A program made the translations under genes and the position numbers. This document shows positions 1 to 64,000 of a DNA stretch of 64,000 bases, piece by piece (position 1 is the first letter of the stretch; each line of letters opens with the position of its first letter). This DNA comes from Nocardia wallacei (GTDB lineage: Bacteria > Actinomycetota > Actinomycetes > Mycobacteriales > Mycobacteriaceae). The DNA lies in contig NZ_AP023396.1 in NCBI RefSeq assembly GCF_014466955.1, forward strand, positions 2,666,001 to 2,730,000, given 5' to 3'. A model generated the notes under the pieces. That model was not told where the DNA came from, searched no databases, and saw nothing but the letters and a program-made list of their open reading frames with translations.

Positions 1-1
1 G

Positions 2-220
2 ATCGCTTTCAGCCACCGCACCGACGACCGTATGCGGCAGCTGGCGGACGCGGCCGTCGCCGCACGAGCGGACGCCGTCATCGTCCCCAGCGTCGATCAC
101 CTGGACTCCGGCACGGTGCCCGCCGGGCTGGTCGCGGCCACCGACATCATCACGGTGTCCCCGCAGCACACCTATGCCCGATGGTCCACGGGCGAGCTAC
201 CTTACGCGGGCGGAATGTAG
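2..220 (+). CDS. partial resolvase-like small protein (C-terminal fragment)
   Basis: An open frame enters from the left edge and stops at 218-220, leaving about 72 residues; an internal ATG lies at 32. The visible part has an alternating alpha/beta pattern with a segment reading DAVIVPSVDHLDSG, which resembles the strand-and-loop of small resolvase-like domains common in Nocardia, where a 'which position is touched' phrase follows a helix. No catalytic serine is visible because the N-terminus is missing. The gene at 40260-40592 has a comparable AHVVAIPAGHLSG segment. The family call is tentative; a regulatory rather than recombinase role is more likely for so short a protein. Confidence 0.45.
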   Translation: MAFSHRTDDRMRQLADAAVAARADAVIVPSVDHLDSGTVPAGLVAATDIITVSPQHTYARWSTGELPYAGGM

Positions 221-255
221 CCCGAGCGGCACCGCGCCGGATGGGAGCGGCGCGT

Positions 256-1408
256 TCACAGTGTGTCGTATACCTCGGTGACGAGGTCGTAGGCGCGGCG
301 ATCGCCGGATAGCCAGTCCCGCCGCAGATTCGGGATGAAAGCGATCGCCACCTGATTGTCGATGTCCCCGAGGCCGACCGAACCGCCCGCGCCCGGATGT
401 CCGAAGGCCGTCGGCCGCGCGCTGTGCGGCAGCACGAAATTCTGCGAAGGCAACATGTAGCCGAGGCCGAAGGCGCTTTCCAGCAGCAGCACCGCGTCCG
501 GTCCGCGCACGTGTTCACGCGTCGCCTCCGCGAGCAACTCCGGGGCCAGCAGCGCGCCTGTGACGAGGTCGCTGTAGAAGCGGGGCCAACGCGCGTGCGG
601 TGGTGACCAATCCGGTCGCGGGCCAGCCCCCGGCCAACACCTCCGGCTGGTTGTACGAGCCGGCCGGATTGGTCGATGCCCGGATCGCGAGCGAATCGGG
701 ATCCTGGTAGGCGCGCGCCATCGCGGCGACCGTTTCCGCGTCGATCGGCCCCGGATCGGTCCACCTCCGCTGCGGGGCGGGCGGGAATCCGACCCGTGCG
801 GCTGCGGCGGCGACCTGTGGCGGCGCACCGATCCACAGCTCGTCGCCGAGGTGGCGGCGCACGTACTCACCGACGGTGGAACCTGTTGTCCTGCGGAGGA
901 ATTCGCCGACCAGCCAGCCGAAGGTCAGCGCGTGATAGCCGTGCCGGGCGCCGGGCGCCCAGAGGGGTCGCTGCCGCGCCAGCAGTGCGGCCATCGCCGC
1001 GGGGTCGGCGGCCTCGGCGACCGACACGGCCCGGTCGAAGGCCGGGAGCCCGGCACGGTGGGTCAGCAGATCCGCCAGTGTGGTCGAATCCTTGTCCGCG
1101 CCACCGTATTCCGGCCACCAGGTCACCACGGGGTCGTCCAGGTTCACGCCGGCCCGGGCGGCCACCAGGAGGGCGGCCGTGGCGGTGACGGCCTTGGTGC
1201 ACGAGAACGTCACCGACGGCGTGTCCCGCTGCCAGGGCCGACCCGTCCGCGAGTCCGCGACGTCGCCCCACAGATCGGCGACCACGATGCCCCCGACGAA
1301 CACCGTCACGGCGGCCCCGCTGTACTGCCCGTCGGCGAAACTGGCCTCGAACACCTCGCGCACCGACCGGAACGCCGGATCGACCCAGCCGTTCACGCAT
1401 TCCTTCAC
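256..1408 (-). pseudogene. beta-lactamase-fold serine hydrolase (EstB/LipE-type), frameshifted near 582-585
   Basis: Predicted class C beta-lactamase-like esterase of the lipid-ester hydrolase group. From GTG 1408 the first frame carries the nucleophile motif S69-C-T-K72 and the second-motif tyrosine at about Y158 (GYHAL). Near residue 275 similarity moves to another frame, which continues with YSDLVTGALLAPELL, the third motif FGHPGAGGS and a stop at 256. Removing one base from the GGGG run at 582-585 (plus strand) restores a single protein of about 383 residues. This is either a real inactivating frameshift or a homopolymer sequencing error. The start abuts a KstR-type palindrome at 1417-1430, so the transcript is probably leaderless and derepressed by steroid-CoA intermediates. 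Confidence 0.75.
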
Positions 1409-1410
1409 GA

Positions 1411-1436
1411 CAATATTAGAACACGTTCTAGGATTG
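1411..1436. promoter_or_regulatory. KstR-type operator
   Basis: The core TAGAACACGTTCTA (1417-1430) is a 14-bp palindrome with only the central AC/GT asymmetric. It is flanked by CAAT and ATTG, so the dyad extends to 26 bp with a 2-bp gap on each side. The core matches the published KstR motif, the TetR-family repressor of cholesterol catabolism in Mycobacteriales. It lies 8 bp upstream of the GTG of the esterase on the minus strand, where a bound repressor would block transcription. Confidence 0.75.
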
Positions 1437-1697
1437 CCGGTCGTCGTACCCGGTCCGCGCCGTGGCTCGCGGTACCCTGCGATACACTGCTCGCAGCGGC
1501 ATCGCCCGCCGCGCGACGATCGCGGTATCGGCACAGTTCCACCGCGCTCCGTGCGTAATTCGTGCGACGAGTTCAGCACTTCCTTCCCTCTTTCCGGTCA
1601 TTTCCCGATGCCCGACGTGCTGCCTCGCCCGAATTCTCGATCACCCGCCGGGATGCCGTTCCGGCCCGGCCCACTCACCGAAATGGAGTGAAACACC

Positions 1698-2186
1698 ATG
1701 AATGCCAACCGCATTGCCATCGGAACCGAGCGAGCGATCCTCGAACACCTACTCGACCGCAATCGCGAAGCGCTGATCGAGACGGTCCGGGGCCTGTCCG
1801 AGGCCGACGCCCGCCGACGGCTCGTCGCGTCGCTCACGACCCCGATCTCCCTGATCAAGCACGCCGCCGCCGCGGAAAGGATCTGGTTCCAGCGATTCTG
1901 GGCCGGACTGGACGAATCCGAATGCGACGGATATTCCCGCCGCGACGAGGGCACGTTCGCCGCCGCCGACGACGAGTCGCTGGCCGATGTCATCGCCGAG
2001 TTCGAACGCGCGAGCCGCCGCTCCCGTGAGATCGCGTCCCGCTTCGCACTGGACGACACCAAAGACGTTCCGCGCGAAGGGAGTATCAGCATGCGCTGGA
2101 CCCTGCTCGTGATGATCCAGGAGTTCGCCAGGCACGCGGGTCACGGCGACATCCTCCGCGAACAGATCGACGAGCCACTGCGTTAG
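1698..2186 (+). CDS. DUF664 / DinB-superfamily protein
   Basis: A 162-residue all-helical protein of the DinB four-helix-bundle superfamily, DUF664 (mini-circle protein) branch. The start RAILEHLLDRNREALIETVRGLSEADARRRLV and the later LIKHAAAAERIWFQRFWAG are typical; the histidine in LIKHAAAAE and those in ARHAGHGDILREQID are the likely metal ligands. Members are often bacillithiol- or mycothiol-dependent transferases, but the substrate cannot be read here. ATG 1698 has GGAGTG upstream. It precedes the lasso operon on the same strand with a 93-bp gap; I do not include it in the pathway. Confidence 0.8.
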   Translation: MNANRIAIGTERAILEHLLDRNREALIETVRGLSEADARRRLVASLTTPISLIKHAAAAERIWFQRFWAGLDESECDGYSRRDEGTFAAADDESLADVIAEFERASRRSREIASRFALDDTKDVPREGSISMRWTLLVMIQEFARHAGHGDILREQIDEPLR

Positions 2187-2225
2187 CGGGACCCCTCCCG
2201 GCGGACCGGCCGTAGCGTGGGCGGG

Positions 2226-2251
2226 CCTCGAACGGCACGGAACGTTCGAGG
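2226..2251. promoter_or_regulatory. inverted repeat upstream of lasso precursor
   Basis: CCTCGAAC (2226-2233) and GTTCGAGG (2244-2251) form perfect 8-bp arms with a 10-bp spacer, ending 28 bp before the precursor start. It could be an operator for a regulator or a 5'-leader hairpin; no regulator gene is adjacent. The right arm contains part of the 8-bp palindrome GAACGTTC. Confidence 0.45.
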
Positions 2252-2279
2252 AACGCATCGACAGAATCGAGGTACCGCA

Positions 2280-2423
2280 GTGGATTCCGTTCGGACATTC
2301 GACGACGACAATGTGTACGAACCGCCGATGCTGGTGGAGGTCGGGACGTTCGCCGAGATGACACAGGGATCGAGTTACGTGATCATCGAGGGCTACCCGA
2401 GCGCCTGGGGCTCCAACTACTAG
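2280..2423 (+). CDS. lasso peptide precursor (A), 47 aa
   Basis: Ribosomal precursor of a predicted class II (cysteine-free) lasso peptide. GTG 2280 has CGAGG seven bases upstream. The leader carries the full recognition signature Y13-x2-P16-x-L18-x3-G22-x5-T28-x; Thr28 is the conserved penultimate leader residue. Cleavage after Q29 gives an 18-residue core, GSSYVIIEGYPSAWGSNY. Gly1 and Glu8 are placed for an 8-residue macrolactam ring, leaving a 10-residue tail with bulky Tyr10, Trp14 and Tyr18 as possible plugs. By hand the cyclised peptide has a monoisotopic mass of about 1930.87 Da (linear minus one water). It is followed by cyclase, leader-binding and protease genes on the same strand. 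I do not recognise this core among lasso peptides I know. Confidence 0.92.
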   Translation: MDSVRTFDDDNVYEPPMLVEVGTFAEMTQGSSYVIIEGYPSAWGSNY

Positions 2424-2437
2424 TCCGTGTTCCGCGG

Positions 2438-2466
2438 TGGCCCATGGCCGCGCCGGTCGTGGGCCA
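2438..2466 (+). promoter_or_regulatory. hairpin between precursor and cyclase genes
   Basis: TGGCCCA (2438-2444) pairs with TGGGCCA (2460-2466) around a GC-rich 15-nt loop that can fold further. It lacks a U-tract, so it is more likely a partial attenuator or mRNA stabiliser than a full terminator. It lies in the 72-bp gap after the precursor, where many RiPP operons tune precursor-to-enzyme ratio. Confidence 0.4.
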
Positions 2467-2495
2467 TTCGCCTTCCTGTGCAAGGGAGATCGATC

Positions 2496-4337
2496 ATGCG
2501 CGGTGAAACACCATGCTGGTTCGTCTGCGTGCCGGACAGCGCGATCGGCGACACGCTCGCGCGGCTGCGCTCGCGGGCCGACCGGGTCATTGCCCATCCG
2601 TCCGGACGGCCCTGGTTGCTGGGCAATTGGCGCGACGATCAGATGACGGTGGCGCGGGCCGCGAACGCGGTCCTGGCCGTCATCGGCAGGTCCGCCACCT
2701 CACCCGCCGAACTCGAAAGGCGCGTAGGGAAAGTGCGCGGACCGGCCGACGTGGAGGCGGCCGCCGGTGCCCTGCCCGGCAGCTACCACCTGCTCGCTGC
2801 CGTTGCCGGCCAGTGTTATCTGCGTGGGTCGGCGTCGGGCTCGCGCAGGTGCTTCCACGCCACGGTCGACGGTGTGACCGTGGGCGCGGACCGGGCGCGC
2901 ACCCTGGCCTGGTTGATCGACGCCGACGTGGACGACCGGCAAGTGGCGGCCCAACTCGCCTATCCCGTGCTGCCCGCTCCACTGAGCGGCCGCGCGATGT
3001 GGCGCGGCGTGCACGCCGTCGCACCCGATCACGCGCTGGTGCTCGCACGCGAGGGCACCCATCGGACGACGCGGTGGTGGCGGCCCCCACCCGCCGACGC
3101 GGGATTCGCGCAGGGCGCTGCCGCATTGCGCCGCGCCCTGCGCGAGGCGGTGGCGTTGCGTGCCCGTCCGGGAGAGGTCGTCGGCGCGGATCTGTCGGGC
3201 GGAATGGATTCGACGTCGGTATGTTTTCTCGCCGCGCAGGCCGGAGCGCGCCCGGTCACCGCCACCCTGCACTGGTCGGCTCCGGGCAATGAGGACCACG
3301 CCTACGCCGATCACGCCGCCGATCACCTCCCCGGGGTCGAACGACTCGTCTTTCCCTCGGCCGAATTACCCGAGTTCCTCGCGGGTCTGACCCATCGCCA
3401 TCAGCCCGCGGACGAGCCCATGGGCATCGTCCGCGACCGCGCGCAGCAGCGAGCGATAGCCGAACTCATGGTCGCGCGCGGCGCCTCGGTCCGGTTGACG
3501 GGCCACGGCGGCGACTATCTCGTCGTGCCGCCTGCCCTGTATGTGCACGATCTGCTGCGCCGCCGTCCCGTGGCGGCGCTGCGGCACCTCACCGGATTGC
3601 GGGCGCGCGGGCGCTGGAGTCCGAGCGCGACCATTCGCCTGTCGGCCCATCGGAGTCCCTACTCCCGCTGGCTCGTCGCGGCGAGTGGCCGGCTGCGGGA
3701 TACCGATACCGTGTCGACGCCGGACGAATGGGGTGAGAGATTCCGGCTGCCGCCGTGGGCCGGCGAGGCAGCCGCCGAAATGCTCGGTGAACTCTTGCGT
3801 TCCGCCGCGGCCGCGGCGACACCGCTGTCCGACGAGCGCGGGAGACACGCCTGGATACAGCAGATCCGCGAAGCCGGTCGCGGAGCCAGGATTCTCGCCC
3901 AGCTCTCCGAGCCGATCGGCCTCGACACCGACAGCCCGTTCTGTGACGACTCGGTAGTCGAGGCGTGCCTGAGCGTTCACCCCGAACTGGCGCGCAACCC
4001 GTGGTCGTACAAGCCGCTGCTCGCCGAAGCCATGCGGGGGCTCGTCCCGCCGCGAATACTCCGCCGCAGCACCAAGGACCACTGCACCGAGGAATGGTTC
4101 GGGGGCCTGCGGGCGCACCGCCGCGACCTCATGGACTGGGCCGAGGACGCACGTCTGGTCGCCATGGGCCTGGTCGACGCATCCGCACTGCGCCGCGCGG
4201 TCGCCGGTCCCGCCATGCTCACCGGCGGTTTCACCCAGCTGGACAACACGCTGGGAGCCGAGGAATGGCTACGCGATCTCGCCGCGCACCCCGTCCCCGC
4301 CTACTTGTCCCGCACCGACACCTCCGTGCCCCGATGA
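2496..4337 (+). CDS. lasso macrolactam synthetase (C protein, asparagine-synthetase-like)
   Basis: ATP-dependent cyclase that adenylates the ring acidic residue (Glu8 of the core) and joins it to the core's N-terminal amine. The 613-residue protein has a degenerate Ntn glutaminase-like N-terminal half and an AsnB-like C-terminal half with the ATP-pyrophosphatase loop SGGMDSTS at about 235. The N-terminus begins MRGETPC, so Cys is not residue 2, as expected for cyclases that do not use glutamine. ATG 2496 was chosen over the upstream in-frame ATG because AAGGGAG lies at 2482-2488. It follows the precursor gene by 72 bp and precedes the PqqD-like gene by 31 bp, all one operon. Confidence 0.92.
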   Translation: MRGETPCWFVCVPDSAIGDTLARLRSRADRVIAHPSGRPWLLGNWRDDQMTVARAANAVLAVIGRSATSPAELERRVGKVRGPADVEAAAGALPGSYHLLAAVAGQCYLRGSASGSRRCFHATVDGVTVGADRARTLAWLIDADVDDRQVAAQLAYPVLPAPLSGRAMWRGVHAVAPDHALVLAREGTHRTTRWWRPPPADAGFAQGAAALRRALREAVALRARPGEVVGADLSGGMDSTSVCFLAAQAGARPVTATLHWSAPGNEDHAYADHAADHLPGVERLVFPSAELPEFLAGLTHRHQPADEPMGIVRDRAQQRAIAELMVARGASVRLTGHGGDYLVVPPALYVHDLLRRRPVAALRHLTGLRARGRWSPSATIRLSAHRSPYSRWLVAASGRLRDTDTVSTPDEWGERFRLPPWAGEAAAEMLGELLRSAAAAATPLSDERGRHAWIQQIREAGRGARILAQLSEPIGLDTDSPFCDDSVVEACLSVHPELARNPWSYKPLLAEAMRGLVPPRILRRSTKDHCTEEWFGGLRAHRRDLMDWAEDARLVAMGLVDASALRRAVAGPAMLTGGFTQLDNTLGAEEWLRDLAAHPVPAYLSRTDTSVPR

Positions 4338-4368
4338 CACCCGGACCGCCTCGAAGGAGCGCCTGGAA

Positions 4369-4626
4369 ATGAACCGACTCCGCGACGACGTCAGCCTGTG
4401 CGTCACCGCAGACGGCACGATTCTCCTCGATGAACGAAGCGGCCGATACTGGCAGCTCAACACGACCGGTGCGGAGATCCTGACCGCCCTGCTGGACGGT
4501 GTCGCCGAGGACGAGGTGGTCCGCAGGCTGACCGAAACCCGGCCGGTCAGCCGCGAACGCGCGGCGGCCGACGTCGCTGACCTACTGGCCCAGCTGGCCC
4601 GTGCCGACCTGTTCAAAGCCTCGTGA
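4369..4626 (+). CDS. lasso leader-binding protein (B1, PqqD-like RRE)
   Basis: An 85-residue stand-alone RiPP recognition element. It shows the PqqD-like pattern of beta strands followed by a helical bundle: ILLDERSGRYWQLNTTGAEILTALLDG, then VVRRLTET and DVADLLAQLARADL. In split-B lasso pathways this protein grips the leader's YxxPxL segment and delivers the precursor to the protease and cyclase. Its stop overlaps the GTG of the next gene (GTGA at 4623-4626), so B1 and B2 are translationally coupled. The short length and position between C and B2 exclude a PQQ role. Confidence 0.9.
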   Translation: MNRLRDDVSLCVTADGTILLDERSGRYWQLNTTGAEILTALLDGVAEDEVVRRLTETRPVSRERAAADVADLLAQLARADLFKAS

Positions 4627-5048
4627 ACCACGACCAGACCCTGGCCGGGTCCACTCCGCTGCCGCTGTCCCGGCGCCTCGGTCCCTACACCGCCGTCGTC
4701 GTCGCCGGAGTCCTCGCGCGGCTCTCCCCGCGCCGCCTGCGCGCGGTGCTGACCCTGCTGCGGCGCGGCGCGGCACCCGCCGACCACAGCCGGGCGCTGT
4801 GGGCGCGCGAGGCCGTCACCGCGGTCAGTACACGGTGCGCCGGTAGGTACTGCCTGCAACGTTCCATCGCCACCGCGGTGCTGTGCCGTCTCACCGGCAC
4901 CTGGCCGACCTGGTGTACCGGAGTGCGCACCGCACCCACCGCGGCACACGCCTGGGTCGAGGCGGAAGGCCGCGCCGTCGGCGAACCACCCGACACCGCC
5001 GCCTATCACGTCCTCCTCGCCGTCCCGCCGATGCCCAGCCCGCGATAG
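4623..5048 (+). CDS. lasso leader peptidase (B2, transglutaminase-like)
   Basis: Cysteine protease of the transglutaminase-like superfamily that removes the leader after Thr28-Gln29. The 141-residue protein has Cys77 in GRYCLQRSIA and His109 in AAHAWVE, spaced as in other B2 proteins; the third triad residue is probably Glu113 or Glu115, where an Asp is more usual. GTG 4623 overlaps the B1 stop. No ABC transporter (D), isopeptidase or regulator follows: the next gene is a TIGR03086 protein with its own ribosome-binding site. The operon is therefore A-C-B1-B2. Confidence 0.9.
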   Translation: MNHDQTLAGSTPLPLSRRLGPYTAVVVAGVLARLSPRRLRAVLTLLRRGAAPADHSRALWAREAVTAVSTRCAGRYCLQRSIATAVLCRLTGTWPTWCTGVRTAPTAAHAWVEAEGRAVGEPPDTAAYHVLLAVPPMPSPR

Positions 5049-5140
5049 GCGCGCACATCTATTGGAATGGACCATTCCGTTCTGATAGAGTGGAGTGCAG
5101 CAGGCCGCCGAGAGGGTGGTCCGAACGAGAGGCGAGATCG

Positions 5141-5731
5141 ATGGGCGAGAACACCGTGACCGAATGGGCCGTGCTGAACGAGGCGCACGCCGCGCTGCGA
5201 AACGTGGTACGCGGGCTGACGGCGGAGGATCTGGGGCGTCCGACGCCCTGCGCGGAATGGACTGTGGCGCAAGTGATTCAGCATGCGGCGGGGGATCAGG
5301 TGGCGTATGCCGCCTTCCTCACCGGCGGTCCGGGACCGGACGAGAATCCGTTCGCGCCGTCGGGCACTCTCGCCGAATCCGCCGAGGTGACCATCGAGCG
5401 CGCGATGGCGGCGGCCGCCGCGGCGTGGGCGACGGTTCCCGCTGCGACCGAAGAGGTTTCGGTGCCCATTCCGCCGAACAAGCTGACCGCCGAACTGGGT
5501 GTCGGGGCCTGCGCGCTCGATGCCGCGGTGCACGCCTGGGATCTGGCCGTCGCCTCCGGTCAGCCGTCACCGCTCACGCCCGAGCTGGCGCGGCGATTGC
5601 TGCCGGTCGCCCACGTGCTGGCCGACCCGCTGCGCGGTTTCGCCTTCGCGGAAGCGCTGCGCGGCAACGACTCCGGTGACCCCGATGCGCTGCTGCGCTA
5701 CCTCGGGCGCGATCCGCGGTGGCGGGCCTGA
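5141..5731 (+). CDS. TIGR03086 family (mycothiol-dependent DinB-like) protein
   Basis: A 196-residue helical protein of the maleylpyruvate-isomerase/DinB-like group, TIGR03086 branch. The signature is NVVRGLTAEDLGRPTPCAEWTV followed by VIQHAAGD; the His in that helix and the later DAAVHAWDLAVA histidine are the expected metal ligands. Members in mycothiol producers are thought to be thiol-dependent transferases or isomerases; the substrate is unknown. ATG 5141 was chosen because GAGAGGCGAG lies just upstream; the longer open frame to 4883 overlaps the lasso protease. A 92-bp gap separates it from the lasso operon. Confidence 0.8.
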   Translation: MGENTVTEWAVLNEAHAALRNVVRGLTAEDLGRPTPCAEWTVAQVIQHAAGDQVAYAAFLTGGPGPDENPFAPSGTLAESAEVTIERAMAAAAAAWATVPAATEEVSVPIPPNKLTAELGVGACALDAAVHAWDLAVASGQPSPLTPELARRLLPVAHVLADPLRGFAFAEALRGNDSGDPDALLRYLGRDPRWRA

Positions 5732-5741
5732 CCGGACCGCC

Positions 5742-6422
5742 TCAGCTCGGCCGGGGCCGCTCCGGCAGCAAACCGTCGAGCATCCGCCGCGCCGCCGTAG
5801 CGGTGTCGTAGCGGGCCGTGCTCCGTGCCCAGTGTGGCAACAGCCGGACGACGGCGGGGAATCCGGCGAGGAGTTCGGGGGTGGCGGCCTCGGTCCAGTG
5901 CGCGGGCGGGCGCCCGTCGGCGGCGGCCTGATCGCGCTTCTCGGCCGCGCGGCGGGCCATCAGCTCGCCGAGGGCGAACCGCCACATCACCCCGTAGAGG
6001 ACCACCGCGTCCTCGTCGGACGCACCGAGTTCGTTCGCGGCGCGGACGAATTCGTCGAGGATCCACATCGCCGCGCGGCCGAAGGTCTCGCCGGTGACGA
6101 GAATGTCGAGGACCCAGGGCAATCGGTGCAGGGTATCGATGAGGTACACCACGATCGTCACCAGGCGCTCGCGCGGATCCTCCGGCAGTGCCGGCCGTTC
6201 CAGCTCGTCGGCGCGAGCGCTGAGTACCGCGAAGAACAGGGCGTTCTTGGTCGGGAAGTGGTAATAGATCGCGGCCACGCTGACATCGAGTTCGCGGGCC
6301 AGTCGACGCATGGTGAATCCGTCGACGCCGGCCGTGGTGAGTAGCCGCGTCGTAGCGGCTACCACGGTCTCGCGGTCGACCCGGACCGGGCGGCCACGTT
6401 TCGGGGTGGTGGGGGACGACAA
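5742..6422 (-). CDS. TetR family regulator
   Basis: A 226-residue one-component repressor. The N-terminal helix-turn-helix spans about residues 18-64 (VVAATTRLLTTAGVDG, FTMRRLARELDVSVAAIYYHF), followed by a helical ligand domain. The start is TTG 6422 with AAAGGAG five bases upstream. It is divergent from the MFS exporter at 6521, and the dyad at 6461-6478 lies between them, so it most likely represses both itself and the pump until an exported compound binds. Confidence 0.85.
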   Translation of the reverse strand: MSSPTTPKRGRPVRVDRETVVAATTRLLTTAGVDGFTMRRLARELDVSVAAIYYHFPTKNALFFAVLSARADELERPALPEDPRERLVTIVVYLIDTLHRLPWVLDILVTGETFGRAAMWILDEFVRAANELGASDEDAVVLYGVMWRFALGELMARRAAEKRDQAAADGRPPAHWTEAATPELLAGFPAVVRLLPHWARSTARYDTATAARRMLDGLLPERPRPS

Positions 6423-6460
6423 GGCGCTCCTTTCTGCGGAATCGAAGCTCTCGACAGCAT

Positions 6461-6478
6461 GGTTAGGGTGTGCTAACC
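6461..6478. promoter_or_regulatory. TetR operator between regulator and MFS pump
   Basis: GGTTAG and CTAACC form perfect 6-bp arms around a 6-bp spacer (GGTGTG) in the 98-bp divergent intergenic region. The region just downstream is AT-rich (6481-6490) and probably holds the pump's -10 element. Placement and shape fit a TetR dimer site. Confidence 0.65.
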
Positions 6479-6520
6479 CTATTAAAAATACATGTTCGGA
6501 AATTATGAGAGGTTGCTCCT

Positions 6521-7948
6521 ATGCCCGCACGCGAGTCCGAGCATCCGAAGGCGGTCCTGCTGGTCGTCTTCCTGGTGATGTTCCTGGTGTCCCTCGACCT
6601 TTCGATAGTCAACGTGGCGTTACCCGATATCGACGCCGCGCTGGAGTTCGGTCCCTCGGCGTTGAGTTGGGTGATCAACGCGTTCATGCTTCCCTACGCC
6701 GGCCTGATGCTGCTGGGCGGGCGGCTGGCGGACCTGACCGGCCGCCGCCGGCTGCTGCTGGCGGCCCTCGTCCTGTTCGCGGTCGCCAGTGCCGCCGGTG
6801 GCGCCGCGCAGGAAGGCTGGCACCTGATCGCGGCGCGGGCGGTGCAGGGGCTCGCGGCGGCGGTGTTGTCGCCGATGTCGCTGGCGCTGGTGACCTCGGA
6901 GTTTCCGGAGGGGCCCGCACGGTCGAAGGCGATGGCGGTCTGGGGCGGTGCCGGTGCGGCGGGTGGCGCGTTCGGTGTCGTCATGAGCGGCGTGCTGACC
7001 GACAATCTCGACTGGCGCTGGGTGATGTGGGTGAATCTGGTGTTCGTCGCCGTCGCGCTGGCCGCCGTCGTGCGCGGCGTGCGGGACAGGCCGGTCGCCG
7101 GGCGCGGGCCGATCGATCTGCTCGGCGCGGTGGCGGTCACCGTCGGGATGACGGCGCTGGTGGCGGCGGTCATCGCCACCGAGCGGCAGGCGTGGGGATC
7201 ACCGGTCGTGCTGGGCTGGTTCGCGGGTGGGATCGTGGCGCTGACGGTGTTCGTCCTGGCCGAACTGCGCGCGGCCGACCCGCTGGTGCCGCTCGGCTTC
7301 CTGCGGCGGCGGTCGCTGATCGGCGCGACCGTGTTCGGGTTCATGCTGGTGTCCGGACAGGTCGCCAGCTTCTACTTCGTCTCGCAGTTCCTCCAGCGCG
7401 TGCTCGAATACAGTTCCACCGCAACCGGTTTGGCGTTCCTGCCGTTCTGTGTGGGAGTTTTCGTCGGCCTGCGCGCGGCGCAGGGAGTGATCGGCCGCGC
7501 CGGGGCCCGGCACGTCATTCTGGCCGGCGGCCTGCTCGGTGCGCTCGGACTGCTGTGGTTCGGGCGTGCGACGGAGTCGAGCGGATTCCTCACCGCGGTA
7601 CTGGGGCCGTCGCTGGTGTGCAGCATCGGCGTCGGTGCGGCCATGGTGGCCATGGGTGTGGCCGGAGTGTCCGGGGTGGCCGCGGAACAGGCCGGGCTGG
7701 CGTCCGGAGTCCTCAACAGCTCACGGCAACTCGGCGGCTCGCTCGGTCTCGCGGTGCTGGTCACCGTATCCGGCAACATCATCGGCGACTCGCACGCGAA
7801 AACCGATCTCGCACACGGCTATACGACCGCGCTCACGATCGCCGCCGGGCTGCTGGCGGTCGGCTCCGTCGCCGCGGCGATCATTCTGCCCGGCCGCTCG
7901 GCGCCCGCCACCGCGCCGCCGGCGCCTGCCGCGGTACCCGTCGAGTAG
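6521..7948 (+). CDS. MFS drug exporter, DHA2 (EmrB/QacA-like)
   Basis: A 475-residue proton-driven exporter with about 14 membrane segments. Segment 1 reads VVFLVMFLVSLDLSIVNVALPDI, typical of DHA2 members, and motif A appears as GGRLADLTGRRR after segment 2. Motif C-like PMSLALVTSEFPEG and later alanine-glycine-rich segments fit. ATG 6521 has GAGAGG upstream. The divergent TetR gene and shared operator imply induction by a toxic substrate; the substrate itself cannot be inferred. Confidence 0.87.
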   Translation: MPARESEHPKAVLLVVFLVMFLVSLDLSIVNVALPDIDAALEFGPSALSWVINAFMLPYAGLMLLGGRLADLTGRRRLLLAALVLFAVASAAGGAAQEGWHLIAARAVQGLAAAVLSPMSLALVTSEFPEGPARSKAMAVWGGAGAAGGAFGVVMSGVLTDNLDWRWVMWVNLVFVAVALAAVVRGVRDRPVAGRGPIDLLGAVAVTVGMTALVAAVIATERQAWGSPVVLGWFAGGIVALTVFVLAELRAADPLVPLGFLRRRSLIGATVFGFMLVSGQVASFYFVSQFLQRVLEYSSTATGLAFLPFCVGVFVGLRAAQGVIGRAGARHVILAGGLLGALGLLWFGRATESSGFLTAVLGPSLVCSIGVGAAMVAMGVAGVSGVAAEQAGLASGVLNSSRQLGGSLGLAVLVTVSGNIIGDSHAKTDLAHGYTTALTIAAGLLAVGSVAAAIILPGRSAPATAPPAPAAVPVE

Positions 7949-7957
7949 CGGGGTGGG

Positions 7958-9928
7958 CTAGGCGAGATTCTCGACCGTGACGGGCTCGATGCCCTCGGCA
8001 GCGGGCAGGTCGAAACCGAATACCTGGCCGTAGAAGCTCAATTCGGCGTCCAGCGCCCGGCGGATGTTCTCCGCGCGCCGGAAGCCGTGTTGCTCGCCGT
8101 CGAAAACCAGGTACGCCACCGGGATGCGCCGCTCCCGCAGCGCATCGACGATCATCTGCGACTGATTCGGCGGTACCACCGGATCCGCACTGCCCTGCAA
8201 CACGATCAGGGGTTTGCGGAACCGGTCGACGTGATGGATCGGCGAACGGTCGCGGTAGATGTCGCGCCTGGCCGGATACGCACCGACCAAGCGGTCGAGA
8301 TAGCGGCTTTCGAACTTGTGGGTGTCGGCGGCGAGTGCCTCGAGATCGGCGATACCGAAATGGTCGGCTCCGGCGGCGAACGGGGTGTCCGCGCGGGCCA
8401 GCGCGGCCAGCGTGGTGTAACCGCCGGCGGAGCCGCCGCGGATGGCGAGCCGTCGCGGATCGACCCGGCCGCGCTCGCTCAGCCAGCGGGCCGCGGCGAC
8501 GCAATCGGCCACGTCCACCACACCCCACGCACCCTCCAGCAGTTCGCGGTAGGCGCGGCCGTAACCGGTGGAGCCGGCGTAATTGACGTCGACCACGGCG
8601 AAGCCCCGACTGGTCCAGTACTGGGTCTGCGGTGTCAGCGCGGGCAGCGCGTGCGAGGTCGGCCCGCCGTGCATGAGGACCAGCAGCGGCGGCAGTTCCC
8701 CGGCCGGGCCGCGATACCGGCTGTTCGCGGGCGGGTAGAACAGCGCGTGCGCGGTGCGCGGCGCACCGGTGCGGTCCACCGAGGGAAAGCGGATCGGCTC
8801 GGGCACCGAGACCGAGGCGGAGTCGAGACCGAGCTCACGCGGTGCCCGCAGGGTCTCCACCCGCGTTGTGCCGCCTACGAATTCGATGCGATAGATGCCG
8901 AGTTCGGTAGTGGGCGTGGCCGCCACGACGACCACACTGTCGGCGCCGGCGCGCTCGACCGCGGTGATGACCGAGAAGGGCAGGTCGAGATCGGTCACCG
9001 AGCCGTCCGTGCGGCGCAGGCCGAGGCCGTCGTAACCGTCGCGCCAGCGGGCGAACACGATGCGGCCGTCGGCGAGCACAGTGTAGCGGGCCGAGCCCAA
9101 CTGCCAAGCGGGCATGCCGATTTCGGCGTCCAACTCGATCACGGGCGTGACCGTCGTGCCGGGTGTCCAGCGGTAGAGATTCCACCACCCGCTGCGATCG
9201 GACAGGAACAGCAGCGAGCCGTCGACCTGCCAGCGCGGCTCCAGGACCGACTCGCCCGGCCCGCCCGCGACGACGGTGTCGGCGCCGGTGGCGAGATCGC
9301 GTACCCGCAGCACGGTGTCGTCCCACGGCATGGACGGGTGGTCCCAGGACACCAGCGCGAGCGCGCTCCCGTCCGGGCTCAGCCGGGGCGCGGCGACGAA
9401 ATCCGGCCCGCTCACCAGCACTTCCGGCGGCGACGGCCGATCGGCGGCCAGCCGCACGATCTCGTTGCGGACATCGACCGCGCCGCGCCCGCCGTCGGGG
9501 TGGTGCTCGCGGACGGCCACGACGGTGGCGCCGTCGGGACCGAGGTCGCCGTCGCCGTACCGGTCGCCGCGCGGTGTGGCGGGGACCGGGGTCAGGGGTG
9601 ACGGCACGCCGCCGGGCGCGAGCCGGTACAGCCGCTGGTCGGACCAGTTCGCGAACCAGACCACGCCGTCGCGGACCCACCAAGCCGCGCCGCCGTATTC
9701 GTGCACCGCGGTGCGCGCGTCCATGCCTTCCGGCAGCAGATCGGTGACGGTGCCGTCGGCGGCGCGGCGCACGATCTGGGTCCGGCCGCCCTCGCCGGGA
9801 CGGCCCTCCGACCAGTAGACGTCGGTGCCGTCCACGTGGACGTCCCACAGCCGCACCGCGGCGGCGACGACCAATTCGGAGGTGACGGGGGTCGGCCACG
9901 AGCCGAAGGGCGATTCGGTGATGGTCAC
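7958..9928 (-). CDS. S9 prolyl oligopeptidase family serine peptidase
   Basis: A 656-residue cytoplasmic peptidase. Residues 1 to about 390 form a beta-propeller with repeated strand phrases such as APRLSPDGSALALVSW and FLSDRSGWWNLYRW. The C-terminal alpha/beta-hydrolase domain has the nucleophile motif GGSAGG near residue 500, the acid in GSADPVVPP and the histidine in GEQHGFR. It is likely an acylaminoacyl- or dipeptidyl-peptidase-type enzyme acting on short peptides. No signal peptide is visible. GTG 9928 starts the frame; the gene converges on the MFS gene with a 9-bp gap. Confidence 0.88.
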   Translation of the reverse strand: MTITESPFGSWPTPVTSELVVAAAVRLWDVHVDGTDVYWSEGRPGEGGRTQIVRRAADGTVTDLLPEGMDARTAVHEYGGAAWWVRDGVVWFANWSDQRLYRLAPGGVPSPLTPVPATPRGDRYGDGDLGPDGATVVAVREHHPDGGRGAVDVRNEIVRLAADRPSPPEVLVSGPDFVAAPRLSPDGSALALVSWDHPSMPWDDTVLRVRDLATGADTVVAGGPGESVLEPRWQVDGSLLFLSDRSGWWNLYRWTPGTTVTPVIELDAEIGMPAWQLGSARYTVLADGRIVFARWRDGYDGLGLRRTDGSVTDLDLPFSVITAVERAGADSVVVVAATPTTELGIYRIEFVGGTTRVETLRAPRELGLDSASVSVPEPIRFPSVDRTGAPRTAHALFYPPANSRYRGPAGELPPLLVLMHGGPTSHALPALTPQTQYWTSRGFAVVDVNYAGSTGYGRAYRELLEGAWGVVDVADCVAAARWLSERGRVDPRRLAIRGGSAGGYTTLAALARADTPFAAGADHFGIADLEALAADTHKFESRYLDRLVGAYPARRDIYRDRSPIHHVDRFRKPLIVLQGSADPVVPPNQSQMIVDALRERRIPVAYLVFDGEQHGFRRAENIRRALDAELSFYGQVFGFDLPAAEGIEPVTVENLA

Positions 9929-9942
9929 CGGCTCAGGTTAGA

Positions 9943-10818
9943 TCAGGCGCGCCCACCCGCATCGGCGGCGCGGGGCACGAGGTGGCGGGTGTGGGCGTAG
10001 ACCGCGGCGTGCACGCGGTCGCGGACGCCGAGTTTCGACAGCACGTGGGAGACATGGGTTTTGACGGTCTGCTCGCCGATGCCGAGCAGTTCGGCGATCT
10101 CCGGGTTGGTGTGGGCGCGGGCGATCAGCTGCAGGATCTCGTGTTCGCGCGTGGTGAGCGACTCGGCTTCCGGCGCGGGCGCGAAGGGCTCGATGCCGTG
10201 GGCCAAGCGGGTGACCAGGCGGCTGGTCAGGCGCGGGTCGATCAGCGCGTCCTGGTGCGCGGCCCGGCGGATGGCCGCGACGAGCCGGTCGGCGGCCAGG
10301 TCCTTGGTGAGGAACCCGCTGGCGCCGAGACACAACGCGCGATACAGGTTCTCCTCGGTGGCGTGCTCGGTGAAGGTGAGCAGCCGGGTACGGTCGGCGA
10401 GGGCAGGTTCGGCGGCGAGGGCGTCGTCCGGATCGGGGGTGTCGAGATCCAGGACCGCCACATCGGGCCGCAGCCGCCGGATGTCGGCGGATGCGGTGGC
10501 CGCGCGGACCTCCGCGACGCAGTGCAGGTCGGGCTGCGCGCCGACGACGGCTCGCACACCGGCCCGGAAGACCACCTGATCGCCCGCGATCACCACCGAG
10601 ATCGTCGAGGTCCGGGTGGCGGGCCGGGGAGCGGTGTCGGAGCTTGCGGAAGGCGTTGGCGTACAGCCGGTTTCGCCTTGCCCCTGAGCGCTCTCGGTGC
10701 GACCCCCGAGCGTGGTGTCGGCGTGCGCGCAGCCCGCCGTGAGCATCGTGGCGGTCGCCGCGAGCGCCAGCGAGGACGCCGCCCGGGCCAGCAGACGTCG
10801 CGAGGAATTGGTGGCCAT
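9943..10818 (-). CDS. LuxR/NarL-type response regulator with N-terminal lipoprotein signal
   Basis: The 291-residue frame is odd. Residues 1-34 look like a lipoprotein signal: SRRLLARAASSLALAATATMLTAGC has a twin arginine, a hydrophobic stretch and lipobox LTAGC. A low-complexity linker follows, then a receiver domain (about 75-195; phosphoacceptor in VAVLDLDTP, conserved Lys in GFLTKDL) and a LuxR helix-turn-helix (about 225-285, LTTREHEILQLIARAHTNPEIAELLGI). The usual acidic pair near the receiver start is reduced to AGDQ. ATG 10818 lies 23 bp after the secY-like stop with GGAGGGG 13-15 bases upstream; an internal GTG at 10596 or 10593 would give a normal cytoplasmic regulator. Both forms are possible. 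Confidence 0.75.
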   Translation of the reverse strand: MATNSSRRLLARAASSLALAATATMLTAGCAHADTTLGGRTESAQGQGETGCTPTPSASSDTAPRPATRTSTISVVIAGDQVVFRAGVRAVVGAQPDLHCVAEVRAATASADIRRLRPDVAVLDLDTPDPDDALAAEPALADRTRLLTFTEHATEENLYRALCLGASGFLTKDLAADRLVAAIRRAAHQDALIDPRLTSRLVTRLAHGIEPFAPAPEAESLTTREHEILQLIARAHTNPEIAELLGIGEQTVKTHVSHVLSKLGVRDRVHAAVYAHTRHLVPRAADAGGRA

Positions 10819-10841
10819 GGTCGTCCGACTGCCCCTCCGGT

Positions 10842-12152
10842 TCAGCGCAGGAAGCCGGTGTAGTTCCTGCTCATCAGTTGGCTCTCGATCTGCTTGATCG
10901 TATCCAGCCCGACGCTCACCACGATGAGTGTCGAGCTGCCCGCGAACATCAGATTCTGCGCCGAACCGGTCGCGCCCAGGCTCAACACCAGATTCGGCAG
11001 CACCGCGACCGTGCCCAGATAGAGCGAACCGGGCAGCGTGATCCGGCCGAGTACCCGGCTCAACCGGTCGGCGGTCGGCGCGCCGGGGCGGTAGCCCGGG
11101 ATGAAGCCGCCGAACTTCTTCATCTCCTCCGCGCGCTCCCGCGGGTTGAAGGTGATCGCGACATAGAAGTAGGTGAAGAACAGGATGAGCGCGAAATAGA
11201 CGGCGATGTACACCGGGCTGCCCGCGTCGGCCAGATACCGCCGCACCATCGCCTGCCATCGGCTCGAATCATGCTGCGCCAGTTGGGTTATCAGGTTCGG
11301 CAGGTACAGCAGCGAGGACGCGAAGATCACCGGGACGACACCGGCCTGGTTGACCTTCAACGGCAGATACGTCGAGGAACCGCCGTACATCTTGCGGCCC
11401 ACCACGCGCTTGGCGTACTGCACCGGAATCCGGCGCTGCCCCTGCTCGACGAAGATCACCGCCACGATCACCCCGAACGCGCCGAAGCAGACCAGGCCGA
11501 AGATCAATCCGCCCTTGCTGTCCAGGATCGCCCTGCCCTCGCCGGGGATGCGGGCCGCGATGCCCGCGAAGATCAGCAGCGACATGCCGTTGCCGACACC
11601 GCGTTCGGTGATCTGCTCGCCGAACCACATCACCAGCGCCGCGCCGGCGGTCATCACCAGCACGATGATGATCATTCCGAAGATGCTGTCGTCGGCGAGA
11701 ATTCGCTCCGGGCAGTTCGGCAGGAGATGCCCGCGTCCGGCCAGCGCGACCAGGCCGGTGGCGTGCAGGATCGCCAGCGCGACCGACAGATACCGGGTGT
11801 ACTGGCCGATCGTGGCCTGCCCGGTCGGGCCTTGTGTGCGCAGCTCGTCGAAGCGCGGGATCACGACCGTGAGCAGCTGCGTGATGATGCTCGCGGTGAT
11901 GTAGGGCACGATGCCGACCGCGAACACCGACAGTTGCAGCATGGCGCCACCGGAGAACAGGTTGATCAGCTGGTAGATCCCGGTGTCCTCGCCGCCGGAG
12001 AGCTGATCGACGCAGTGCCGGATCGCCCGGTAGTCCACGCCCGGCGAGGGCAGTGCGGCACCGAGCCGGTACGACGCGATCAGGCCCAGCGTGAAGAGGA
12101 TCTTCCGCCGCAGGTCCGGGGCACGGAAAGCCGACACCAAGGCGGAAAGCAC
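10842..12152 (-). CDS. secY: SecY paralogue (preprotein translocase channel)
   Basis: A full-length 436-residue SecY with ten expected membrane segments. Visible hallmarks are LFSGGAMLQLSVFAVGIVPYITASII, the cytoplasmic loop ERGVGNGMSLLIFAGI, QAGVVPVIFASSLL and NPRERAEEMKKFGGFIPG. GTG 12152 has GAGGAGG upstream. The neighbours are not ribosomal genes, adk or map, so this is not the housekeeping spc-operon copy but probably a second SecY; no secA2 or accessory Sec gene is in the window. It is followed after 23 bp by the signal-bearing response regulator, suggesting a two-gene operon. Confidence 0.88.
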   Translation of the reverse strand: MLSALVSAFRAPDLRRKILFTLGLIASYRLGAALPSPGVDYRAIRHCVDQLSGGEDTGIYQLINLFSGGAMLQLSVFAVGIVPYITASIITQLLTVVIPRFDELRTQGPTGQATIGQYTRYLSVALAILHATGLVALAGRGHLLPNCPERILADDSIFGMIIIVLVMTAGAALVMWFGEQITERGVGNGMSLLIFAGIAARIPGEGRAILDSKGGLIFGLVCFGAFGVIVAVIFVEQGQRRIPVQYAKRVVGRKMYGGSSTYLPLKVNQAGVVPVIFASSLLYLPNLITQLAQHDSSRWQAMVRRYLADAGSPVYIAVYFALILFFTYFYVAITFNPRERAEEMKKFGGFIPGYRPGAPTADRLSRVLGRITLPGSLYLGTVAVLPNLVLSLGATGSAQNLMFAGSSTLIVVSVGLDTIKQIESQLMSRNYTGFLR

Positions 12153-12319
12153 GGATCCTCCTCATGAACGATGGTCACGAGGTCCCGACGGTACGCAGCG
12201 GGCGCGGCCGCCGACGTCGCCCACGAGGTCGACTTCCGCCTCCCCCGACAGCGGGAGACGCACGCGCGCAGGCGGATCCGTTCCGCGTCGGCGGGACCAC
12301 GGGGACAGCGCCGGTGGTG

Positions 12320-14230
12320 TCACCCCTTCGCGTCGATGAGCTGCCGGTAGCGCGGATTTCGGGCGAGGAGTTCGGTGTGGGGGCCGGTATCGCTGATTCT
12401 GCCGTCCGCGAGGAGGACGACGGTGTCGGCTTCGCGGATGGTCGACAGGCGGTGGGCGATGACCAGCAGCGCGCACTCCGCTCGAACGGCCTGGATGGTC
12501 ACGTGCAGGGCGCGTTCGGTCTCGGCGTCGAGCATGGCGGTGGGTTCGTCCAGCAGCATCAGCACCGGGCGCCGGATCAGCGCGCGCGCCAGGGCCACGC
12601 GCTGCCGTTCGCCGCCGGAGAGGAGTACGCCGTGCTCGCCGACGGAAGTGTCGAGGCCGCGGGGCAACCGGGCGACGAGGTCGGACAGACCGGCGAGTTT
12701 CAATGCGCGCTCCAGCTCGTCGTCGGACAGGCCGGGTTCCCGGTAGGTGAGATTGTCTCGGAGACTTCCGAACAGCAGCGGGGCGTTCTGTTCCAGCAGG
12801 CTGATATCCGAGCGCCATTCCCGCCGCGAGCGCTGCGAGTACGAGCGGCCGCTCAGCAGAATGTCACCGCCGTCCGGTTCGTAGAATCTGCTCACCAAGG
12901 AGAACACCGTGGACTTACCGGCGCCCGAATGGCCGACGAGGACTACGTGGCCGTGTGCCGGTACCGAGAAGGTCACGCCGTCGAGAACCTTTCGCTCGCC
13001 GTAGGAGAAACGCACGTTGCGGAATTCGAGGGCGGCAACGCCGTTCTGCGCAGTGTTCTCGAATGTCGTGGGCGCCGGGCCGATGTCGTCGTGTTTCTCT
13101 GCGGGCAGTTCGAGTGTCGAAGTTATCCGGCGGAGCGCGCCCAGGGCTCTTTGCAGCTCGACGGAGCCGTTGAACAGATCGCCGACCGGGATCAGCAGGT
13201 TCATCGCGAGCAGCATCATCGATACGAGATCGCTCAACTCCATCTGCCGATGCGCTACCCGGACGCCACCGACCAGCAACGACACCACGAACGAACCCGT
13301 CACCGCCAGGTGCATGGCCGGATTGCCCAGCGCCTTCAGCCGGGCGGCCCGCAGTCCGGCGGAGAACGCCGCGCCGGCCAGTTCGGTCAAGCGCTCGTGC
13401 TCCCGGTCCTCGGCATTGTTGACCTTGACCGTGCGCAGCCCGGTGAGCGCCCGCTCGATATCCGCCGACAGCGCCCCGACACTGTCCTGCAGGCGCGTCG
13501 AGGCCACCTCGATCCGCGTCATCACCAGCAACATCGCGCCCGCGGCCACACCGACGGTGACGATCACGATCGAGAACAGCACCCAATCGAGACAGATCAT
13601 CACCGCGACGGTCCCGACCAGCGTGATCGTGCCGGTGAGCAGCTGCACGAGACTGGTGCCCACGGCATTGCGCACCACTGTGGCATCCAGTGTCACCCGC
13701 GAGATCAGATCCCCGACCCGCAGCGATTCCAGGGTAGGAATCCGCAACCTCAGCAGGTGCCCGGCCAAGCGGTCACGAACCGTCAAAAGGACGGATTCAC
13801 TGGACCTTTCGAGAATGTAGACGCCACCGGTATCGACGACAGCGTGCAGCAGGTACGCTCCGACGAGCGCGGCAAGAGACCACGCCATGGTCTCACCCGC
13901 CACCGCGTCCCGGACCACACGTCCCGCCAGCAGCGGCTGCGCCAATGCCGACCCGGTACCCGTCAGCAGCAGCGCCGTCGCCACCAGCAGCGATTTCCGC
14001 TGCGGCGCAATCAATTCGAGTAACTCGCGCATTCTGCGCAACCACGAATCGCCCGGCCGGACGTCGTCGCCCCTCGCGGTCTCCCCCTGAACAGCCCTGT
14101 CTCCCACCACATCCCACAACGTAGCCGACCGCCGAGCGGTACGGGCACGGTCGGCACCCGGCTCATACGCTCCGGCCGACGGCGGCGCGCCATTCCCAAC
14201 GAACGCCGGGACCGCTAGCATTGTCCGCAC
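12320..14230 (-). CDS. ABC exporter, fused membrane-ATPase (MsbA/LmrA type)
   Basis: A half-transporter of up to 636 residues. Six membrane segments start near residue 80 (SLLVATALLLTGTG...). The ATPase domain from about 390 has Walker A GHSGAGKST, signature LSGGERQRVALARAL, Walker B VLMLLDEPTA and the switch histidine in IAHRLST. The first 66 residues are hydrophilic and no candidate start has a clear ribosome-binding site; GTG 14110 or ATG 14032 are also possible. The substrate is unknown. It is the only multidrug/peptide-type ABC exporter in the window, so it is a candidate, unlinked exporter for the lasso peptide, but 7 kb and many genes separate them. Confidence 0.85.
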   Translation of the reverse strand: MRTMLAVPAFVGNGAPPSAGAYEPGADRARTARRSATLWDVVGDRAVQGETARGDDVRPGDSWLRRMRELLELIAPQRKSLLVATALLLTGTGSALAQPLLAGRVVRDAVAGETMAWSLAALVGAYLLHAVVDTGGVYILERSSESVLLTVRDRLAGHLLRLRIPTLESLRVGDLISRVTLDATVVRNAVGTSLVQLLTGTITLVGTVAVMICLDWVLFSIVIVTVGVAAGAMLLVMTRIEVASTRLQDSVGALSADIERALTGLRTVKVNNAEDREHERLTELAGAAFSAGLRAARLKALGNPAMHLAVTGSFVVSLLVGGVRVAHRQMELSDLVSMMLLAMNLLIPVGDLFNGSVELQRALGALRRITSTLELPAEKHDDIGPAPTTFENTAQNGVAALEFRNVRFSYGERKVLDGVTFSVPAHGHVVLVGHSGAGKSTVFSLVSRFYEPDGGDILLSGRSYSQRSRREWRSDISLLEQNAPLLFGSLRDNLTYREPGLSDDELERALKLAGLSDLVARLPRGLDTSVGEHGVLLSGGERQRVALARALIRRPVLMLLDEPTAMLDAETERALHVTIQAVRAECALLVIAHRLSTIREADTVVLLADGRISDTGPHTELLARNPRYRQLIDAKG

Positions 14231-14334
14231 GGCACGCTCGGGTGTGGTCTGTAACGCGTCGCCGTAAGTATCTGCCGCATGACTGTTCGGTGCACCGACT
14301 CTTCCGCACTACGAGAATGCGATCAGGGGGAATT

Positions 14335-15213
14335 ATGTTCACAGGACGTACGTCTTGGCCTTCGCACCGTCCGCTCGCCGCGCCCGCGCTGGCGGAGTAC
14401 AAGAACAGGCTGGTGCTGGTGTGGTCCACCCGGGACGGCACCATGTACATGGCGTCCGGGATGGAGACCGACGGTGTAGTCGATGCGAAGCCGCTGCCGG
14501 CCGATACCAGCCTGCAGCGGCCGTCCCTGGCCGCCCACCCCGACGACGGCAGGCTGTATCTCGGCTATACGCGCACGGACGGCCGGATATGGCTGGCGTG
14601 GTCGGACAACGGCGTCGACTACAACGATCGCCGCCCCTGGCTGCAACCGCCGATCGGCGGCCCCGCGATAGTGTCCGACAATGTCACTTTCTGGCTCGGC
14701 TATACCGAACAGGGCAGTCAGGCCGTACAGGTGGTGCAATCGCAGAATCCGACGTTCTTCGAAACATACGTGAGTCCCACCCCCACCGAATACAGCGTGG
14801 ACACACCGGCATTGCTGCTCCATCCGTCCAGGGGTGGGCTGCTGGCGTGGACGAGCGTCGACGTCGCCGGTCGGCACCTCAACGCGCGCTTCCTCGGTAT
14901 CGGCGCACCCCCGACCCTCGGCATCTTCAGTGACACGCTGATCGGCGGGCCCAACCTGTTCACCATCGGCGGCCGCAGCGTAGCTGGATACACGGGCCGC
15001 AACACGAACATCTACATGGTCTTCGATATCGACAATCTGGACGAGGCACGGTCGGAGCGCTGGAAATTCGCCGACACCAGCCCGTGGCCGCCCGCCGTCG
15101 CCACGGTCGACGGCACGACCTACGTCGCCTGGTTCAGCACCGGCGGCGACAACGACCTCAACTTCGCCGATCTCGGCTCGATGCCGACCATCTACCGGGG
15201 TGACAGCGGGTGA
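14335..15213 (+). CDS. beta-propeller-like protein of unknown function
   Basis: I do not recognise a named family. The 292-residue protein consists of about five to six repeats of some 45 residues that follow a propeller pattern, for example LVLVWSTRDGTMYMASG, LYLGYTRTDGRIWLAWSDNG, VTFWLGYTEQGSQAVQVVQS and TYVAWFSTGGDNDLNFADL. This resembles sialidase-type or lectin-type propellers. There is no signal peptide and no obvious catalytic cluster, so a carbohydrate- or protein-binding role is an inference. ATG 14335 was chosen over the upstream frame because AGGGGGA lies seven bases before it. Confidence 0.65.
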   Translation: MFTGRTSWPSHRPLAAPALAEYKNRLVLVWSTRDGTMYMASGMETDGVVDAKPLPADTSLQRPSLAAHPDDGRLYLGYTRTDGRIWLAWSDNGVDYNDRRPWLQPPIGGPAIVSDNVTFWLGYTEQGSQAVQVVQSQNPTFFETYVSPTPTEYSVDTPALLLHPSRGGLLAWTSVDVAGRHLNARFLGIGAPPTLGIFSDTLIGGPNLFTIGGRSVAGYTGRNTNIYMVFDIDNLDEARSERWKFADTSPWPPAVATVDGTTYVAWFSTGGDNDLNFADLGSMPTIYRGDSG

Positions 15214-15285
15214 GCGAGCCCGCGGGCACTGCCCGAATCTGTGAGCGTGGCCTCATGGTCCAGGGAGTCGCGGCGGTGCTCGGGC

Positions 15286-15316
15286 TTGACCTTGTCACTG
15301 TGACAAGGCCTTCACT
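15286..15316 (+). promoter_or_regulatory. MerR-type promoter with 19-bp palindromic operator
   Basis: TTGACC (15286-15291) and TTCACT (15311-15316) act as -35 and -10 elements with a 19-bp spacer, the over-long spacing typical of MerR-controlled promoters. The operator at 15290-15308 has perfect 9-bp arms (CCTTGTCAC / GTGACAAGG) around a central T. The ribosome-binding site of the HEAT-repeat gene follows at 15324-15328. The regulator is probably the MerR-HEAT protein encoded second in the operon. Confidence 0.75.
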
Positions 15317-15336
15317 GGGTGCCGGAGGTGGTTCCC

Positions 15337-16011
15337 ATGGCATCGATGGACGGAAACGCACAGGACGTGCGGCTGCTGGAGGGGTTGGCGGCCGCGAATT
15401 CGTCGACACGGCTCGCGGCGGCGCTGGCGATCGGCACGCGAGGGGAGGGCGATTTCGCGGATGCGCTCGTGGCGCGGTGCGCGGTCGAGCCGGACTTCTT
15501 CGTGCGCGACATGCTGACGTGGGCGTTGACCCGCCTGCCGACGGAGCGGACGCTGCCGAAGCTGCTCGCCGAACTCCGGTCCGAGCGTGCGCAGGCGCGC
15601 AGCCAGGCATTGCATACGCTGTCCAAGATCGGGGACGGCGCGGCGTGGCCGGCGATCACGCCGTCGCTGCTGCGCGACCCCGACGACGAGGTCGCGCGCA
15701 GTGCGTGGCGGGCCGCGGTGGTGCTGGTGCCGGACAACGAAAAGGAAAGGCTGGCAAGCGAACTGGCTACCCAGATGGGGCGCGGTGACCGGGAGGTACG
15801 GCTGAGTCTGAGCCGTGCCCTGGTCGCGCTCGGCGACGTGATCGAGCCGGTCCTGCACACGGCCGCGACCGGCGCGGACCCGGAGGTGCGCGCGCATGCG
15901 CGAGCCACCGAGCGGTTGCTGCGTGATCCGGATGCCGGATTCGACCTCGCCGTGGACCAGGCCAGGCGGGTGGTCGCGCTCGGCCCCGAGCGAGCGGAGT
16001 CCGCGTGCTGA
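15337..16011 (+). CDS. HEAT-repeat protein
   Basis: A 224-residue all-helical solenoid protein made of HEAT/PBS-lyase-like repeats of about 30 residues (LAAALAIGTRGEGDFADAL, VRDMLTWALTRLPTERTLPKLL, ARSQALHTLSKIGDGAAWPAI, VRLSLSRALVALGDVIEPVL). Such proteins are scaffolds without catalysis. GTG 15319 is possible, but ATG 15337 has GGAGG at the right distance. The 3' end overlaps the start of the MerR-HEAT gene by 7 bp, and both share the MerR promoter upstream. The C-terminal domain of that regulator is built from the same kind of repeat, so the two may bind each other or a common partner. Confidence 0.82.
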   Translation: MASMDGNAQDVRLLEGLAAANSSTRLAAALAIGTRGEGDFADALVARCAVEPDFFVRDMLTWALTRLPTERTLPKLLAELRSERAQARSQALHTLSKIGDGAAWPAITPSLLRDPDDEVARSAWRAAVVLVPDNEKERLASELATQMGRGDREVRLSLSRALVALGDVIEPVLHTAATGADPEVRAHARATERLLRDPDAGFDLAVDQARRVVALGPERAESAC

Positions 16012-17009
16012 TCGGCGAGGTGGCGCGGCGCTCGGGCGTGAGCGCCCGGATGCTGCGCCACTACGATTCGCTCGGGCTGGTGCGGCCGACCGGCCGCACC
16101 GTCGGCGGCTACCGCGAGTACGCCCCCGCCGACATCCGGCGGATCTTCCAGGTGGAGGGGCTGCGGTCGCTGGGACTGTCGCTGAGCCAGATCGGCCGCG
16201 CCCTCGACGATCCCGGCTTCACCTTCGCCGCGCTGGTCGGTGACCTCATCCGCCGGTCCGAGGAGCGACTGAGCCGCGAGCGCGAGCTCCTCGACCGGCT
16301 GCGCGCGGTCGACGCGGCCGAGCCCGCCGACTGGCAGGACGTCCTGCGCCTGGTCGCGCTGCTGCACGGCCTGGGATCCCGGGACGCCGCCCGGCGACAG
16401 CAGGCCGTCCTCGCCCCGGCCGAGGACGCCGCGGTGCCCGCCGAACTGCTCGCCGAAGCGGTACTCGCCGAACCGGATGCGAACGTCGCGGGGGCGCTGC
16501 GCTGGGCGCTGGCGCGCACCGGCGACGACGGGGTGGCGACCGTGGCCGCCGGAATGAACTCCCCGGACGCCGATGTCCGGCGCCGTGCGGTCCTGGCGCT
16601 CGCCGAGCTGCCCGGCGAGCGAGCGAACGCGGTGCTCACCGACGCGCTCACCGACGACGACCCGGTGATCCGCCGACATGCCGCGCTCGCGCTCGGCGCC
16701 CGCGGCGAGACCCGGGCCGTACCGGCGCTGGTGGCCACGATCGTCGCGGGCCCCAACGACGTCGAGGCCGCCGAACTGCTGGGCGCGCTGGCGTCGGACC
16801 CCAACTGGGCGCAGCGGATCATGACCGCGCTGACCGCCGAACTCGCCGCGCCGACCGCCGCCGCCGCGGCCCGGATCCGCCTCACCCAGGCCCTCGCCGA
16901 GATGCCGGGAACCATCGCGCTGGGCACCCTCCGGCAACTGACCCGCGACCCCGACCGCGCCGTCTCGTTGATCGCCACGGCACTCGTGGACCGGCTGGAA
17001 CAGTCTTGA
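16005..17009 (+). CDS. MerR regulator with C-terminal HEAT repeats
   Basis: A 334-residue regulator. Residues 1-70 are a MerR winged helix (MLIGEVARRSGVSARMLRHYDSLGLVRP, then GYREYAPADIRRIFQVEGLRSLGLSL), followed by the dimerising coiled coil (about 80-105). From about 115 to the end the ligand domain is replaced by HEAT repeats (VRRRAVLALAELPG, IRRHAALALGARGETRAVPAL). GTG 16005 overlaps the upstream stop. This architecture suggests control by a bound protein rather than a small molecule. Its last codons are the first unit of a 35-bp tandem array. Confidence 0.85.
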   Translation: MLIGEVARRSGVSARMLRHYDSLGLVRPTGRTVGGYREYAPADIRRIFQVEGLRSLGLSLSQIGRALDDPGFTFAALVGDLIRRSEERLSRERELLDRLRAVDAAEPADWQDVLRLVALLHGLGSRDAARRQQAVLAPAEDAAVPAELLAEAVLAEPDANVAGALRWALARTGDDGVATVAAGMNSPDADVRRRAVLALAELPGERANAVLTDALTDDDPVIRRHAALALGARGETRAVPALVATIVAGPNDVEAAELLGALASDPNWAQRIMTALTAELAAPTAAAAARIRLTQALAEMPGTIALGTLRQLTRDPDRAVSLIATALVDRLEQS

Positions 17010-17353
17010 TCCCCGCGACCGCGACCCGCTGGAACAGGCTCGATCCCACGCGATCGTGGCCCGCTGGAGTGGTCTCGGCGCTACGTGATCGCGGCTCGTT
17101 GGAGCGGTCTCGAACGCACGCGATCGTGGCTCGCTGAAACCGTCCCGGTCAGACGCGATTGCGGTCCGCTGGAGCGGTCTCGGCGCTACGTGATCGCGGC
17201 CCGTTGGAGCGGTCTCGAACGCACGCGATCGTGGCTCGCTGAAACGGTCCCGGTCAGACGGGATCGTGGCCCGCTGGAGCGGTCTCGGCGCTACGTGATT
17301 GCGGCCCGCGGGAACAGTCTCGGCGTTACGTGATTGCGGTCCGTAGGAACAGG
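16991..17353. repeat. 35-bp tandem array growing from the MerR-HEAT gene's 3' end
   Basis: About ten imperfect 35-bp units, each roughly of the form CCCGCTGGAGCGGTCTCGG plus a GTGATCGCGG-like half. The first unit (16991-17024) contains the last codons and TGA of the MerR-HEAT gene. Units 2-4 and 5-7 are near copies, giving a 105-bp higher-order repeat. There is no conserved open frame across units and no spacer variation, so it is not a CRISPR array. Confidence 0.85.
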
Positions 17354-17426
17354 TGAAACACCACGGTCGTGCGCCGTTCGACCGGGCCGTCCGGTTCGGC
17401 GTGGGCCGGGCGGGTATGTGGCGGTT

Positions 17427-18815
17427 ATGCCTACTTCCCTGAGACGGGCCGTGAGCACGCGCCTGCTGTACTTCTTCATCCTGGGCGATGTGCTCGGCGC
17501 CGGGGTGTACGTGCTGATCGGTTCGGTGGCGGCGGCGTCGGGAGGTGCGGTCTGGTTGCCGCTGGCGATCGCGCTCGGGCTGGCGACGCTCACCGCGGGG
17601 TCGTATGCCGAACTCGCGACGAAGTATCCGCGGGCGGGTGGTTCGGCGCACTACGCGACCCTGGCGTTCGGGCCCGCGGCCGGATCGCTGGTCGGGTTCT
17701 GCATGCTCGCGGCCGGAGTGGTGTCGGTGGGCGCGCTGGCGCGGGCGTTCGCGGGGGAGTATCTGCAGGCGCTCGTGTCGGCGCCGACGGCCGTGGTGAT
17801 CGTCGTGTTCCTGGTCGCGCTCGCGCTGCTCAACATTCGCGGGATCAAGGAGTCGCTGCGCGCCAACGTCGCGGCGAGTCTGGTCGAACTCGGCGGGCTG
17901 CTGCTCATCATCGGGCTGGGGGCGTGGCTGGTCGTCCGGGGTGACGCCGATCCGGAGCGGCTCACCCACGTGGGGACCGCCGAGCAGGGCGCCGTCCCGG
18001 CGGTGCTGGCCGGAACCGTGCTCGCCTTCTACTCCTTCGTCGGCTTCGAGACCTCGGTGAACCTCGCCGAGGAGGTGCGCGACCCCCGGCGCTCCTATCC
18101 CACGGCGTTGTTCGGCGCGCTGCTCACCGCGGGCGCGGTGTACGTGCTGGTGGGTGTGGTCGCCAGCGCCGCCGTGCCCACGGACGAACTCGCGCGCTCC
18201 AGCGGTCCGCTGCTCGAGGTGGTGCGGCGCGCCGGTGGCGTGCCCGAGCGGCTGTTCAGTGTGATCGCGCTGGTCGCGGTCGCCAACGGGGCACTGCTGA
18301 CCGGCATCATGGCCTCGCGGCTCGCCTACGGCATGGCCCGCGACGGACTGCTGCCCGCGGTCCTGACCCGCTTGCTGCCCGGCCGCCGCACACCGTGGGT
18401 GGCGGTCGTCGCGACCTCGGGCGTCTCGCTGATCCTCGCGCTCACCGGCGAGGTCGCCGCGCTGGCCGAGACGCTCGTGCTGCTGCTGCTCGTCGTGTTC
18501 GCGGCGGTGAACTGCTCGGTACTGGTGCAGCGGCGGCATCCGGTCGGCAACGACCATTTCCGGATCCCCACCGTCGTCCCGTGGCTCGGACTCGCCTCGT
18601 GCCTGTACCTGTTCACCCGCATCGAAGCCGCGGTGTGGGCGCGCGGGCTGATCCTGGTCGGCGTGGGCATCGTGCTCGCTGTCGTGAACGCGTTGCGGGC
18701 CAGGCGGGGCAGCGCGCCGAATTCCCATGACGGACAACGGGTCCGACGCGACCTGGACGACGGTGGCCCCGGTGACGGCGACGGTGGCCGGACGAGCGTG
18801 TCACCGGTAGCGTAG
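17427..18815 (+). CDS. APC family amino acid permease
   Basis: A 462-residue inner-membrane transporter with about 12 segments. It begins LLYFFILGDVLGAGVYVLIGSVAAASGG, the unwound first helix typical of APC carriers, and contains YAELATKYPRAGGSAHYATLAFG and the FYSFVGFETSVNLAEEVRDPRRSYP motif of segment 6. The substrate is probably an amino acid or polyamine; the motif does not resolve which. ATG 17427 was chosen because upstream sequence is tandem repeat. The C-terminal tail of about 35 residues is hydrophilic and Asp/Gly-rich. Confidence 0.86.
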   Translation: MPTSLRRAVSTRLLYFFILGDVLGAGVYVLIGSVAAASGGAVWLPLAIALGLATLTAGSYAELATKYPRAGGSAHYATLAFGPAAGSLVGFCMLAAGVVSVGALARAFAGEYLQALVSAPTAVVIVVFLVALALLNIRGIKESLRANVAASLVELGGLLLIIGLGAWLVVRGDADPERLTHVGTAEQGAVPAVLAGTVLAFYSFVGFETSVNLAEEVRDPRRSYPTALFGALLTAGAVYVLVGVVASAAVPTDELARSSGPLLEVVRRAGGVPERLFSVIALVAVANGALLTGIMASRLAYGMARDGLLPAVLTRLLPGRRTPWVAVVATSGVSLILALTGEVAALAETLVLLLLVVFAAVNCSVLVQRRHPVGNDHFRIPTVVPWLGLASCLYLFTRIEAAVWARGLILVGVGIVLAVVNALRARRGSAPNSHDGQRVRRDLDDGGPGDGDGGRTSVSPVA

Positions 18816-18888
18816 TTACGCGAACGAGTGGACACAGTGCGGCGCGAGTGTGGTTGGCAGACAGCACTGTTCGAGGGAAGGCGGCGGT

Positions 18889-19695
18889 ATGGACCCGCGG
18901 TTCCGGCTGGATGACACCATCGACATGAACACGCCCAGTATCGCGCGGATGTACGACTACGTCCTCGGCGGCGGGGCGAACTTCGAGACCGACCGGCAGG
19001 CCGCGGACGCGATCCCGGAGGGCATGCCCGGCAGCCGGGAGTGGGCGCGGGCGAACCGGTTCTTCGTCGGCCGGGCCGTCACCGCCCTGAGCGAGCTGGG
19101 TTTCGACCAGTTCCTCGACCTCGGCTCCGGCGCGCCGACGGTGGGCAGCCCGCACGAGATCGCGTTGCGGCACAACCCCGCCGCCCGGGTCGCCTACGTC
19201 GAACGCGAGCCGGTGGCCGTCGAGTACGCCAACAAGATGCTCGCCGACCAACCGCAGGTCTCGATGACCTGGGCCGACCTGCGCGACATCGACAGCGTGC
19301 TGGCCGCGCCCGGCGTGGCGGGCCTGCTCGACTTCGACCGGCCCGTCGCCGTGCTGGCCATGGCCGTGCTCGACCTGCTCGAGGACATCGACCCCGCCGA
19401 ACTGACCGCCGCGTACCGCGATGCGTGCAGCGCCGGTAGCGCCCTGGGCATTTCGCACGCCGTCGGGCTGACGCTGACGCTCGAACAGCAGGAACAGGTG
19501 CTGTCGGTCATGCGGCGCACCAACACTCCCGGCGCGGGCTTCGGCACCATCGACGACGTCGCCGCCTTGCTGGACGGCTACACGCTGCTCGAGCCGGGCA
19601 TCGTCCCGGTGGGCGCCTGGCGGCCGCTGGATCCGGTCGACGAGGCGGACGCGCGGCGGGCCAACTACGTGGGCGCCGTCGGCGTCAAGGCGTGA
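18889..19695 (+). CDS. SAM-dependent methyltransferase, SAV2177/DUF574 family
   Basis: A 268-residue class I methyltransferase of the large actinobacterial SAV2177 family. Typical features are the opening DPRFRLDDTIDMNTPSIARMYDYVLGGGANFETDR, the SAM loop FLDLGSGAPTVGSPHEIA and the acidic strand-end VAYVEREPVAVEYA. The FLDLGSG motif with the conserved N-terminal MYDYxLGG phrase identifies the family; substrates are mostly unknown. ATG 18889 has GAGGGAAGG upstream. It stands alone, 73 bp after the permease. Confidence 0.88.
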   Translation: MDPRFRLDDTIDMNTPSIARMYDYVLGGGANFETDRQAADAIPEGMPGSREWARANRFFVGRAVTALSELGFDQFLDLGSGAPTVGSPHEIALRHNPAARVAYVEREPVAVEYANKMLADQPQVSMTWADLRDIDSVLAAPGVAGLLDFDRPVAVLAMAVLDLLEDIDPAELTAAYRDACSAGSALGISHAVGLTLTLEQQEQVLSVMRRTNTPGAGFGTIDDVAALLDGYTLLEPGIVPVGAWRPLDPVDEADARRANYVGAVGVKA

Positions 19696-19742
19696 CCACC
19701 CCGGCGATCTAACAGAGCCGGCCGGCCTCGGCTTGGGAAAAC

Positions 19743-20190
19743 TCACAGTGTGGGTGGTGGGCGTCTCAGGTGTGGTGACAGAGCACGCAACACCCGCTGG
19801 GAAGGCCCCTTGACGATAGCTACGCTGTGCGAGTTCATCCGACTCGAGGACGAGGTCCGTGAAAACCCTTCTGGCAGTTCTAGCAACCGTGCTCGTCAGC
19901 ACCGCGGTGCTGGCCACCCACCCCGCCACCGCGGCACCACCCCCACCCGCCGCACCCGGCCCCTCCCCCCTGCAGGAATGGATCGACAACACCATCCCCG
20001 CACCCCCACTCGACCCCGCACCCCCCGCCGCCCCCACCCCCCAGCACCTCACCAGCGACGACCAGACCACCCTCTGGAAATCCGTCCTGTCCACCCCCAC
20101 CGGCGACCCCACCTTCGACACCTGGCCCACCGGACTCGACACCCTCACCCCCGGCCACATCATCGAAACCCGCGACGTCACCGCGACCGC
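19743..20190 (+). repeat. 448-bp inverted repeat, left copy
   Basis: This segment and 22348-22795 (opposite strand) appear identical over their whole 448 bp. It covers 116 bp of promoter and leader (beginning TCACAGTGTGGGTGG) and the first 110 or so codons of the lipase, including the signal peptide. Its codons are unusually rich in C at the third position compared with the rest of the gene. Confidence 0.9.
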
Positions 20191-21226
20191 GGCGATGCGC
20201 ATGGCGACGCCCATCTCGCGCGCGCTGCTGCTGAAGTACCGCTCCACCTCCGCGACCGGCACGCCGTCGTTCGGCACCGCCACGCTGATCACCCCGGCGG
20301 CCCCGTGGACGGGTCCCGGCCCGCAGCCGGTGCAGGTGAACGCGCTGCCGATCAATTCCCTCGGCGCGCACTGCACGCCGGGGTACCAGATGTCGCACGG
20401 CCTGCTGGAGAAGCCCAATACCGATCTCACGGTGTTCATGCCGTCCATCTGGTGGGCTCTCGGCCAGGGACACGCGGTCCTCGTGCCCGATCACGAAGGT
20501 CCCCTGATGGCCTACGCCGAGCCCAACGTCGCCGGGCACATGATTCTCGATGCGATCCGGGCCACCCGGACGGTGGACGACAACGCGTTCGGCGCGAGCC
20601 GTTTCGTGGTCAGCGGCTACTCGGGTGGCGCGATCGCCTCGTACGCGACGGCCATGCTGCTCGACGAGTACGCGCCGGAACTGGCGGAGGTCGTCGTGGG
20701 CGCGGCCGCGGGCGGGGTGGTCACCGACAACCGCAATGTCGCTCACCGGTTCAACGGCAACATCTCCTCGGGGATCCTGCTGTCGGTGGCGCTGGCCGTG
20801 GCCCGCGAGCACCCGGAGATGTTGCAGTACACCAATCATCTCGCGCAGTGGGTGGCGTCCTCGCCGATCAAGGACATCTGCGGCGACGCCGACGGCCCGC
20901 TCGGCGTGGTCGGTTTCCCGATGGATGTCGTGGCGAATGTCGGCAATTCGCTCGACGGCGCCTTCGCCGACGAGATGTTCGCCCGGCTGGATCTCGTCGG
21001 CCGCACCTCGGCGGTGCCGCTGTACATCTACCACGGCGCCCACGATCCGTGGATTCCGCTCGACGACGCTCAGCGCACGCATCGCCAGCAGTGCGGCCGT
21101 GGCGTCGCGTCCGTCTTCCGGGTGGTGCCCGGCGAGCATCTGATCGGGTACGCCACCGGCTCCCCGGGGCTCGACGACTGGCTGCTCGCGCGGTTGCGCG
21201 GCGAACCGGCGCCGCGCGAATGCTGA
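19859..21226 (+). CDS. secreted LIP-family lipase, copy 1
   Basis: A 455-residue exported lipase of the secretory LIP family (Candida LIP-like, common in Nocardia). Residues 1-26 form a signal peptide (LLAVLATVLVSTAVLATHPATA-A). The mature enzyme has the nucleophile motif GYSGG near 253-257, the acid in GAHDPWIP near 395 and the histidine in VPGEHLIG near 424. Conserved NALPINSLGAHCTPGY and DHEGPLMAYAEPNVAGH are family hallmarks. GTG 19859. Its first 110 residues match the convergent paralogue exactly, whereas the rest differs, indicating gene conversion or recent duplication with a different catalytic part. Confidence 0.88.
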   Translation: MKTLLAVLATVLVSTAVLATHPATAAPPPPAAPGPSPLQEWIDNTIPAPPLDPAPPAAPTPQHLTSDDQTTLWKSVLSTPTGDPTFDTWPTGLDTLTPGHIIETRDVTATAAMRMATPISRALLLKYRSTSATGTPSFGTATLITPAAPWTGPGPQPVQVNALPINSLGAHCTPGYQMSHGLLEKPNTDLTVFMPSIWWALGQGHAVLVPDHEGPLMAYAEPNVAGHMILDAIRATRTVDDNAFGASRFVVSGYSGGAIASYATAMLLDEYAPELAEVVVGAAAGGVVTDNRNVAHRFNGNISSGILLSVALAVAREHPEMLQYTNHLAQWVASSPIKDICGDADGPLGVVGFPMDVVANVGNSLDGAFADEMFARLDLVGRTSAVPLYIYHGAHDPWIPLDDAQRTHRQQCGRGVASVFRVVPGEHLIGYATGSPGLDDWLLARLRGEPAPREC

Positions 21227-21253
21227 GGGGCACAACGGAATAGGTAGGTAAGA

Positions 21254-21304
21254 GAGCGCCCACCCGGCCGCTCGTCCGTGGACGAGTACGGCGGGTGGGC
21301 GCTC
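21254..21304. terminator. bidirectional terminator between convergent lipases
   Basis: GAGCGCCCACCCG (21254-21266) pairs perfectly with CGGGTGGGCGCTC (21292-21304); a second stem CTCGTC/GACGAG sits in the loop at 21271-21286. It lies in the 88-bp gap between two convergent genes, so it can end transcription from both sides. Confidence 0.8.
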
Positions 21305-21314
21305 GACTATCGGG

Positions 21315-22679
21315 CTACGCGCATTCGTTCGGCGCGGGCTCGCCGCGCAGCCGGGCGTCGATCCAGTCGGTGGATCCGGCGCCGCCGTTGAGCATGGCGG
21401 AGACGTGTTCGCCCGGCACCGTGCGGAACTGCGCCGCGACGCCGAGCGCGCACTGCCGCTGATACATCTGCCGCGGGCCCTGGATCGGAATCCAGAAATC
21501 GTCGGCGCCATGGTAGATGTACAGCGGCACAGCCGATGTGCGGTCGGTCAGGTCGGTCAGCCGCTCGATGTGCTCGGCGATATCGCTCTCGAGCGGTTGG
21601 TCGATGTTCGTCGCGACCTCCATCGGGATGCCCACCGCGCCGAGCGGGCCGTCCGCCTCGCCGCAGATGTTCTTCAGTGGCGAGGTCGCCACCCACCGGG
21701 CGAGGTTGTTCATGTACTGCAGCATCTCGGGATGTTCGCGCGAGATCGCCAGCGACACCGAGAGCAGGATTCCGGAGGCGCTGCGGCCGTTGAACACGTG
21801 GGCGACCGCGCCGTAGTCGGTCACCAATCCGCCCACGGACGCGCCGACGAGCACATCCGCCAGTTCGGGTGCGTACTCCGGCAGCAACATCGCGGTCGCG
21901 TAGGAGGCGATCGATCCGCCCGAGTAACCGGCGACCGCGAAACGGCTGGCGCCGAACTCTTCCGGGAACAGCGATCGCACGGCTCGCATGGCATCGAGGG
22001 TCATGTGCCCGGCGACGGTGGGCTCGGCGTAGGCCACCAGCGGGCCCTCGTGGTCGGGCACCAGGATGGCCTGGCCCTTGTTCAGCGCGTCCGCCACACC
22101 CGGCAGGAAGACGTTGATGCCGTTGTTGTCGCGACGGCCGTGCGCGATCGTGTAGCCGGGGGTGCACTGCAGACCGAGTGCGTTGATCGGCATGGTGTCC
22201 ACCCGCACCGGCCGCGGGTCCGGACCCGGCCACGCGACGGCGGGCACGAGGAATGTCGCGGTGCCGAACGAGGGTGTGCCCGTCGCGGAGGTGGAGCGGT
22301 ACTTCACCAGCAGCGCCCGCGCGATCGGGGCGTTGACGAGCGTGGCGGCGGTCGCGGTGACGTCGCGGGTTTCGATGATGTGGCCGGGGGTGAGGGTGTC
22401 GAGTCCGGTGGGCCAGGTGTCGAAGGTGGGGTCGCCGGTGGGGGTGGACAGGACGGATTTCCAGAGGGTGGTCTGGTCGTCGCTGGTGAGGTGCTGGGGG
22501 GTGGGGGCGGCGGGGGGTGCGGGGTCGAGTGGGGGTGCGGGGATGGTGTTGTCGATCCATTCCTGCAGGGGGGAGGGGCCGGGTGCGGCGGGTGGGGGTG
22601 GTGCCGCGGTGGCGGGGTGGGTGGCCAGCACCGCGGTGCTGACGAGCACGGTTGCTAGAACTGCCAGAAGGGTTTTCAC
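21315..22679 (-). CDS. secreted LIP-family lipase, copy 2
   Basis: A 454-residue paralogue of the convergent lipase at 19859. The signal peptide and first 110 or so residues are identical, then the mature enzyme diverges: nucleophile motif GYSGG (in FAVAGYSGGSIASYATA), acid in GADDFWIP and histidine in VPGEHVSA. The middle contains NALGLQCTPGYTIAHG in place of the paralogue's NSLGAHCTPGYQMSHG. It should hydrolyse acylglycerols or similar esters outside the cell. Promoter and start region (GTG 22679) lie within the right inverted-repeat copy, so both genes probably respond to the same signals. Confidence 0.88.
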   Translation of the reverse strand: MKTLLAVLATVLVSTAVLATHPATAAPPPPAAPGPSPLQEWIDNTIPAPPLDPAPPAAPTPQHLTSDDQTTLWKSVLSTPTGDPTFDTWPTGLDTLTPGHIIETRDVTATAATLVNAPIARALLVKYRSTSATGTPSFGTATFLVPAVAWPGPDPRPVRVDTMPINALGLQCTPGYTIAHGRRDNNGINVFLPGVADALNKGQAILVPDHEGPLVAYAEPTVAGHMTLDAMRAVRSLFPEEFGASRFAVAGYSGGSIASYATAMLLPEYAPELADVLVGASVGGLVTDYGAVAHVFNGRSASGILLSVSLAISREHPEMLQYMNNLARWVATSPLKNICGEADGPLGAVGIPMEVATNIDQPLESDIAEHIERLTDLTDRTSAVPLYIYHGADDFWIPIQGPRQMYQRQCALGVAAQFRTVPGEHVSAMLNGGAGSTDWIDARLRGEPAPNECA

Positions 22680-22795
22680 GGACCTCGTCCTCGAGTCGGA
22701 TGAACTCGCACAGCGTAGCTATCGTCAAGGGGCCTTCCCAGCGGGTGTTGCGTGCTCTGTCACCACACCTGAGACGCCCACCACCCACACTGTGA
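22348..22795 (-). repeat. 448-bp inverted repeat, right copy
   Basis: Mirror of 19743-20190, same length, no difference found by eye. It carries the promoter, signal peptide and N-terminal segment of the second lipase. Recombination between the copies would invert the 2.16 kb between them and exchange the two catalytic regions between their flanks. Confidence 0.9.
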
Positions 22796-22945
22796 CCGGC
22801 CCCAACAGGGCTGTGGTCGCTCATCACGGCCGGGTCCGCGCGGTTCCCATCGTTGACAAGTGTCGGATGTCACGCGCTGCCGCGCGGCCTGTGGGCCGGA
22901 CCGCGCCGCCGGTCATGCCGAAGGTTTGCCCGGCCCCATCGAGCG

Positions 22946-23530
22946 CTAGCGGAGTTCGTCGGGCGAGGCGACGACGACCCCGTACAGGTCGGTGATGGTG
23001 GCCAGGGCGCTGTGGTGCACCTCGTCGGCGGTCAGATCGGTGCTCGCGACGGGCAGTGAGCGGGTCGCTGTGGCCTGCGCGACGACCGTGGGGCGGTGAC
23101 CGCGCAGGAAGGCGCCCTGCGCGGTGAACGTCACGCACATGTGCGTCATCCAGCCCGCGATCACCACGTCGCCGCCCGCCGGGAGATGGGTGTCGAGGTC
23201 GGTGTCGTGGAAGGCGTCCGGGGCGTGCTTGACGACGACGGGCTCACCATCGATCGGCGCGAGGCGGGGATGGATCGCGCCGATCTCGGCGCGGATGTCG
23301 TAGGGCGTGCCGGGGCCGCCGTCGTGCATCACGTGCACCACCCCGGCGCCCTCCAGACGGGCGCGGTCGAGCAGGCGGGCGGCGGTCTCGAGCGCGGCCT
23401 CCCAGCCGTCGAGTTCCATCACGCCGCGGGTGTAGGTGTTCTGGAAATCGATCAGCAGCAGGGTCGAATTCGCCAGTTCGGCCGGAGTCTGGTCGAGACC
23501 CTGGATTTCGCGCAGCGTGGTTCGGGACAT
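22946..23530 (-). CDS. isochorismatase-family cysteine hydrolase
   Basis: A 194-residue hydrolase with the family triad visible: Asp28 in LLIDFQN, Lys101 in VVVKHAPDAF and Cys132 in WMTHMCVTF. The cis-peptide region before Cys is intact. A free catalytic cysteine indicates an amidase-like member (nicotinamidase or N-carbamoyl type) rather than true isochorismatase; the substrate is unknown. ATG 23530. It is divergent from a GlxA-type AraC regulator with a 141-bp gap, a pairing often seen where the regulator controls the hydrolase. Confidence 0.85.
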   Translation of the reverse strand: MSRTTLREIQGLDQTPAELANSTLLLIDFQNTYTRGVMELDGWEAALETAARLLDRARLEGAGVVHVMHDGGPGTPYDIRAEIGAIHPRLAPIDGEPVVVKHAPDAFHDTDLDTHLPAGGDVVIAGWMTHMCVTFTAQGAFLRGHRPTVVAQATATRSLPVASTDLTADEVHHSALATITDLYGVVVASPDELR

Positions 23531-23671
23531 GGGTAAACCGCCTGGAAGTAGTAGGGAGGGGGAGCGGCACGCCGGGGGCGTCGGCCGTGATCACCACGGT
23601 ATGCACCGCGGCGAGTGTCGGCAATGACGCATAACATGCAGATACCGACATCATCGGGTGAAGGAGTTTCC

Positions 23672-24685
23672 GTGCCGCACATGCCGCGACGCCGCATCGT
23701 CATCGTCGTCTTCGAGGGCGTCGACCTGCTCGACATCACCGGCCCGCCAGAGGTTTTCGCACTCGCGCGGCGCGAGACCGAGGACGCGGCGGACTACGAG
23801 GTCGTCCTGGCCGCGCGCACCCTGGACCCGGTCACCACCGGCGCCCGCGTGCGGGTGCTGCCCGACATCACCTTCGATCGCGCCGCGGCCGAGCACATCG
23901 ACACGCTCGTCGTGCCCGGTGCCGTGGAGACCGACGGCGCGGGCCGGGTCCGCCCGGTCATCGATCCGGACCTGGTGGCCTGGGTGCGCAAGCTCGCCGA
24001 CCGCGCTCGCCGGGTGGCCTCCGTGTGCGTCGGCGCGCACCTGCTGGCCGCAGCGGGTCTGCTGGCGGGCAAGCGCGCCACGACGCACTGGTCCACCGCG
24101 CGCCAACTGGCCCACGACCACCCGGAGATCGAGGTCGACGCCGACCCCATCTTCATCCGGCACGGCGATGTCTGGACCGGCGCCGGAATCAGTGCGTGCC
24201 TTGACCTTTCGCTCGCGCTCATCGCCGACGACCTGGGCGAGGACGTCGCCCTGCGGGTGGCGCGGCAGCTCGTCATGTACCTCAAGCGCCCGAGCGGGCA
24301 GAGCCAGTTCAGCGTCCCCCTCGAACAGGTCTCCGCCACCAGGCGCATCGAAGACCTGCGGCACTACATCCTGCGGCACCTGGCCGATCCGCTCACCGTC
24401 GCCGACCTCGCCGCGTACGCCCACGTCAGCGACCGCCACCTGACCCGGCTGTGCAAGACCGAACTCGGCACGACCCCGCACGCCTACATCGAATCGCTGC
24501 GCGTGGAACAGGCCCGCCGCGAACTGGAAACCTCGGATGAGACCCTCGACCGCATCGCCGCCCGCTGCGGCTTCGGCACCACCGACACCCTCGTCCGCGC
24601 CTTCCGCCGCCGCCTGAACACCACACCCACCGACTACCGCCGCCGATTCCGGACCACGGCACCGCCGCGCGCGGCGACGGCCTGA
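23672..24685 (+). CDS. GlxA-type AraC regulator (DJ-1/PfpI + AraC)
   Basis: A 337-residue transcription factor. Residues 1-180 form a DJ-1/PfpI-like domain (RRIVIVVFEGVDLLDITGPPEVF; VASVCVGAHLLAAAGLLAGKRATTHW, with the nucleophile-elbow cysteine in SVCVGA). The C-terminal 100 residues are an AraC double helix-turn-helix (VADLAAYAHVSDRHLTRLCKTELGTTPHAYI and LDRIAARCGFGTTDTLVRAFRRRLNTTPTDYRRRF). GTG 23672 has GAAGGAG upstream, better than the earlier ATG. It likely controls the divergent hydrolase. Its stop lies inside the first unit of a tandem array. Confidence 0.86.
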   Translation: MPHMPRRRIVIVVFEGVDLLDITGPPEVFALARRETEDAADYEVVLAARTLDPVTTGARVRVLPDITFDRAAAEHIDTLVVPGAVETDGAGRVRPVIDPDLVAWVRKLADRARRVASVCVGAHLLAAAGLLAGKRATTHWSTARQLAHDHPEIEVDADPIFIRHGDVWTGAGISACLDLSLALIADDLGEDVALRVARQLVMYLKRPSGQSQFSVPLEQVSATRRIEDLRHYILRHLADPLTVADLAAYAHVSDRHLTRLCKTELGTTPHAYIESLRVEQARRELETSDETLDRIAARCGFGTTDTLVRAFRRRLNTTPTDYRRRFRTTAPPRAATA

Positions 24686-24909
24686 CAGTCGGTCGGCACC
24701 CTCACGCCGCCCCGCGCGGCAACGGCCTGGCGGTTCAGTCGGTGCCATCACGTCGCCTTGTGCGGCAACGGCCTGGCGGTTCAGTCGGCACCCTCGCGTC
24801 GCTCTGTGTGGCGGCGGTCCGGTGTTTCGGGCGGTGCCCTCGCGTCGCCCTGTGTGGCGGCGGTCCAACGGTTCAGTCGGTAACACCACACCGCCGCGTG
24901 CCGCGACGT
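24658..24909. repeat. ~47-bp tandem array growing from the GlxA-type gene's 3' end
   Basis: About five degenerate units of 46-50 bp, recognisable by recurring GCGGCAACGGCCTGGCGGT and TTCAGTCGGT phrases. The first unit includes the gene's last codons and its TGA (CGACGGCCTGACAGTCGGT). It fills the whole gap to the converging sigma-factor gene. No gene is seen in it. Confidence 0.75.
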
Positions 24910-25800
24910 TCAGGCGGTGGTCCAGGGGCGCAGCTTGTGCGGGTTGCGGATTACCCAGATTCGGGTGATTCGGTCGTCGGCGATGTCGAAGGCGTAGACC
25001 GAGACGACGGCGCCGTCCTGCTCGGCCACCAGGCCCGGCTGGCCGTTCACCGTGCGTTCCAGCAGGGTGATCTCGGGGGCGCGGGCGGCGATGGCGAGCC
25101 AGGTGTGGGCGATCTGCTCGCCGCCCTCGATCGGGTGTAGGAAGGCGGGGGCCAGGCCGCCGCTGTCGGCGGTCGCGGTGGCGTGCGGGTCGAGCAGGCC
25201 GATCAGTGCCTCGATGTCGCGAGTTTCCCACGCGCGCTTGAAATCTCGCACCACCTCGGCGCGCTGCGGCGTGGCCGGACCCGGCGCGGTGCGCAGGCGG
25301 CGGCGGGCGGAGGAGGCGAGCTGGCGGCAGGCCGCGGGGGTGCGCCCGACGATGCCGGCGACCTCGGCGAAGGAGTAGCGGAACACGTCGTGCAGCACGA
25401 ACGACACCCGCTCGGCCGGCGTCATGGCATCCAGTACGACGAGGAAGGCCATGCTGATCGACTCGTCGAGGGTGACCCGATCGGCCGGATCGGCGGGCGC
25501 CGGACCGCCCAGCCACTCGCCGCGGTCGGGCACCGGCTCCGGAATCCATTCGCCCACATAGCGTTCGCGCCGGGCGCGGGCCGAGCCGAGCAGATCGAGG
25601 CAGATGCGGCTGGCGACGGTGGTGAGCCACGCGCCCGGCGCGGCGACCTCGCGCCGTTGCGCTTCCGGCAGCGCGTACCACCGCGCGTAGGTCTCCTGGA
25701 CCACATCCTCGGCCTCGGCGAGCGAACCGAGCAGCCGGTAGGCCAGATTGATCAGCTGGCGGCGCTCGCTGATCACCGCGCGCAGGTGCGGGTCGGTCAT
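24910..25800 (-). CDS. ECF41-type sigma factor with SnoaL-like C-terminal domain
   Basis: A 296-residue ECF sigma factor. Sigma-2 spans about 8-75 (LAYRLLGSLAEAEDVVQETYARWY), sigma-4 about 108-165 (DAMTPAERVSFVLHDVFRYSFAEVAGIVGRTPAACRQLASRAR-like). The linker has WIPEP at 85-89 and the C-terminal domain ends with NPHKL, matching the WLPEP and NPDKL signatures of group ECF41, whose SnoaL-like tail regulates the factor in place of an anti-sigma protein. ATG 25800 has AAGGAG upstream. A matching ECF41 promoter lies just upstream, implying autoregulation. It is divergent from an FMN-reductase/SnoaL operon. Confidence 0.88.
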   Translation of the reverse strand: MTDPHLRAVISERRQLINLAYRLLGSLAEAEDVVQETYARWYALPEAQRREVAAPGAWLTTVASRICLDLLGSARARRERYVGEWIPEPVPDRGEWLGGPAPADPADRVTLDESISMAFLVVLDAMTPAERVSFVLHDVFRYSFAEVAGIVGRTPAACRQLASSARRRLRTAPGPATPQRAEVVRDFKRAWETRDIEALIGLLDPHATATADSGGLAPAFLHPIEGGEQIAHTWLAIAARAPEITLLERTVNGQPGLVAEQDGAVVSVYAFDIADDRITRIWVIRNPHKLRPWTTA

Positions 25801-25839
25801 GGTTCGGCTCCTTCGGTCGGTGCGGCCCTCACCCGATAC

Positions 25840-25864
25840 GACGAAACGGCGACCCGGACTGTGA
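25840..25864 (-). promoter_or_regulatory. candidate ECF41 promoter for the sigma-factor gene
   Basis: Reading the minus strand, CCTCACA is followed after exactly 16 bp by CGTC. The known ECF41 consensus is TGTCACA-N16-CGTC, so five of seven -35 bases and all of -10 match (core TCACA at 25864-25860, CGTC at 25843-25840). Transcription would begin about 35 bases before the ATG. Confidence 0.6.
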
Positions 25865-25936
25865 GGCGGCCTGACATTCCGGCGGGCCGCGTCGTCGGAA
25901 GGTCGTGACGCATTCAGCAGAACAGGAGTTCCGGCC

Positions 25937-26527
25937 ATGACGCGAATCGGCATCATCCTCGGCAGTACCCGGCCCAACCGCAACGGCCCGCAGGTCGCCC
26001 GGTGGGTCCTGGACACGGCCGCGCGGCGCGGCGACGCCGAATTCGAACTGATCGATCTGATCGACCACCCGCTGCCCCATCTGGACGAGCCCGTGGCCCC
26101 GATGTTCGGGCCGTCGGTCCACGAGCACACCCGCGCCTGGGCCGCGCGGATCGCTCCCCTCGACGGGTTCGTGATCGTGACCCCCGAATACAACCATGCG
26201 GCGCCCGGTGTGCTGAAGAACGCCATCGACCACCTGTACGCGGAGTGGGTGGACAAGGCGGTCGGGTTCGTCTCGTACGGGGCCGGTGGCGGCGTGCGGG
26301 CGGTGGAACAGCTGCGGCTGGTCTGCGGCGGGCTGGGGATGGCCGCCGTGGGCCGCCAGGTCGCCCTCTCGGTACTCACCGATTTCGAGAACTACACCAC
26401 CTTCGTGCCCCGCGACGACCACGTGACGGCCCTGAACGCGCTGCTGGACCAGGTGATCGTCTGGACCGACGCGCTGGCTCCGCTCCGGCAGGCCGCACGC
26501 ACCGCCCCCGTGGGAGCCCGATCATGA
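25937..26527 (+). CDS. NAD(P)H-dependent FMN reductase
   Basis: A 196-residue flavodoxin-fold reductase. The phosphate-binding loop appears as GSTRPNRNGPQVARW and the flavin contact as TPEYNHAAPGVLKNAIDHL. It should reduce FMN or quinones with NAD(P)H. ATG 25937 has AGGAG upstream. Its stop overlaps the next ATG (ATGA at 26524-26527), making a two-gene operon with a SnoaL-like protein, divergent from the ECF41 sigma factor, which may control it. Confidence 0.88.
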   Translation: MTRIGIILGSTRPNRNGPQVARWVLDTAARRGDAEFELIDLIDHPLPHLDEPVAPMFGPSVHEHTRAWAARIAPLDGFVIVTPEYNHAAPGVLKNAIDHLYAEWVDKAVGFVSYGAGGGVRAVEQLRLVCGGLGMAAVGRQVALSVLTDFENYTTFVPRDDHVTALNALLDQVIVWTDALAPLRQAARTAPVGARS

Positions 26528-27009
26528 TCAGCGACAACGACTTTCGATCCCTCGCCGACCGTGTCGAGATCGAGGCACTGCGGGCCGCGTTCCCCGACGC
26601 GGTGATGCTGCGCGACTTCGACCGTCTGGCGGCGCTGTTCACCGACGACGCGGTGCTACGCATCCCGGACGCGCACATCGAGGTGGCCGGGCGCGCCGCC
26701 CTCCGGGCGGCCATGCCGCGCATGCAGGACGCGTGGGAGTACTTCGTGCAGCACACCCATCCCGGCGCCACCGAGATCGACGGCGACACCGCGTCCGGCC
26801 GCGCGCACATCTGCGAATTCGGCCGTTTGCGCGGCGGCGGTTCGCATCTGAACTACGCCATCTACCACGATCGCTACCGGCGCACCCCCGACGGCTGGAA
26901 GTTCACCGAGCGCACCTACGAGATCCGCTACCTCGACAACTCGCCGCTGCCGGGCTCGCTGCCGGGACCGGACGGGATCGATCCGGAAGCGATCAGCGGT
27001 CAACGGTAA
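26524..27009 (+). CDS. SnoaL-like (NTF2-fold) protein
   Basis: A 161-residue NTF2-fold protein: helices DRVEIEALRAAFPDAVMLRDFDRLAALFTDDAVLRI followed by strands HICEFGRLRGGG and WKFTERTYEIRYLD. The fold serves as small hydrolase, isomerase or ligand binder; no catalytic dyad is clear. It is coupled translationally to the FMN reductase. The nearby ECF41 factor carries a related NTF2-type tail, an interesting pairing that could reflect a shared ligand. Confidence 0.78.
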   Translation: MISDNDFRSLADRVEIEALRAAFPDAVMLRDFDRLAALFTDDAVLRIPDAHIEVAGRAALRAAMPRMQDAWEYFVQHTHPGATEIDGDTASGRAHICEFGRLRGGGSHLNYAIYHDRYRRTPDGWKFTERTYEIRYLDNSPLPGSLPGPDGIDPEAISGQR

Positions 27010-27027
27010 CGCCGGGCGCTGCCTTCC

Positions 27028-28401
27028 CTACCGATGCCCCGCGGGCGCGACCGCGGGGCATTCGTCCGGCGCGGGCTCCCCCCGCAACCGTCGATCGAGC
27101 CAGTCGACGGCGCCGGAGAAACCGGCGAGCAGGCCGATGACGTGTTCACCGGGCACCTGGCGGGAAACGGCGGGAATTCCCCGCGCGCACTGCTCCCGAT
27201 ACAGGGCCTGGGATTGTTCGGCGGGAATCCAGATGTCGTGTGCCCCGTGATAGATCAACAGCGGCGCGCCGGAGGTTCGGTCCCGCAGATCCGATTGCCG
27301 GAATATCGCTTCGGCGATATCGCTGCCGAGCGGATCGGCGGTATTCGCGACGACCTCGATCGGAATTCCGACGACACCGAGCGGGCCGTTGCTGTCGCCG
27401 CAGGTCTCTTTTATCGGCGAGGTCGCCAGCCATTGTCCGAGGTGATTCAGGTACCGCAACATATCCGGATGTTCGCGGGCCATGGCCGCGGCCACCACCA
27501 GCAGAATGCCGGAGGCCATATTGCCGTTGAAGCGCTGCGCGATCGCACGGTAATCGGTGACCAGCCCGCCCATCGAGGCACCGACCAGCACTCCGGCCAG
27601 TTCGGGCGCGTACTCGTGCAGCAGCATGGCGGTGGCGTAGGAGGCGATCGCGCCGCCGGAGTAGCCACCCACGGCGAACCGGCTGCCGCCGAACTCGCCC
27701 GGCGCTACCGCCCGCGTCGCGCGCATGGCGTCGAGCACGACGTGCCCGGCGACGGTCGGCTCGGCGTAGGACATCCACGGGCCCTCGTGATCGGGGATCA
27801 GCACGGCGTATCCGCGGCTCAGTCCCCACCAGGTGGTGGGCGGGAACAGATCGCCGGCGCTGAACTTGCTGTGCGGGCCGTGCGCCATCGCGTAGCCGGG
27901 CGTGCAGCGCAGCCCCAGCGAGTTGATCGGCAGCGCGTTCACCAGGACCGGGCGGTCGCCGGACCATTCGGCGGCCGGAATCACCAGTGTCGCCGTGCCG
28001 AACGACGGCTCGCCCGACGCGGCGGTGGTCCGGAACTTCATCAATACCGCGCGCCGGATCGGAACCACCGCCAGCGGCGCGGCCGTCGCCGTCACGTCCC
28101 GCCATTGGATGATGTCGCCGGGAACGCGCCGGTCGAGGTCGGCGGGCCAGGCGTCGAAGATCGGGTCGTTCGCCGGGGGCGACAGCACACCCCGCCACAG
28201 CGCCGACAGTTCCCGCGTCAGCTGGGCGCCGGGTGGCGACGGTGCCTGCGGCAGCAGCGGCGGCGGCACGGTGCGATCTATCCAGTCCTGCACGCCGTCC
28301 GGGCCCGCGTCGGCGCTCGCGGGGCCGTGTGGTCCCAGCAGCAGACATCCGGCCAGCAGGCCGACCACGATCGCACGTACCGATCTCGATGGTCCCCACA
28401 T
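27028..28401 (-). CDS. secreted LIP-family lipase, third paralogue
   Basis: A 457-residue exported lipase related to those at 19859 and 21315. The signal peptide is different (SVRAIVVGLLAGCLLLGPHGPASADA). Hallmarks are shared: NALPINSLGLRCTPGYAMAHG, DHEGPWMSYAEPTVAGH, nucleophile motif GYSGGAIASYATAMLL, acid in GAHDIWIP and histidine in VPGEHVIG. ATG 28401 was chosen because it precedes the signal peptide; the longer frame adds a hydrophilic stretch. It lacks the identical N-terminal segment of the other two, showing that the segment was homogenised later. It converges on the SnoaL gene. Confidence 0.86.
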   Translation of the reverse strand: MWGPSRSVRAIVVGLLAGCLLLGPHGPASADAGPDGVQDWIDRTVPPPLLPQAPSPPGAQLTRELSALWRGVLSPPANDPIFDAWPADLDRRVPGDIIQWRDVTATAAPLAVVPIRRAVLMKFRTTAASGEPSFGTATLVIPAAEWSGDRPVLVNALPINSLGLRCTPGYAMAHGPHSKFSAGDLFPPTTWWGLSRGYAVLIPDHEGPWMSYAEPTVAGHVVLDAMRATRAVAPGEFGGSRFAVGGYSGGAIASYATAMLLHEYAPELAGVLVGASMGGLVTDYRAIAQRFNGNMASGILLVVAAAMAREHPDMLRYLNHLGQWLATSPIKETCGDSNGPLGVVGIPIEVVANTADPLGSDIAEAIFRQSDLRDRTSGAPLLIYHGAHDIWIPAEQSQALYREQCARGIPAVSRQVPGEHVIGLLAGFSGAVDWLDRRLRGEPAPDECPAVAPAGHR

Positions 28402-28696
28402 TGTTCGCGCTCCCGGTCTCGAACCGACACCACCATCGTCTACCCGGCCATACGGTAATCGCCACCTATGCGTGCATCCAGTGCACACCCGGATTCGGTG
28501 AACCTCACGGTCGGGGTGAAAGCCGCGTGAGGATATCGCACTGCGGCCGTTACCCGAGTTCGCGGAATTGTGGCATTTACCGGAGCGGGCAGTGCCCGGC
28601 TACCGAGAATTCTCAGAAACGCGGGCGGACCTTGCCGGTCCGCGTCCGCGCGTCCTAGCGTCGGCGCGGTCGGGTTTCCGGCAGGGAGGTCGTCGT

Positions 28697-29788
28697 ATGA
28701 GGGTCCGCGCTCGGCAACGGTCGGTCCGCCGCGGGCATGCGCGGCGGCTGGCCGTGCTGTGCTGCGCCACCGCGTTGACCTGTACCACCGGCCCGGCCGT
28801 GGCCGACCCCGCGCCGGACGTCCCGGTGGCCGTGCGCGCCCTGGCCGCCGCGGAACCGGCCGCCGACGGATCCCGGCTGCTCACCGCCGTGCAAGGTCCG
28901 GGCCGCGTGGTCGACCTGACCGTCCACTCCGCCGCCATGGGCCGCCCGCTGACCGTGGAAGTTCTTCCGGCAGTGGATGGTTCGCGTCCCGCGCCGACGC
29001 TGTATCTGCTGAACGGAGTCGACGGCGGCACCGACACCGGCGACTGGCGCGAGGGCAGCAACTGGCTGACGAAGACCGACGTCGCCGAGTTCTTCGCCGA
29101 CAAACAGGTCACTGTGGTCGTTCCGATCGGCGGGGCGGGCAGCTTCTTCGCCGACTGGCGCGCCGACGACCCGGTGCACGGGCGGCAGCGCTGGACCACC
29201 TTCCTCACCCGTGAACTGCCACCGGTCATCGACTCCGCCTTCCACGGCAGCGGCGCCAATGCCATCGCCGGACTGTCCATGGCGAGTATCTCGGTGTTCC
29301 AACTCGCGCTGGCCGCGCCGGGGTTGTTCCGCGCGATCGGGTCCTACAGCGGTTGCGCGCGCACCAGCGATCCGATGGGCCAGGTCATGGTCGACGCCAT
29401 CGTGACCGCGCGGCGCGGCAACACGCTCAATATGTGGGGGCCGCCGACCGACCCCGCCTGGGCGGCCAACGACCCGTACCTGCGCGCCGCCGAACTGCGC
29501 GGCACCGCCATCTACGTGGCCAGCGGGAACGGCGCTCCCGGACCGCTGGACACGCTCGACGGGCCGGGCATTCACGCCAACCCGGTGAAGCTGATCGATC
29601 AGCTCGTCATCGGCGGCCTGCTGGACGCGGTGGCCGGGCGCTGCACCGCGCAGTTGCGGGACAGGCTGCGGGAGCTGGATATTCCCGCGACCTTCGATCT
29701 GCGACCCAACGGCACGCATTCGTGGGGTTACTGGCAGCAGGATCTGCACAACTCGTGGCCGGTGCTCGGCGCGGCACTGGCCGACTGA
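28697..29788 (+). CDS. antigen-85-like secreted esterase
   Basis: A 363-residue exported alpha/beta hydrolase of the esterase D/antigen 85 family. Residues 1-37 are a signal peptide rich in Arg then hydrophobic (RRLAVLCCATALTCTTGPAVADP). The nucleophile is in IAGLSMASISVFQLALAAPGLF, and the C-terminal histidine in NGTHSWGYWQQDL, as in mycolyltransferases (HSWxYW). In mycolic-acid bacteria this family transfers mycolates to trehalose or arabinogalactan; a plain esterase is also possible. ATG 28697 has GGGAGG upstream. Confidence 0.82.
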   Translation: MRVRARQRSVRRGHARRLAVLCCATALTCTTGPAVADPAPDVPVAVRALAAAEPAADGSRLLTAVQGPGRVVDLTVHSAAMGRPLTVEVLPAVDGSRPAPTLYLLNGVDGGTDTGDWREGSNWLTKTDVAEFFADKQVTVVVPIGGAGSFFADWRADDPVHGRQRWTTFLTRELPPVIDSAFHGSGANAIAGLSMASISVFQLALAAPGLFRAIGSYSGCARTSDPMGQVMVDAIVTARRGNTLNMWGPPTDPAWAANDPYLRAAELRGTAIYVASGNGAPGPLDTLDGPGIHANPVKLIDQLVIGGLLDAVAGRCTAQLRDRLRELDIPATFDLRPNGTHSWGYWQQDLHNSWPVLGAALAD

Positions 29789-29796
29789 ACCGGCCG

Positions 29797-31380
29797 TCAG
29801 CGCACGGTGCCGTCGACCATCGGCAGCGTCAGCATGCCCGGCCACGCCCGCGACCACGGCTCGTCGGGAAACATGCAGTGCCACACCGTCACTCCGCGAT
29901 CGACACCGGGAAAGCCGAGGCGCTCATCGAGCCGCGCCACGGGGGTGGCCGCGGCGAACCTCGTCCGCAGCGCCGTGCCCGGATCCTCGACGCCGACGTA
30001 CAGCACGGTCGTCGCGCTGTCCGGCGGCGGGCCGAAATAGCCGTAGCCGCGGTGGGGGCTGTACACGTCGGGCAGGGTGCCGGCGCCGAACCGCTCCAGT
30101 GCCGCTGCCTGCCAATAGTTCTGGGTCACGATCACCAGGTCGCGGCGCTCCCCGGGTGGGATGCGCCGCACCGTATCCGTCACGGTGGCCACCAGCCGGT
30201 CCCAGCCGTTGGACCCGTAAAGCCGGCTGCGCCAATCGATCTGAGCGTACCTGTCGGTCGGCTCGGTCAGCCGCGCGGAGGAAAGCGGGAGCACCAGCAC
30301 CGCGGCCACGGTCACCGCCGTGGCGAGCGCCAGCAGTCCGGCACCGGCCGCCCGCGCGCGCCGGGACAGTTCGCGATCGGCCAGATACACCGCTCCGGCG
30401 GCGAACAGCCCGGGAAAGGCGCCGGCCACGAAGTACGGCCGCAGCCCACCGGCGACCACGCCGACCAGCCCGATCGCGACCATCGGGATCACGAAGCGAC
30501 AGGGCCGCAGGCGATCCCACCGCAGCCCGGCCCACATGCCCGCCAGCAGCAGCAATCCCAGCGGCCCGGTCACCAGGACGATCTGCACCGGCATGCCGAT
30601 CAGGCCGCTGGTCGCCAGCTGCTCCGCGCGGACCACCGCGCCCATCGCCAGCTGCGGCCAGCCGTGGGCTTGCTGCCACAGCGCGGTCGGTATCGCCGAG
30701 ACCGCCAGCAGCGCCGACCCGCCCCACCACGCCGGGCGCCGCATCATGTCGCGGGGACCGAAGACGGCCACGCCCAGCGTCAGCCCCGCCCACACGATCG
30801 GAATGAGCCACTTCACCTGGAAGTCCACGGCCGCGACGGCTCCGGCCAGCCACAGCAGGTGGTCGGCGCGGGTGCGCACCCAGCGGATCCACAGCCACGC
30901 CACCAGCGCGGTAAGTGTCACGTCGACGGCGAAGGTGCTCAGCATCGCCGACTGCGTCACCGCCATCGGCGTCGTGGCGTACGCCGCGGCCGCCAGCACC
31001 TGCGGCCACCGGCCGCCGCCGAACTCCCGCGCGGTCGAGGCGCTGAGCAGGATCGCCGCCACGGTCAGCAGCACCGCGGGCAACCGCAACGCCACCGGCG
31101 AACCCGGTGCGACGAGATCCGCGGCCGCCGCCAGCAACGGTACGACCGGCCCCTGATCGGCATATCCGAATGCCGGACGATGGCCCGCCGCAATGAAATA
31201 CAGTTCGTCGCCGCCGAAGGGATAACGCCCGGCCCGAGCGGCGAACAACACCGCGGCGAGCGTCGCGACGAGGCCGACCTCGCGCCACGCGAAGGGCGGG
31301 AGAGTGACCGCCGACCGCACCTCGGCCGATAATCCGATGACCGAATTCCCGTCCCGCGCAACGACAACGCTGTCCGGCAT
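29797..31380 (-). CDS. GT39/ArnT-like membrane glycosyltransferase
   Basis: A 527-residue integral membrane protein with about 11-12 segments of the PMT_2/ArnT superfamily. The first outer loop carries the catalytic acid region RYPFGGDELYFIAAGHRPAFGYADQGPVVPLLA, typical of these polyprenyl-phosphate-sugar transferases. The C-terminal third is soluble (about 390-527). It probably moves a sugar from a polyprenyl-phosphate donor to a lipid, glycan or protein at the outer face of the membrane. ATG 31380 has GGAGGAA upstream. It converges on the antigen-85-like gene. Confidence 0.82.
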   Translation of the reverse strand: MPDSVVVARDGNSVIGLSAEVRSAVTLPPFAWREVGLVATLAAVLFAARAGRYPFGGDELYFIAAGHRPAFGYADQGPVVPLLAAAADLVAPGSPVALRLPAVLLTVAAILLSASTAREFGGGRWPQVLAAAAYATTPMAVTQSAMLSTFAVDVTLTALVAWLWIRWVRTRADHLLWLAGAVAAVDFQVKWLIPIVWAGLTLGVAVFGPRDMMRRPAWWGGSALLAVSAIPTALWQQAHGWPQLAMGAVVRAEQLATSGLIGMPVQIVLVTGPLGLLLLAGMWAGLRWDRLRPCRFVIPMVAIGLVGVVAGGLRPYFVAGAFPGLFAAGAVYLADRELSRRARAAGAGLLALATAVTVAAVLVLPLSSARLTEPTDRYAQIDWRSRLYGSNGWDRLVATVTDTVRRIPPGERRDLVIVTQNYWQAAALERFGAGTLPDVYSPHRGYGYFGPPPDSATTVLYVGVEDPGTALRTRFAAATPVARLDERLGFPGVDRGVTVWHCMFPDEPWSRAWPGMLTLPMVDGTVR

Positions 31381-31701
31381 GCTGTTCCTCCCGGATTCGG
31401 ACGTGCGAAATCACCGAAATTCCGATCCGAAATCCTTCGGTGCGCACAGATGCGCCGAAAAATGAAGTGTCCGCGCAATTCTCACCACTTCCCGACCATT
31501 CGATCGTAATACTCCCGTGATCGTCACAGAACAGTCCGATCCGAAAACCGGCCACCACACAACCCGTCGCCACAACCGGCTGTGAGTGTGCACCACGTGA
31601 GATCGGTGACCATGGACCCTGGACAGCGGACGGTGGGGTGCCGAAGCTGGGGACGACCGAGCGACGCCGGGACGGCCCGGCCGAGTGGGAAGAGGTTTCG
31701 C
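31381..31701. other. 320-bp divergent intergenic region, no gene seen
   Basis: The stretch separates the GT39 gene (minus) and the nitroreductase (plus) and is less GC-rich than its surroundings. It must hold both promoters. The only structure noticed is a 12-bp direct repeat, TCCGATCCGAAA, at 31421-31432 and 31535-31546. No coding frame with sensible composition was found. Confidence 0.6.
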
Positions 31702-32193
31702 GTGTCATCGGAAAAGCACAGTGCGGCAAGGCTTCCGCCGCGGTGGTTCATCGTGCTCGCCTGGTACACCCATCGTGCCCTGTATCGCGTGTCCCGCGGC
31801 CGGGCCGGGCTGTGGCAGCCCAAGGACAGCGCGCACTGGGGGACGATGCGGCTCACCGTCACCGGACGGCGTACCGGCCGGGCGCGCAGCGTGCTGCTCG
31901 GATACTTCGAGGACGGCCCGAACCTGGTGACGCTCGCGATGAACGGCTGGGGCGAGGGGGAACCGGCGTGGTGGCTCAATCTTCTGGCGAATCCCGACGC
32001 GACGGTGGAGCTGAAGGGTGGTTTCCGCACGGTGCGCGGCCGCGCCGCCGAGGGAGCCGAGCGTGCGCGGCTGTGGGAGCAGTGGCGGCAGCGGGAGCGC
32101 GATCTCGATGGTCATGCCGCCCTGCGCTCCGGGGAGACGGCCGTCGTGGTCCTGGAACCGCGCACCGCGAGTACGGCCGCCGGTGGCCGATAG
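31702..32193 (+). CDS. nitroreductase/quinone reductase family (deazaflavin-dependent, DDN-like)
   Basis: A 163-residue split-barrel protein of the F420-dependent DDN family. The region WGTMRLTVTGRRTGRARSVLLGYFEDGPNLVTLAMNGWGEGEPAWWLNLLANPDATVEL carries the family's RxTGxxR-type cofactor loop and the conserved NLxxNPxxxV phrase. Such enzymes use reduced F420 to reduce quinones or nitroaromatics. GTG 31702 has GAAGAGG upstream; the longer frame begins in unlikely sequence. Confidence 0.84.
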   Translation: MSSEKHSAARLPPRWFIVLAWYTHRALYRVSRGRAGLWQPKDSAHWGTMRLTVTGRRTGRARSVLLGYFEDGPNLVTLAMNGWGEGEPAWWLNLLANPDATVELKGGFRTVRGRAAEGAERARLWEQWRQRERDLDGHAALRSGETAVVVLEPRTASTAAGGR

Positions 32194-32256
32194 GTTCGGA
32201 AACGGTTCACCTGGGTTTTGTTGTCGCGGAAGGCAGTCGGTGTCACGCTGAGTTCC

Positions 32257-32949
32257 GTGGCTACGTCCGAGCGGACCCTCCGGGCCGGATACGCCGAGAT
32301 CACTCCGGCGTACCGGCTGCTCGACATCGTGCACGCCACCGCGCTCGCGCGGGCCGAGCGGCGGCTGCAGCGCGAATTCACGATCCTGTTCGACGCCAAC
32401 ACCATTCACCGTTTCCTGCACGAGTCCTACGCGCAGATCGGGGCGCGGGCGCCGGTGAAGCTGTACCTGCCGCTGCTGGCCGAACGCTTCGCCCGCCAGC
32501 AGTTGCACGCCCGCGCGAAGGTGGAGGGCCGCGTCGAGCACGCCATGCCGGTGGTGCTGTTCCTGTGCACGTTCAACGCCGGACGTTCGCAGATGGCGCT
32601 CGGCTTCTTCGAGCACTACGCGCGGGGCCGGATGCTGGCCTGGTCGGGCGGATCGGAACCGAGCGGCGCGCTCAACCGGGCGGCCGTCGCGGCGATGGCC
32701 GAGGTGGGGATCGACATCTCCCACGAATTCCCGAAGACCTGGACCGACGAGATCATCCGGGCCGCCGATGTCATCGTCACCATGGGCTGCGGCGACCTGT
32801 GCCCCCAGTTACCCGGTGTGCGGCACGAGGAGTGGATCGTGGACGACCCGGCCGGGTTGCCGGTGGCCGAGGTGCGGCCGATCCGCGACGAGTTGCGCCG
32901 GCGCGTGATCGACCTGCTGACCAGCCTGGGTCTCACGATCGCCGCCTGA
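32257..32949 (+). CDS. arsenate reductase, LMW-phosphatase type with helical N-terminal extension
   Basis: A 230-residue protein. Residues 1 to about 90 form a three-helix extension also seen in actinobacterial arsenate reductases. The LMW phosphatase-like domain follows: the CX5R loop is C104-TFNAG-R110 (LFLCTFNAGRSQMA), with the general acid in VDDPAG and further cysteines in MGCGDLCP. Such enzymes reduce arsenate using mycothiol or thioredoxin-type partners. No arsenite exporter or ArsR is adjacent, so it stands outside an ars operon. The start is uncertain: GTG 32257 or TTG 32218, neither with a clear ribosome-binding site. Confidence 0.82.
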   Translation: MATSERTLRAGYAEITPAYRLLDIVHATALARAERRLQREFTILFDANTIHRFLHESYAQIGARAPVKLYLPLLAERFARQQLHARAKVEGRVEHAMPVVLFLCTFNAGRSQMALGFFEHYARGRMLAWSGGSEPSGALNRAAVAAMAEVGIDISHEFPKTWTDEIIRAADVIVTMGCGDLCPQLPGVRHEEWIVDDPAGLPVAEVRPIRDELRRRVIDLLTSLGLTIAA

Positions 32950-33013
32950 TTTCCGCGCCCGCGCCCGCGCGCCGCTGCGGTAATCTCTGGCGGGGCAGGA
33001 GGAGGTTCCAGCG

Positions 33014-34462
33014 GTGAGGTTGGCGGCGGGGGACGTATTCGCCGGATACCGGGTGATCCGGCTGCTGGGCGCCGGTGGGATGGGGCGGGTGTACCTTGCC
33101 GAGCATCCGCGGTTGCCCCGGCGCGATGCGCTGAAGATCCTCGATCCGGTGCCGGGCGCCGACGCCGAGTTCCGGCTCCGCTTCCTGCGCGAGGCGGAAC
33201 TCGCTGCGCGACTGGAACATCCGAATGTGGTCTCGATCTACGACCGTGGCGCCGAGGGCGAGATGCTGTGGCTGGCGATGCGCTACGTCGAGGGCACCGA
33301 CCTGGCCGGACTGATCCGGCAGGGCCCGGGGGCGCTGCCCGCGCACCGGGCCGTGCGGATCATCGGCGCGGCCGCTCGCGGCCTGGATGCCGCGCACCGG
33401 GCCGGGTTGCTGCACCGGGATGTCAAACCGGCCAACATTCTGGTCGCCACCGGTGACGACGGATCCGATATCGTGCGGATCACCGACTTCGGCATCGCCC
33501 GGCCGCTCGACTCCGGCACCTCGGTGACGGCCACGGGGTCGATCGCGGCCAGCCTCGCCTATGCCGCACCCGAACAATTCGAGGGCCGGCCGCTGGGCCC
33601 GCGCACCGACGTCTACGCCCTGGGCGCCACGCTGTTCGAAACACTGACCGGCCGTGTGCCTTTCGCCGGCCGGTCGATGGCCGCGGTGCTGCACGCCCAT
33701 CTCAGCGAGCCGCCGCCGCGGCCGTCCGCGGTCGCCGCGGTGCCCCCGGCGCTCGACGCGGTGATCGCCCGCGCGATGGCGAAGGATCCGGCGGAGCGGT
33801 TCGGCAGTTGCGGTGAGCTCGCCGCGGCCGCCGAACAGGCACTGGACCCGCCGCCCGCGGTGCGCGGAGCCCGCCCGGTGGCGGTGCCCGCCCTGATCCT
33901 CACCCTCGCGGTGGTGATGATCGCGGCCGTGATACTCCTCGCGACGCGGCCGGGTGACGGCGTCACCGGTAACGCGGTGGCCGCGAACACCACCACCGCC
34001 CCGGCTGCCCCGCCCGCATCGTCGGTGCCGACCACACCGGCGGCCGCGGCGTGGGGTCCGGCCGCCTACATCGTCGCCGCCTTTCCCGGGCTGCTGCCCG
34101 CCGACCCGGAAGGCGCCGGGTACCAAGGCATGCGCTGTGCGCTGAACGACGATTCGGGTACCTGGCTGCACTGCCCGAACACCGACCCGGACCGGTTCAG
34201 CGTCAATATCCACTGCGCCGCGGACCGGAGACCGGTGACCTATCGGGCCGATCGCACCGGACTGGCCGATCTGCACGAGGAGGCCTGGACCCGGCCGTCC
34301 GGGACCGGCACCGTCCGCTGGGCCTCCGACAGCATCGCCGGATTCGGCCTGCTGGATGTGGCGTTCGACGATCCGGCGCGCAATTTCTGTGTCGTGTCCG
34401 CGTCGGGCGGTACCGGGGGACGCGACGTGTACGACAACTGGTGGGCCGCCGCCCCGGTGTGA
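33014..34462 (+). CDS. receptor Ser/Thr protein kinase, copy 1
   Basis: A 482-residue PknB-type kinase. The glycine loop is GAGGMGRVY, catalytic lysine Lys41, catalytic loop HRDVKPAN with Asp136, DFG at 158-160 and AAPEQF. A membrane helix spans about 290-311. The outside part has a Thr/Pro/Ala-rich stalk and a C-terminal domain (about 345-482) with AAYIVAAFPGLLPADPEGAGYQGMRC and four cysteines, unlike PASTA. The same domain occurs in the next gene. GTG 33014 has AGGAGG upstream. The kinase probably senses an external ligand and phosphorylates cytosolic targets. Confidence 0.9.
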   Translation: MRLAAGDVFAGYRVIRLLGAGGMGRVYLAEHPRLPRRDALKILDPVPGADAEFRLRFLREAELAARLEHPNVVSIYDRGAEGEMLWLAMRYVEGTDLAGLIRQGPGALPAHRAVRIIGAAARGLDAAHRAGLLHRDVKPANILVATGDDGSDIVRITDFGIARPLDSGTSVTATGSIAASLAYAAPEQFEGRPLGPRTDVYALGATLFETLTGRVPFAGRSMAAVLHAHLSEPPPRPSAVAAVPPALDAVIARAMAKDPAERFGSCGELAAAAEQALDPPPAVRGARPVAVPALILTLAVVMIAAVILLATRPGDGVTGNAVAANTTTAPAAPPASSVPTTPAAAAWGPAAYIVAAFPGLLPADPEGAGYQGMRCALNDDSGTWLHCPNTDPDRFSVNIHCAADRRPVTYRADRTGLADLHEEAWTRPSGTGTVRWASDSIAGFGLLDVAFDDPARNFCVVSASGGTGGRDVYDNWWAAAPV

Positions 34463-34468
34463 TCGAGG

Positions 34469-35977
34469 ATGACAATCGTGACGCTGCAACCGGATTCGCT
34501 GCTGGCCGGGTACCGGATCGAACGGGTGCTCGGCGCCGGCGGGATGGGCACCGTGTATCTGGCCCGCCATCCGCGACTGCCCCGGTCGGTGGCGCTGAAG
34601 GTACTCGACCGAGCCGCCGACGCCGAGTTCCGCGCGCGCTTCGACCGCGAGGCCGAACTCGCCGCCCGGCTCGATCACCCGAACGTGGTGGAGATCTACG
34701 ACCGGGGCGCCGATGCCGGGCATCCCTGGATCGCGATGCGCTACGTGCCGGGCACGGACGTCGGCGGGCTCATTCGGCAAGCCGCGCAAGGGTTGTCGCC
34801 GCAACGGGCGGTGCACCTGCTCGCGCAGGCCGCGGCCGGGCTCGACGCCGCACATCGCCGCGGGCTGATCCATCGCGACGTCAAACCGGCGAATCTGCTG
34901 GTCGGTTCCGACAACGGCGCCGAGCACGTCTTCGTCACCGATTTCGGCATCGCCCGCGCGGGCGACGACGCCGTGCGGCTCACCGCTACCGGGGCCGTCG
35001 TGGCCACGCTCGCCTATGTCGCGCCGGAGCAGATCCTCGGCGCGCCGATCGACCACCGCGTCGATGTCTACTCGCTCGGCTGCACCTGCTACGAAATGCT
35101 CACGGGGACAGTTCCCTTCGGCGGCAGGACACCCGCGGCGATGGTGGCCGCCCATCTCGACGCACCGCCGCCGCGCCCGTCCGCGGTGCGGCCGGGGCTG
35201 CCACCGGCACTCGACGAGGTGATCGCGCGGGCCATGGCGAAGGATCCGCACCGGCGGTATCCGAGCTGCGGCGCGCTGGCGGCCGCGGCCCGCCAAGCGC
35301 TCGACGCGCCACCGCCGACCGGACCGGCGCCGAATAGCGCTGTGCCGCAACGAGTCCGCCGCACGACAGTCGCGGTCGTGGCGGCGGCTGTCGCCGTGAT
35401 CGCCGCAGTCGCCGTCGCCGCGGCGGTCCTGCTGACCGAGCGCGGCGCTTCCGATCCTGCCGTCACTCCGGTTATCTCCGCGTCGGCCGAGCCCACGGCG
35501 ACGCCGTCCCCGGGCGCCACCGTCTCCGGCGGACCGCCGCCGATCACGGCGTGGGGCCGCGACAACGATCTCGTCGCCCTGTTTCCCGGCCTGCTGCCGG
35601 CTCGACCGGACGGCACCGGCTATCAGGGCGCCCGGTGCGCTGACCTGAACGTCCTGAACAACGGCGGTGCGCCCGCGGTCAGCTGCACCCAGGACAACGG
35701 CATCACCTGGACGGTGTGGTCGTTCCGCCGCGGCGACCCACGCCGAGATGCCATGTACACCACCAAGATCGAGAACGACACCACCCGCGAGCAGCCCTGG
35801 ACCCGGGCGTCGGGCACCGGACGGCTCCGCAGCAGCTACTATCCCGGCGGCGGGAGCGGCCTGCTCACCGTGGCCTTCGACGACCCGGCCCGCGCCTGGA
35901 CGATCATCGACGTCGGCTGGGACGGCCACACCGGCCAGGACCTCGTGGACACCTGGTGGGCGACCGCGCCCCTCTGA
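34469..35977 (+). CDS. receptor Ser/Thr protein kinase, copy 2
   Basis: A 502-residue tandem paralogue, beginning 6 bp after copy 1. The kinase has GAGGMGTVY, Lys44, HRDVKPAN with Asp137, DFG at 158-160 and VAPEQI. A membrane helix lies at about 300-322, then a Ser/Thr/Pro stalk and an ectodomain with DLVALFPGLLPARPDGTGYQGARC and LLTVAFDDPARAWTIIDVGWDG, matching LLDVAFDDPARNFCVVSASGG of copy 1. ATG 34469 has GAGG upstream. The pair looks like a tandem duplication with diverged sensors; co-transcription suggests heteromeric or paired signalling. Confidence 0.9.
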   Translation: MTIVTLQPDSLLAGYRIERVLGAGGMGTVYLARHPRLPRSVALKVLDRAADAEFRARFDREAELAARLDHPNVVEIYDRGADAGHPWIAMRYVPGTDVGGLIRQAAQGLSPQRAVHLLAQAAAGLDAAHRRGLIHRDVKPANLLVGSDNGAEHVFVTDFGIARAGDDAVRLTATGAVVATLAYVAPEQILGAPIDHRVDVYSLGCTCYEMLTGTVPFGGRTPAAMVAAHLDAPPPRPSAVRPGLPPALDEVIARAMAKDPHRRYPSCGALAAAARQALDAPPPTGPAPNSAVPQRVRRTTVAVVAAAVAVIAAVAVAAAVLLTERGASDPAVTPVISASAEPTATPSPGATVSGGPPPITAWGRDNDLVALFPGLLPARPDGTGYQGARCADLNVLNNGGAPAVSCTQDNGITWTVWSFRRGDPRRDAMYTTKIENDTTREQPWTRASGTGRLRSSYYPGGGSGLLTVAFDDPARAWTIIDVGWDGHTGQDLVDTWWATAPL

Positions 35978-35986
35978 CACACCCGG

Positions 35987-36346
35987 CTAGCGCGCCGACC
36001 GCGAGGAATCCGGTTTGATGCGGCCGTGCTGCACCAGGACCGAGAAAGCGATCGCCTTGCTGATGCAATTGTCCGTGCCGCAATTCAGGTGCCGTTGCAT
36101 TACGCGATGCGCCTCGTCCACCGTCAGCGGGTGGCCCGGCGGCCGGTGCATCGAGGAGGGTAGCCACGTGTCCTCGGAAGGGATTTTTCGGCGGGCCGCC
36201 GTGGTGTTCCGGGCCGGAGCGCCGGGCAATTTCCGGCGGCGGCCGTCGGCGCGCAGCGCGGCCAGGTTTATCGCGACGAATGCCGCCAGAAGTGTTCCGG
36301 CAACCGCGATGACGGAGAGAGGCCAGTGGAGCATGGCATCGTTCAC
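35987..36346 (-). CDS. small membrane protein of unknown function
   Basis: A 119-residue protein with one N-terminal membrane helix (LSVIAVAGTLLAAFVAINLAALRAD), a basic linker and a soluble tail containing TVDEAHRVMQRHLNCGTDNCISKAIAFSVLVQHGRIKPD. The two cysteines in NCGTDNC are striking and could form a metal or redox site. I recall comparable tails in Nocardia proteins but cannot name a family. ATG 36346 has GAAGAAGG upstream. It converges on the second kinase with a 9-bp gap. Confidence 0.65.
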   Translation of the reverse strand: MNDAMLHWPLSVIAVAGTLLAAFVAINLAALRADGRRRKLPGAPARNTTAARRKIPSEDTWLPSSMHRPPGHPLTVDEAHRVMQRHLNCGTDNCISKAIAFSVLVQHGRIKPDSSRSAR

Positions 36347-36485
36347 CTTCTTCCGTGTGGAACGGACTCGACCACCAGTCTCCCGCCCGTGTCACGGCCA
36401 CCCCTTCTCCGCGATGGGAATGCGCTGACCCGGAATATTCACCTCCCCGGCGAATCCGGTGCAATTTTCAACCAGTCGGATCGAT

Positions 36486-38198
36486 TCACCGCGTGGCGAA
36501 CTCGGCCAAACGCGTGGACACCACTTCGGGTCGGCCATTGTTCTGATGTTCGGCGGCCGTGAGTACGTCCAGGTGGTTGTATCCGGGCAGGAATATCCGC
36601 GTGTCGCGAGGATTGTCCGATTCGGTCACCGGGATTCCGCCGCTGCCGTGGAAAGTGAGGGTGGGATGGCGGCCGATCCCGTCGGGGTGCAGGTGTTGTG
36701 CGGCGATCGAGGGCGCCGTGCCCTGCTGCAGATCCAGCGCCAGGCGCGACGGGAAATACCACTCGGTGAAGTCCAGTGGCGACTCGCAGAGGCTGCGCGC
36801 GAGCTGGGCGATCGAGGTCACCTCGCTACCGGGCGTGATCGCACCGCCGGAGTCAGCGCCGCCGGAGTCAGCATCGCCGGAGTCAGCGCCGACGGCGTCG
36901 TAGTCGATCCAGCGATAGACGGTTCGCGCGTCGAAGCGCGTGGGGGAGACCTTGGGCGCGTCGCCGAAGAAATTCATGGCGATCGGGCTGCGCGCCACGG
37001 CGTCGGGCAGCGGAAAGTTCTTGGGGCCCAAGGGGCCACCCGCGACGAAGCCCGTGCTGGCCTGCAGGAATCCCAGCGGTTGCGAATTGTCGTCCAGCAG
37101 CGCGCCGAGCACGGCTTCGTTGGTGGCCGACAGCGTCCGCACGTCCGGGCTGCCGGTGGCGAACATGGCCGGGTCCTGCGAGAGCAGAGTGCGCAGGGTG
37201 AGGGCGATGTTCGCGTTGTCGGGCAGGCGGCGGACCAGGTCGTCGACGCCCTGCGGGGCCAGCCGGGCGGCGAGCCCGGCCAGCGCCAGCAGGTTGGTCG
37301 TCTCCGGGTTGATCACCGCGGGCAGCGCGAGGACCGGCAAGGCGGTGTCCAGTCGCAGCGACAGGTTCTCCAGTCCGGCGGCCACGGCCGGTGGTGGAGA
37401 CGGAAACTGGAAGCCGCGCAAGGAGATTCCGGCCCGGATGCTGGTGTCCAGGGCGAAATATCCGCCGCACTGGTTGTATCCGGCGTCGTCGGTGGTGGCG
37501 GGATCGCCGTCGAAGTCCCAACCCGCGAAGTAGCCGGTCAGGAAACCGCCCAGGGAGTGCCCGCCGCACAACACCTTTCGCTTGCGCAAACCGGGGTCGG
37601 GCAGTTCCAGCCGCAGCAGGTCGTACTGGTCGCGCAGGGTCTGGGCCAGGCCCTGATCGCCCAGCCAGCGCGTGGCGTCGCCGGTGGCGTATCCGGCGAA
37701 GCGGCGGCCGTCCACCGGCGCGCCGTGGAAGTAGTAGTCCGTCGCGGTATCGAACGAGCCGGAGCGCAGGGCGGCCGCCGTGCCGGTGTGGTCCTCGAGG
37801 CAGTTGGATCGGCGGTCCAGCGCCCAGAACTCGATGTGCGCGCCGTGTTCGGCCGCCCGCGCGACCGTGTTGCGCGCGACGCTGTCGAAGGCGCCCGCGC
37901 CCTCGAAGATGCCGGGCTGGGCGACCAGGATGCGGTCCGCGTCGGCCGCGTCCGCCGGTCCGTCCACCGAACGCCAGCGCAGATACGACAGGCTGTCGCA
38001 CGCGGCGGGATGTGCGGGCGCTCCGGCGGGCAGCGGCACCGTCCGGGTCACGGCGGTCGCGACCACCGAGGTCACCGGCGCGGACGAGGCATATCCGAAC
38101 TCCGTCCGCCCCGGCTCCGCCGTGGCCACCGCGTGTCCGCTCAGACAGCACACGGTGAGTGCCGCACACAGCACGCCCGCCCGATTCTTCCGCGACAT
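36486..38198 (-). CDS. large secreted alpha/beta hydrolase
   Basis: A 570-residue exported hydrolase. Residues 1-28 are a signal peptide (NRAGVLCAALTVCCLSGHAVATAEP). The nucleophile elbow is CGGHSLGGFLTGYFAGWDF near residue 215, and a C-terminal histidine sits in PGYNHLDVLTAAEHQ. It resembles actinobacterial secreted lipase/esterase-like proteins of about 500-600 residues. Near residue 440 the coding sequence has a 15-bp repeat encoding ADSGG three times (36848-36892). ATG 38198 has AAGGAG upstream; the longer frame to 38585 is not supported. Confidence 0.8.
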   Translation of the reverse strand: MSRKNRAGVLCAALTVCCLSGHAVATAEPGRTEFGYASSAPVTSVVATAVTRTVPLPAGAPAHPAACDSLSYLRWRSVDGPADAADADRILVAQPGIFEGAGAFDSVARNTVARAAEHGAHIEFWALDRRSNCLEDHTGTAAALRSGSFDTATDYYFHGAPVDGRRFAGYATGDATRWLGDQGLAQTLRDQYDLLRLELPDPGLRKRKVLCGGHSLGGFLTGYFAGWDFDGDPATTDDAGYNQCGGYFALDTSIRAGISLRGFQFPSPPPAVAAGLENLSLRLDTALPVLALPAVINPETTNLLALAGLAARLAPQGVDDLVRRLPDNANIALTLRTLLSQDPAMFATGSPDVRTLSATNEAVLGALLDDNSQPLGFLQASTGFVAGGPLGPKNFPLPDAVARSPIAMNFFGDAPKVSPTRFDARTVYRWIDYDAVGADSGDADSGGADSGGAITPGSEVTSIAQLARSLCESPLDFTEWYFPSRLALDLQQGTAPSIAAQHLHPDGIGRHPTLTFHGSGGIPVTESDNPRDTRIFLPGYNHLDVLTAAEHQNNGRPEVVSTRLAEFATR

Positions 38199-38431
38199 CC
38201 GAGACTCCTTCGCCGACCGATGACATGGAACCGGACCGGGTCGTGCGGCAGGACAGGTGCGGCGGACATGGTCACTACTCACAACGACAGGCCGAAAACA
38301 TTGCGGCGGAACACAAATGCTGACGAGCCACCGGCCATCGGCGCACCCGGGCCATACTGGGCCGACCACGTGCCGGTGGCTGCGCGCGAGGTGTCCCGAT
38401 TGCCGGGCGCGGACGGGGGAATCGCTGCGAT

Positions 38432-39244
38432 ATGGCACTGATCGTGGGCACCTCGGGATGGCAGTACGCGGACTGGCGCGGCGTGTTCTACCCCAAGGGC
38501 GTCGCGCAGCGGCGCTGGCTGGAGCACTACGCGCGCTCGTTCGCCACGGTGGAGTTGAACGCCGCCTTCTACCGGCCGATGCCACGGACGACGTTCGAAG
38601 GCTGGCGGGCGCGCACTCCCGACGATTTCGTCATGGCGGTCAAGGCGACGCGGGTGCTGACGCACAATCGGCGATTGCTCGATCCGCAGATCCCGCTCGA
38701 GCGCATGATCGAGGCGGCCCGCGGCCTCGGGGACAAGCTCGGCCCGCTGCTGATCCAATTGCCGCCCAATCTGCCCGCGGCGCCGGACCGGCTGGCCGCC
38801 GTGCTGAGCCCGATCCCCGACGATCTGCGCGTTGTCGTCGAGCCGCGCCACGAGACGTGGTGGACCGACGAGGTGCGCGCCGTGCTGGAACGCCACAACG
38901 CGGCCCTGTGCTGGGCCGACCGGCTGAACCGGCCCGTCACGCCGCTGTGGCGCACCGCGGACTGGGCCTACCTGCGTTTCCACGAGGGCACCGGGACGCC
39001 GTGGCCCTGCTACGAGGAGGACGTCCTCGCCGACTGGGTGCACCGGCTGAACGAGACCTGGGACGCGACTCGGGACATCTACGTGTACTTCAACAACGAT
39101 CCCGGCGGCGCGGCCATCCACAACGCCATCCGCTTCGCCGACCTGGCCCGCGCCACGGGCAGATGCGTCACCCGCACCCCCGCGCCGCTGCCCCCGGCCG
39201 TCGACCCGCCGGAGGTGTCCCGGGAGTGGAACACGCCCTGGTGA
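38432..39244 (+). CDS. DUF72 family protein (YecE-like)
   Basis: A 270-residue TIM-barrel-like protein of the DUF72 family, recognisable by the opening IVGTSGWQYADWRGVFYPKG, the middle YFNTVELNAAFYR-type phrase (FATVELNAAFYRPMPRTTFEGW), KATRVLTHNRRL, LLIQLPPNLP and the C-terminal DIYVYFNNDPGGAAIHNAI. Function is unknown; members have been linked loosely to stress. ATG 38432 is 5' of a poorly supported ribosome-binding site. It converges on the TetR gene with a 7-bp gap. Confidence 0.87.
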   Translation: MALIVGTSGWQYADWRGVFYPKGVAQRRWLEHYARSFATVELNAAFYRPMPRTTFEGWRARTPDDFVMAVKATRVLTHNRRLLDPQIPLERMIEAARGLGDKLGPLLIQLPPNLPAAPDRLAAVLSPIPDDLRVVVEPRHETWWTDEVRAVLERHNAALCWADRLNRPVTPLWRTADWAYLRFHEGTGTPWPCYEEDVLADWVHRLNETWDATRDIYVYFNNDPGGAAIHNAIRFADLARATGRCVTRTPAPLPPAVDPPEVSREWNTPW

Positions 39245-39251
39245 TGCGGGA

Positions 39252-39911
39252 CTACCTCCGCATCGAGGATCGTGCCCGCGCGAGTTCCGTGATCGCGCTG
39301 GTGGCATGCCGGTCGAAGCGCTCGCGGGTAATCCCCAGCGCTCCGTCCAGCCATGGCCGGTACAGGAACGCCATGGCGCCGAAGATGGCGTGCGCGTTGA
39401 GGCGGATGTCGGTCTCGTCGGCGGGATGGTGCTGCTGCTCGGTACCGGCGAGACTCATGGCGATGGGCGCGGTGAACTCGACCACGAGTTCGTTGCCGCG
39501 TTCCCCGAGCACCCGGGTGGCCTGCGACTCCACGAACATGACGCGGCCGCGCCGCGGGTCCTCGTCCATGTAGTCGGTGAAGCGCGCCACCACGTGCGCG
39601 AAGATCTCGCCCGGATCCGGCGGGGCGGTGGTGAGCGCGGTGAGCAGCCGGTCGCGCGCGCCCAGCACCACCTCGTCGAGCACCGCCAGCTGCAGCGCGT
39701 CCAGATTCGTGAAACTCTCGTAGAAGTACCGCTCGGTCAGACCCGCGGCACGGCACACCGCGCGCATCGACATTCCCGCCGCGCCGATGCTGCCCATCAG
39801 CTCCAGCCCGGCGTCGAGCAACTGCCGGCGGCGGGTCGCGGTGCGGTCGGCGGGTTCGCGGCCCCGCCATCGTCGCGACTCGCCCCGGGGCTCCTCGGTG
39901 GCGGTGGACAT
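39252..39911 (-). CDS. TetR family regulator
   Basis: A 219-residue repressor with helix-turn-helix at about 22-68 (RRQLLDAGLELMGSIGAAGMSMRAVCRAAGLTERYFYESF) and a helical ligand domain. ATG 39911 has GAGAGG at a good distance; ATG 39920 is too close to it. It is divergent from the small winged-helix gene at 40034, and two 12-bp direct repeats plus a dyad lie between them, so it probably controls itself and possibly that pair. Confidence 0.84.
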   Translation of the reverse strand: MSTATEEPRGESRRWRGREPADRTATRRRQLLDAGLELMGSIGAAGMSMRAVCRAAGLTERYFYESFTNLDALQLAVLDEVVLGARDRLLTALTTAPPDPGEIFAHVVARFTDYMDEDPRRGRVMFVESQATRVLGERGNELVVEFTAPIAMSLAGTEQQHHPADETDIRLNAHAIFGAMAFLYRPWLDGALGITRERFDRHATSAITELARARSSMRR

Positions 39912-39946
39912 GGCCCGCATCCTCTCACAACATCCGCGCCGACAGA

Positions 39947-39982
39947 TGTTGACATCGCATGCTGTTGACATCGCGTGATGTC
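39947..39982. promoter_or_regulatory. operator cluster upstream of TetR gene
   Basis: TGTTGACATCGC occurs at 39947-39958 and again at 39963-39974, a 16-bp period. The second copy pairs with downstream sequence: GACATC (39967-39972) and GATGTC (39977-39982) are perfect arms around GCGT. The arrangement fits two TetR dimers side by side near the divergent promoters. Confidence 0.6.
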
Positions 39983-40033
39983 GACAACTAACCTTCGGAA
40001 ATTCGCACGTGATCGGCGTTTCGAGGAGAACGC

Positions 40034-40255
40034 ATGAAGTTCGGGCAGGCGGCGCAATCGCTGGTGTTGAACATTCTTCGCCCCGGCGGCCTGCTGTCTG
40101 CGGTGCAGATCCAGCGACAGGCTCGGTTGACGAGCTGGAGCACTCGCACCGCGCTGGCACGGTTGCAGGAACGCGGCCTGATCGTGGCGATTCCGTACAA
40201 GGGCTGCTGGCAGATCAGCGACCGCGGACGCGTGACCCCGACGGGTTCGAGGTGA
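40034..40255 (+). CDS. small winged-helix DNA-binding protein
   Basis: A 73-residue protein consisting of one winged helix: SLVLNILRPGGLLSAVQIQRQARLTSWSTRTALARLQERGLIVAIPYKGCWQISDRG. The recognition helix is in SWSTRTALARLQE and the wing in IPYKGCWQISDRG. ATG 40034 has AGGAG. It is followed after 4 bp by a resolvase-like small protein. Small pairs like this are frequent in Nocardia genomes; the role is probably regulatory. No effector domain is present. Confidence 0.75.
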   Translation: MKFGQAAQSLVLNILRPGGLLSAVQIQRQARLTSWSTRTALARLQERGLIVAIPYKGCWQISDRGRVTPTGSR

Positions 40256-40259
40256 GCCG

Positions 40260-40592
40260 GTGGCAGCGCTACGGCCGCTGATGTTCGGCTATCTCTGCGA
40301 CCATCTGGTCGACGATCCCGGTCACTGGGAGGCGCTCATCGCGGAGACGGCGGCCGCCGAGGGCTTCGACCTGGGCGAGATCTTCCACGAGCGGCGACTG
40401 GACAACGGCCTCGTCCCGCCGCAGTTCCTCGCGCTGATCGACGCGCTGCGCCGGGCCGACGCGCACGTCGTCGCGATACCAGCCGGGCACCTCAGCGGAC
40501 ACGCGGTGCCGGAGATGTGCCTGGTGGATCGGCTCATGGACGGCGCGGGCACCCGGATCCACGAGGTCCGCGAGAGGTCGCTCGCCGGCTGA
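40260..40592 (+). CDS. resolvase-like small protein
   Basis: A 110-residue alpha/beta protein: MFGYLCDHLVDDPGHWEALIAETAAAEGFDLGEIFHERRLDNGLVPPQFLALIDALRRADAHVVAIPAGHLSGHAVPEM. This follows the order of a serine-recombinase N-terminal domain (strand, helix, acid/Arg loop, helix, 'AHVVAIPAGHLSG' strand) but without the catalytic serine, so it is unlikely to recombine DNA. GTG 40260 has GAGGTGA upstream, overlapping the end of the winged-helix gene. The partial gene at the left edge looks like a relative. Confidence 0.6.
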   Translation: MAALRPLMFGYLCDHLVDDPGHWEALIAETAAAEGFDLGEIFHERRLDNGLVPPQFLALIDALRRADAHVVAIPAGHLSGHAVPEMCLVDRLMDGAGTRIHEVRERSLAG

Positions 40593-40610
40593 ATCCCGCG
40601 TCGAGCGCGG

Positions 40611-41165
40611 CTACTGCGCCGCGCGGGTCTCCGCCCGGCCCGACATGTGCACGAGAATCAGCCCGACGGCCGCCAGCAGGAAGTTCTGCAAGGCCGCCGA
40701 GGACGCGTTGACCTGTTTGTTCGCCCACATCCGGAACCATTCGCCGCCGATGGTGAGGAAACCGCCCGCGAACAGTAGCACCGCCATGGTCCAGCCGAGG
40801 CTCGACAGCTTGGCCGCCACCGCGGTCCGCGCGGCGTCGCGTCCGGCAAGTGCTCGCCAGCCCGTCGCCGCTCCGGCCAGCAGCGCGAACGCGATCAGGT
40901 ACTCCCAGATCACCACGAGGATGTAGGCGACGAGCAGGACCGTTCCGTTGGTGATCGCGCGCCAGTCGGTGCCGGAATGGTGGATGGTGGCGTGCATCGA
41001 CAGCACGGCCTCCACCCCGCGGCGGTTGGTGTCGGTGTCGATGCAGTTGGTGACCGCGACGATCAGGTAGTACAGCCCGGTGATCGTCGCCAGTACCGTC
41101 ACGGCCGTTTCCCTGCTCCCGGCCACGTCGAGGAACCGCTTACCGCTGAGACTCAATTTCGCCAC
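40611..41165 (-). CDS. DUF2165-like small membrane protein
   Basis: A 184-residue protein with four membrane helices (ETAVTVLATITGLYYLIVAVTNCIDT; TNGTVLLVAYILVVIWEYLIAFALLAG; LGWTMAVLLFAGGFLTIGGEWFRMW; QNFLLAAVGLILVHMSG). The GLYYLIVAxxN and GGEWFxMW phrases resemble DUF2165 proteins. Function is unknown. GTG 41165 is favoured because it leaves a short N-terminus as in relatives; ATG 41231 adds 22 residues. Neither has a good ribosome-binding site. Confidence 0.75.
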   Translation of the reverse strand: MAKLSLSGKRFLDVAGSRETAVTVLATITGLYYLIVAVTNCIDTDTNRRGVEAVLSMHATIHHSGTDWRAITNGTVLLVAYILVVIWEYLIAFALLAGAATGWRALAGRDAARTAVAAKLSSLGWTMAVLLFAGGFLTIGGEWFRMWANKQVNASSAALQNFLLAAVGLILVHMSGRAETRAAQ

Positions 41166-41391
41166 CTGATTCGACGGGTACCGCGCTCGTGGGACGGCGG
41201 CATCGTACTTCGAAGCGAGCCCTCGCGCCATCGGAACGCATTTCGCACGGCTCGGGATGCCTTGTGGCACAGCGGGTCCAGCGTGCCCAGGTTTGACCGC
41301 CACCGCAGGGGCTATGCCGGTGCGGGCGGGACCCGTCGTCCCACCCGGAAACGACCGTGGGTAAGGAGTCGCGCATGCCGAGGGCGGTGAC

Positions 41392-42495
41392 ATGACCGAC
41401 GACCGTCCCCGCCGGACCGTGGTGGTCGGCATCCTCGCCGACCCCGATCTCCCCGCGCGGCTGGCCCAGTACCTCGGGCGCACCCTGCCCGGCGTGCTGG
41501 CGAACCGCGTCGACGACCGGGTCACCTGGCGGGCGGAGGTGGTCGACGATCCGTTCGAGGCCATGTACCCCGACTACGACCGGCTGGTGGACAAGGCACA
41601 CGAACGCGTCCGCACCACCGACTGGGACCTGGCGCTGTGCGTGACCGACCTGCCGTTACGCGGACCGCACGGCTTCGTCATGGCAACCGTCGACCTCGAC
41701 TCCCGGGTCGCGCTGATCTCCCTGCCCGCGCTCGGCGGCCTGCGGCTGCGCCGCCGCCTGACCGATCTGGCCGCGGCCCTGACCGCCCGGATGGAACCCG
41801 GTCATCGGCCGCAGACCGGTCTGGTCCGGGATCTCGCCCGGCGGCTGGGCTCGCGCTCGGTGCGCGTCGAACGGGCCCGCACCGACAACGAGGTCCACGT
41901 GTTCGGTTCCCCGACGCCCGGGACGGTCCGCCTGCTGGCCGGGATGGTGCGGGCGAACCGGCCGTGGCAGCTGCTCGTGGGCCTGTCCTCGGCGCTGGCC
42001 GGTGCGATCGCGGGCACCGCGTTCGGGGTGCTCTACTCCTCGATCTGGCAGCTCGCCACCGCGCTGGGCCCGGCCCGGCTGGCGGGGAGCACGGTCGCCG
42101 CCCTGGCGGTGCTGACGGTGTGGATCATCGCGGGCCACGGGCTGTGGGAGCGTGCCGAGAACACCAGCGGCACAAGGGATCCCGATCGGCGACTGCGCAA
42201 CGCGGGCACGGTCGCCACCGTCCTGGTCGGCAGCGCGGCCTTCTTCGCCACGCTCTACCTGCTCGCCCTGGCGGCCGTATTGCTCGTGATCCCGCCGGAT
42301 TTCCTCGGCAAGACCCTGGGGCACTCGGCGGGCGTGCGCGATTATCTGACGATCGCTTTGACCGCGACGATCCTCGGAACCGTCGCCGGTGCGGTCGGCT
42401 CCGGCCTGGAGGACGACACGACCGTGCGCAAGGCGGCCTACAACCACCGCCGCCGCGAGCGCCACCGCTGGGTCGAGCAGCGCGGCGACAGCTGA
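41392..42495 (+). CDS. membrane protein of unknown function
   Basis: I do not recognise the family. The 367-residue protein has a soluble N-terminal half of about 180 residues with a beta-alpha pattern (RRTVVVGILADPDLPARLAQYLGRTLP; TDWDLALCVTDLPLRGPHGFVMATVD; RVALISLPALGGLRL) and four or five membrane helices in the C-terminal half (LLVGLSSALAGAIAGTAFGVL; LTVWIIAGHGLW; FFATLYLLALAAVLLVI; LTIALTATILGTVAGAVGSGL). It ends in a basic tail. The soluble part may bind a nucleotide-like ligand, but no motif proves it. Upstream is a 226-bp gap from the DUF2165-like gene. Confidence 0.7.
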   Translation: MTDDRPRRTVVVGILADPDLPARLAQYLGRTLPGVLANRVDDRVTWRAEVVDDPFEAMYPDYDRLVDKAHERVRTTDWDLALCVTDLPLRGPHGFVMATVDLDSRVALISLPALGGLRLRRRLTDLAAALTARMEPGHRPQTGLVRDLARRLGSRSVRVERARTDNEVHVFGSPTPGTVRLLAGMVRANRPWQLLVGLSSALAGAIAGTAFGVLYSSIWQLATALGPARLAGSTVAALAVLTVWIIAGHGLWERAENTSGTRDPDRRLRNAGTVATVLVGSAAFFATLYLLALAAVLLVIPPDFLGKTLGHSAGVRDYLTIALTATILGTVAGAVGSGLEDDTTVRKAAYNHRRRERHRWVEQRGDS

Positions 42496-42627
42496 CGCGA
42501 TCCAGGGGCGCTGCGGGTTCGCTGCCCGGCGAGTGGGCCGGGATGGTCTTCGTACCGGTTGGTTGCCGGGGCAACGGGTACGCGCAGGGAGACGGACCGC
42601 GCACGATCACGACCGAAGGAGGCCGAG

Positions 42628-43266
42628 ATGACGGCGAACGACCCCGACCCCCACGACGGCGACACTCGCGACCTGACCGCGGTCGCCCTGGTCTGCACGC
42701 TGAAACCCTCGCCGGCCCCGTCCAGCAGCGACCTGCTCGCCCAGCAGGTGCTCGCCGAACTGGCCGAGCACGATGTCGCGGGTTCGGTGGTGCGGGTCGC
42801 GGACTACGACGTCCGACCCGGCGTCACCGCCGACGAAGGGGACGGCGACCAATGGCCGCGGATCCGCGAGCGCGTCGCCGCGGCCGACATCGTGCTCATC
42901 GCCACGCCGACCTGGGTCGGGCACATGTCCTCGATCGCGCAGCGGGTGCTCGAACGCCTCGACGCCGAATTGTCGAACACCGACGACGCGGGCCGCCCGG
43001 CGATGTACGACAAGGTCGGCCTAGCCGCCATCGTCGGCAACGAGGACGGCGCGCACAAGATCGCGGCCGACCTGTTCCAGGCGCTCGGCGACATCGGTTT
43101 CACCATCCCCGCGCAGGGTTCGACGTATTGGAACGACCAGGCCATGGGCGGAACCGACTACAAGGACCTGGACAGCACGCCCGAGGCGGTGGCGAAGACG
43201 ACCGCCACGCTGGCCCGCAACGCCGCCCACCTGGCCCGGCTGCTGCGCGCGGACGGATATCGGTAA
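42628..43266 (+). CDS. flavodoxin-fold NAD(P)H oxidoreductase
   Basis: A 212-residue flavodoxin-like protein. Strand 1 with the phosphate loop reads VALVCTLKPSPAPSSSDLLAQQVLAEL, the second flavin loop IVLIATPTWVGHMSSIAQRVLERLD and the third VGLAAIVGNEDGAHKIAADLFQALGDIGFTIPAQGSTYWN. It should bind FMN and reduce quinones or an unknown partner. ATG 42628 has AAGGAGG upstream. The CinA gene follows by 28 bp on the same strand, perhaps one operon. Confidence 0.84.
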   Translation: MTANDPDPHDGDTRDLTAVALVCTLKPSPAPSSSDLLAQQVLAELAEHDVAGSVVRVADYDVRPGVTADEGDGDQWPRIRERVAAADIVLIATPTWVGHMSSIAQRVLERLDAELSNTDDAGRPAMYDKVGLAAIVGNEDGAHKIAADLFQALGDIGFTIPAQGSTYWNDQAMGGTDYKDLDSTPEAVAKTTATLARNAAHLARLLRADGYR

Positions 43267-43294
43267 CCACGGGAGAACTGTCGAGGGAGAGAAC

Positions 43295-43759
43295 ATGGAC
43301 ACGAGCCGCCTCGCCGAGGAAATCGCCGCGTCGGTGCGGGACAAGGGGTCGACGGTTGCGGTCGCCGAATCGCTCACCGCGGGCAGGCTTTCCGCCGCGC
43401 TGGGCGCGGCCTCGGGCGCGGGGGACTGGTTTCGTGGCGGCGTGGTCGCGTACTCGACGCAGGTCAAACGTGCCGTGCTGGGTATGCCGGACTGCTCGCC
43501 GGTGTGCGAGGAGGCCGCGGTCGCGATGGCGCGCGGGGTGCGGGAGCTGATGGGCGCGGACATCGCCGTCGCGGTCACCGGCGTCGGCGGCCCGGACAAG
43601 CAGGACGGCGAGCCGGTCGGCTCGGTGTGGTTCGCGGTCGCCACGCAGGCGGGGGTGCGGCCGCTGCACCTGCACTTCGACGGTGACGCGCCGGAGATCG
43701 TCGATGCCACCGTCGACCACGGCCTGGAACTGCTGCTGGACTCGGTGCGCGGGAGTTAG
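43295..43759 (+). CDS. CinA C-terminal domain protein (NMN amidohydrolase-like)
   Basis: A 154-residue stand-alone CinA domain: TVAVAESLTAGRLSAALGAASGAGDWFRGGVVAYSTQVKRAVLGM and IAVAVTGVGGPDKQDGEPVGSVWFAVAT are diagnostic. PncC-type members deamidate nicotinamide mononucleotide in NAD recycling. The catalytic Ser/Thr region in ESLTAG and the VGGPxxQDGxPVG loop are intact. ATG 43295 has GAGGGAGAG upstream. Confidence 0.88.
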   Translation: MDTSRLAEEIAASVRDKGSTVAVAESLTAGRLSAALGAASGAGDWFRGGVVAYSTQVKRAVLGMPDCSPVCEEAAVAMARGVRELMGADIAVAVTGVGGPDKQDGEPVGSVWFAVATQAGVRPLHLHFDGDAPEIVDATVDHGLELLLDSVRGS

Positions 43760-43900
43760 CGCCGCGACCGGCCCCTTTCGTCCGATTTGCCCTGTGCTGC
43801 TTATTGATTCGGCATCGTGGCGCCGCCGCGTTTGTTAAGATCGGCGGCACCGGCGTCGGCCGGGGCGGGGCACGGTGCGGCGAAGGGAGTTCGGCTGCTC

Positions 43901-44320
43901 ATGACGGCTGATTTCGCCGAACGCCTGAACAAACTGTTCGAGATGGTGCATCCGCCGGGACGCAAGCCGCATACCAACGCCGAGGTGTCCGACATTCTCA
44001 CCGCCGCCGGCCACCCAATCTCCAAACCGTATCTGTCCCAACTGCGTTCGGGCCGGCGCAAGAACCCCTCCCCGGAGACCGTCGCCGCGCTGGCCCGGTT
44101 CTTCAAGGTCGACCCGGCCTACTTCACCGACGACGTCTACGCCGCCAAGATCGACCACGATCTCGAACTGCTGTCCCGCCTGCGCGGTTACGGGTTGCGC
44201 CGGTTATCGAACCGCGCCTTCGACCTCTCCGAGGAATCGCTGAACCTGCTCACCTCCATGGCCGACAAGCTACGGGCGAGCGAGGGACTCCCGGCAACCG
44301 ATCCCGAGTACGGCGAATAA
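43901..44320 (+). CDS. EspR-like XRE-family regulator
   Basis: A 139-residue protein closely patterned on mycobacterial EspR: FAERLNKLFEMVHPPGRKPHTNAEVSDILTAAGHPISKPYLSQLRSGRRKNPSPETVAALARFFKVDPAYFTDD, then a helical dimerisation region. EspR is a nucleoid-associated regulator of virulence and cell-wall genes. The recognition helix (SKPYLSQLRSGRRKNPS) is intact. ATG 43901 has AAGGGAG upstream. Nocardia genomes often hold several such paralogues, so orthology to EspR is not certain. Confidence 0.85.
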   Translation: MTADFAERLNKLFEMVHPPGRKPHTNAEVSDILTAAGHPISKPYLSQLRSGRRKNPSPETVAALARFFKVDPAYFTDDVYAAKIDHDLELLSRLRGYGLRRLSNRAFDLSEESLNLLTSMADKLRASEGLPATDPEYGE

Positions 44321-44446
44321 GGCCCGTCACCTGCACCTGAGGTCCGATTACGCGGCGAATCCGGAATGCGGCCCGATCCACCCCCTGAAACAGCGGATGT
44401 TTGCTGACTAGTGACTATTGGCCGAGTGTCCGGTATGTTCCTGGGC

Positions 44447-44809
44447 ATGGCGGATGCTAGCGAGTTGCTCACCTACCAGGTGACGATCTCCCGGCCCGAC
44501 GACTACGGCGTTTCGTGGTGGCAGGTCGGTAATGCCGGCAGCCCCGCGCAGGCTGCCGCGGCGTTGTCCGAGCTGGCTACTCGCTGCGCCCTGGAACTAC
44601 CGGCGCCCACCGGTCACTGCTGGTTCGCCTGCGATGTCCGCCGCGCCGACGACACCCAGGTGGACTATTTCGTCGGCTCGATCCGCACCGCCCAGCTGTG
44701 CGAACTGCTCCGCGAGACGGCGGCCCGGATTCTCGATGTGACCTCGGCGGCCTCGCGGGGTGCCGGTGAGGTCGGGCATTCGGTGCCGCCGCGGCGGGGC
44801 CGTCGCTGA
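44447..44809 (+). CDS. hypothetical protein
   Basis: Not recognised. The 120-residue protein has a beta-rich start (LLTYQVTISRPDDYGVSWWQVGNAGSPAQAAAALSELATRC) and CWFACDVRRADDTQVDYFVGSIRTAQLCELLRETAARILD, ending in a basic tail. No signal peptide or membrane helix. ATG 44447 is chosen; ATG 44435 or GTG 44411 in frame are also possible. It is flanked by the EspR-like gene and a convergent TetR gene. Confidence 0.6.
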   Translation: MADASELLTYQVTISRPDDYGVSWWQVGNAGSPAQAAAALSELATRCALELPAPTGHCWFACDVRRADDTQVDYFVGSIRTAQLCELLRETAARILDVTSAASRGAGEVGHSVPPRRGRR

Positions 44810-44824
44810 CACCGGCGCGCCGGA

Positions 44825-45469
44825 TCAGTCCCGCGTGCGCAGCGCGAGGATTCCGGCGAGGACGACCCGCAGGCCCTGTTCGAATTCGGCGTCGGGATCG
44901 ATGCCGAAGACGGCGGTGACCATGCGGGCGGCGCGGGGGTAGCGCTCGGCGTCGACGGCGCGGGCGAGGTGGTCGGCGTCGTACGGATTGCCGCGGGTGT
45001 ACTCGGTGCCGGAGCGGGCCTGCTCCTCGATGACGAAGCCGACCGTGTAGTGCAGCATGATCGGGAAGACCCGGTGCGCCTCGGCGGGACCGAAACCCGC
45101 GTCCTCCAGCGTGCGTAGTGTCAATTCGACTGTGCGCCACATGGCTTCGTCGCTGATGAAGGTACCGGCCAGTACCTTCGCGCCGTCGCGGTGCCGCAGC
45201 ATGGCGTGACGCAGGCGGCTCGCCAGCGCGATCACCCAGTCCTGCCAGTTCTCGCCCTGTCGCGGCGCCTCGACGCCGGTGACGGCGGAGACGAACACGG
45301 CCTGTGCCATCGCGTCGAGCAGTTCGCGCTTGTTCTTCACATGCCAGTACAGCGCGGGCGCCTGCACGTCCAGCGCCGCGGCCACCTTGCGCATGGTGAG
45401 GCCGTCGAGGCCGACCTCGTCGAGCAGCCCCAGCGCGGCCTCGGCGATCACCGCGGTGTCGAGCTTCAC
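44825..45469 (-). CDS. TetR-family repressor (TetR_C_1 type)
   Basis: A 214-residue repressor: helix-turn-helix at about 7-50 (VIAEAALGLLDEVGLDGLTMRKVAAALDVQAPALYWHVKNKREL), the ALYWHVKNK phrase typical of true TetR-class repressors, and a TetR_C-type ligand domain. GTG 45469 sits six bases after GGAGGGAG; GTG 45475 is too close. It is divergent from a Rox-like flavin monooxygenase, and three TTAAC-type sites lie between, so it probably represses both until the monooxygenase substrate binds. Confidence 0.86.
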   Translation of the reverse strand: MKLDTAVIAEAALGLLDEVGLDGLTMRKVAAALDVQAPALYWHVKNKRELLDAMAQAVFVSAVTGVEAPRQGENWQDWVIALASRLRHAMLRHRDGAKVLAGTFISDEAMWRTVELTLRTLEDAGFGPAEAHRVFPIMLHYTVGFVIEEQARSGTEYTRGNPYDADHLARAVDAERYPRAARMVTAVFGIDPDAEFEQGLRVVLAGILALRTRD

Positions 45470-45502
45470 CGCCACCTCCCTCCGTCCGATTGCTTGACAA
45501 GT

Positions 45503-45557
45503 TTAACAACGTTCTGCTCTCCTTAACATAGTTAAATCGACCTTAATGTTGTTAAGG
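45503..45557. promoter_or_regulatory. three TetR operators in the TetR/monooxygenase gap
   Basis: TTAACATAGTTAA (45523-45535) and CCTTAATGTTGTTAAGG (45541-45557) are perfect palindromes (5-bp and 6-bp arms). A weaker third site, TTAAC-AAC-GTT, is at 45503-45513. The second overlaps the ribosome-binding site AAGGAG of the monooxygenase, so binding would block translation start as well as transcription. Confidence 0.7.
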
Positions 45558-45565
45558 AGACGGTC

Positions 45566-47068
45566 ATGGAGACGACGGACGTGGTGGTGGCAGGTGCCGG
45601 TCCGACCGGGCTGATGTTGGCGTGCGAACTGCGGCTCGCCGGAGTCGACGTGGTGCTGCTGGACGGGCTGCCCGCGCGGACCGGGGAATCGCGGGCCGGC
45701 GGCATTCACGCCCGCACCATGGAGATCTTCGATCAGCGCGGCCTGCTCGACGAGCTACTGGCGCAGGGCCGCCCGATCCAGGCGGGGCACTTCGGCGGTC
45801 TGCCCTTGGATTTCAGCGATCTCGACACCCGCTACCCGTACACGCTCGCAGTGCTGCAGTCGGTGATCGAGCGCGAATTGGACAGGCGCGCAACCGAAAC
45901 GGGTGCTCCGGTGCGGTGGAGCGCGCCGGTCACGGGGCTGTCGCAGGACGAGGCGGGCGTGACGGTGCAGGTCGGCGGTGCGGCAGGTGCCCGTTGTGTC
46001 CGAGCGGCCTATCTCGTCGGTTGCGACGGCGGCCGCAGCGCGGTGCGCAAGCTCGCCGGTATCGGCTTCGCCGGGACCGACGCCACCATGACCGGGATGC
46101 TGGCCGACGTCGAACTGGCCGCGCCGCCGGACGGCCCCGTCTTCGCGCGCCGCCGCGGGGTGGGCGACTTCTCGGCACTGCAGTTCCAGCCCGGCTGGTA
46201 CCGACTCATGGTGCAGCGGCACGATCGGGTGCTGGAACGCGGCGCGACGCTGAGCTTCGAGGACTTCCGCGCGAGCTTCACCGAGATCGCGGGCACCGAC
46301 TACGGCATGCATTCCCCGCGGTGGGTGTCGCACTACGGCGACGCCGCCCGTCAGGCCGCCCGATACCGCGCGGGGCGGGTCTTCCTCGCCGGAGACGCCG
46401 CGCACATCCACTTCCCCGCGGGTGGTCAGGGCCTCAACCTGGGGGTGCAGGACGCGGTGAATCTCGGCTGGAAGCTCGCGAACGCAGTGCGCGACAACGA
46501 ATCCGGCCACCTCCTCGACACTTACGAGACCGAGCGCGCCCCTCTCGCGGCGCGGGTACTGCACAACACCCGCGCGCAGACGGCACTGCAACGGCCCGGC
46601 CCGCACACCGACGCGCTGCGCGAGGTCATGAGCGAGCTGATCGGCGGCGACCCGGTGCGACATCGGCTCGGCCGCATGATCACCGCCCTGGACATCCGGT
46701 ACGAGACCGGCAGCGATCACCCGCTGGCCGGTCGGCGGATGCCCGACGTCGACCTCGTCACCGCGTCGGGCGAGACCCGGGTGTGCGAATTGCTGCGCAC
46801 CGGTCGTCCGATACTGCTGCGCCGCAACGGGAATCGGGAAACCGACGGATCCGCGTGGTGCGACCGGATCGATATCGTCGACATCGTCGGCGGCGACGAG
46901 CGCTGGGCCGTTCCCGGCGACGGTGAGAGCGCCGCGCCCGCCGCCGTTCTCGTGCGGCCCGACGGCTATGTGGCCTGGGCCGCCGACGAACCCGGTGCCG
47001 CGGGACTGACAGCGGCGCTCAGCACCTGGGTCGGCGGCCGGGTCACACGGGAAACCCCTTGCCGCTAG
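45566..47068 (+). CDS. FAD-dependent aromatic monooxygenase (Rox-like)
   Basis: A 500-residue class A flavin monooxygenase. The NAD/FAD loop is VVVAGAGPTGLMLACELRLAG, the DG motif YLVGCDGGRSAVRKLAG and the GD motif VFLAGDAAHIHFPAGGQGLNLGVQDAVNLGWKLA, with a thioredoxin-like C-terminal domain. Order and phrases such as HARTMEIFDQRGLLDELL and TDYGMHSPRWVSHYGDA resemble the rifampicin monooxygenase Rox of Nocardia and polyketide hydroxylases. It probably hydroxylates an aromatic, possibly antibiotic, compound. ATG 45566 has AAGGAG inside an operator. Its stop overlaps the convergent PAS-ANTAR gene by 4 bp (shared CTAG). Confidence 0.86.
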   Translation: METTDVVVAGAGPTGLMLACELRLAGVDVVLLDGLPARTGESRAGGIHARTMEIFDQRGLLDELLAQGRPIQAGHFGGLPLDFSDLDTRYPYTLAVLQSVIERELDRRATETGAPVRWSAPVTGLSQDEAGVTVQVGGAAGARCVRAAYLVGCDGGRSAVRKLAGIGFAGTDATMTGMLADVELAAPPDGPVFARRRGVGDFSALQFQPGWYRLMVQRHDRVLERGATLSFEDFRASFTEIAGTDYGMHSPRWVSHYGDAARQAARYRAGRVFLAGDAAHIHFPAGGQGLNLGVQDAVNLGWKLANAVRDNESGHLLDTYETERAPLAARVLHNTRAQTALQRPGPHTDALREVMSELIGGDPVRHRLGRMITALDIRYETGSDHPLAGRRMPDVDLVTASGETRVCELLRTGRPILLRRNGNRETDGSAWCDRIDIVDIVGGDERWAVPGDGESAAPAAVLVRPDGYVAWAADEPGAAGLTAALSTWVGGRVTRETPCR

Positions 47069-47775
47069 GCGGTTTCCGCTTCGGGATCCTGAGGTGTCCG
47101 GCCGACGCGGGTGTGCGCGGTGAGCAGGATGTGGTCGAAGTCGCTGCGGACCGAGGCGGGTGTCGGTTCGGCGATCTCCAGATCCGCGAGCAATTGCGCG
47201 GACAGATCACGCAGCTTCACGTTGGTCTCCTGCGAGCGCCAGCGGAGCACCTCGAAGGCTTGGCGCGCGCTGATGTGGTAGACCCGCATCAGCACCCCCT
47301 TGGCCTGTTCGATCACGGCCCGCGACTCGTACAGTCCGGGCAGCGTCTCGTCCAGCACCTCCTGCCGCTGCGCGGCGAAGGTGTCGGTGAGATCCAGGTA
47401 GTAGCCGGCCGTGCCGATCACGGTGCCGGTGTCGTCGATGATGCGGTCGGCGATCACCATGGCCTGGTGCTCCCCGCCCTTGGTGTCGATGAATCGGTGG
47501 TGGCTGGAGAAGGATCCACCCGAGCGCACCGCCGCCGCGAGAATCTCCTCGACGTGTGCGCGGTCCTCGGGGTGTTTGTGGGCCAATAGCAGGGCCGTTG
47601 TGGGCACGATCTCGCCGGGCGTGTAGCCGTGCATGGCGAAGATCTCGTCGGACCACTCCCACCGCTGGTCGGCGAACCAGAAGCGGAAGCTGCCCACTGT
47701 CCGCGTCGGTGAGAGGTAGGTGTCTGGGTTGTCGCCGTCCGACGCGTCGACGACTTCCCCGGTCTGCTCCGTCAC
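47065..47775 (-). CDS. PAS-ANTAR RNA-binding regulator
   Basis: A 236-residue protein with a PAS domain at about 25-130 (RFWFADQRWEWSDEIFAMHGYTPGEIVPTTALLLAHKHPEDR) and an ANTAR domain at about 155-210 (LYESRAVIEQAKGVLMRVYHISARQAFEVLRWRSQETNVKLRDLSAQLL). ANTAR domains bind tandem hairpins in nascent RNA and act as antiterminators. The PAS domain suggests control by a redox or ligand signal. Common in Nocardia and Mycobacterium. The start is uncertain: GTG 47775 or ATG 47811. Confidence 0.86.
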   Translation of the reverse strand: MTEQTGEVVDASDGDNPDTYLSPTRTVGSFRFWFADQRWEWSDEIFAMHGYTPGEIVPTTALLLAHKHPEDRAHVEEILAAAVRSGGSFSSHHRFIDTKGGEHQAMVIADRIIDDTGTVIGTAGYYLDLTDTFAAQRQEVLDETLPGLYESRAVIEQAKGVLMRVYHISARQAFEVLRWRSQETNVKLRDLSAQLLADLEIAEPTPASVRSDFDHILLTAHTRVGRTPQDPEAETA

Positions 47776-47906
47776 CGGGCAAGTATTACCGCACCACCTC
47801 CGAAAATCCATTCTCACCAGCACTTTCGATTCGCGTCTGCCAGCAGGTGCGCACGGCCACTGCCAGCGCGAGAGGTGGAAAGGGTTCATTTCTGATAGCG
47901 GAGCCG

Positions 47907-47927
47907 CTAATATAAGTCAAAACTTAT
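47907..47927. promoter_or_regulatory. ArsR operator and -10 upstream of SRPBCC gene
   Basis: ATAAGT (47912-47917) and ACTTAT (47922-47927) are perfect arms around CAAA; the dyad overlaps a TAATAT -10-like element (47907-47912). It lies just before the GGAGG ribosome-binding site of the SRPBCC gene and is most likely bound by the ArsR protein encoded second in the operon. Confidence 0.65.
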
Positions 47928-47940
47928 CAAGGAGGTAGTC

Positions 47941-48597
47941 ATGTCCCTGCTCACCGATCCGGCCGCCATCGCGGGACTGGTGGCCCGCGAGGTCCGCACC
48001 GGTTCCCGCGACGGCGCGCCCACCCGCATCGCCGTCGCCCGCCGCATCTACGGCACCGATCAGCCGGATCTGTGGGATGCGCTCACCGACGGCGAGCGCA
48101 TCCCGCGCTGGTTCCTGCCGATCAGCGGCGAATTGCGGGTAGGCGGGCGCTACCAGATCGAGGGCAACGCCGGGGGCGTCGTCGAGGCATGTGAGGAGCC
48201 TTCGCGGTTCGCCGTCACCTGGGAGATGGGCCCGCAGATCTCCTGGCTCACGGTCACCCTCACCCCGGTCGGGGACGGCACACAGCTCGAGCTGGTGCAC
48301 GAGGCGTTCGTCGATCCGGAGCTGTGGACGCAGTTCGGGCCCGGCGCCGTGGGTGTCGGCTGGGATCTCGCGCTGATGGGGCTGGGCCTGCACCTGTCGA
48401 GCGGAGAGCCGGTGGATCCGGCTGCGGGACTGGCCTTCCCGACGACTCCGGAGGGCGTGGCGTTCGTGCGGGCGGCGTCGAGCGGCTGGGCGGAGGCGGC
48501 CGTCGCGGACGGTGACGATCCGGAGACCGCCCACGCGGCCGCGGCCCGGACGGTGTCGTTCTACACCACCGTCCCCGAGGACGATCAGCAGTCCTGA
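47941..48597 (+). CDS. SRPBCC/AHSA1-like protein
   Basis: A 218-residue START-fold protein of the AHSA1 family: RRIYGTDQPDLWDALTDGERIPRWFLPISGELRVGGRYQIEGNAGGVVEACEEPSRFAVTWEMG, then VTLTPVGDGTQLELVHEAFVD. The family binds hydrophobic ligands or, in eukaryotes, Hsp90. ATG 47941 follows AAGGAGG. The stop overlaps the next ATG by one base; AHSA1-ArsR pairs of this kind are common and usually co-regulated by the ArsR protein. Confidence 0.86.
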   Translation: MSLLTDPAAIAGLVAREVRTGSRDGAPTRIAVARRIYGTDQPDLWDALTDGERIPRWFLPISGELRVGGRYQIEGNAGGVVEACEEPSRFAVTWEMGPQISWLTVTLTPVGDGTQLELVHEAFVDPELWTQFGPGAVGVGWDLALMGLGLHLSSGEPVDPAAGLAFPTTPEGVAFVRAASSGWAEAAVADGDDPETAHAAAARTVSFYTTVPEDDQQS

Positions 48598-49028
48598 TGG
48601 GGCAGTCTCCGGCGCAGGTCTTCGAGGCCCTGGCCGACCCGGTCCGGCGCGACATCCTCGAACTGGTCGCCGCCGCGGAGCTGTCCGCGGGCGCCATCGT
48701 GACGGCCGTCCAGCGCTACACGCGGATCTCGCAGCCCGGCGTCTCGCAGCATCTGAAGGTGCTGCGAGACGCCGGGCTGGTGCGGATGCGGGCGGACGGC
48801 ACGCGCCGCCTGTACGCCCTCGACCGCGCGGGCCTGGAGACCGCCCGAGCCTGGCTGGCCGAGCTGGCCGACCCGCTGGCCGCGTTCGCCCAACCGCTCG
48901 ACGCCCTCGCCACCGAGGTCGCCCGCGGCAAGCGCACGCGCCGCGCGGCCGCCCACGGCGCACCGGAGGCGCAGGATGCGAACGTCCGCCGTGACGATCA
49001 CCCGAACCGGGACACCCGCCCCGCATGA
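48597..49028 (+). CDS. ArsR family regulator
   Basis: A 143-residue winged-helix repressor: VFEALADPVRRDILELVAAAELSAGAIVTAVQRYTRISQPGVSQHLKVLRDAGLVRMRADGTRRLYALD. No metal-binding cysteines are seen, so it is probably not a metal sensor. It overlaps the SRPBCC stop and likely binds the ATAAGT dyad upstream. The C-terminal 35 residues are a basic tail. Its last codons and TGA form the first unit of a tandem array. Confidence 0.87.
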   Translation: MGQSPAQVFEALADPVRRDILELVAAAELSAGAIVTAVQRYTRISQPGVSQHLKVLRDAGLVRMRADGTRRLYALDRAGLETARAWLAELADPLAAFAQPLDALATEVARGKRTRRAAAHGAPEAQDANVRRDDHPNRDTRPA

Positions 49029-49120
49029 CCGCACCTGCTGCGGCCCGGCTCGCCGAGCATGACCGTGCCGAAGCATGACCGTGCCGAAGCATTACCGCGC
49101 CGAGCACCAGCTCGCCGGGT
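49023..49120. repeat. 16-bp-based tandem array at the ArsR gene's 3' end
   Basis: Units of the form GCATGACCGTGCCGAA recur two or three times around 49066-49105, and a degenerate first unit contains the ArsR stop (GCATGACCG at 49023-49031). The rest of the 290-bp gap to the next gene shows no coding frame of note. Confidence 0.65.
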
Positions 49121-49318
49121 GAGCCCGGCTTGCCGATCACCGCGCGCGTCCCGCGTCGAGCCACGTGCTGCTGACCGCGGGTCGTGTCGCAAGACCGCGC
49201 CGTAGCGTGCCCTCCAAGTCGGGGGATGAGCCTTGGTTGGCCGTCGCTGATGTGCGGGGGGTGAGGTACGCCATCCTGACCGCCGGGCGTGGTGCCAGGG
49301 GTGCCTCTCGACTTCTGA

Positions 49319-49960
49319 TCACGCGGTGTGATCGGCGAGCAGACGGGCGGCGCCGTCGCCGGTGAGGTGTTCGCGGGCGGCGTGCCTGCCGGTGAGCAGC
49401 AGGAGCAGGGCGGCGGCGGGGCCCTCGATGCGGGGGCCGCTGCCGACCGCCCACTCGGTGTCGGTCGCCGCCAGTCGGAAACCGCCGAAGGTCTTGCGGC
49501 AGTGGGACATTCCCGTGTCCCAGACTCGGTCCAGAGCCACGTGGGTGGCGGCGATCGGCATGGTTCGGGTGATTCCGAGTGGGACCGCGATGTCCTGACC
49601 GTGTACCAGCAGGTCCATCAGGCGGTCGGCGGGCGTGGTGCCCGGGGCGGTCCGGCGCTGTCCGATGCTGTCGCGCAGCTGGCCGAGCAACGCTGCGGTG
49701 GGCGTGCGGTCGGCGTGGCGGATGGCGGTGTCGCGGATCATCCGGTGCAGGTTGCCGCGGGCGCGAATCAGGCTGACCAGCAACACGCCCGGCCCCGCGC
49801 CGGCGGACAGCACGACGTGCGCGACCACATCGCGCACGCGCCAGTCCGCGCAGAGCGAGTCGCACTCCCACTGCTCTTCCGGCAGCGTCTCCAGCAGGTC
49901 GGCCAGGGTCGTCCGCTCGGCGGCCACGGCGCGCCAGAGGTTTTCGGTGGTCATCGTCAT
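49319..49960 (-). CDS. maleylpyruvate isomerase family (mycothiol-dependent, TIGR03083) protein
   Basis: A 213-residue DinB-like helical protein: LWRAVAAERTTLADLLETLPEEQWECDSLCADWRVRDVVAHVVLSAG is the family signature, with the histidine in VVAHVVLSA and later HGQDIAVPLG as likely metal ligands. Members use mycothiol as cofactor in isomerase or transferase reactions; the substrate is unknown. ATG 49960 has GGAGCGAG; 49954 is also possible. It is divergent from a MerR regulator with a CTCCACC dyad between. Confidence 0.82.
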   Translation of the reverse strand: MTMTTENLWRAVAAERTTLADLLETLPEEQWECDSLCADWRVRDVVAHVVLSAGAGPGVLLVSLIRARGNLHRMIRDTAIRHADRTPTAALLGQLRDSIGQRRTAPGTTPADRLMDLLVHGQDIAVPLGITRTMPIAATHVALDRVWDTGMSHCRKTFGGFRLAATDTEWAVGSGPRIEGPAAALLLLLTGRHAAREHLTGDGAARLLADHTA

Positions 49961-49999
49961 CGCTCGCTCCATCGTCCGGGTATACCGGTACGGTAGGAA

Positions 50000-50015
50000 C
50001 TCCACCGAGGTGGAG
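50000..50015. promoter_or_regulatory. MerR operator
   Basis: CTCCACC (50000-50006) and GGTGGAG (50009-50015) are perfect 7-bp arms around GA in the divergent gap between the TIGR03083-type gene and the MerR gene. A GC-rich, tight dyad of this form fits a MerR dimer site. Confidence 0.55.
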
Positions 50016-50027
50016 GTTCCAGCGAAC

Positions 50028-50951
50028 GTGATCGACGACACACCCGGCGGCGGCTCGATCGGTATCGGGGAGCTGTCGCGGCGGACCGGGGTCCCGGTGC
50101 GCACCATCCGTTTCTACTGCGACGAAGCGGTGCTGGAGTCGCGCCGCACCTCGGGCGGGCACCGCGTGTTCGACCCGGCCGTCGCTGTCGATCGGCTGCT
50201 GCTGGTGCGCCGACTCCGAGCGCTCGGTCTCGGCCTCGGCGCGATCGTGGACGTCCTCGCCGGCGCCACCACGATCGAGGACGCGGTCGCCACCGAACGC
50301 GCCGCGCTCGACGCCGAGCTGGCCGTGCTGGCGTGGCGCCGCGCCGCCCTGCTCGCCGTCGAGTCCGCGCCACCGGCCGCCCGGCTCGGACACCTGGAAC
50401 CGCTTGCCGCCGTGGCGGATCGGGGCGGCGCCCAGGATGCCGTCGTGACGTTCTGGCGGCGCGTGCTCACGCCCTTGCCACCCGCGACGATCGAGGCGTT
50501 CCTCTCGATGCACGTCCCCGCCCTGCCGGTCGCCCCGCAACCGTGGCACGTCCTGGTCTACGCCGAATTGTCCACGCTGGCAGCGGATCCCACTTTCCGG
50601 GTCGCGATGTCGCGGCGGTTGCGGCAATCGGACGGCGGCCGGATCCGGCACGAGCGGGAGTTGCTGGGCGGGGTGGGGGAGGCGTGCGAGGCCGTGGGCC
50701 GGCTGCTCGCCGCCCACCAGTCGCCCCGGCCCGGCCCCGAACTCGATCGGTTCGTCGCCGCGCACGCCGCCGCGCGAGAGGAACGCGACACACCCCGGTT
50801 CCGGCGGCGATTACTGTGCGGCGCAAAGGTTCCCGACCACCGTATTCCGCGCTACTGGCAGCTCACCAGTGAGGTCACCGGCACCGTCACCGTCGGTGAC
50901 GCGCAACACTGGCTGCTCCAGGCCCTCGCGCTGGGGCTCGACGACCGATAG
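50028..50951 (+). CDS. MerR family regulator
   Basis: A 307-residue regulator. The N-terminal winged helix is IGELSRRTGVPVRTIRFYCDEAVLESRRTSGGHRVFDPAVAVDRLLLVRRLRALGLGLGAIVDVLAG, followed by a coiled coil (ATERAALDAELAVLAWRRAAL) and a helical C-terminal domain of about 180 residues without recognised motifs. GTG 50028 has GGAGG within the dyad. It is divergent from the maleylpyruvate isomerase-like gene, which it may control. Confidence 0.83.
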   Translation: MIDDTPGGGSIGIGELSRRTGVPVRTIRFYCDEAVLESRRTSGGHRVFDPAVAVDRLLLVRRLRALGLGLGAIVDVLAGATTIEDAVATERAALDAELAVLAWRRAALLAVESAPPAARLGHLEPLAAVADRGGAQDAVVTFWRRVLTPLPPATIEAFLSMHVPALPVAPQPWHVLVYAELSTLAADPTFRVAMSRRLRQSDGGRIRHERELLGGVGEACEAVGRLLAAHQSPRPGPELDRFVAAHAAAREERDTPRFRRRLLCGAKVPDHRIPRYWQLTSEVTGTVTVGDAQHWLLQALALGLDDR

Positions 50952-50988
50952 CACCCGCCGACACCGAGAACACCACGGCAGTCCCTGC

Positions 50989-51207
50989 ATGCGGCGATCC
51001 CGCGACGAGAACGCGGACACCGTTCGTACCGCGCGATACCATGTGCTGCGGCTCGTGGCGACGGGCCATACCAACGGTGAGATCGGCGCCCGGCTCGGGC
51101 TGTCGAACAATACCGTCAAGTCCTATTTGTGCACGGTCATGCAGAAGCTCCAGGCGCGGAACCGAGCGCAAGCGGTCGCCAATGCGCGGCGGTACGGCCT
51201 GTTGTGA
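50989..51207 (+). CDS. LuxR-type helix-turn-helix protein (single domain)
   Basis: A 72-residue protein consisting of one LuxR/GerE helix-turn-helix: ARYHVLRLVATGHTNGEIGARLGLSNNTVKSYLCTVMQKLQARNRAQAVANARRYGLL. There is no receiver or sensor domain. Single-domain LuxR proteins can act as simple regulators or co-regulators. ATG 50989 has no clear ribosome-binding site; it follows the MerR gene by 37 bp and could be read through from it. Confidence 0.75.
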   Translation: MRRSRDENADTVRTARYHVLRLVATGHTNGEIGARLGLSNNTVKSYLCTVMQKLQARNRAQAVANARRYGLL

Positions 51208-51379
51208 GAGCCGTCTGCCGCAGGATCGGATATGTGTGCCGGGCGGTAGCGAATAAATGTCTCGTCCGCCGGTGAACGCCCGATTTCCGGCCTGACGACA
51301 TTCTCAAGGTTGCGTTATGAATGTTGCATGAGTAAAAGTTATATACCGGCTCGGCTAATTCTGCGATAAGGGGCGCTCT

Positions 51380-51583
51380 GTGATCGCGACAGGCAAGGCT
51401 GAAGTGAAAGCCCGGGCCCGTGGGGTCGAGAAGGGGTCTGTCGTGCTGTCTCTGCTGGTCTGCTCGATATTGACGGGTGGAATAGCCGCACTCACGCAAT
51501 CGTGGTTTACATCTGCAATTGCATTTGTGTTGATAATTTTGGGATTGGCGGTGACCTTCCGCATCCTGCGCCCCGGGCGCTGA
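51380..51583 (+). CDS. small membrane protein
   Basis: A 67-residue protein with two membrane helices (VVLSLLVCSILTGGIAALTQS and AIAFVLIILGLAVTFRILRPG). GTG 51380 has AAGGGGCG upstream. The upstream 170 bp and the gene itself are clearly lower in GC than the neighbours, which may mark acquired DNA or a strong promoter region. No family recognised. Confidence 0.6.
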   Translation: MIATGKAEVKARARGVEKGSVVLSLLVCSILTGGIAALTQSWFTSAIAFVLIILGLAVTFRILRPGR

Positions 51584-51677
51584 CTCGCACATCCGCCGCG
51601 ACACGCCCCTCCCGCGATGCCGCGCGGTTATAGCCGTGCCCGCACCCCAGCTACGCCTCGGCACACGGAAAACGGGC

Positions 51678-52763
51678 TCACGGAATGATGCGCAGTGGCT
51701 GCGAGGTGTCCGGCCGCGATTCGGGCTCGGGCGGCGCGGCTGTCGGCGAGCCGGGGGCGGACGTGTCGTCGTCGCCCGGGCCGGACGCACGCAGATGCCG
51801 GGTGAGCCAGCGCTTCAACTGCTCGACCCGGGTGGCGCGCGCCGGCCAGAACTCCTGCACGGTGGCATTGAATTCCGCGCCGAGAATCACCGCGAAGCCG
51901 AGGAAGAAGGTGAACAGCAGGAACGCGATAGGGGTCGCCAGCGCGCCGTAACTGATGCCGGTGCGGGTCACCCAGGCCAGATAGCGGCGCAACCCGTCGC
52001 TGGCGGCCATGAAGAACACGCCCGCCACCACCGCGCCCCAGAACAGTCGATGCCACGGCAGCGATCTGTGCAGGGCGAGCTTGTAGAGAGTGGTCAGGCC
52101 GACGATGAGCAGCAGCCCGGTCCCCGGGTAGTAGAAGCTGTCGAGCAACCGCAGCCCCGGCTCGCGCCAGCCCTCGGGCAGCGCCCGGCCGATGAGCGCC
52201 GGGCCCAGCGCCACCAGCGGCAGCACGAACACCGCCACCACCAGGAACAGCACGTACAGCAGCAGGGCGAAGATGCGCTGCCACACCGGATGCCGGGCGT
52301 CCTGCTGGTCGTGCGCGGCCACGATCGAATCGACGAAGGTCGCCATCGCCGACGAACCGGCCCACAGCGACAGCACGAAACCGACCGAGACCACCGCGCC
52401 GCGCCCGCGCCCCAGCACATCGCCGACGGTGGGGGCGATGAGATCGTCGACCACGGTGGGGCTGAACAGGTTTCGGCTGAAACTGATGATCTTTCCCTCG
52501 ACGATCTGTACGGTGTCGGGCCCGAACCAGCCGCCCACGTAACCGAGACTGCCGAGCAGTCCCAGCAGCAGCGGCGCCAGCGACAGCGTCTGCCAGAACG
52601 CGGCGGCCGCCGACTTGGCGAAGATCGAATCGTCCCACGCCTTCACCGCCACCCGGGCGATCAGCTGCCAGGTCCGGTGCAGGATCCGCCGGGCACGCCG
52701 ACCCGCGGCCGCGCCCGGACTCGGTGCGGCGCTGTCGTCCGGAGGTGGTTCGTGCGCGTCCAT
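51678..52763 (-). CDS. YihY/BrkB family inner-membrane protein
   Basis: A 361-residue protein with six membrane helices and the YihY pattern: DDSIFAKSAAAAFWQTLSLAPLLLGLLGSLGYVGG, WAGSSAMATFVDSIVAAHDQQDARHPVWQR, RSLPWHRLFWGAVVAGVFFMAASDGLRRYL and YGALATPIAFLLFTFFLGFAVILGAEFNA. Once mislabelled ribonuclease BN, the family is a membrane protein of unclear function, possibly a transporter. Its N- and C-terminal tails are Pro/Ser-rich. Confidence 0.85.
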   Translation of the reverse strand: MDAHEPPPDDSAAPSPGAAAGRRARRILHRTWQLIARVAVKAWDDSIFAKSAAAAFWQTLSLAPLLLGLLGSLGYVGGWFGPDTVQIVEGKIISFSRNLFSPTVVDDLIAPTVGDVLGRGRGAVVSVGFVLSLWAGSSAMATFVDSIVAAHDQQDARHPVWQRIFALLLYVLFLVVAVFVLPLVALGPALIGRALPEGWREPGLRLLDSFYYPGTGLLLIVGLTTLYKLALHRSLPWHRLFWGAVVAGVFFMAASDGLRRYLAWVTRTGISYGALATPIAFLLFTFFLGFAVILGAEFNATVQEFWPARATRVEQLKRWLTRHLRASGPGDDDTSAPGSPTAAPPEPESRPDTSQPLRIIP

Positions 52764-53135
52764 CGTGCCTACAGCATCACCTACGGCCGCGCCGAATAGG
52801 CGAACGGATGGAAAACGTGTCGCGCGGCGGTGGTCGTGGTGGGCGAGATCGAAGGCTCTTCGCGCGGCGGCTGCCGGTGGGCAAGCTCACAGGCGCGTCG
52901 CGAGGCGGCGCGGCAGCCGCCCCGGGGCTCCGGACCGCGGGCGCGGGGCAGCCCCGCGCGACACGCCCGGCCCACGGCCCGCGCTCGGTTTCCGGAGCCG
53001 CCGCGGGCAGCGTCGCGGAGCCAGCGGTGGTCACCGAAATCCGGGCCCGCGGGGCCGCGCGAACCCGCGATCCGGGGGGCGGTCCGGCGGCAGGCGATTG
53101 GCTTGGTGTCGGTGCGGGTCGCTAATCTCTGTGGA
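52764..53135. other. 372-bp GC-extreme intergenic region, no gene seen
   Basis: This stretch between divergent brkB-like and helicase genes is exceptionally GC-rich. Long open frames on both strands exist, but their translations are Arg/Pro/Gly/Ala-rich with no domain pattern, as expected of composition artefacts. It must contain two promoters; no operator was recognised. Confidence 0.6.
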
Positions 53136-54848
53136 GTGACTTCGGGTGGTGCTGGTTCGTTACGTGCATGGCAGCGCAGGGCTCTCACCAAATATCTGAC
53201 GACGAAGCCACGCGACTTCCTCGCGGTCGCGACGCCGGGTGCTGGTAAAACCACGTTCGCGCTGCGACTGGCTTCCGAGTTGCTGGCCGACCGCACCGTC
53301 GACCAGGTGACGGTGGTCGCGCCCACCGAACATCTCAAGCATCAGTGGTCGGCGGCGGCGGCGCGCGCGGGTATCGCGCTGGACTCCAACTTCTCCAACT
53401 CCACCGGCGGCACCTCCGGCGACTATCACGGTGTGGTGGTCACCTACGCGCAGGTGGCGTCGCATCCGTTCAAGCATCGCGTGCGCACCGAGAACCGCCG
53501 CACCCTGGTGATTCTCGACGAGATCCACCACGCCGGCGACGCGAAGAGCTGGGGCGACGCGGCCGCCGAGGCATTCGGCGACGCGACGCGGCGGCTGGCG
53601 CTCACCGGCACCCCGTTCCGCAGCGACGATTCCCAGATCCCGTTCGTCAACTACGAGTCCGACGAGGCCGGATTTCCGCGCTCGCGCGCCGACTACGCCT
53701 ACGGTTACTCCGAGGCCCTCGCCGACGGCGTCGTGCGCCCGGTGGTCTTCCTCGCCTACTCCGGCGACGCGCACTGGCGCGACAGCGCGGGCGAGGAGTA
53801 CTCCGCACGCCTGGGCGAACCGCTGAGCGCCGAGCAGACCGCCCGCGCCTGGCGCACCGCGCTGGACCCGGCCGGAGACTGGATGTCGAAGGTGCTCGGG
53901 GCCGCCGACACCCGGCTGCGCCAGCTGCGCGCCACCGGCATGCCCGACGCGGGCGGGCTGGTGATCGCCACGGATCAGGAGCGGGCGCGCGACTACGCCG
54001 AACTGCTGGAACACATCTCGGGCGCGCGCCCGGCGCTGGTGCTGTCCGACGATCCCACCTCCTCCCAGCGGATCGGCGAGTTCGCGGCGAGCACCGACCC
54101 GTGGATGGTCGCGGTGCGCATGGTGTCCGAGGGCGTGGACGTGCCGCGCCTGGCCGTCGGCGTCTACGCCACCAGCGCCTCCACACCGCTGTATTTCGCC
54201 CAGGCGATCGGCCGGTTCGTGCGCGCCCGCCGGCCCGGCGAGACCGCGAGCGTCTTCCTGCCGTCGGTGCCGGTGCTGCTGGACCTGGCCGCGCAGCTGG
54301 AGATTCAGCGCGATCACGTCATCGGCAAGCCGCACCGGGAGAAGAACGGCCTCGAGGACGAGCTGCTGATCGAGGCCAACAAACAGCAGGACGAGCCGGG
54401 CGAGGAGGAGCGGAAGTTCGTCGCGCTCGCCGCCGACGCCGAACTGGATCAGGTGATCTACGACGGCGATTCGTTCGGCACCGCGACCTTCGCGGGCAGC
54501 GACGAGGAGGCCGACTATCTCGGTATCCCGGGCCTGCTCGACGCCGAGCAGATGCGCGCGCTGCTGCGCGACCGCCAGACCCGCCAGGTCGAGGAGCGCA
54601 GCGCGGCCGCCGCGGGCGCCGAATCCGGCCCCAGCATCGCGGCCGCCGCCGAGCGGGTCGCCACCGCCGACCGCCTCAGCGAGCTGCGCCGCGAACTCAA
54701 CAGCCTGGTCGCCATGCATCACCACCGCACCGGCAAGCCCCACGGTGTCATCCACGGCGAGCTGCGTCGCGAATGTGGCGGTCCCCCAACGGCATTGGCG
54801 ACGGCCGAGCAACTCTCCCAGCGCATCGCCGCCCTGCGCCGCATGTAG
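53136..54848 (+). CDS. SF2 DEAD/DEAH-box helicase (XPB-like)
   Basis: A 570-residue ATPase. Motif I is ATPGAGKTTFALRLA, motif II LDEIHHAGD, motif III LTGTPFRSD and motif VI QAIGRFVRARRPGE; motif Ia appears as VAPTEHLKHQW. The C-terminal 150 residues add a coiled, acidic region. Order and spacing match actinobacterial XPB-like helicases. The role is probably DNA repair or nucleic-acid remodelling. GTG 53136 was chosen because it starts just before the conserved SLRAWQRRALTKYLTTKPRDFLAVATPG. Confidence 0.87.
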   Translation: MTSGGAGSLRAWQRRALTKYLTTKPRDFLAVATPGAGKTTFALRLASELLADRTVDQVTVVAPTEHLKHQWSAAAARAGIALDSNFSNSTGGTSGDYHGVVVTYAQVASHPFKHRVRTENRRTLVILDEIHHAGDAKSWGDAAAEAFGDATRRLALTGTPFRSDDSQIPFVNYESDEAGFPRSRADYAYGYSEALADGVVRPVVFLAYSGDAHWRDSAGEEYSARLGEPLSAEQTARAWRTALDPAGDWMSKVLGAADTRLRQLRATGMPDAGGLVIATDQERARDYAELLEHISGARPALVLSDDPTSSQRIGEFAASTDPWMVAVRMVSEGVDVPRLAVGVYATSASTPLYFAQAIGRFVRARRPGETASVFLPSVPVLLDLAAQLEIQRDHVIGKPHREKNGLEDELLIEANKQQDEPGEEERKFVALAADAELDQVIYDGDSFGTATFAGSDEEADYLGIPGLLDAEQMRALLRDRQTRQVEERSAAAAGAESGPSIAAAAERVATADRLSELRRELNSLVAMHHHRTGKPHGVIHGELRRECGGPPTALATAEQLSQRIAALRRM

Positions 54849-54922
54849 TCGCGCCCGACCCGCCGATACCTGCGCGACACACGGCCGTTCGGCGGCGATC
54901 CACCAACCTGCCCCGCACGGGT

Positions 54923-55516
54923 TCAGGTGGGCCAGGCGGCCAGGGCGCGGTCGATCGTGCGGCTCAGCTGCGGTAGGTCGGCGCCGTCGCGAGCCTGGAC
55001 CGACAGTCCGAACAGGACGGTGGCGTAGAAGTCGGCCAGTTCGGCGGTGTCGGTAGCGGCGGGGAGGTCGCCTTCGGCTACGCCACGCTCGAGGCGGTGG
55101 CGGATGTCTTCCACTGTCGCCCTGCGCTTTTCGACGAGGAAGTCGCGGATCGTCGTGTTGCGGGTGGTGTAGGTGGACCCGGCCAGCACGACCATGCAGC
55201 CGCGCGGTGTGGTGCCGTCGACGTAGGCGCGGGCATTGTCGCGCAGCATGGCCTCGATGGCGGTGCGCGCGGTGGGTTCCTCGCGCAGCGCACGTGCGGT
55301 GTACCCGCCCTCGGTGCACCCGTAGAGTCCCACGGACTCCCGGAACAACTGCTCCTTGCTGCCGAACGCCGCGTAGAGGCTGGGGGAGTTGATGCCCATG
55401 GCGGAGGTGAGGTCGCTCATCGACGCGCCCTCGTAGCCGTGCTCCCAGAACACCTCCATGGCGCATCGCAATGCCCGCGCCCGATCGAAGGCGCGGGGAC
55501 GACCCCGTTCGGCCAC
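54923..55516 (-). CDS. TetR family regulator (SDR-linked)
   Basis: A 197-residue repressor with helix-turn-helix at about 10-56 (ALRCAMEVFWEHGYEGASMSDLTSAMGINSPSLYAAFGSKEQLFRE) and a TetR_C ligand domain. GTG 55516 has AAGGAG upstream. Divergent from an SDR gene; the 102-bp gap holds mirrored 11-bp sites, so each promoter probably has one copy and the regulator controls both. Such TetR-SDR pairs respond to electrophiles or antibiotics. Confidence 0.86.
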   Translation of the reverse strand: MAERGRPRAFDRARALRCAMEVFWEHGYEGASMSDLTSAMGINSPSLYAAFGSKEQLFRESVGLYGCTEGGYTARALREEPTARTAIEAMLRDNARAYVDGTTPRGCMVVLAGSTYTTRNTTIRDFLVEKRRATVEDIRHRLERGVAEGDLPAATDTAELADFYATVLFGLSVQARDGADLPQLSRTIDRALAAWPT

Positions 55517-55528
55517 GACCGCTCCTTT

Positions 55529-55604
55529 CTGTGTCGATCGTTAAATATACCCTTGACGCCGCCTTCCCGGTCTGCTTGAGTCATTTATGTACTGATCGAC
55601 ACAG
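55529..55604. promoter_or_regulatory. mirrored operators in TetR/SDR divergent promoter
   Basis: CTGTGTCGATC (55529-55539) and its reverse complement GATCGACACAG (55594-55604) are perfect 11-bp copies placed near each start codon. The homology extends outwards to the ribosome-binding sites (CCGCTCCT / AGGAGCGG), so the intergenic region is nearly palindromic at both ends. Confidence 0.7.
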
Positions 55605-55618
55605 AATTAGGAGCGGAG

Positions 55619-56359
55619 ATGAACGACCTGACCGGGACCGCGGCACTCGTGACCGGAGGCAGCCGGGGCATCGGCGCCGCGATCGCGCGGCGGCTGGCCG
55701 AGGCGGGCGCCGACGTGGCGCTGACCTACCGCACCGGCGTGGAGAACGCGGAAAAGGTGGCGGCCGAGATCGAGGCGCTGGGTCGTCGCGCACTCGTCGT
55801 GCGGGCCGACAGCGCCGACGCGGGCGAGATCGTCGCGGCCGTCCACCACACCGCCGCGACGCTGGGGCGGCTCGACATCCTGGTCAACAACGCCGGCATC
55901 TTCCCGGCCAAGCCGTTCGAGGATTTCACCCTCGACGAGATCGATCAGGCGCTGCACATCCACGCCCGGGCGGCCTTCGTCGCCGCCCAGGCCGCGGTGG
56001 GGCACATGACCGAGGGCGGCCGGATCATCAGCATCGGCTCGAACCTGTCCGAGCGGGCGCTGTTCGGCGGCCTGGCGCTGTACAACCTGAGCAAGTCCGC
56101 GCTCAACGGTTTCACCAAAGCCCTTGCGCGGGAACTGGGTTCGCGCGGCATCACGGTGAACCTGGTGCAGCCCGGCGCCACCGACACCGATATGAATCCG
56201 GCGGGCGGCGACCACGCCGGTCAGCAGTTGCAGTTCAATCCATTGGGCCGGTTCGCCGGTCCCGACGACGTCGCCGCCATGGTGGCCTTCCTCGCGAGCC
56301 CGGCGGGACGCGCGGTCAACGGCGCCGTCGTGACCGTCGACAGCGGAACCAACGCCTGA
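55619..56359 (+). CDS. SDR family oxidoreductase
   Basis: A 246-residue classical short-chain dehydrogenase. The NAD(P) loop is TGGSRGIGAAIA, NNAG appears in ILVNNAGIFPAKPF, catalytic Ser near 139 (IISIGSNLS), and YxxxK as YNLSKSALNG. C-terminal RFAGPDDVAAMVAFLASPAGRAVNGAVVTVDSGT is typical. It probably reduces a carbonyl compound with NADPH. ATG 55619 follows GGAGCGGAG. Confidence 0.9.
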   Translation: MNDLTGTAALVTGGSRGIGAAIARRLAEAGADVALTYRTGVENAEKVAAEIEALGRRALVVRADSADAGEIVAAVHHTAATLGRLDILVNNAGIFPAKPFEDFTLDEIDQALHIHARAAFVAAQAAVGHMTEGGRIISIGSNLSERALFGGLALYNLSKSALNGFTKALARELGSRGITVNLVQPGATDTDMNPAGGDHAGQQLQFNPLGRFAGPDDVAAMVAFLASPAGRAVNGAVVTVDSGTNA

Positions 56360-57175
56360 TCAGCGGGCGAAGTACCGGCCCGGCGACACCCCTATCGCGC
56401 GGCGGAAGGCGGCGACGTAGGCGCTGGCCGAGCCGTAGCCGACCCGCTCGGCGATGCGCGCCAGCGGCAGCCCGCCAGCCAGCAGCGGCAGCGAGGCGGC
56501 CAGCCGGACCTGAGTTCGCCACTGCCCGAAGCTGATTCCGGTCTCGGCGCGAAACAGCCGGGCCAGCGTCCGCGCGCTGGCGGTGGCGTCCGGGGCGAAC
56601 TCGGCGAGTGTGCGATCGTCGGCCGGGTCGCGCAGCAGGGCCTCGGCGACGGCCCGGGCGCGGGGATCCGCGGGCATCGGCGCGCCGACCGGGGTCACCT
56701 CGACCGGTTCGAGCAGATCGAACACCACCGCCTCGGCGCGCTGCCGTCGATCCGCCGCGAGCGCATCGGCGCCCCGCAGGAATACGCCTGGGGCGCGGGG
56801 CTTGTCGAGTCCGCCACCGGTGAGGTAGTCGAACAGTTCGTGCAGCAGGCGGTCGACGCGCAGCAGGGTGGGAGCGGCGAAGCGCACCGGGCAGCGGTCC
56901 GGTTCGACGAAGATGCCGCGCATGGCGGCGCCGTCGGGGGTTCCGGTGCGGTGCGGCAGCCCGCCGGGTATCCACAGCGCCCGGGTCGGCGGGAGCACCC
57001 ACTGGCCGCCACCGGCCGCCACTGCCAATACTCCCTGTGAGGCCCAGACGATCTGGTGCTGTGGATGCCGATGCGGTTCGAACCACAGGCCCGCGGGGAG
57101 TATGCCCACGCCGAAGACCATCGCGGTGGGTCCGGCGGGCGCCGCGACCTCGAGCGGGTGTCCGTTCTGCGACAC
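56360..57175 (-). CDS. AraC family regulator with cupin-like N-terminus
   Basis: A 271-residue regulator. The N-terminal 150 residues form a cupin-like domain (VGILPAGLWFEPHRHPQHQIVWASQGVLAVAAGGGQWVLPPTRALWIPGGLPHRTGT), with the His cluster in FEPHRHPQHQ possibly binding a metal. The C-terminal AraC domain has LAEFAPDATASARTLARLFRAETGISFGQW and LARIAERVGYGSASAYVAAFRRAIGVSPGRYF. GTG 57175 is preferred because it avoids overlap with the divergent methyltransferase; ATG 57232 is possible. Confidence 0.82.
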   Translation of the reverse strand: MSQNGHPLEVAAPAGPTAMVFGVGILPAGLWFEPHRHPQHQIVWASQGVLAVAAGGGQWVLPPTRALWIPGGLPHRTGTPDGAAMRGIFVEPDRCPVRFAAPTLLRVDRLLHELFDYLTGGGLDKPRAPGVFLRGADALAADRRQRAEAVVFDLLEPVEVTPVGAPMPADPRARAVAEALLRDPADDRTLAEFAPDATASARTLARLFRAETGISFGQWRTQVRLAASLPLLAGGLPLARIAERVGYGSASAYVAAFRRAIGVSPGRYFAR

Positions 57176-57230
57176 AATCTGGCAGCGTAGCGTCTTCCGG
57201 CCGCCGACGGGGACTCCTACCGTCACGGTC

Positions 57231-57800
57231 ATGGGTATGAATCTGCCGCACCGCCTGCTCTGCCGCTCCGCTCTCTGGGAGCGCGCCAGCGCCACCCGCA
57301 TCGTGCCGTGGGCACTGTCGGGCGTGGACCTGGGGGACGCCGCGCTCGAGGTCGGGCCCGGGTACGGCGCGAACGTCGAGGCCCTGCGGGAACGGGTGCC
57401 CGCGCTCACCGGCCTCGAGATCGATCCGGTGCTCGCCGCCCGCCTGCGCGACCGCAAGGCCGGACGTCTGAGGGTGCTCGACGGTGACGGCGCGGCGATG
57501 CCGCTGCCGGACAACGAGTTCAGCTCGGTCGTGTGCTTCACCATGTTGCATCACGTCCCGTCGCCGCCGCGCCAGGACGACCTGTTCGCCGAGGCCTTCC
57601 GTGTGCTGCGGCCGGGCGGCGTCTTCGCGGGCAGCGACGGATTGGACAGCTTCGCCTTCCGCCTGATCCATCTGGGCGACACCTGCGTGCCCGTACCCCC
57701 GGAAACCCTCCCGGAGCGCCTCGCTCGCATCGGCTTCGCGGACATCGAAATCGACAAGGACACGAAGAGTTTCCGCTTCCGCGCCCGTCGGCCCGAGTGA
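57231..57800 (+). CDS. class I SAM-dependent methyltransferase
   Basis: A 189-residue methyltransferase with the SAM loop ALEVGPGYGANVEALRE and acidic strand-end LTGLEIDPVLAARL, followed by VLDGDGAAMPLPDNEFSSVVCFTMLHHVPSP and VLRPGGVFAGSDGL, all typical of class I small-molecule methyltransferases. The start is ATG 57231 or 57237; no strong ribosome-binding site is seen. It is divergent from the AraC gene, which may regulate it. Confidence 0.83.
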   Translation: MGMNLPHRLLCRSALWERASATRIVPWALSGVDLGDAALEVGPGYGANVEALRERVPALTGLEIDPVLAARLRDRKAGRLRVLDGDGAAMPLPDNEFSSVVCFTMLHHVPSPPRQDDLFAEAFRVLRPGGVFAGSDGLDSFAFRLIHLGDTCVPVPPETLPERLARIGFADIEIDKDTKSFRFRARRPE

Positions 57801-57813
57801 GCAGGTCCCGGTG

Positions 57814-58392
57814 TCAGCCGGTGGGCACTGCGGTGCCCGGATTCGATATGGTCCCGAAATAGGTTGCGGGGTCGATGGTTTCGAGAGGCGTCCACCGAGG
57901 TGGCGGTGCGTCGGAATCGCCGGGGGCGACGGTGTCCCGGTAGCCCTGCAGCTCCAGTGCCAGCCAAGGGTTTTCGTCCACGCGCCGGGCGAGGGCGTAG
58001 CAGGCGGCGAGCAGATGCAGGCAGCGGGGCTTGCGGGCGGAGCAGGAGCAGTCGGAGTTGAGCAGGCGCGGGGCAACGGAGACGCCCGCGGTGCGCAGGG
58101 TTTCGCGGACGGTGTCGGCCAGCTCGGCCGCATCCGGCGGGAGTTGCGCGGCGATGGCGGCGATCCGGGCGGCGGGCAGCGGCGCCAGCTCCAGGTAGGT
58201 CACCGAGGCCTGGCTGCCGCGATGGATGGACGCGCGCACCGTACGTCCCTCGATCGCCAGTTCGACGCCGTCGTTGCGTGCGATGCGGCGGGCGCGGGGG
58301 AGCAGCGGTTCGGGCCGCGTCTGCGACAGGGGCTCGGCCAGGCGCACCCAGTCCATGCCCCAGGCGGTATAGCCGAATTCGTTGTCGGCCAA
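57814..58392 (-). CDS. SWIM zinc-finger protein coupled to SNF2 helicase
   Basis: A 192-residue protein with a SWIM finger (CSCSARKPRCLHLLAACYA, CxCx(n)CxH) near 115-135. SWIM domains bind DNA or protein partners. The TTG start 58392 lies one base after the helicase stop, with GAGGG in the helicase's last codons, so the two are translationally coupled. SNF2-SWIM gene pairs are frequent in actinobacteria and are thought to act together in chromosome or repair processes. Confidence 0.85.
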   Translation of the reverse strand: MADNEFGYTAWGMDWVRLAEPLSQTRPEPLLPRARRIARNDGVELAIEGRTVRASIHRGSQASVTYLELAPLPAARIAAIAAQLPPDAAELADTVRETLRTAGVSVAPRLLNSDCSCSARKPRCLHLLAACYALARRVDENPWLALELQGYRDTVAPGDSDAPPPRWTPLETIDPATYFGTISNPGTAVPTG

Positions 58393-58393
58393 A

Positions 58394-60193
58394 TCAATTC
58401 CCTCGCTTCCGGCGCAGGATCTCCAGCAGGTGCTCGTCGTCGAGCCGGGCCAGCGCCGCCACCCCGGACGCGGCGCCGGTGCCGCCGGTGTCGGTGAGGT
58501 CGGCCAGCGCCGACTTGCGGCCGTGCATACCGGCGATGTGTTCCTCGACGGTGGTCCCCGTGGTGAGCGTGGTGACAGTGACGGGCCGGGTCTGGCCGAT
58601 CCGGTGTACGCGGTCGGAGGCCTGCGCCTCCACCGCCGGATTCCACCAGCGGTCGTAGTGCACGACGTCGGCCGCGCGGGTCAGGGTCAGGCCGGTCCCG
58701 GCCGCGCGCAGGCTCAGCACCAGCACCGGCGGTCCGTCCGGTGTCTGGAATCGCCGCACGATATCGGCGCGCTGCGCGGCGTCGAGTCCGCCGTGGAAGA
58801 ACGGCACAGTGATCCCGAACCGCTCGGCGCAGTGGCGCACCAGCAGTTCGCCGGTGCGCCGGTACTGGGTGAAAACCAGAGTGGGAGCGCCGTTGTCGAG
58901 GTTGTTGGCGAGCAGATCGGCGCACACGTCGAACTTGCCGGAGCGCCCGGCCAATTCGTCCAGCTCGCCGGTCACCAGGCCCGGATGGTTGCACACCTGT
59001 TTCAGGGCGGTCAGCGCCGCCAGCACCCGGGTCTGCCGCTGCGTGCCGCTGCCGAAACCCTCGGCCGCCGCCTGGTCGAGCAGCCCGTCGTACAGCCGCT
59101 GCTGCTCCTCGGTGAGATCGCACACCACATCGCAGTGGAGCTTCGACGGCAGCGCGGCCGCCACCTGTATCTTCTTGCGCGCCAAGACGAACGGCTCCAG
59201 GACGTCACGCAGCCGGATCGCGGCCCGCTCCGAGCCCTCGTGGATGGGCCGCACGAACCGGCGCCGGAACTGCGCCTTGTGCGTGAACGCCCGCGGTGCC
59301 ACCAGATTCAGCAGCGCCCACAATTCGTCGAGATGGTTCTCCACCGGCGTGCCGGTCAGTGCGATCCGGGCGTCGGCCCGCAGTGCCCGCGCCGCCCGTG
59401 CCACCTGGGTGCGAGGATTCTTCAGCACCTGCGCCTCGTCGAAAACCACTGTCGCCCAGTGCTGCTCGGCCAGTGCCCGGCCGTGTCCGCGCAGCGTGGG
59501 ATAGCCGGTCACGACGATGGACCCGCCGGGTACGGCGCCGAGGTCCCCGCCGCGCCACACGACCGGCGTCAGCCCCGGCGCGAACCGCTCGAGCTCCAGT
59601 GCCCAGTTGCCCACCAGCGAGGTCGGGCAGACCACCAGCTGCGGTCCGTCGTCGGCCCGGCCGAGCAGATAACCGATCGCCTGCACGGTCTTGCCCAGTC
59701 CCATCTCGTCCGCGAGCACCGCGCCGCCGTGTGTCGCGGTGGTCTCCCGCAGCCACGCGATGCCACCGGCCTGGTAGGAACGCAGGTCGGCCCGCAGTGT
59801 GGTGCGCAGCTCGGCGAGCACGGCCTGGCTGCCGGCGCACGCTCGGGCGGCCCGGTCCGCGGATACGACGGCGGTCCGTGCCGCATTGGGAACGGCGTGC
59901 GCGACCGGCGGCAGTTCGGCGGTCGCGCCGCCCAGTACGGCGCGCCAAGCGATGACCGAGGCGCCGGGTGCCGCGACCGGCATGGTCGCGAACCGGCCGG
60001 GCTCGGCGAGTGCGCAGTCCACCGCGGTGACGGTCATGCCGGAGCCGTCGGGTGCGGGAACGGCGAGGGAGACGGGTTCCGTGTCCGCGCCGGACGCGGG
60101 AATCGGCGCGGAACCGTTCCAGGTCCACAGCGCGAACATGTGCCGGTCGGGCAGATAGGTGGCATGGGTGTAGGTGGCATGGGTGGTGGGCAG
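58394..60193 (-). CDS. SNF2-type DEAD/DEAH ATPase
   Basis: An SNF2 family DNA translocase of 581-599 residues. Motif I is LADEMGLGKTVQAIGYLLG, motif II VVFDEAQVLKNP, motif III ALTGTPVENHLDELWALLNLV, motif V SLRAAGTGLTLTRAADVVHYDRWWNP and VI QASDRVHRIGQTRPV. The family-typical N-terminus with FALW begins before ATG 60139: reading upstream gives LPTTHATYTHATYLPDRHMFALW. A perfect AGGAGG lies just upstream of an in-frame CTG at 60193, with no ATG, GTG or TTG, so the real start may be CTG. It is followed by the coupled SWIM gene and divergent from a TetR gene. Confidence 0.85.
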   Translation of the reverse strand: MPTTHATYTHATYLPDRHMFALWTWNGSAPIPASGADTEPVSLAVPAPDGSGMTVTAVDCALAEPGRFATMPVAAPGASVIAWRAVLGGATAELPPVAHAVPNAARTAVVSADRAARACAGSQAVLAELRTTLRADLRSYQAGGIAWLRETTATHGGAVLADEMGLGKTVQAIGYLLGRADDGPQLVVCPTSLVGNWALELERFAPGLTPVVWRGGDLGAVPGGSIVVTGYPTLRGHGRALAEQHWATVVFDEAQVLKNPRTQVARAARALRADARIALTGTPVENHLDELWALLNLVAPRAFTHKAQFRRRFVRPIHEGSERAAIRLRDVLEPFVLARKKIQVAAALPSKLHCDVVCDLTEEQQRLYDGLLDQAAAEGFGSGTQRQTRVLAALTALKQVCNHPGLVTGELDELAGRSGKFDVCADLLANNLDNGAPTLVFTQYRRTGELLVRHCAERFGITVPFFHGGLDAAQRADIVRRFQTPDGPPVLVLSLRAAGTGLTLTRAADVVHYDRWWNPAVEAQASDRVHRIGQTRPVTVTTLTTGTTVEEHIAGMHGRKSALADLTDTGGTGAASGVAALARLDDEHLLEILRRKRGN

Positions 60194-60212
60194 GACGACC
60201 CTCCTGATCTAC

Positions 60213-60250
60213 GTACTCTGTACGGGGTATTCTAACTTCGTACAGGGTAC
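60213..60250. promoter_or_regulatory. two TetR sites flanking a -10 element
   Basis: GTACTCTGTAC (60213-60223) and GTACAGGGTAC (60240-60250) are two 11-bp GTAC-N3-GTAC motifs 27 bp apart, on either side of TATTCT (60228-60233). They sit between the divergent SNF2 and TetR genes and are probably bound by the TetR protein, repressing one or both. Confidence 0.6.
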
Positions 60251-60271
60251 CGATATTCCGCGAGGAGCGCC

Positions 60272-61024
60272 GTGACCGACGATTCGGCCGTCGAGCAGGC
60301 AAGACAGCTGCTGCAGCTGCTGTGGCGGGAGTCGCTGCCGCGCCGCCCCGGCGCACGCGGCCCCAAGCCGGGCGTCAGCGTCGACGAGGTGGTGCGCGCC
60401 GGGGTGGCGATCGCCGACCGCGAGGGCTACGACAAGGTGTCCATCCGCGCGGTCGCCGCCGAACTGGGGCTCGGGCCGATGAGCCTGTACACCTACGTGC
60501 CCAGCAAGGAAGCGTTGGTCATCCTGATGGTCGACGCGGTCGCCGCCGAGGATCCGCCGATCGATCCGGCCCTGCCCGTGCGAGACCGCATGGCAGCGAT
60601 CGCGCGCGTCGTCCGCGCCGAGCTGATCGCCCACCCGTGGCTGCTCGAGGTACCGCCGTGGCGACTGGTCCTGGGCCCGGGCCGGCTGCGTCGCTATGAA
60701 CGTCAGCTGGCCGCGCTGGACGGCACCGGTCTGCCGGATGTGGAACTGGATCGCGTGATCGCGGTGCTGTCGGAATTCGCCACCGGCAATGCCCGCATGG
60801 CGGTCGCGGCCCGGCGCAGCGCCCGCGAGATGAGCGACGCGCAGTGGTGGGAAGTGCACGGCCCCTTGCTGACCCAGGTGATGCCCGCCACCGAATTCCC
60901 GCTGTCGGCGCGCGTCGGGGCGACGGTCGGCGAGCAGTACCAGGCACCGGGCGACCCGGACGGAGCGTTCGAGTACGGGCTGGACCGGCTGCTCACCGGT
61001 ATCGAGTCCACCTTGCCGCGCTGA
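60272..61024 (+). CDS. TetR family regulator (TetR_C_1-like)
   Basis: A 250-residue repressor with an N-terminal extension before the helix-turn-helix at about 38-82 (VDEVVRAGVAIADREGYDKVSIRAVAAELGLGPMSLYTYVPSKEAL). The SLYTYVPSK phrase and the C-terminal domain of about 160 residues fit the TetR_C_1 group that often responds to antibiotics. GTG 60272 has GAGGAG upstream. It ends before a strong bidirectional terminator at 61040. Confidence 0.86.
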   Translation: MTDDSAVEQARQLLQLLWRESLPRRPGARGPKPGVSVDEVVRAGVAIADREGYDKVSIRAVAAELGLGPMSLYTYVPSKEALVILMVDAVAAEDPPIDPALPVRDRMAAIARVVRAELIAHPWLLEVPPWRLVLGPGRLRRYERQLAALDGTGLPDVELDRVIAVLSEFATGNARMAVAARRSAREMSDAQWWEVHGPLLTQVMPATEFPLSARVGATVGEQYQAPGDPDGAFEYGLDRLLTGIESTLPR

Positions 61025-61039
61025 GGTCCGCGCACGCGA

Positions 61040-61065
61040 AACGGGCGGCCAGATGGCCGCCCGTT
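61040..61065. terminator. bidirectional terminator
   Basis: AACGGGCGGCC (61040-61050) and GGCCGCCCGTT (61055-61065) are perfect 11-bp arms around AGAT. The stem lies between the TetR gene and the convergent DUF7455 gene and can terminate both. Confidence 0.85.
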
Positions 61066-61114
61066 ATGGGTTTCTGTTGACGGATTCAGTTGTCGATCGG
61101 ACTGAAGGAGCTGA

Positions 61115-61309
61115 TTACAGCGCCGGTGCCGACTCTGTGTCGATCACGGCTTCGAGCTCACGGAGACGGTCCATGTGCTCATTGGCGTGATGCTGGCAGA
61201 AGAGCAACTCGCCACCACCGGGAAGGATCGCGCGCACGCGCGCGGCCGCCCCGCAGCGGTCGCAACGATCGACCGCGGTCAGTGGGGTGCTAGTCAGTGT
61301 TCCTGGCAT
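61115..61309 (-). CDS. DUF7455 small zinc-ribbon protein
   Basis: A 64-residue protein with a zinc-ribbon-like CxxC...CxxH layout (VDRCDRCGAAARVRAILPGGGELLFCQHHANEHMDRLRELEAV). It is conserved across actinobacteria, often as a single gene; function unknown. ATG 61309 has GGAGGAG upstream. The 5' leader contains a perfect hairpin at 61360-61381. Confidence 0.82.
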   Translation of the reverse strand: MPGTLTSTPLTAVDRCDRCGAAARVRAILPGGGELLFCQHHANEHMDRLRELEAVIDTESAPAL

Positions 61310-61359
61310 GACTCCTCCGTCCTGGATCCCGGCGCAGAAGACCGTTCACCTGGTGTGGG

Positions 61360-61381
61360 GCCCGCGGTCCCTTCCGCGGGC
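61360..61381 (-). promoter_or_regulatory. leader hairpin upstream of DUF7455 gene
   Basis: GCCCGCGG (61360-61367) and CCGCGGGC (61374-61381) form perfect arms around a 6-nt loop, about 50 bases upstream of the DUF7455 ATG on the minus strand. It may be an attenuator or a stabilising leader structure; no U-tract follows. Confidence 0.45.
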
Positions 61382-61684
61382 TCGCTACCGCTACTTCCCA
61401 GCAGGGGCTATGACTACTCTGTCAGACGTTCGGGACGGGGGCTTTGTTCCCGGAGATGTTCCTTTGTGTTTTCCCTAACACGACCAGGCATTTCGCGGAA
61501 AGCGAACAGCCGGGCAGCACCGGGCGAAGTGTAGGTACCCACTTCCGTGAACAGGCCGATCCAGTTGTCTATCGGGAGACTACCCCGGCATACCGACAAT
61601 CACACTCCACTGATGGCAAACTTCGAGGCCACCGCGGGTTTTCGACGGCGTGCCGGGCCGGTGATCACCGGCTATGGTCGAGCG

Positions 61685-62071
61685 ATGGACGCCGACGACC
61701 CTCGAAATGCCAAGGCGGGCACCCTCGTTCACCTGTGCACCCGCGCCGAATGGGATGCCGACCGGGCGGCGGGGGAGCGCCGCCCGGCCTCGCTGGAGGA
61801 TGCGGGTTTCGTGCATCTGTCCACGCCGGAACAGGTGCACCTGCCCGCCGACCGGTTGTTCGCCGGTCGGCGGGATGTGGTGTTGCTGTGGCTGGATCCG
61901 GGCCGCCTCGACGCGCCCGTGCGATGGGAGCCCGGCGTGCCCTCCGATCCGGCCTCGATGCGCTTTCCGCATCTGTACGGACCGCTGCCCGCGGCGGCGG
62001 TGACGGCCGTGACCGAGTACCTGCCGGGACCGGACGGCCGCTTCGGCGCGCCGCCGCGGCCACCCGCCTGA
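61685..62071 (+). CDS. DUF952 family protein
   Basis: A 128-residue protein of the DUF952 family, recognised by TLVHLCTRAEWDADRAAGERRPASLEDAGFVHLSTPEQVHLPADRLFAGRRDVVLLWLDPGRLDAPVRWEPG and FPHLYGPLPAAAVTAVTEYLPG. Function is unknown; an ADP-ribosyltransferase-like fold has been suggested for relatives. ATG 61685 gives the family's usual length; the longer frame from 61547 adds an unrelated N-terminus. Its last codons form the first unit of a tandem array. Confidence 0.84.
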   Translation: MDADDPRNAKAGTLVHLCTRAEWDADRAAGERRPASLEDAGFVHLSTPEQVHLPADRLFAGRRDVVLLWLDPGRLDAPVRWEPGVPSDPASMRFPHLYGPLPAAAVTAVTEYLPGPDGRFGAPPRPPA

Positions 62072-62193
62072 CCTTCAGGTGGGCGCTGACGCCTTCGGCG
62101 CGCCGCCCCGGGCACCCGCCTGACCTTCAGGTGGGCGCTGCCGCTTCGGCGCACCGCCGCAGGCACCCGCCTGACCCTCGGGTGGGCGCTGCC
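62041..62193. repeat. 51-52-bp tandem array growing from the DUF952 gene's 3' end
   Basis: Three units, each beginning CTTCGGCGCGCCGCC, containing CACCCGCCTGACC and ending GTGGGCGCTG. The first unit holds the last codons and TGA of the DUF952 gene (CGCCTGACC); the next two repeat this stop and flank. Copies are about 90 percent alike by eye. Confidence 0.85.
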
Positions 62194-62209
62194 CATTTAG
62201 GCTGGGAAC

Positions 62210-62692
62210 GTGAACGTCGACGTGACAGCCCTGCCCGGCATCGGGGTACGCAAGGACTTCGAGGTGCGATCGGGCCGCCGGGTCGGCGTCGTCGCGCACC
62301 GGGACGGTGGCCTGGACCTGATCATCTCCAAGCAGGACGATCCGGACGCCTGCGCCGCCCAGGTGCCCCTCACCACCGACGAAGCCGCCGCCCTGGCGAA
62401 CCTGCTCGGCGCGCCGCAACTCGTGGAGAAGCTCAACGCCGATCACCGCGACATGCCGGGCATCATCACCCGGCAGTTGCCGATCGGGGAGCGGTCGCCG
62501 TACCAGGGCCGGATGCTGGGTGAGACGCGGATGCGCACCCGCACCAAGGCCTCGATCGTCGCGGCGATGCGAGCCGGGCAGGTGCATCCGTCACCGGGGC
62601 CGGACTTCGTACTCTCCGCCGGTGACCTGCTGGTCGTCGTCGGCACCCCCGACGGTCTGGACGCGGCCCTGGCGATCTTGACCGACGGGTGA
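62210..62692 (+). CDS. TrkA-C (RCK_C) regulatory subunit of a cation:proton antiporter
   Basis: A 160-residue cytoplasmic protein with an N-terminal domain (LPGIGVRKDFEVRSGRRVGVVAHRDGGLDLII) and an RCK_C/TrkA-C domain (MRTRTKASIVAAMRAGQVHPSPGPDFVLSAGDLLVVVGTPDGLDAAL). KhtT-type proteins gate the partner antiporter in response to pH or nucleotides. GTG 62210. The stop is 4 bp before the antiporter start. Confidence 0.88.
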   Translation: MNVDVTALPGIGVRKDFEVRSGRRVGVVAHRDGGLDLIISKQDDPDACAAQVPLTTDEAAALANLLGAPQLVEKLNADHRDMPGIITRQLPIGERSPYQGRMLGETRMRTRTKASIVAAMRAGQVHPSPGPDFVLSAGDLLVVVGTPDGLDAALAILTDG

Positions 62693-62696
62693 CCCG

Positions 62697-63881
62697 GTGG
62701 GCTCCACCGCGCTCGCGCTGATCCAGCTCGGTTCGATCCTGTTCGTTCTCGGAGTGCTCGGGCGGGTGGCCGGACGGTTCGGAATGTCCCCGATCCCGCT
62801 GTATCTGCTGGGCGGTCTGGCCTTCGGCGACGGTGGGGTCATCCGACTGGAGTCGGCGGCCGAATTCGGCCATGTCGCCGGCGAGATCGGTGTGGTGCTG
62901 CTGCTGTTGCTGCTCGGCCTGGAGTACACCGCCCCGGAGCTGGTGACCGGGTTGCGCCGCTCCTGGGCGGCGGGCCTGTTCGACATCGTCGCCAACGCGA
63001 CCCCCGGCGTGGTGGTGGCGCTGTTGCTGGGCTGGGGTGTGGTCGGCGCGGTGACCATGGGCGGTGTCACCTACATCTCCTCCTCCGGGATCGCGGCCAA
63101 GGTGCTCAACGACCTGGGGCGGCTGGGCAACCGGGAGACGCCGGTGGTGCTGTCGATCCTGGTGTTCGAGGATCTGACGATGGCGGTGTATCTGCCGCTG
63201 CTCACCACGCTGCTGGCCGGGGTGGGCTACCTGGCGGGGCTGCGGTCGCTGGCGATCGCGCTGCTGGCCATCGCCTGCGTGCTGGTGGTGGCGCTGCGCT
63301 ACGGCCGGTTCGTGTCGGCGATCGTGGATTCCGCCGACAAAGAGGTCTTCCTGCTCAAGCTGTTCGGTGCCGCGCTGCTGGTGGCGGGGCTGGCGTCGGC
63401 GCTGAACGTGTCGGCGGCGGTCGGCGCGTTCCTGCTCGGCATCGCCATCTCCGGGTCGACCGCGCAGAATGCGGCCAAGCTGCTGGAGCCGCTGCGCGAT
63501 CTGTTCGCGGCGATCTTCTTCGTGGCGTTCGGGCTCAACACCGATCCGCGGGCCATCCCGCCGGTGCTGGGCTGGGCGGTGCTGCTGGCCGTGGTGTCCG
63601 TATTGACCAAGGTGGCGACCGGCTGGCTGGCGTCGGCGCGGCTGGGGATCCGGCGGATGGGCCGGGCGCGCGCCGGGGCCGCGCTGGTGGCGCGGGGCGA
63701 GTTCTCCATCGTCATCGCGGGCCTGGCGGTGACGGTGGGCGCGGTGGACGGTGAGCTGGCGGCGCTGGCCTCGGCCTACGTCTTTCTGATGGCCGTGCTG
63801 GGGCCGATCGCCGCGCGGGTCGTCGAGCCCGCGGTGGGGCTGCTGCAACGGTCGTTTCGCCGCGCGCCCGCGGGCGGTTGA
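62697..63881 (+). CDS. CPA2 cation:proton antiporter (KhtU/KefB-like)
   Basis: A 394-residue membrane protein with about 12 helices of the CPA2 family: IPLYLLGGLAFGDGGVIRLESAAEFGHVAGEIGVVLLLLLLGLEYTAPELV, SSSGIAAKVLNDLGRLGNRETPVVLSILVFEDLTMAVYLPLL and LNVSAAVGAFLLGIAISGS. It should exchange K+ (or Na+) for protons, controlled by the TrkA-C subunit encoded just upstream. GTG 62697. Length is that of KhtU-type antiporters without a fused KTN domain. Confidence 0.9.
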   Translation: MGSTALALIQLGSILFVLGVLGRVAGRFGMSPIPLYLLGGLAFGDGGVIRLESAAEFGHVAGEIGVVLLLLLLGLEYTAPELVTGLRRSWAAGLFDIVANATPGVVVALLLGWGVVGAVTMGGVTYISSSGIAAKVLNDLGRLGNRETPVVLSILVFEDLTMAVYLPLLTTLLAGVGYLAGLRSLAIALLAIACVLVVALRYGRFVSAIVDSADKEVFLLKLFGAALLVAGLASALNVSAAVGAFLLGIAISGSTAQNAAKLLEPLRDLFAAIFFVAFGLNTDPRAIPPVLGWAVLLAVVSVLTKVATGWLASARLGIRRMGRARAGAALVARGEFSIVIAGLAVTVGAVDGELAALASAYVFLMAVLGPIAARVVEPAVGLLQRSFRRAPAGG

Positions 63882-64000
63882 GCCGGGCCGTCCGTGCGCA
63901 GCTCCCCGGCGACGTGCGTTCGCGCGGTGAGCCGGGCCACCGTGTCGCCCGCCGCGACACCGGCGTGCCCGGCAGGCCGATCAGGCCGAATTCGCCTGAC

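Follow-up and report, generated by a model that had tools for sequence, protein, structure and literature searches.

How a lasso peptide would leave the cell is the question raised by a compact operon at 2280-5048 of the 64-kb stretch of DNA analysed here (the window), in which four biosynthetic genes lie with no exporter gene next to them. A preliminary description of the same DNA had placed a precursor, a cyclase, a leader-binding protein and a leader protease on one strand in the order A-C-B1-B2.

An intact class II lasso-peptide operon

The four genes were found where they had been described, as an intact class II operon of the order A-C-B1-B2, and all of them matched lasso families or parent families in profile searches; A, B1 and B2 exceeded the curated cut-offs of lasso models, and C matched Asn_synthase strongly. 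The precursor gene A (2280..2423, forward strand) has a GTG start at 2280 and a stop codon ending at 2423, and its product, VDSVRTFDDDNVYEPPMLVEVGTFAEMTQGSSYVIIEGYPSAWGSNY, scored 35.5 bits against the NCBIfam lasso leader model NF033521 (cut-off 19). Gene C (2496..4337, forward) encodes an AsnB-like lasso cyclase whose SGGxDS loop reads SGGMDSTS, as first described, and which scored 124.6 bits against Pfam Asn_synthase PF00733 (cut-off 21). Its best NCBIfam model was NF033561 (albusnodin/ikarugamycin-family macrolactam cyclase) with 278.2 bits, under the cut-off of 300; it did not reach the cut-offs of the lasso-specific NCBIfam cyclase models, and a search for solved-structure relatives at E 0.001 returned none.

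B1 (4369..4626, forward), a PqqD-like leader-binding protein (RRE), scored 96.1 bits against the lasso PqqD model NF033530 (cut-off 70) and has the solved relatives TfuB1 6jx3 (E 7e-13) and TbiB1 5v1u. It overlaps B2 (4623..5048, forward) by the GTGA at 4623-4626, which agrees with the first reading of the sequence. B2, a transglutaminase-like leader protease, scored 105.7 bits against the lasso B2 model NF033537 (cut-off 33), and the search for solved-structure relatives found none for it. B2-type proteases have a Cys-His-acid triad, familiar from work on McjB; the Cys, His and Glu are present in the window protein and in 51 of 52 aligned B2 rows, the remaining row being gapped. An Rfam scan gave no matches and a tRNA scan found no tRNA.

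The leader motif and the predicted core

The full leader signature YxxPxLxxxGxxxxxTx attributed to the precursor is present, and it occurs only once in the six frames of the 64-kb window. A sample of 40 class-wide B2 loci (629 kb) contained 21 matches to the same motif, at most one per locus, and those compared by eye adjoin C or B genes. The precursor thus carries both YxxPxLxxxG and a Thr at -2, and this Thr places the cut after Gln29, which leaves residues 1-29 as leader and residues 30-47, GSSYVIIEGYPSAWGSNY, as core. The core has 18 residues and combines a suitable N-terminal residue (Gly1) with an acidic residue in the range 7-9 (Glu8, the only one in the core) and no Cys.

By homology with characterized systems, B1 would bind the YxxPxL leader, B2 would cleave after Gln29, and C would adenylate Glu8 of the core and join it to the amino group of Gly1. 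The predicted product has 18 residues, 8 in the ring and 10 in the tail; for the Gly1-Glu8 ring we calculated a lasso mass of 1930.874 and an [M+H]+ of 1931.881. A literature search with the core strings gave no match for either, and the core of the predicted peptide is new to the literature searched; the operon type is already well known.

The core is near-invariant among the carriers

A search of genome contigs located the operon in three further species, N. mexicana, N. transvalensis and N. wallacei, whose cyclases are 73-75% identical to that of the window; the gene order, which had been proposed for a search of other Nocardia genomes, thus recurs. The predicted core is identical in the window and these three species, with divergence at synonymous sites, in the leader and in the cyclase. 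Against each of the three others, the 18 core codons of the window show 6 synonymous and 0 non-synonymous differences, and leader codons 2-29 show 8, 12 and 9 non-synonymous differences out of 28. Of the four precursors recovered from the protein database, one was that of the window itself (3 member sequences, 14 contigs) and one that of N. transvalensis; the remaining two have Val in place of Ile6, which makes the core near-invariant but not fully so. Such a core predicts a conserved target and suggests that the peptide acts on a single conserved target or receptor.

A cyclase search at E 1e-20 matched 19 of 148 genus genomes, more distant lasso types included. It covered 148 of the 150 genomes used for the exporter search described below and did not list genome G148, whose cluster turned up only in the later survey of exporter loci, so the numbers of clusters given here are minimum values. 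On the cyclase tree the window falls in a clade of six (100/100) made up of five exporter-less Nocardia sequences and L202, a locus from outside the genus that bears an exporter gene (D); the tree gave no resolution of the branching order inside this clade. The expectation that homologues keep the leader motif was borne out in the four Nocardia species and in two relatives, L202 and L031.

It might be argued that the operon is silent or in decay and yields no product, given the decayed lasso clusters of other Nocardia genomes (L148, L142 and L145) and the lack of a known product for this one. We regard this as very unlikely, however: none of the four frames is disrupted in the window or in the three other species, and both the core and the cyclase (dN/dS 0.24-0.33 over six species pairs) are under purifying selection. 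Family matches and conservation also rule out chance open reading frames. We conclude that the operon is a real class II lasso operon of ordinary type and, judging by its sequence, probably a functional one.

The cassette is a bounded unit

The operon and its leader region form a unit of about 2.9 kb (2188..5062, forward strand) that is missing at the corresponding place in the sister species, genome G087. By blastn, homology with the G087 locus, L188, covers 1681-2187 (87.8%) and 5063-5739 (88.3%) of the window, and the two genomes are collinear on both sides of the unit with 86-90% DNA identity. In G087 the cassette site is occupied by an unrelated alpha/beta hydrolase ORF (L188 1436-2512, reverse strand). 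The two loci also differ at other points (window 238-1476; L188 3117-4694), which leaves insertion of the unit unproved against deletion or replacement.

In the four-species alignment, agreement across all rows begins at about window position 2189. The region from there to the start of A (2189..2279, forward) starts with GGACCCCTCC, is common to the four Nocardia species and presumably holds the promoter and ribosome-binding site; a promoter scan found no sigma-70-like match in it. The promoter and terminator scan gave a single site, inside A, and no terminator-like site after B2. The upstream neighbours are common to N. mexicana and N. wallacei and different in N. transvalensis and in the window. 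The bounds of the unit together with these differing flanks show that what is conserved is A-C-B1-B2. A search of 40 relatives for orthologues of the gene next downstream returned nothing closer than matches of 48-56%, and so yielded no empty site.

A 13-pair stem-loop lies between A and C, at approximately 2437..2467 on the forward strand (from a fold of 2418-2495). It is present in all four species, with 12 of its 13 pairs unvarying, and in the window the predicted fold is more stable than that of every one of 200 shuffled sequences (z -3.2). By eye, a different long stem is seen in the corresponding position of L202. A table entry in PMC7549694 records that a hairpin was removed to raise the yield of astexin-1.

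Lasso clusters without an adjacent exporter are not rare

Counting only full ABC exporters on the same strand and next to the cluster, we found none for the operon; the nearest full ABC exporter is 7.3 kb away on the other strand. The preliminary description had called such a gap unusual for class II clusters in actinobacteria, which proved overstated. Among 21 intact Nocardia clusters, 11 have an adjacent exporter, 9 have none and 1 has ATPase-type hits only. Three cases were dropped from this count: the cluster of G091, split over contig ends (L031/L032), L145, which has no C, and the broken L148. In the fragmentary G091 cluster no ABC exporter was seen after B2. Outside the genus, the 11 nearest relatives in the order divide into 8 with an exporter, 2 without and 1 with ATPase-type hits only. 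The 40 class-wide loci were drawn by taking roughly one in three of the first 100 B2 places and adding six more, from some 130 listed, a scheme by which strong B2 matches are over-represented; with two contig-end cases (L115 and L118) excluded, 22 of 27 strong-B2 clusters have an exporter, 4 have none and 1 has ATPase-type hits only, and a same-strand adjacent exporter is found in 1 of 11 weak-B2 loci.

Exporter-less actinobacterial clusters have also been published. The part of PMC5974421 available to us describes at least three of six clusters (9401-LP2, Snou-LP and Sven-LP) as having no transporter genes; Snou-LP was produced, 9401-LP2 and Sven-LP were not, and its authors see toxicity in the absence of a resistance gene as one possible cause of the failures. 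A 2025 survey of Nocardia, in the portion accessible to us, counts lassopeptide as a RiPP class of the genus (PMC12153302).

These observations are in keeping with a cassette that very probably makes one class II lasso peptide and that has been passed on, by inheritance or transfer, as A-C-B1-B2 without an exporter. Its predicted product would most likely leave the cell through a host transporter with no dedicated partnership, or by leakage. A peptide that stays unexported, acting inside the cell or released on lysis, would fit the lack of an operon-linked exporter in all four species and in the G091 fragment. A near-invariant core suits a cytoplasmic and an outside target alike, however, and Snou-LP, from a transporter-less cluster, is described as excreted in Streptomyces hosts in the consulted parts of PMC5974421 and PMC7549694; we think retention in the cell quite improbable.

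Neighbouring genes as possible partners

The claim that no exporter, isopeptidase or tailoring gene stands beside the operon holds in that none lies within it and no full ABC exporter lies within 7.3 kb; it had overlooked an ABC exporter at 12320-14230. The transporter nearest to B2, at 1.5 kb, is an EmrB-like MFS pump encoded with a TetR regulator (5742-7948). Its position invites the idea that it exports the peptide, and its best NCBIfam model is a DHA2-type efflux pump, at 190.1 under the cut-off of 230.2. Yet the operon-less G087 has the pump at 94% identity, and among the other carriers the best match drops to 64% in N. mexicana, 47% in N. transvalensis and 45% in N. wallacei. This ortholog comparison led us to reject it as a conserved partner, and export by this pump seems extremely doubtful.

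A prolyl-oligopeptidase-family gene (7958-9928), which the operon-less sister species also has (92% identity), was rejected as an AtxE2-like lasso isopeptidase: it scored 36.2 bits against a cut-off of 400, so by that test the statement that no isopeptidase is present stands, and the cluster is not of the isopeptidase type. In N. mexicana and N. wallacei an ABC pair is encoded on the opposite strand, at a distance of about 3.2-5.4 kb from the operon; it was likewise rejected as a general D, N. transvalensis having only an ATPase-type hit, at 3.1 kb. The window also contains a second SecY gene (10842-12152, reverse strand), 81% identical to another genomic copy and adjoining a LuxR-like ORF. 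Further on are two inverted, closely similar secreted lipase-like genes (19859-21226 and 21315-22679) and a third relative (27028-28488), all by eye.

A resident D-type exporter and its orphan relatives

The earlier suggestion of an unlinked pump gains a concrete candidate in the gene at 12320-14230 (reverse strand), 7.3 kb downstream of the operon and outside the cassette. It encodes an intact full ABC exporter (PF00664 and PF00005) of the lasso D type, 76-81% identical to the D genes that immediately follow B2 in seven further Nocardia lasso clusters, with a dN/dS of 0.21 against the sister species. It might act in trans as D for the cassette, in both export and immunity. Against this, it stands at the same place in the operon-less G087, and the search of the three other operon carriers yielded no orthologue, their best matches being 36, 34 and 30%. 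On the D tree the window and G087 copies fall outside the 17 other members, so the gene may never have been a cluster gene. A role as D for the cassette appears unlikely, and we treat 12320-14230 as a candidate in-trans exporter, not as a conserved partner.

At E 1e-180, 19 of 150 genus genomes have orthologues of this exporter: in 7 it adjoins an intact lasso cluster, in 3 it adjoins remnants (L148, L142 and L145), and in 9 it stands alone, 8 of the lone genes being intact and one broken. Lasso D-type exporters alone or beside broken lasso genes were noted at L148, L142, L145, L137-L141, L144, L146 and L147. On a quick D tree, orphan or remnant status requires at least 7 changes, and orphan status shows no significant clustering (69 of 500 shuffles as low). 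These exporters suggest that biosynthesis was lost and the exporter retained.

A D-family gene is present in 3 of 7 genomes whose only lasso operon is exporter-less versus 8 of about 130 (an approximate figure) without a detected lasso cyclase (p 0.011), an association that was tested post hoc and gives p 0.062 with the sister pair counted once; the link between exporter-less operons and orphan D genes is suggestive at best. On a wider scheme, the exporter-less cassette would have landed beside a resident orphan D exporter and used it in trans, and Nocardia would repeatedly lose biosynthesis and keep D as immunity against the lasso peptides of neighbours; this seems unlikely. The orphan D genes pose the question of whether exporters and immunity can evolve apart from lasso biosynthesis.

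Comparison with known lasso systems

Albusnodin-type families supply the best cyclase model for C (NF033561) and the second hit for A (NF033525). We rejected membership in the family: the precursor scored 14.5 against a cut-off of 30, the cyclase also fell short of its own, and the window, unlike the albusnodin type, has no acetyltransferase between A and B2. Within Nocardia, another precursor type with similar cores (NLRRGIPEPIIVVPLGK and kin) occurs in D-bearing clusters (L011, L012 and L015, in G043, G090 and G133), and a further exporter-less lasso type, with the cores GFSSFLPEFPFGDQNWPN and GFSSFLPEFPFVDQPWPH, occurs in the sister species G087 (L013) and in N. mexicana (L025, genome G069).

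The closest relative found outside Nocardia is L202 (genome G680), from a different family of the same order, with a C that is 50-51% identical, the leader VYEPPVLAEAGGFAEETQ and a core that begins GSS. It differs in its core, GSSSVGLPEGDGSYNRPIWW, and in a D gene directly after B2, which answers the question of whether a D gene ever joins this gene order. Lariatin begins GSQLVYRE, a start that would presumably share Gly1, Ser2, Val5 and Glu8 with the window core. As described in the accessible part of PMC4960549, lariatin A of Rhodococcus jostii (larABCDE) resembles the window prediction in its 18 residues, its Gly1-Glu8 ring and the Thr at -2 of its leader, but the lar cluster has its own exporter, LarE, and a different core. 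The Snou-LP cluster of Streptomyces noursei, as far as PMC5974421 was available, shares the gene order (A-C-E-B, E being the RRE, B1 here), the lack of transporter genes and an 18-residue product, which was detected; its core starts with Tyr and its leader sequence differs. To these systems the window adds a predicted lasso peptide with a near-invariant core in several Nocardia species, made by what is otherwise an ordinary system.
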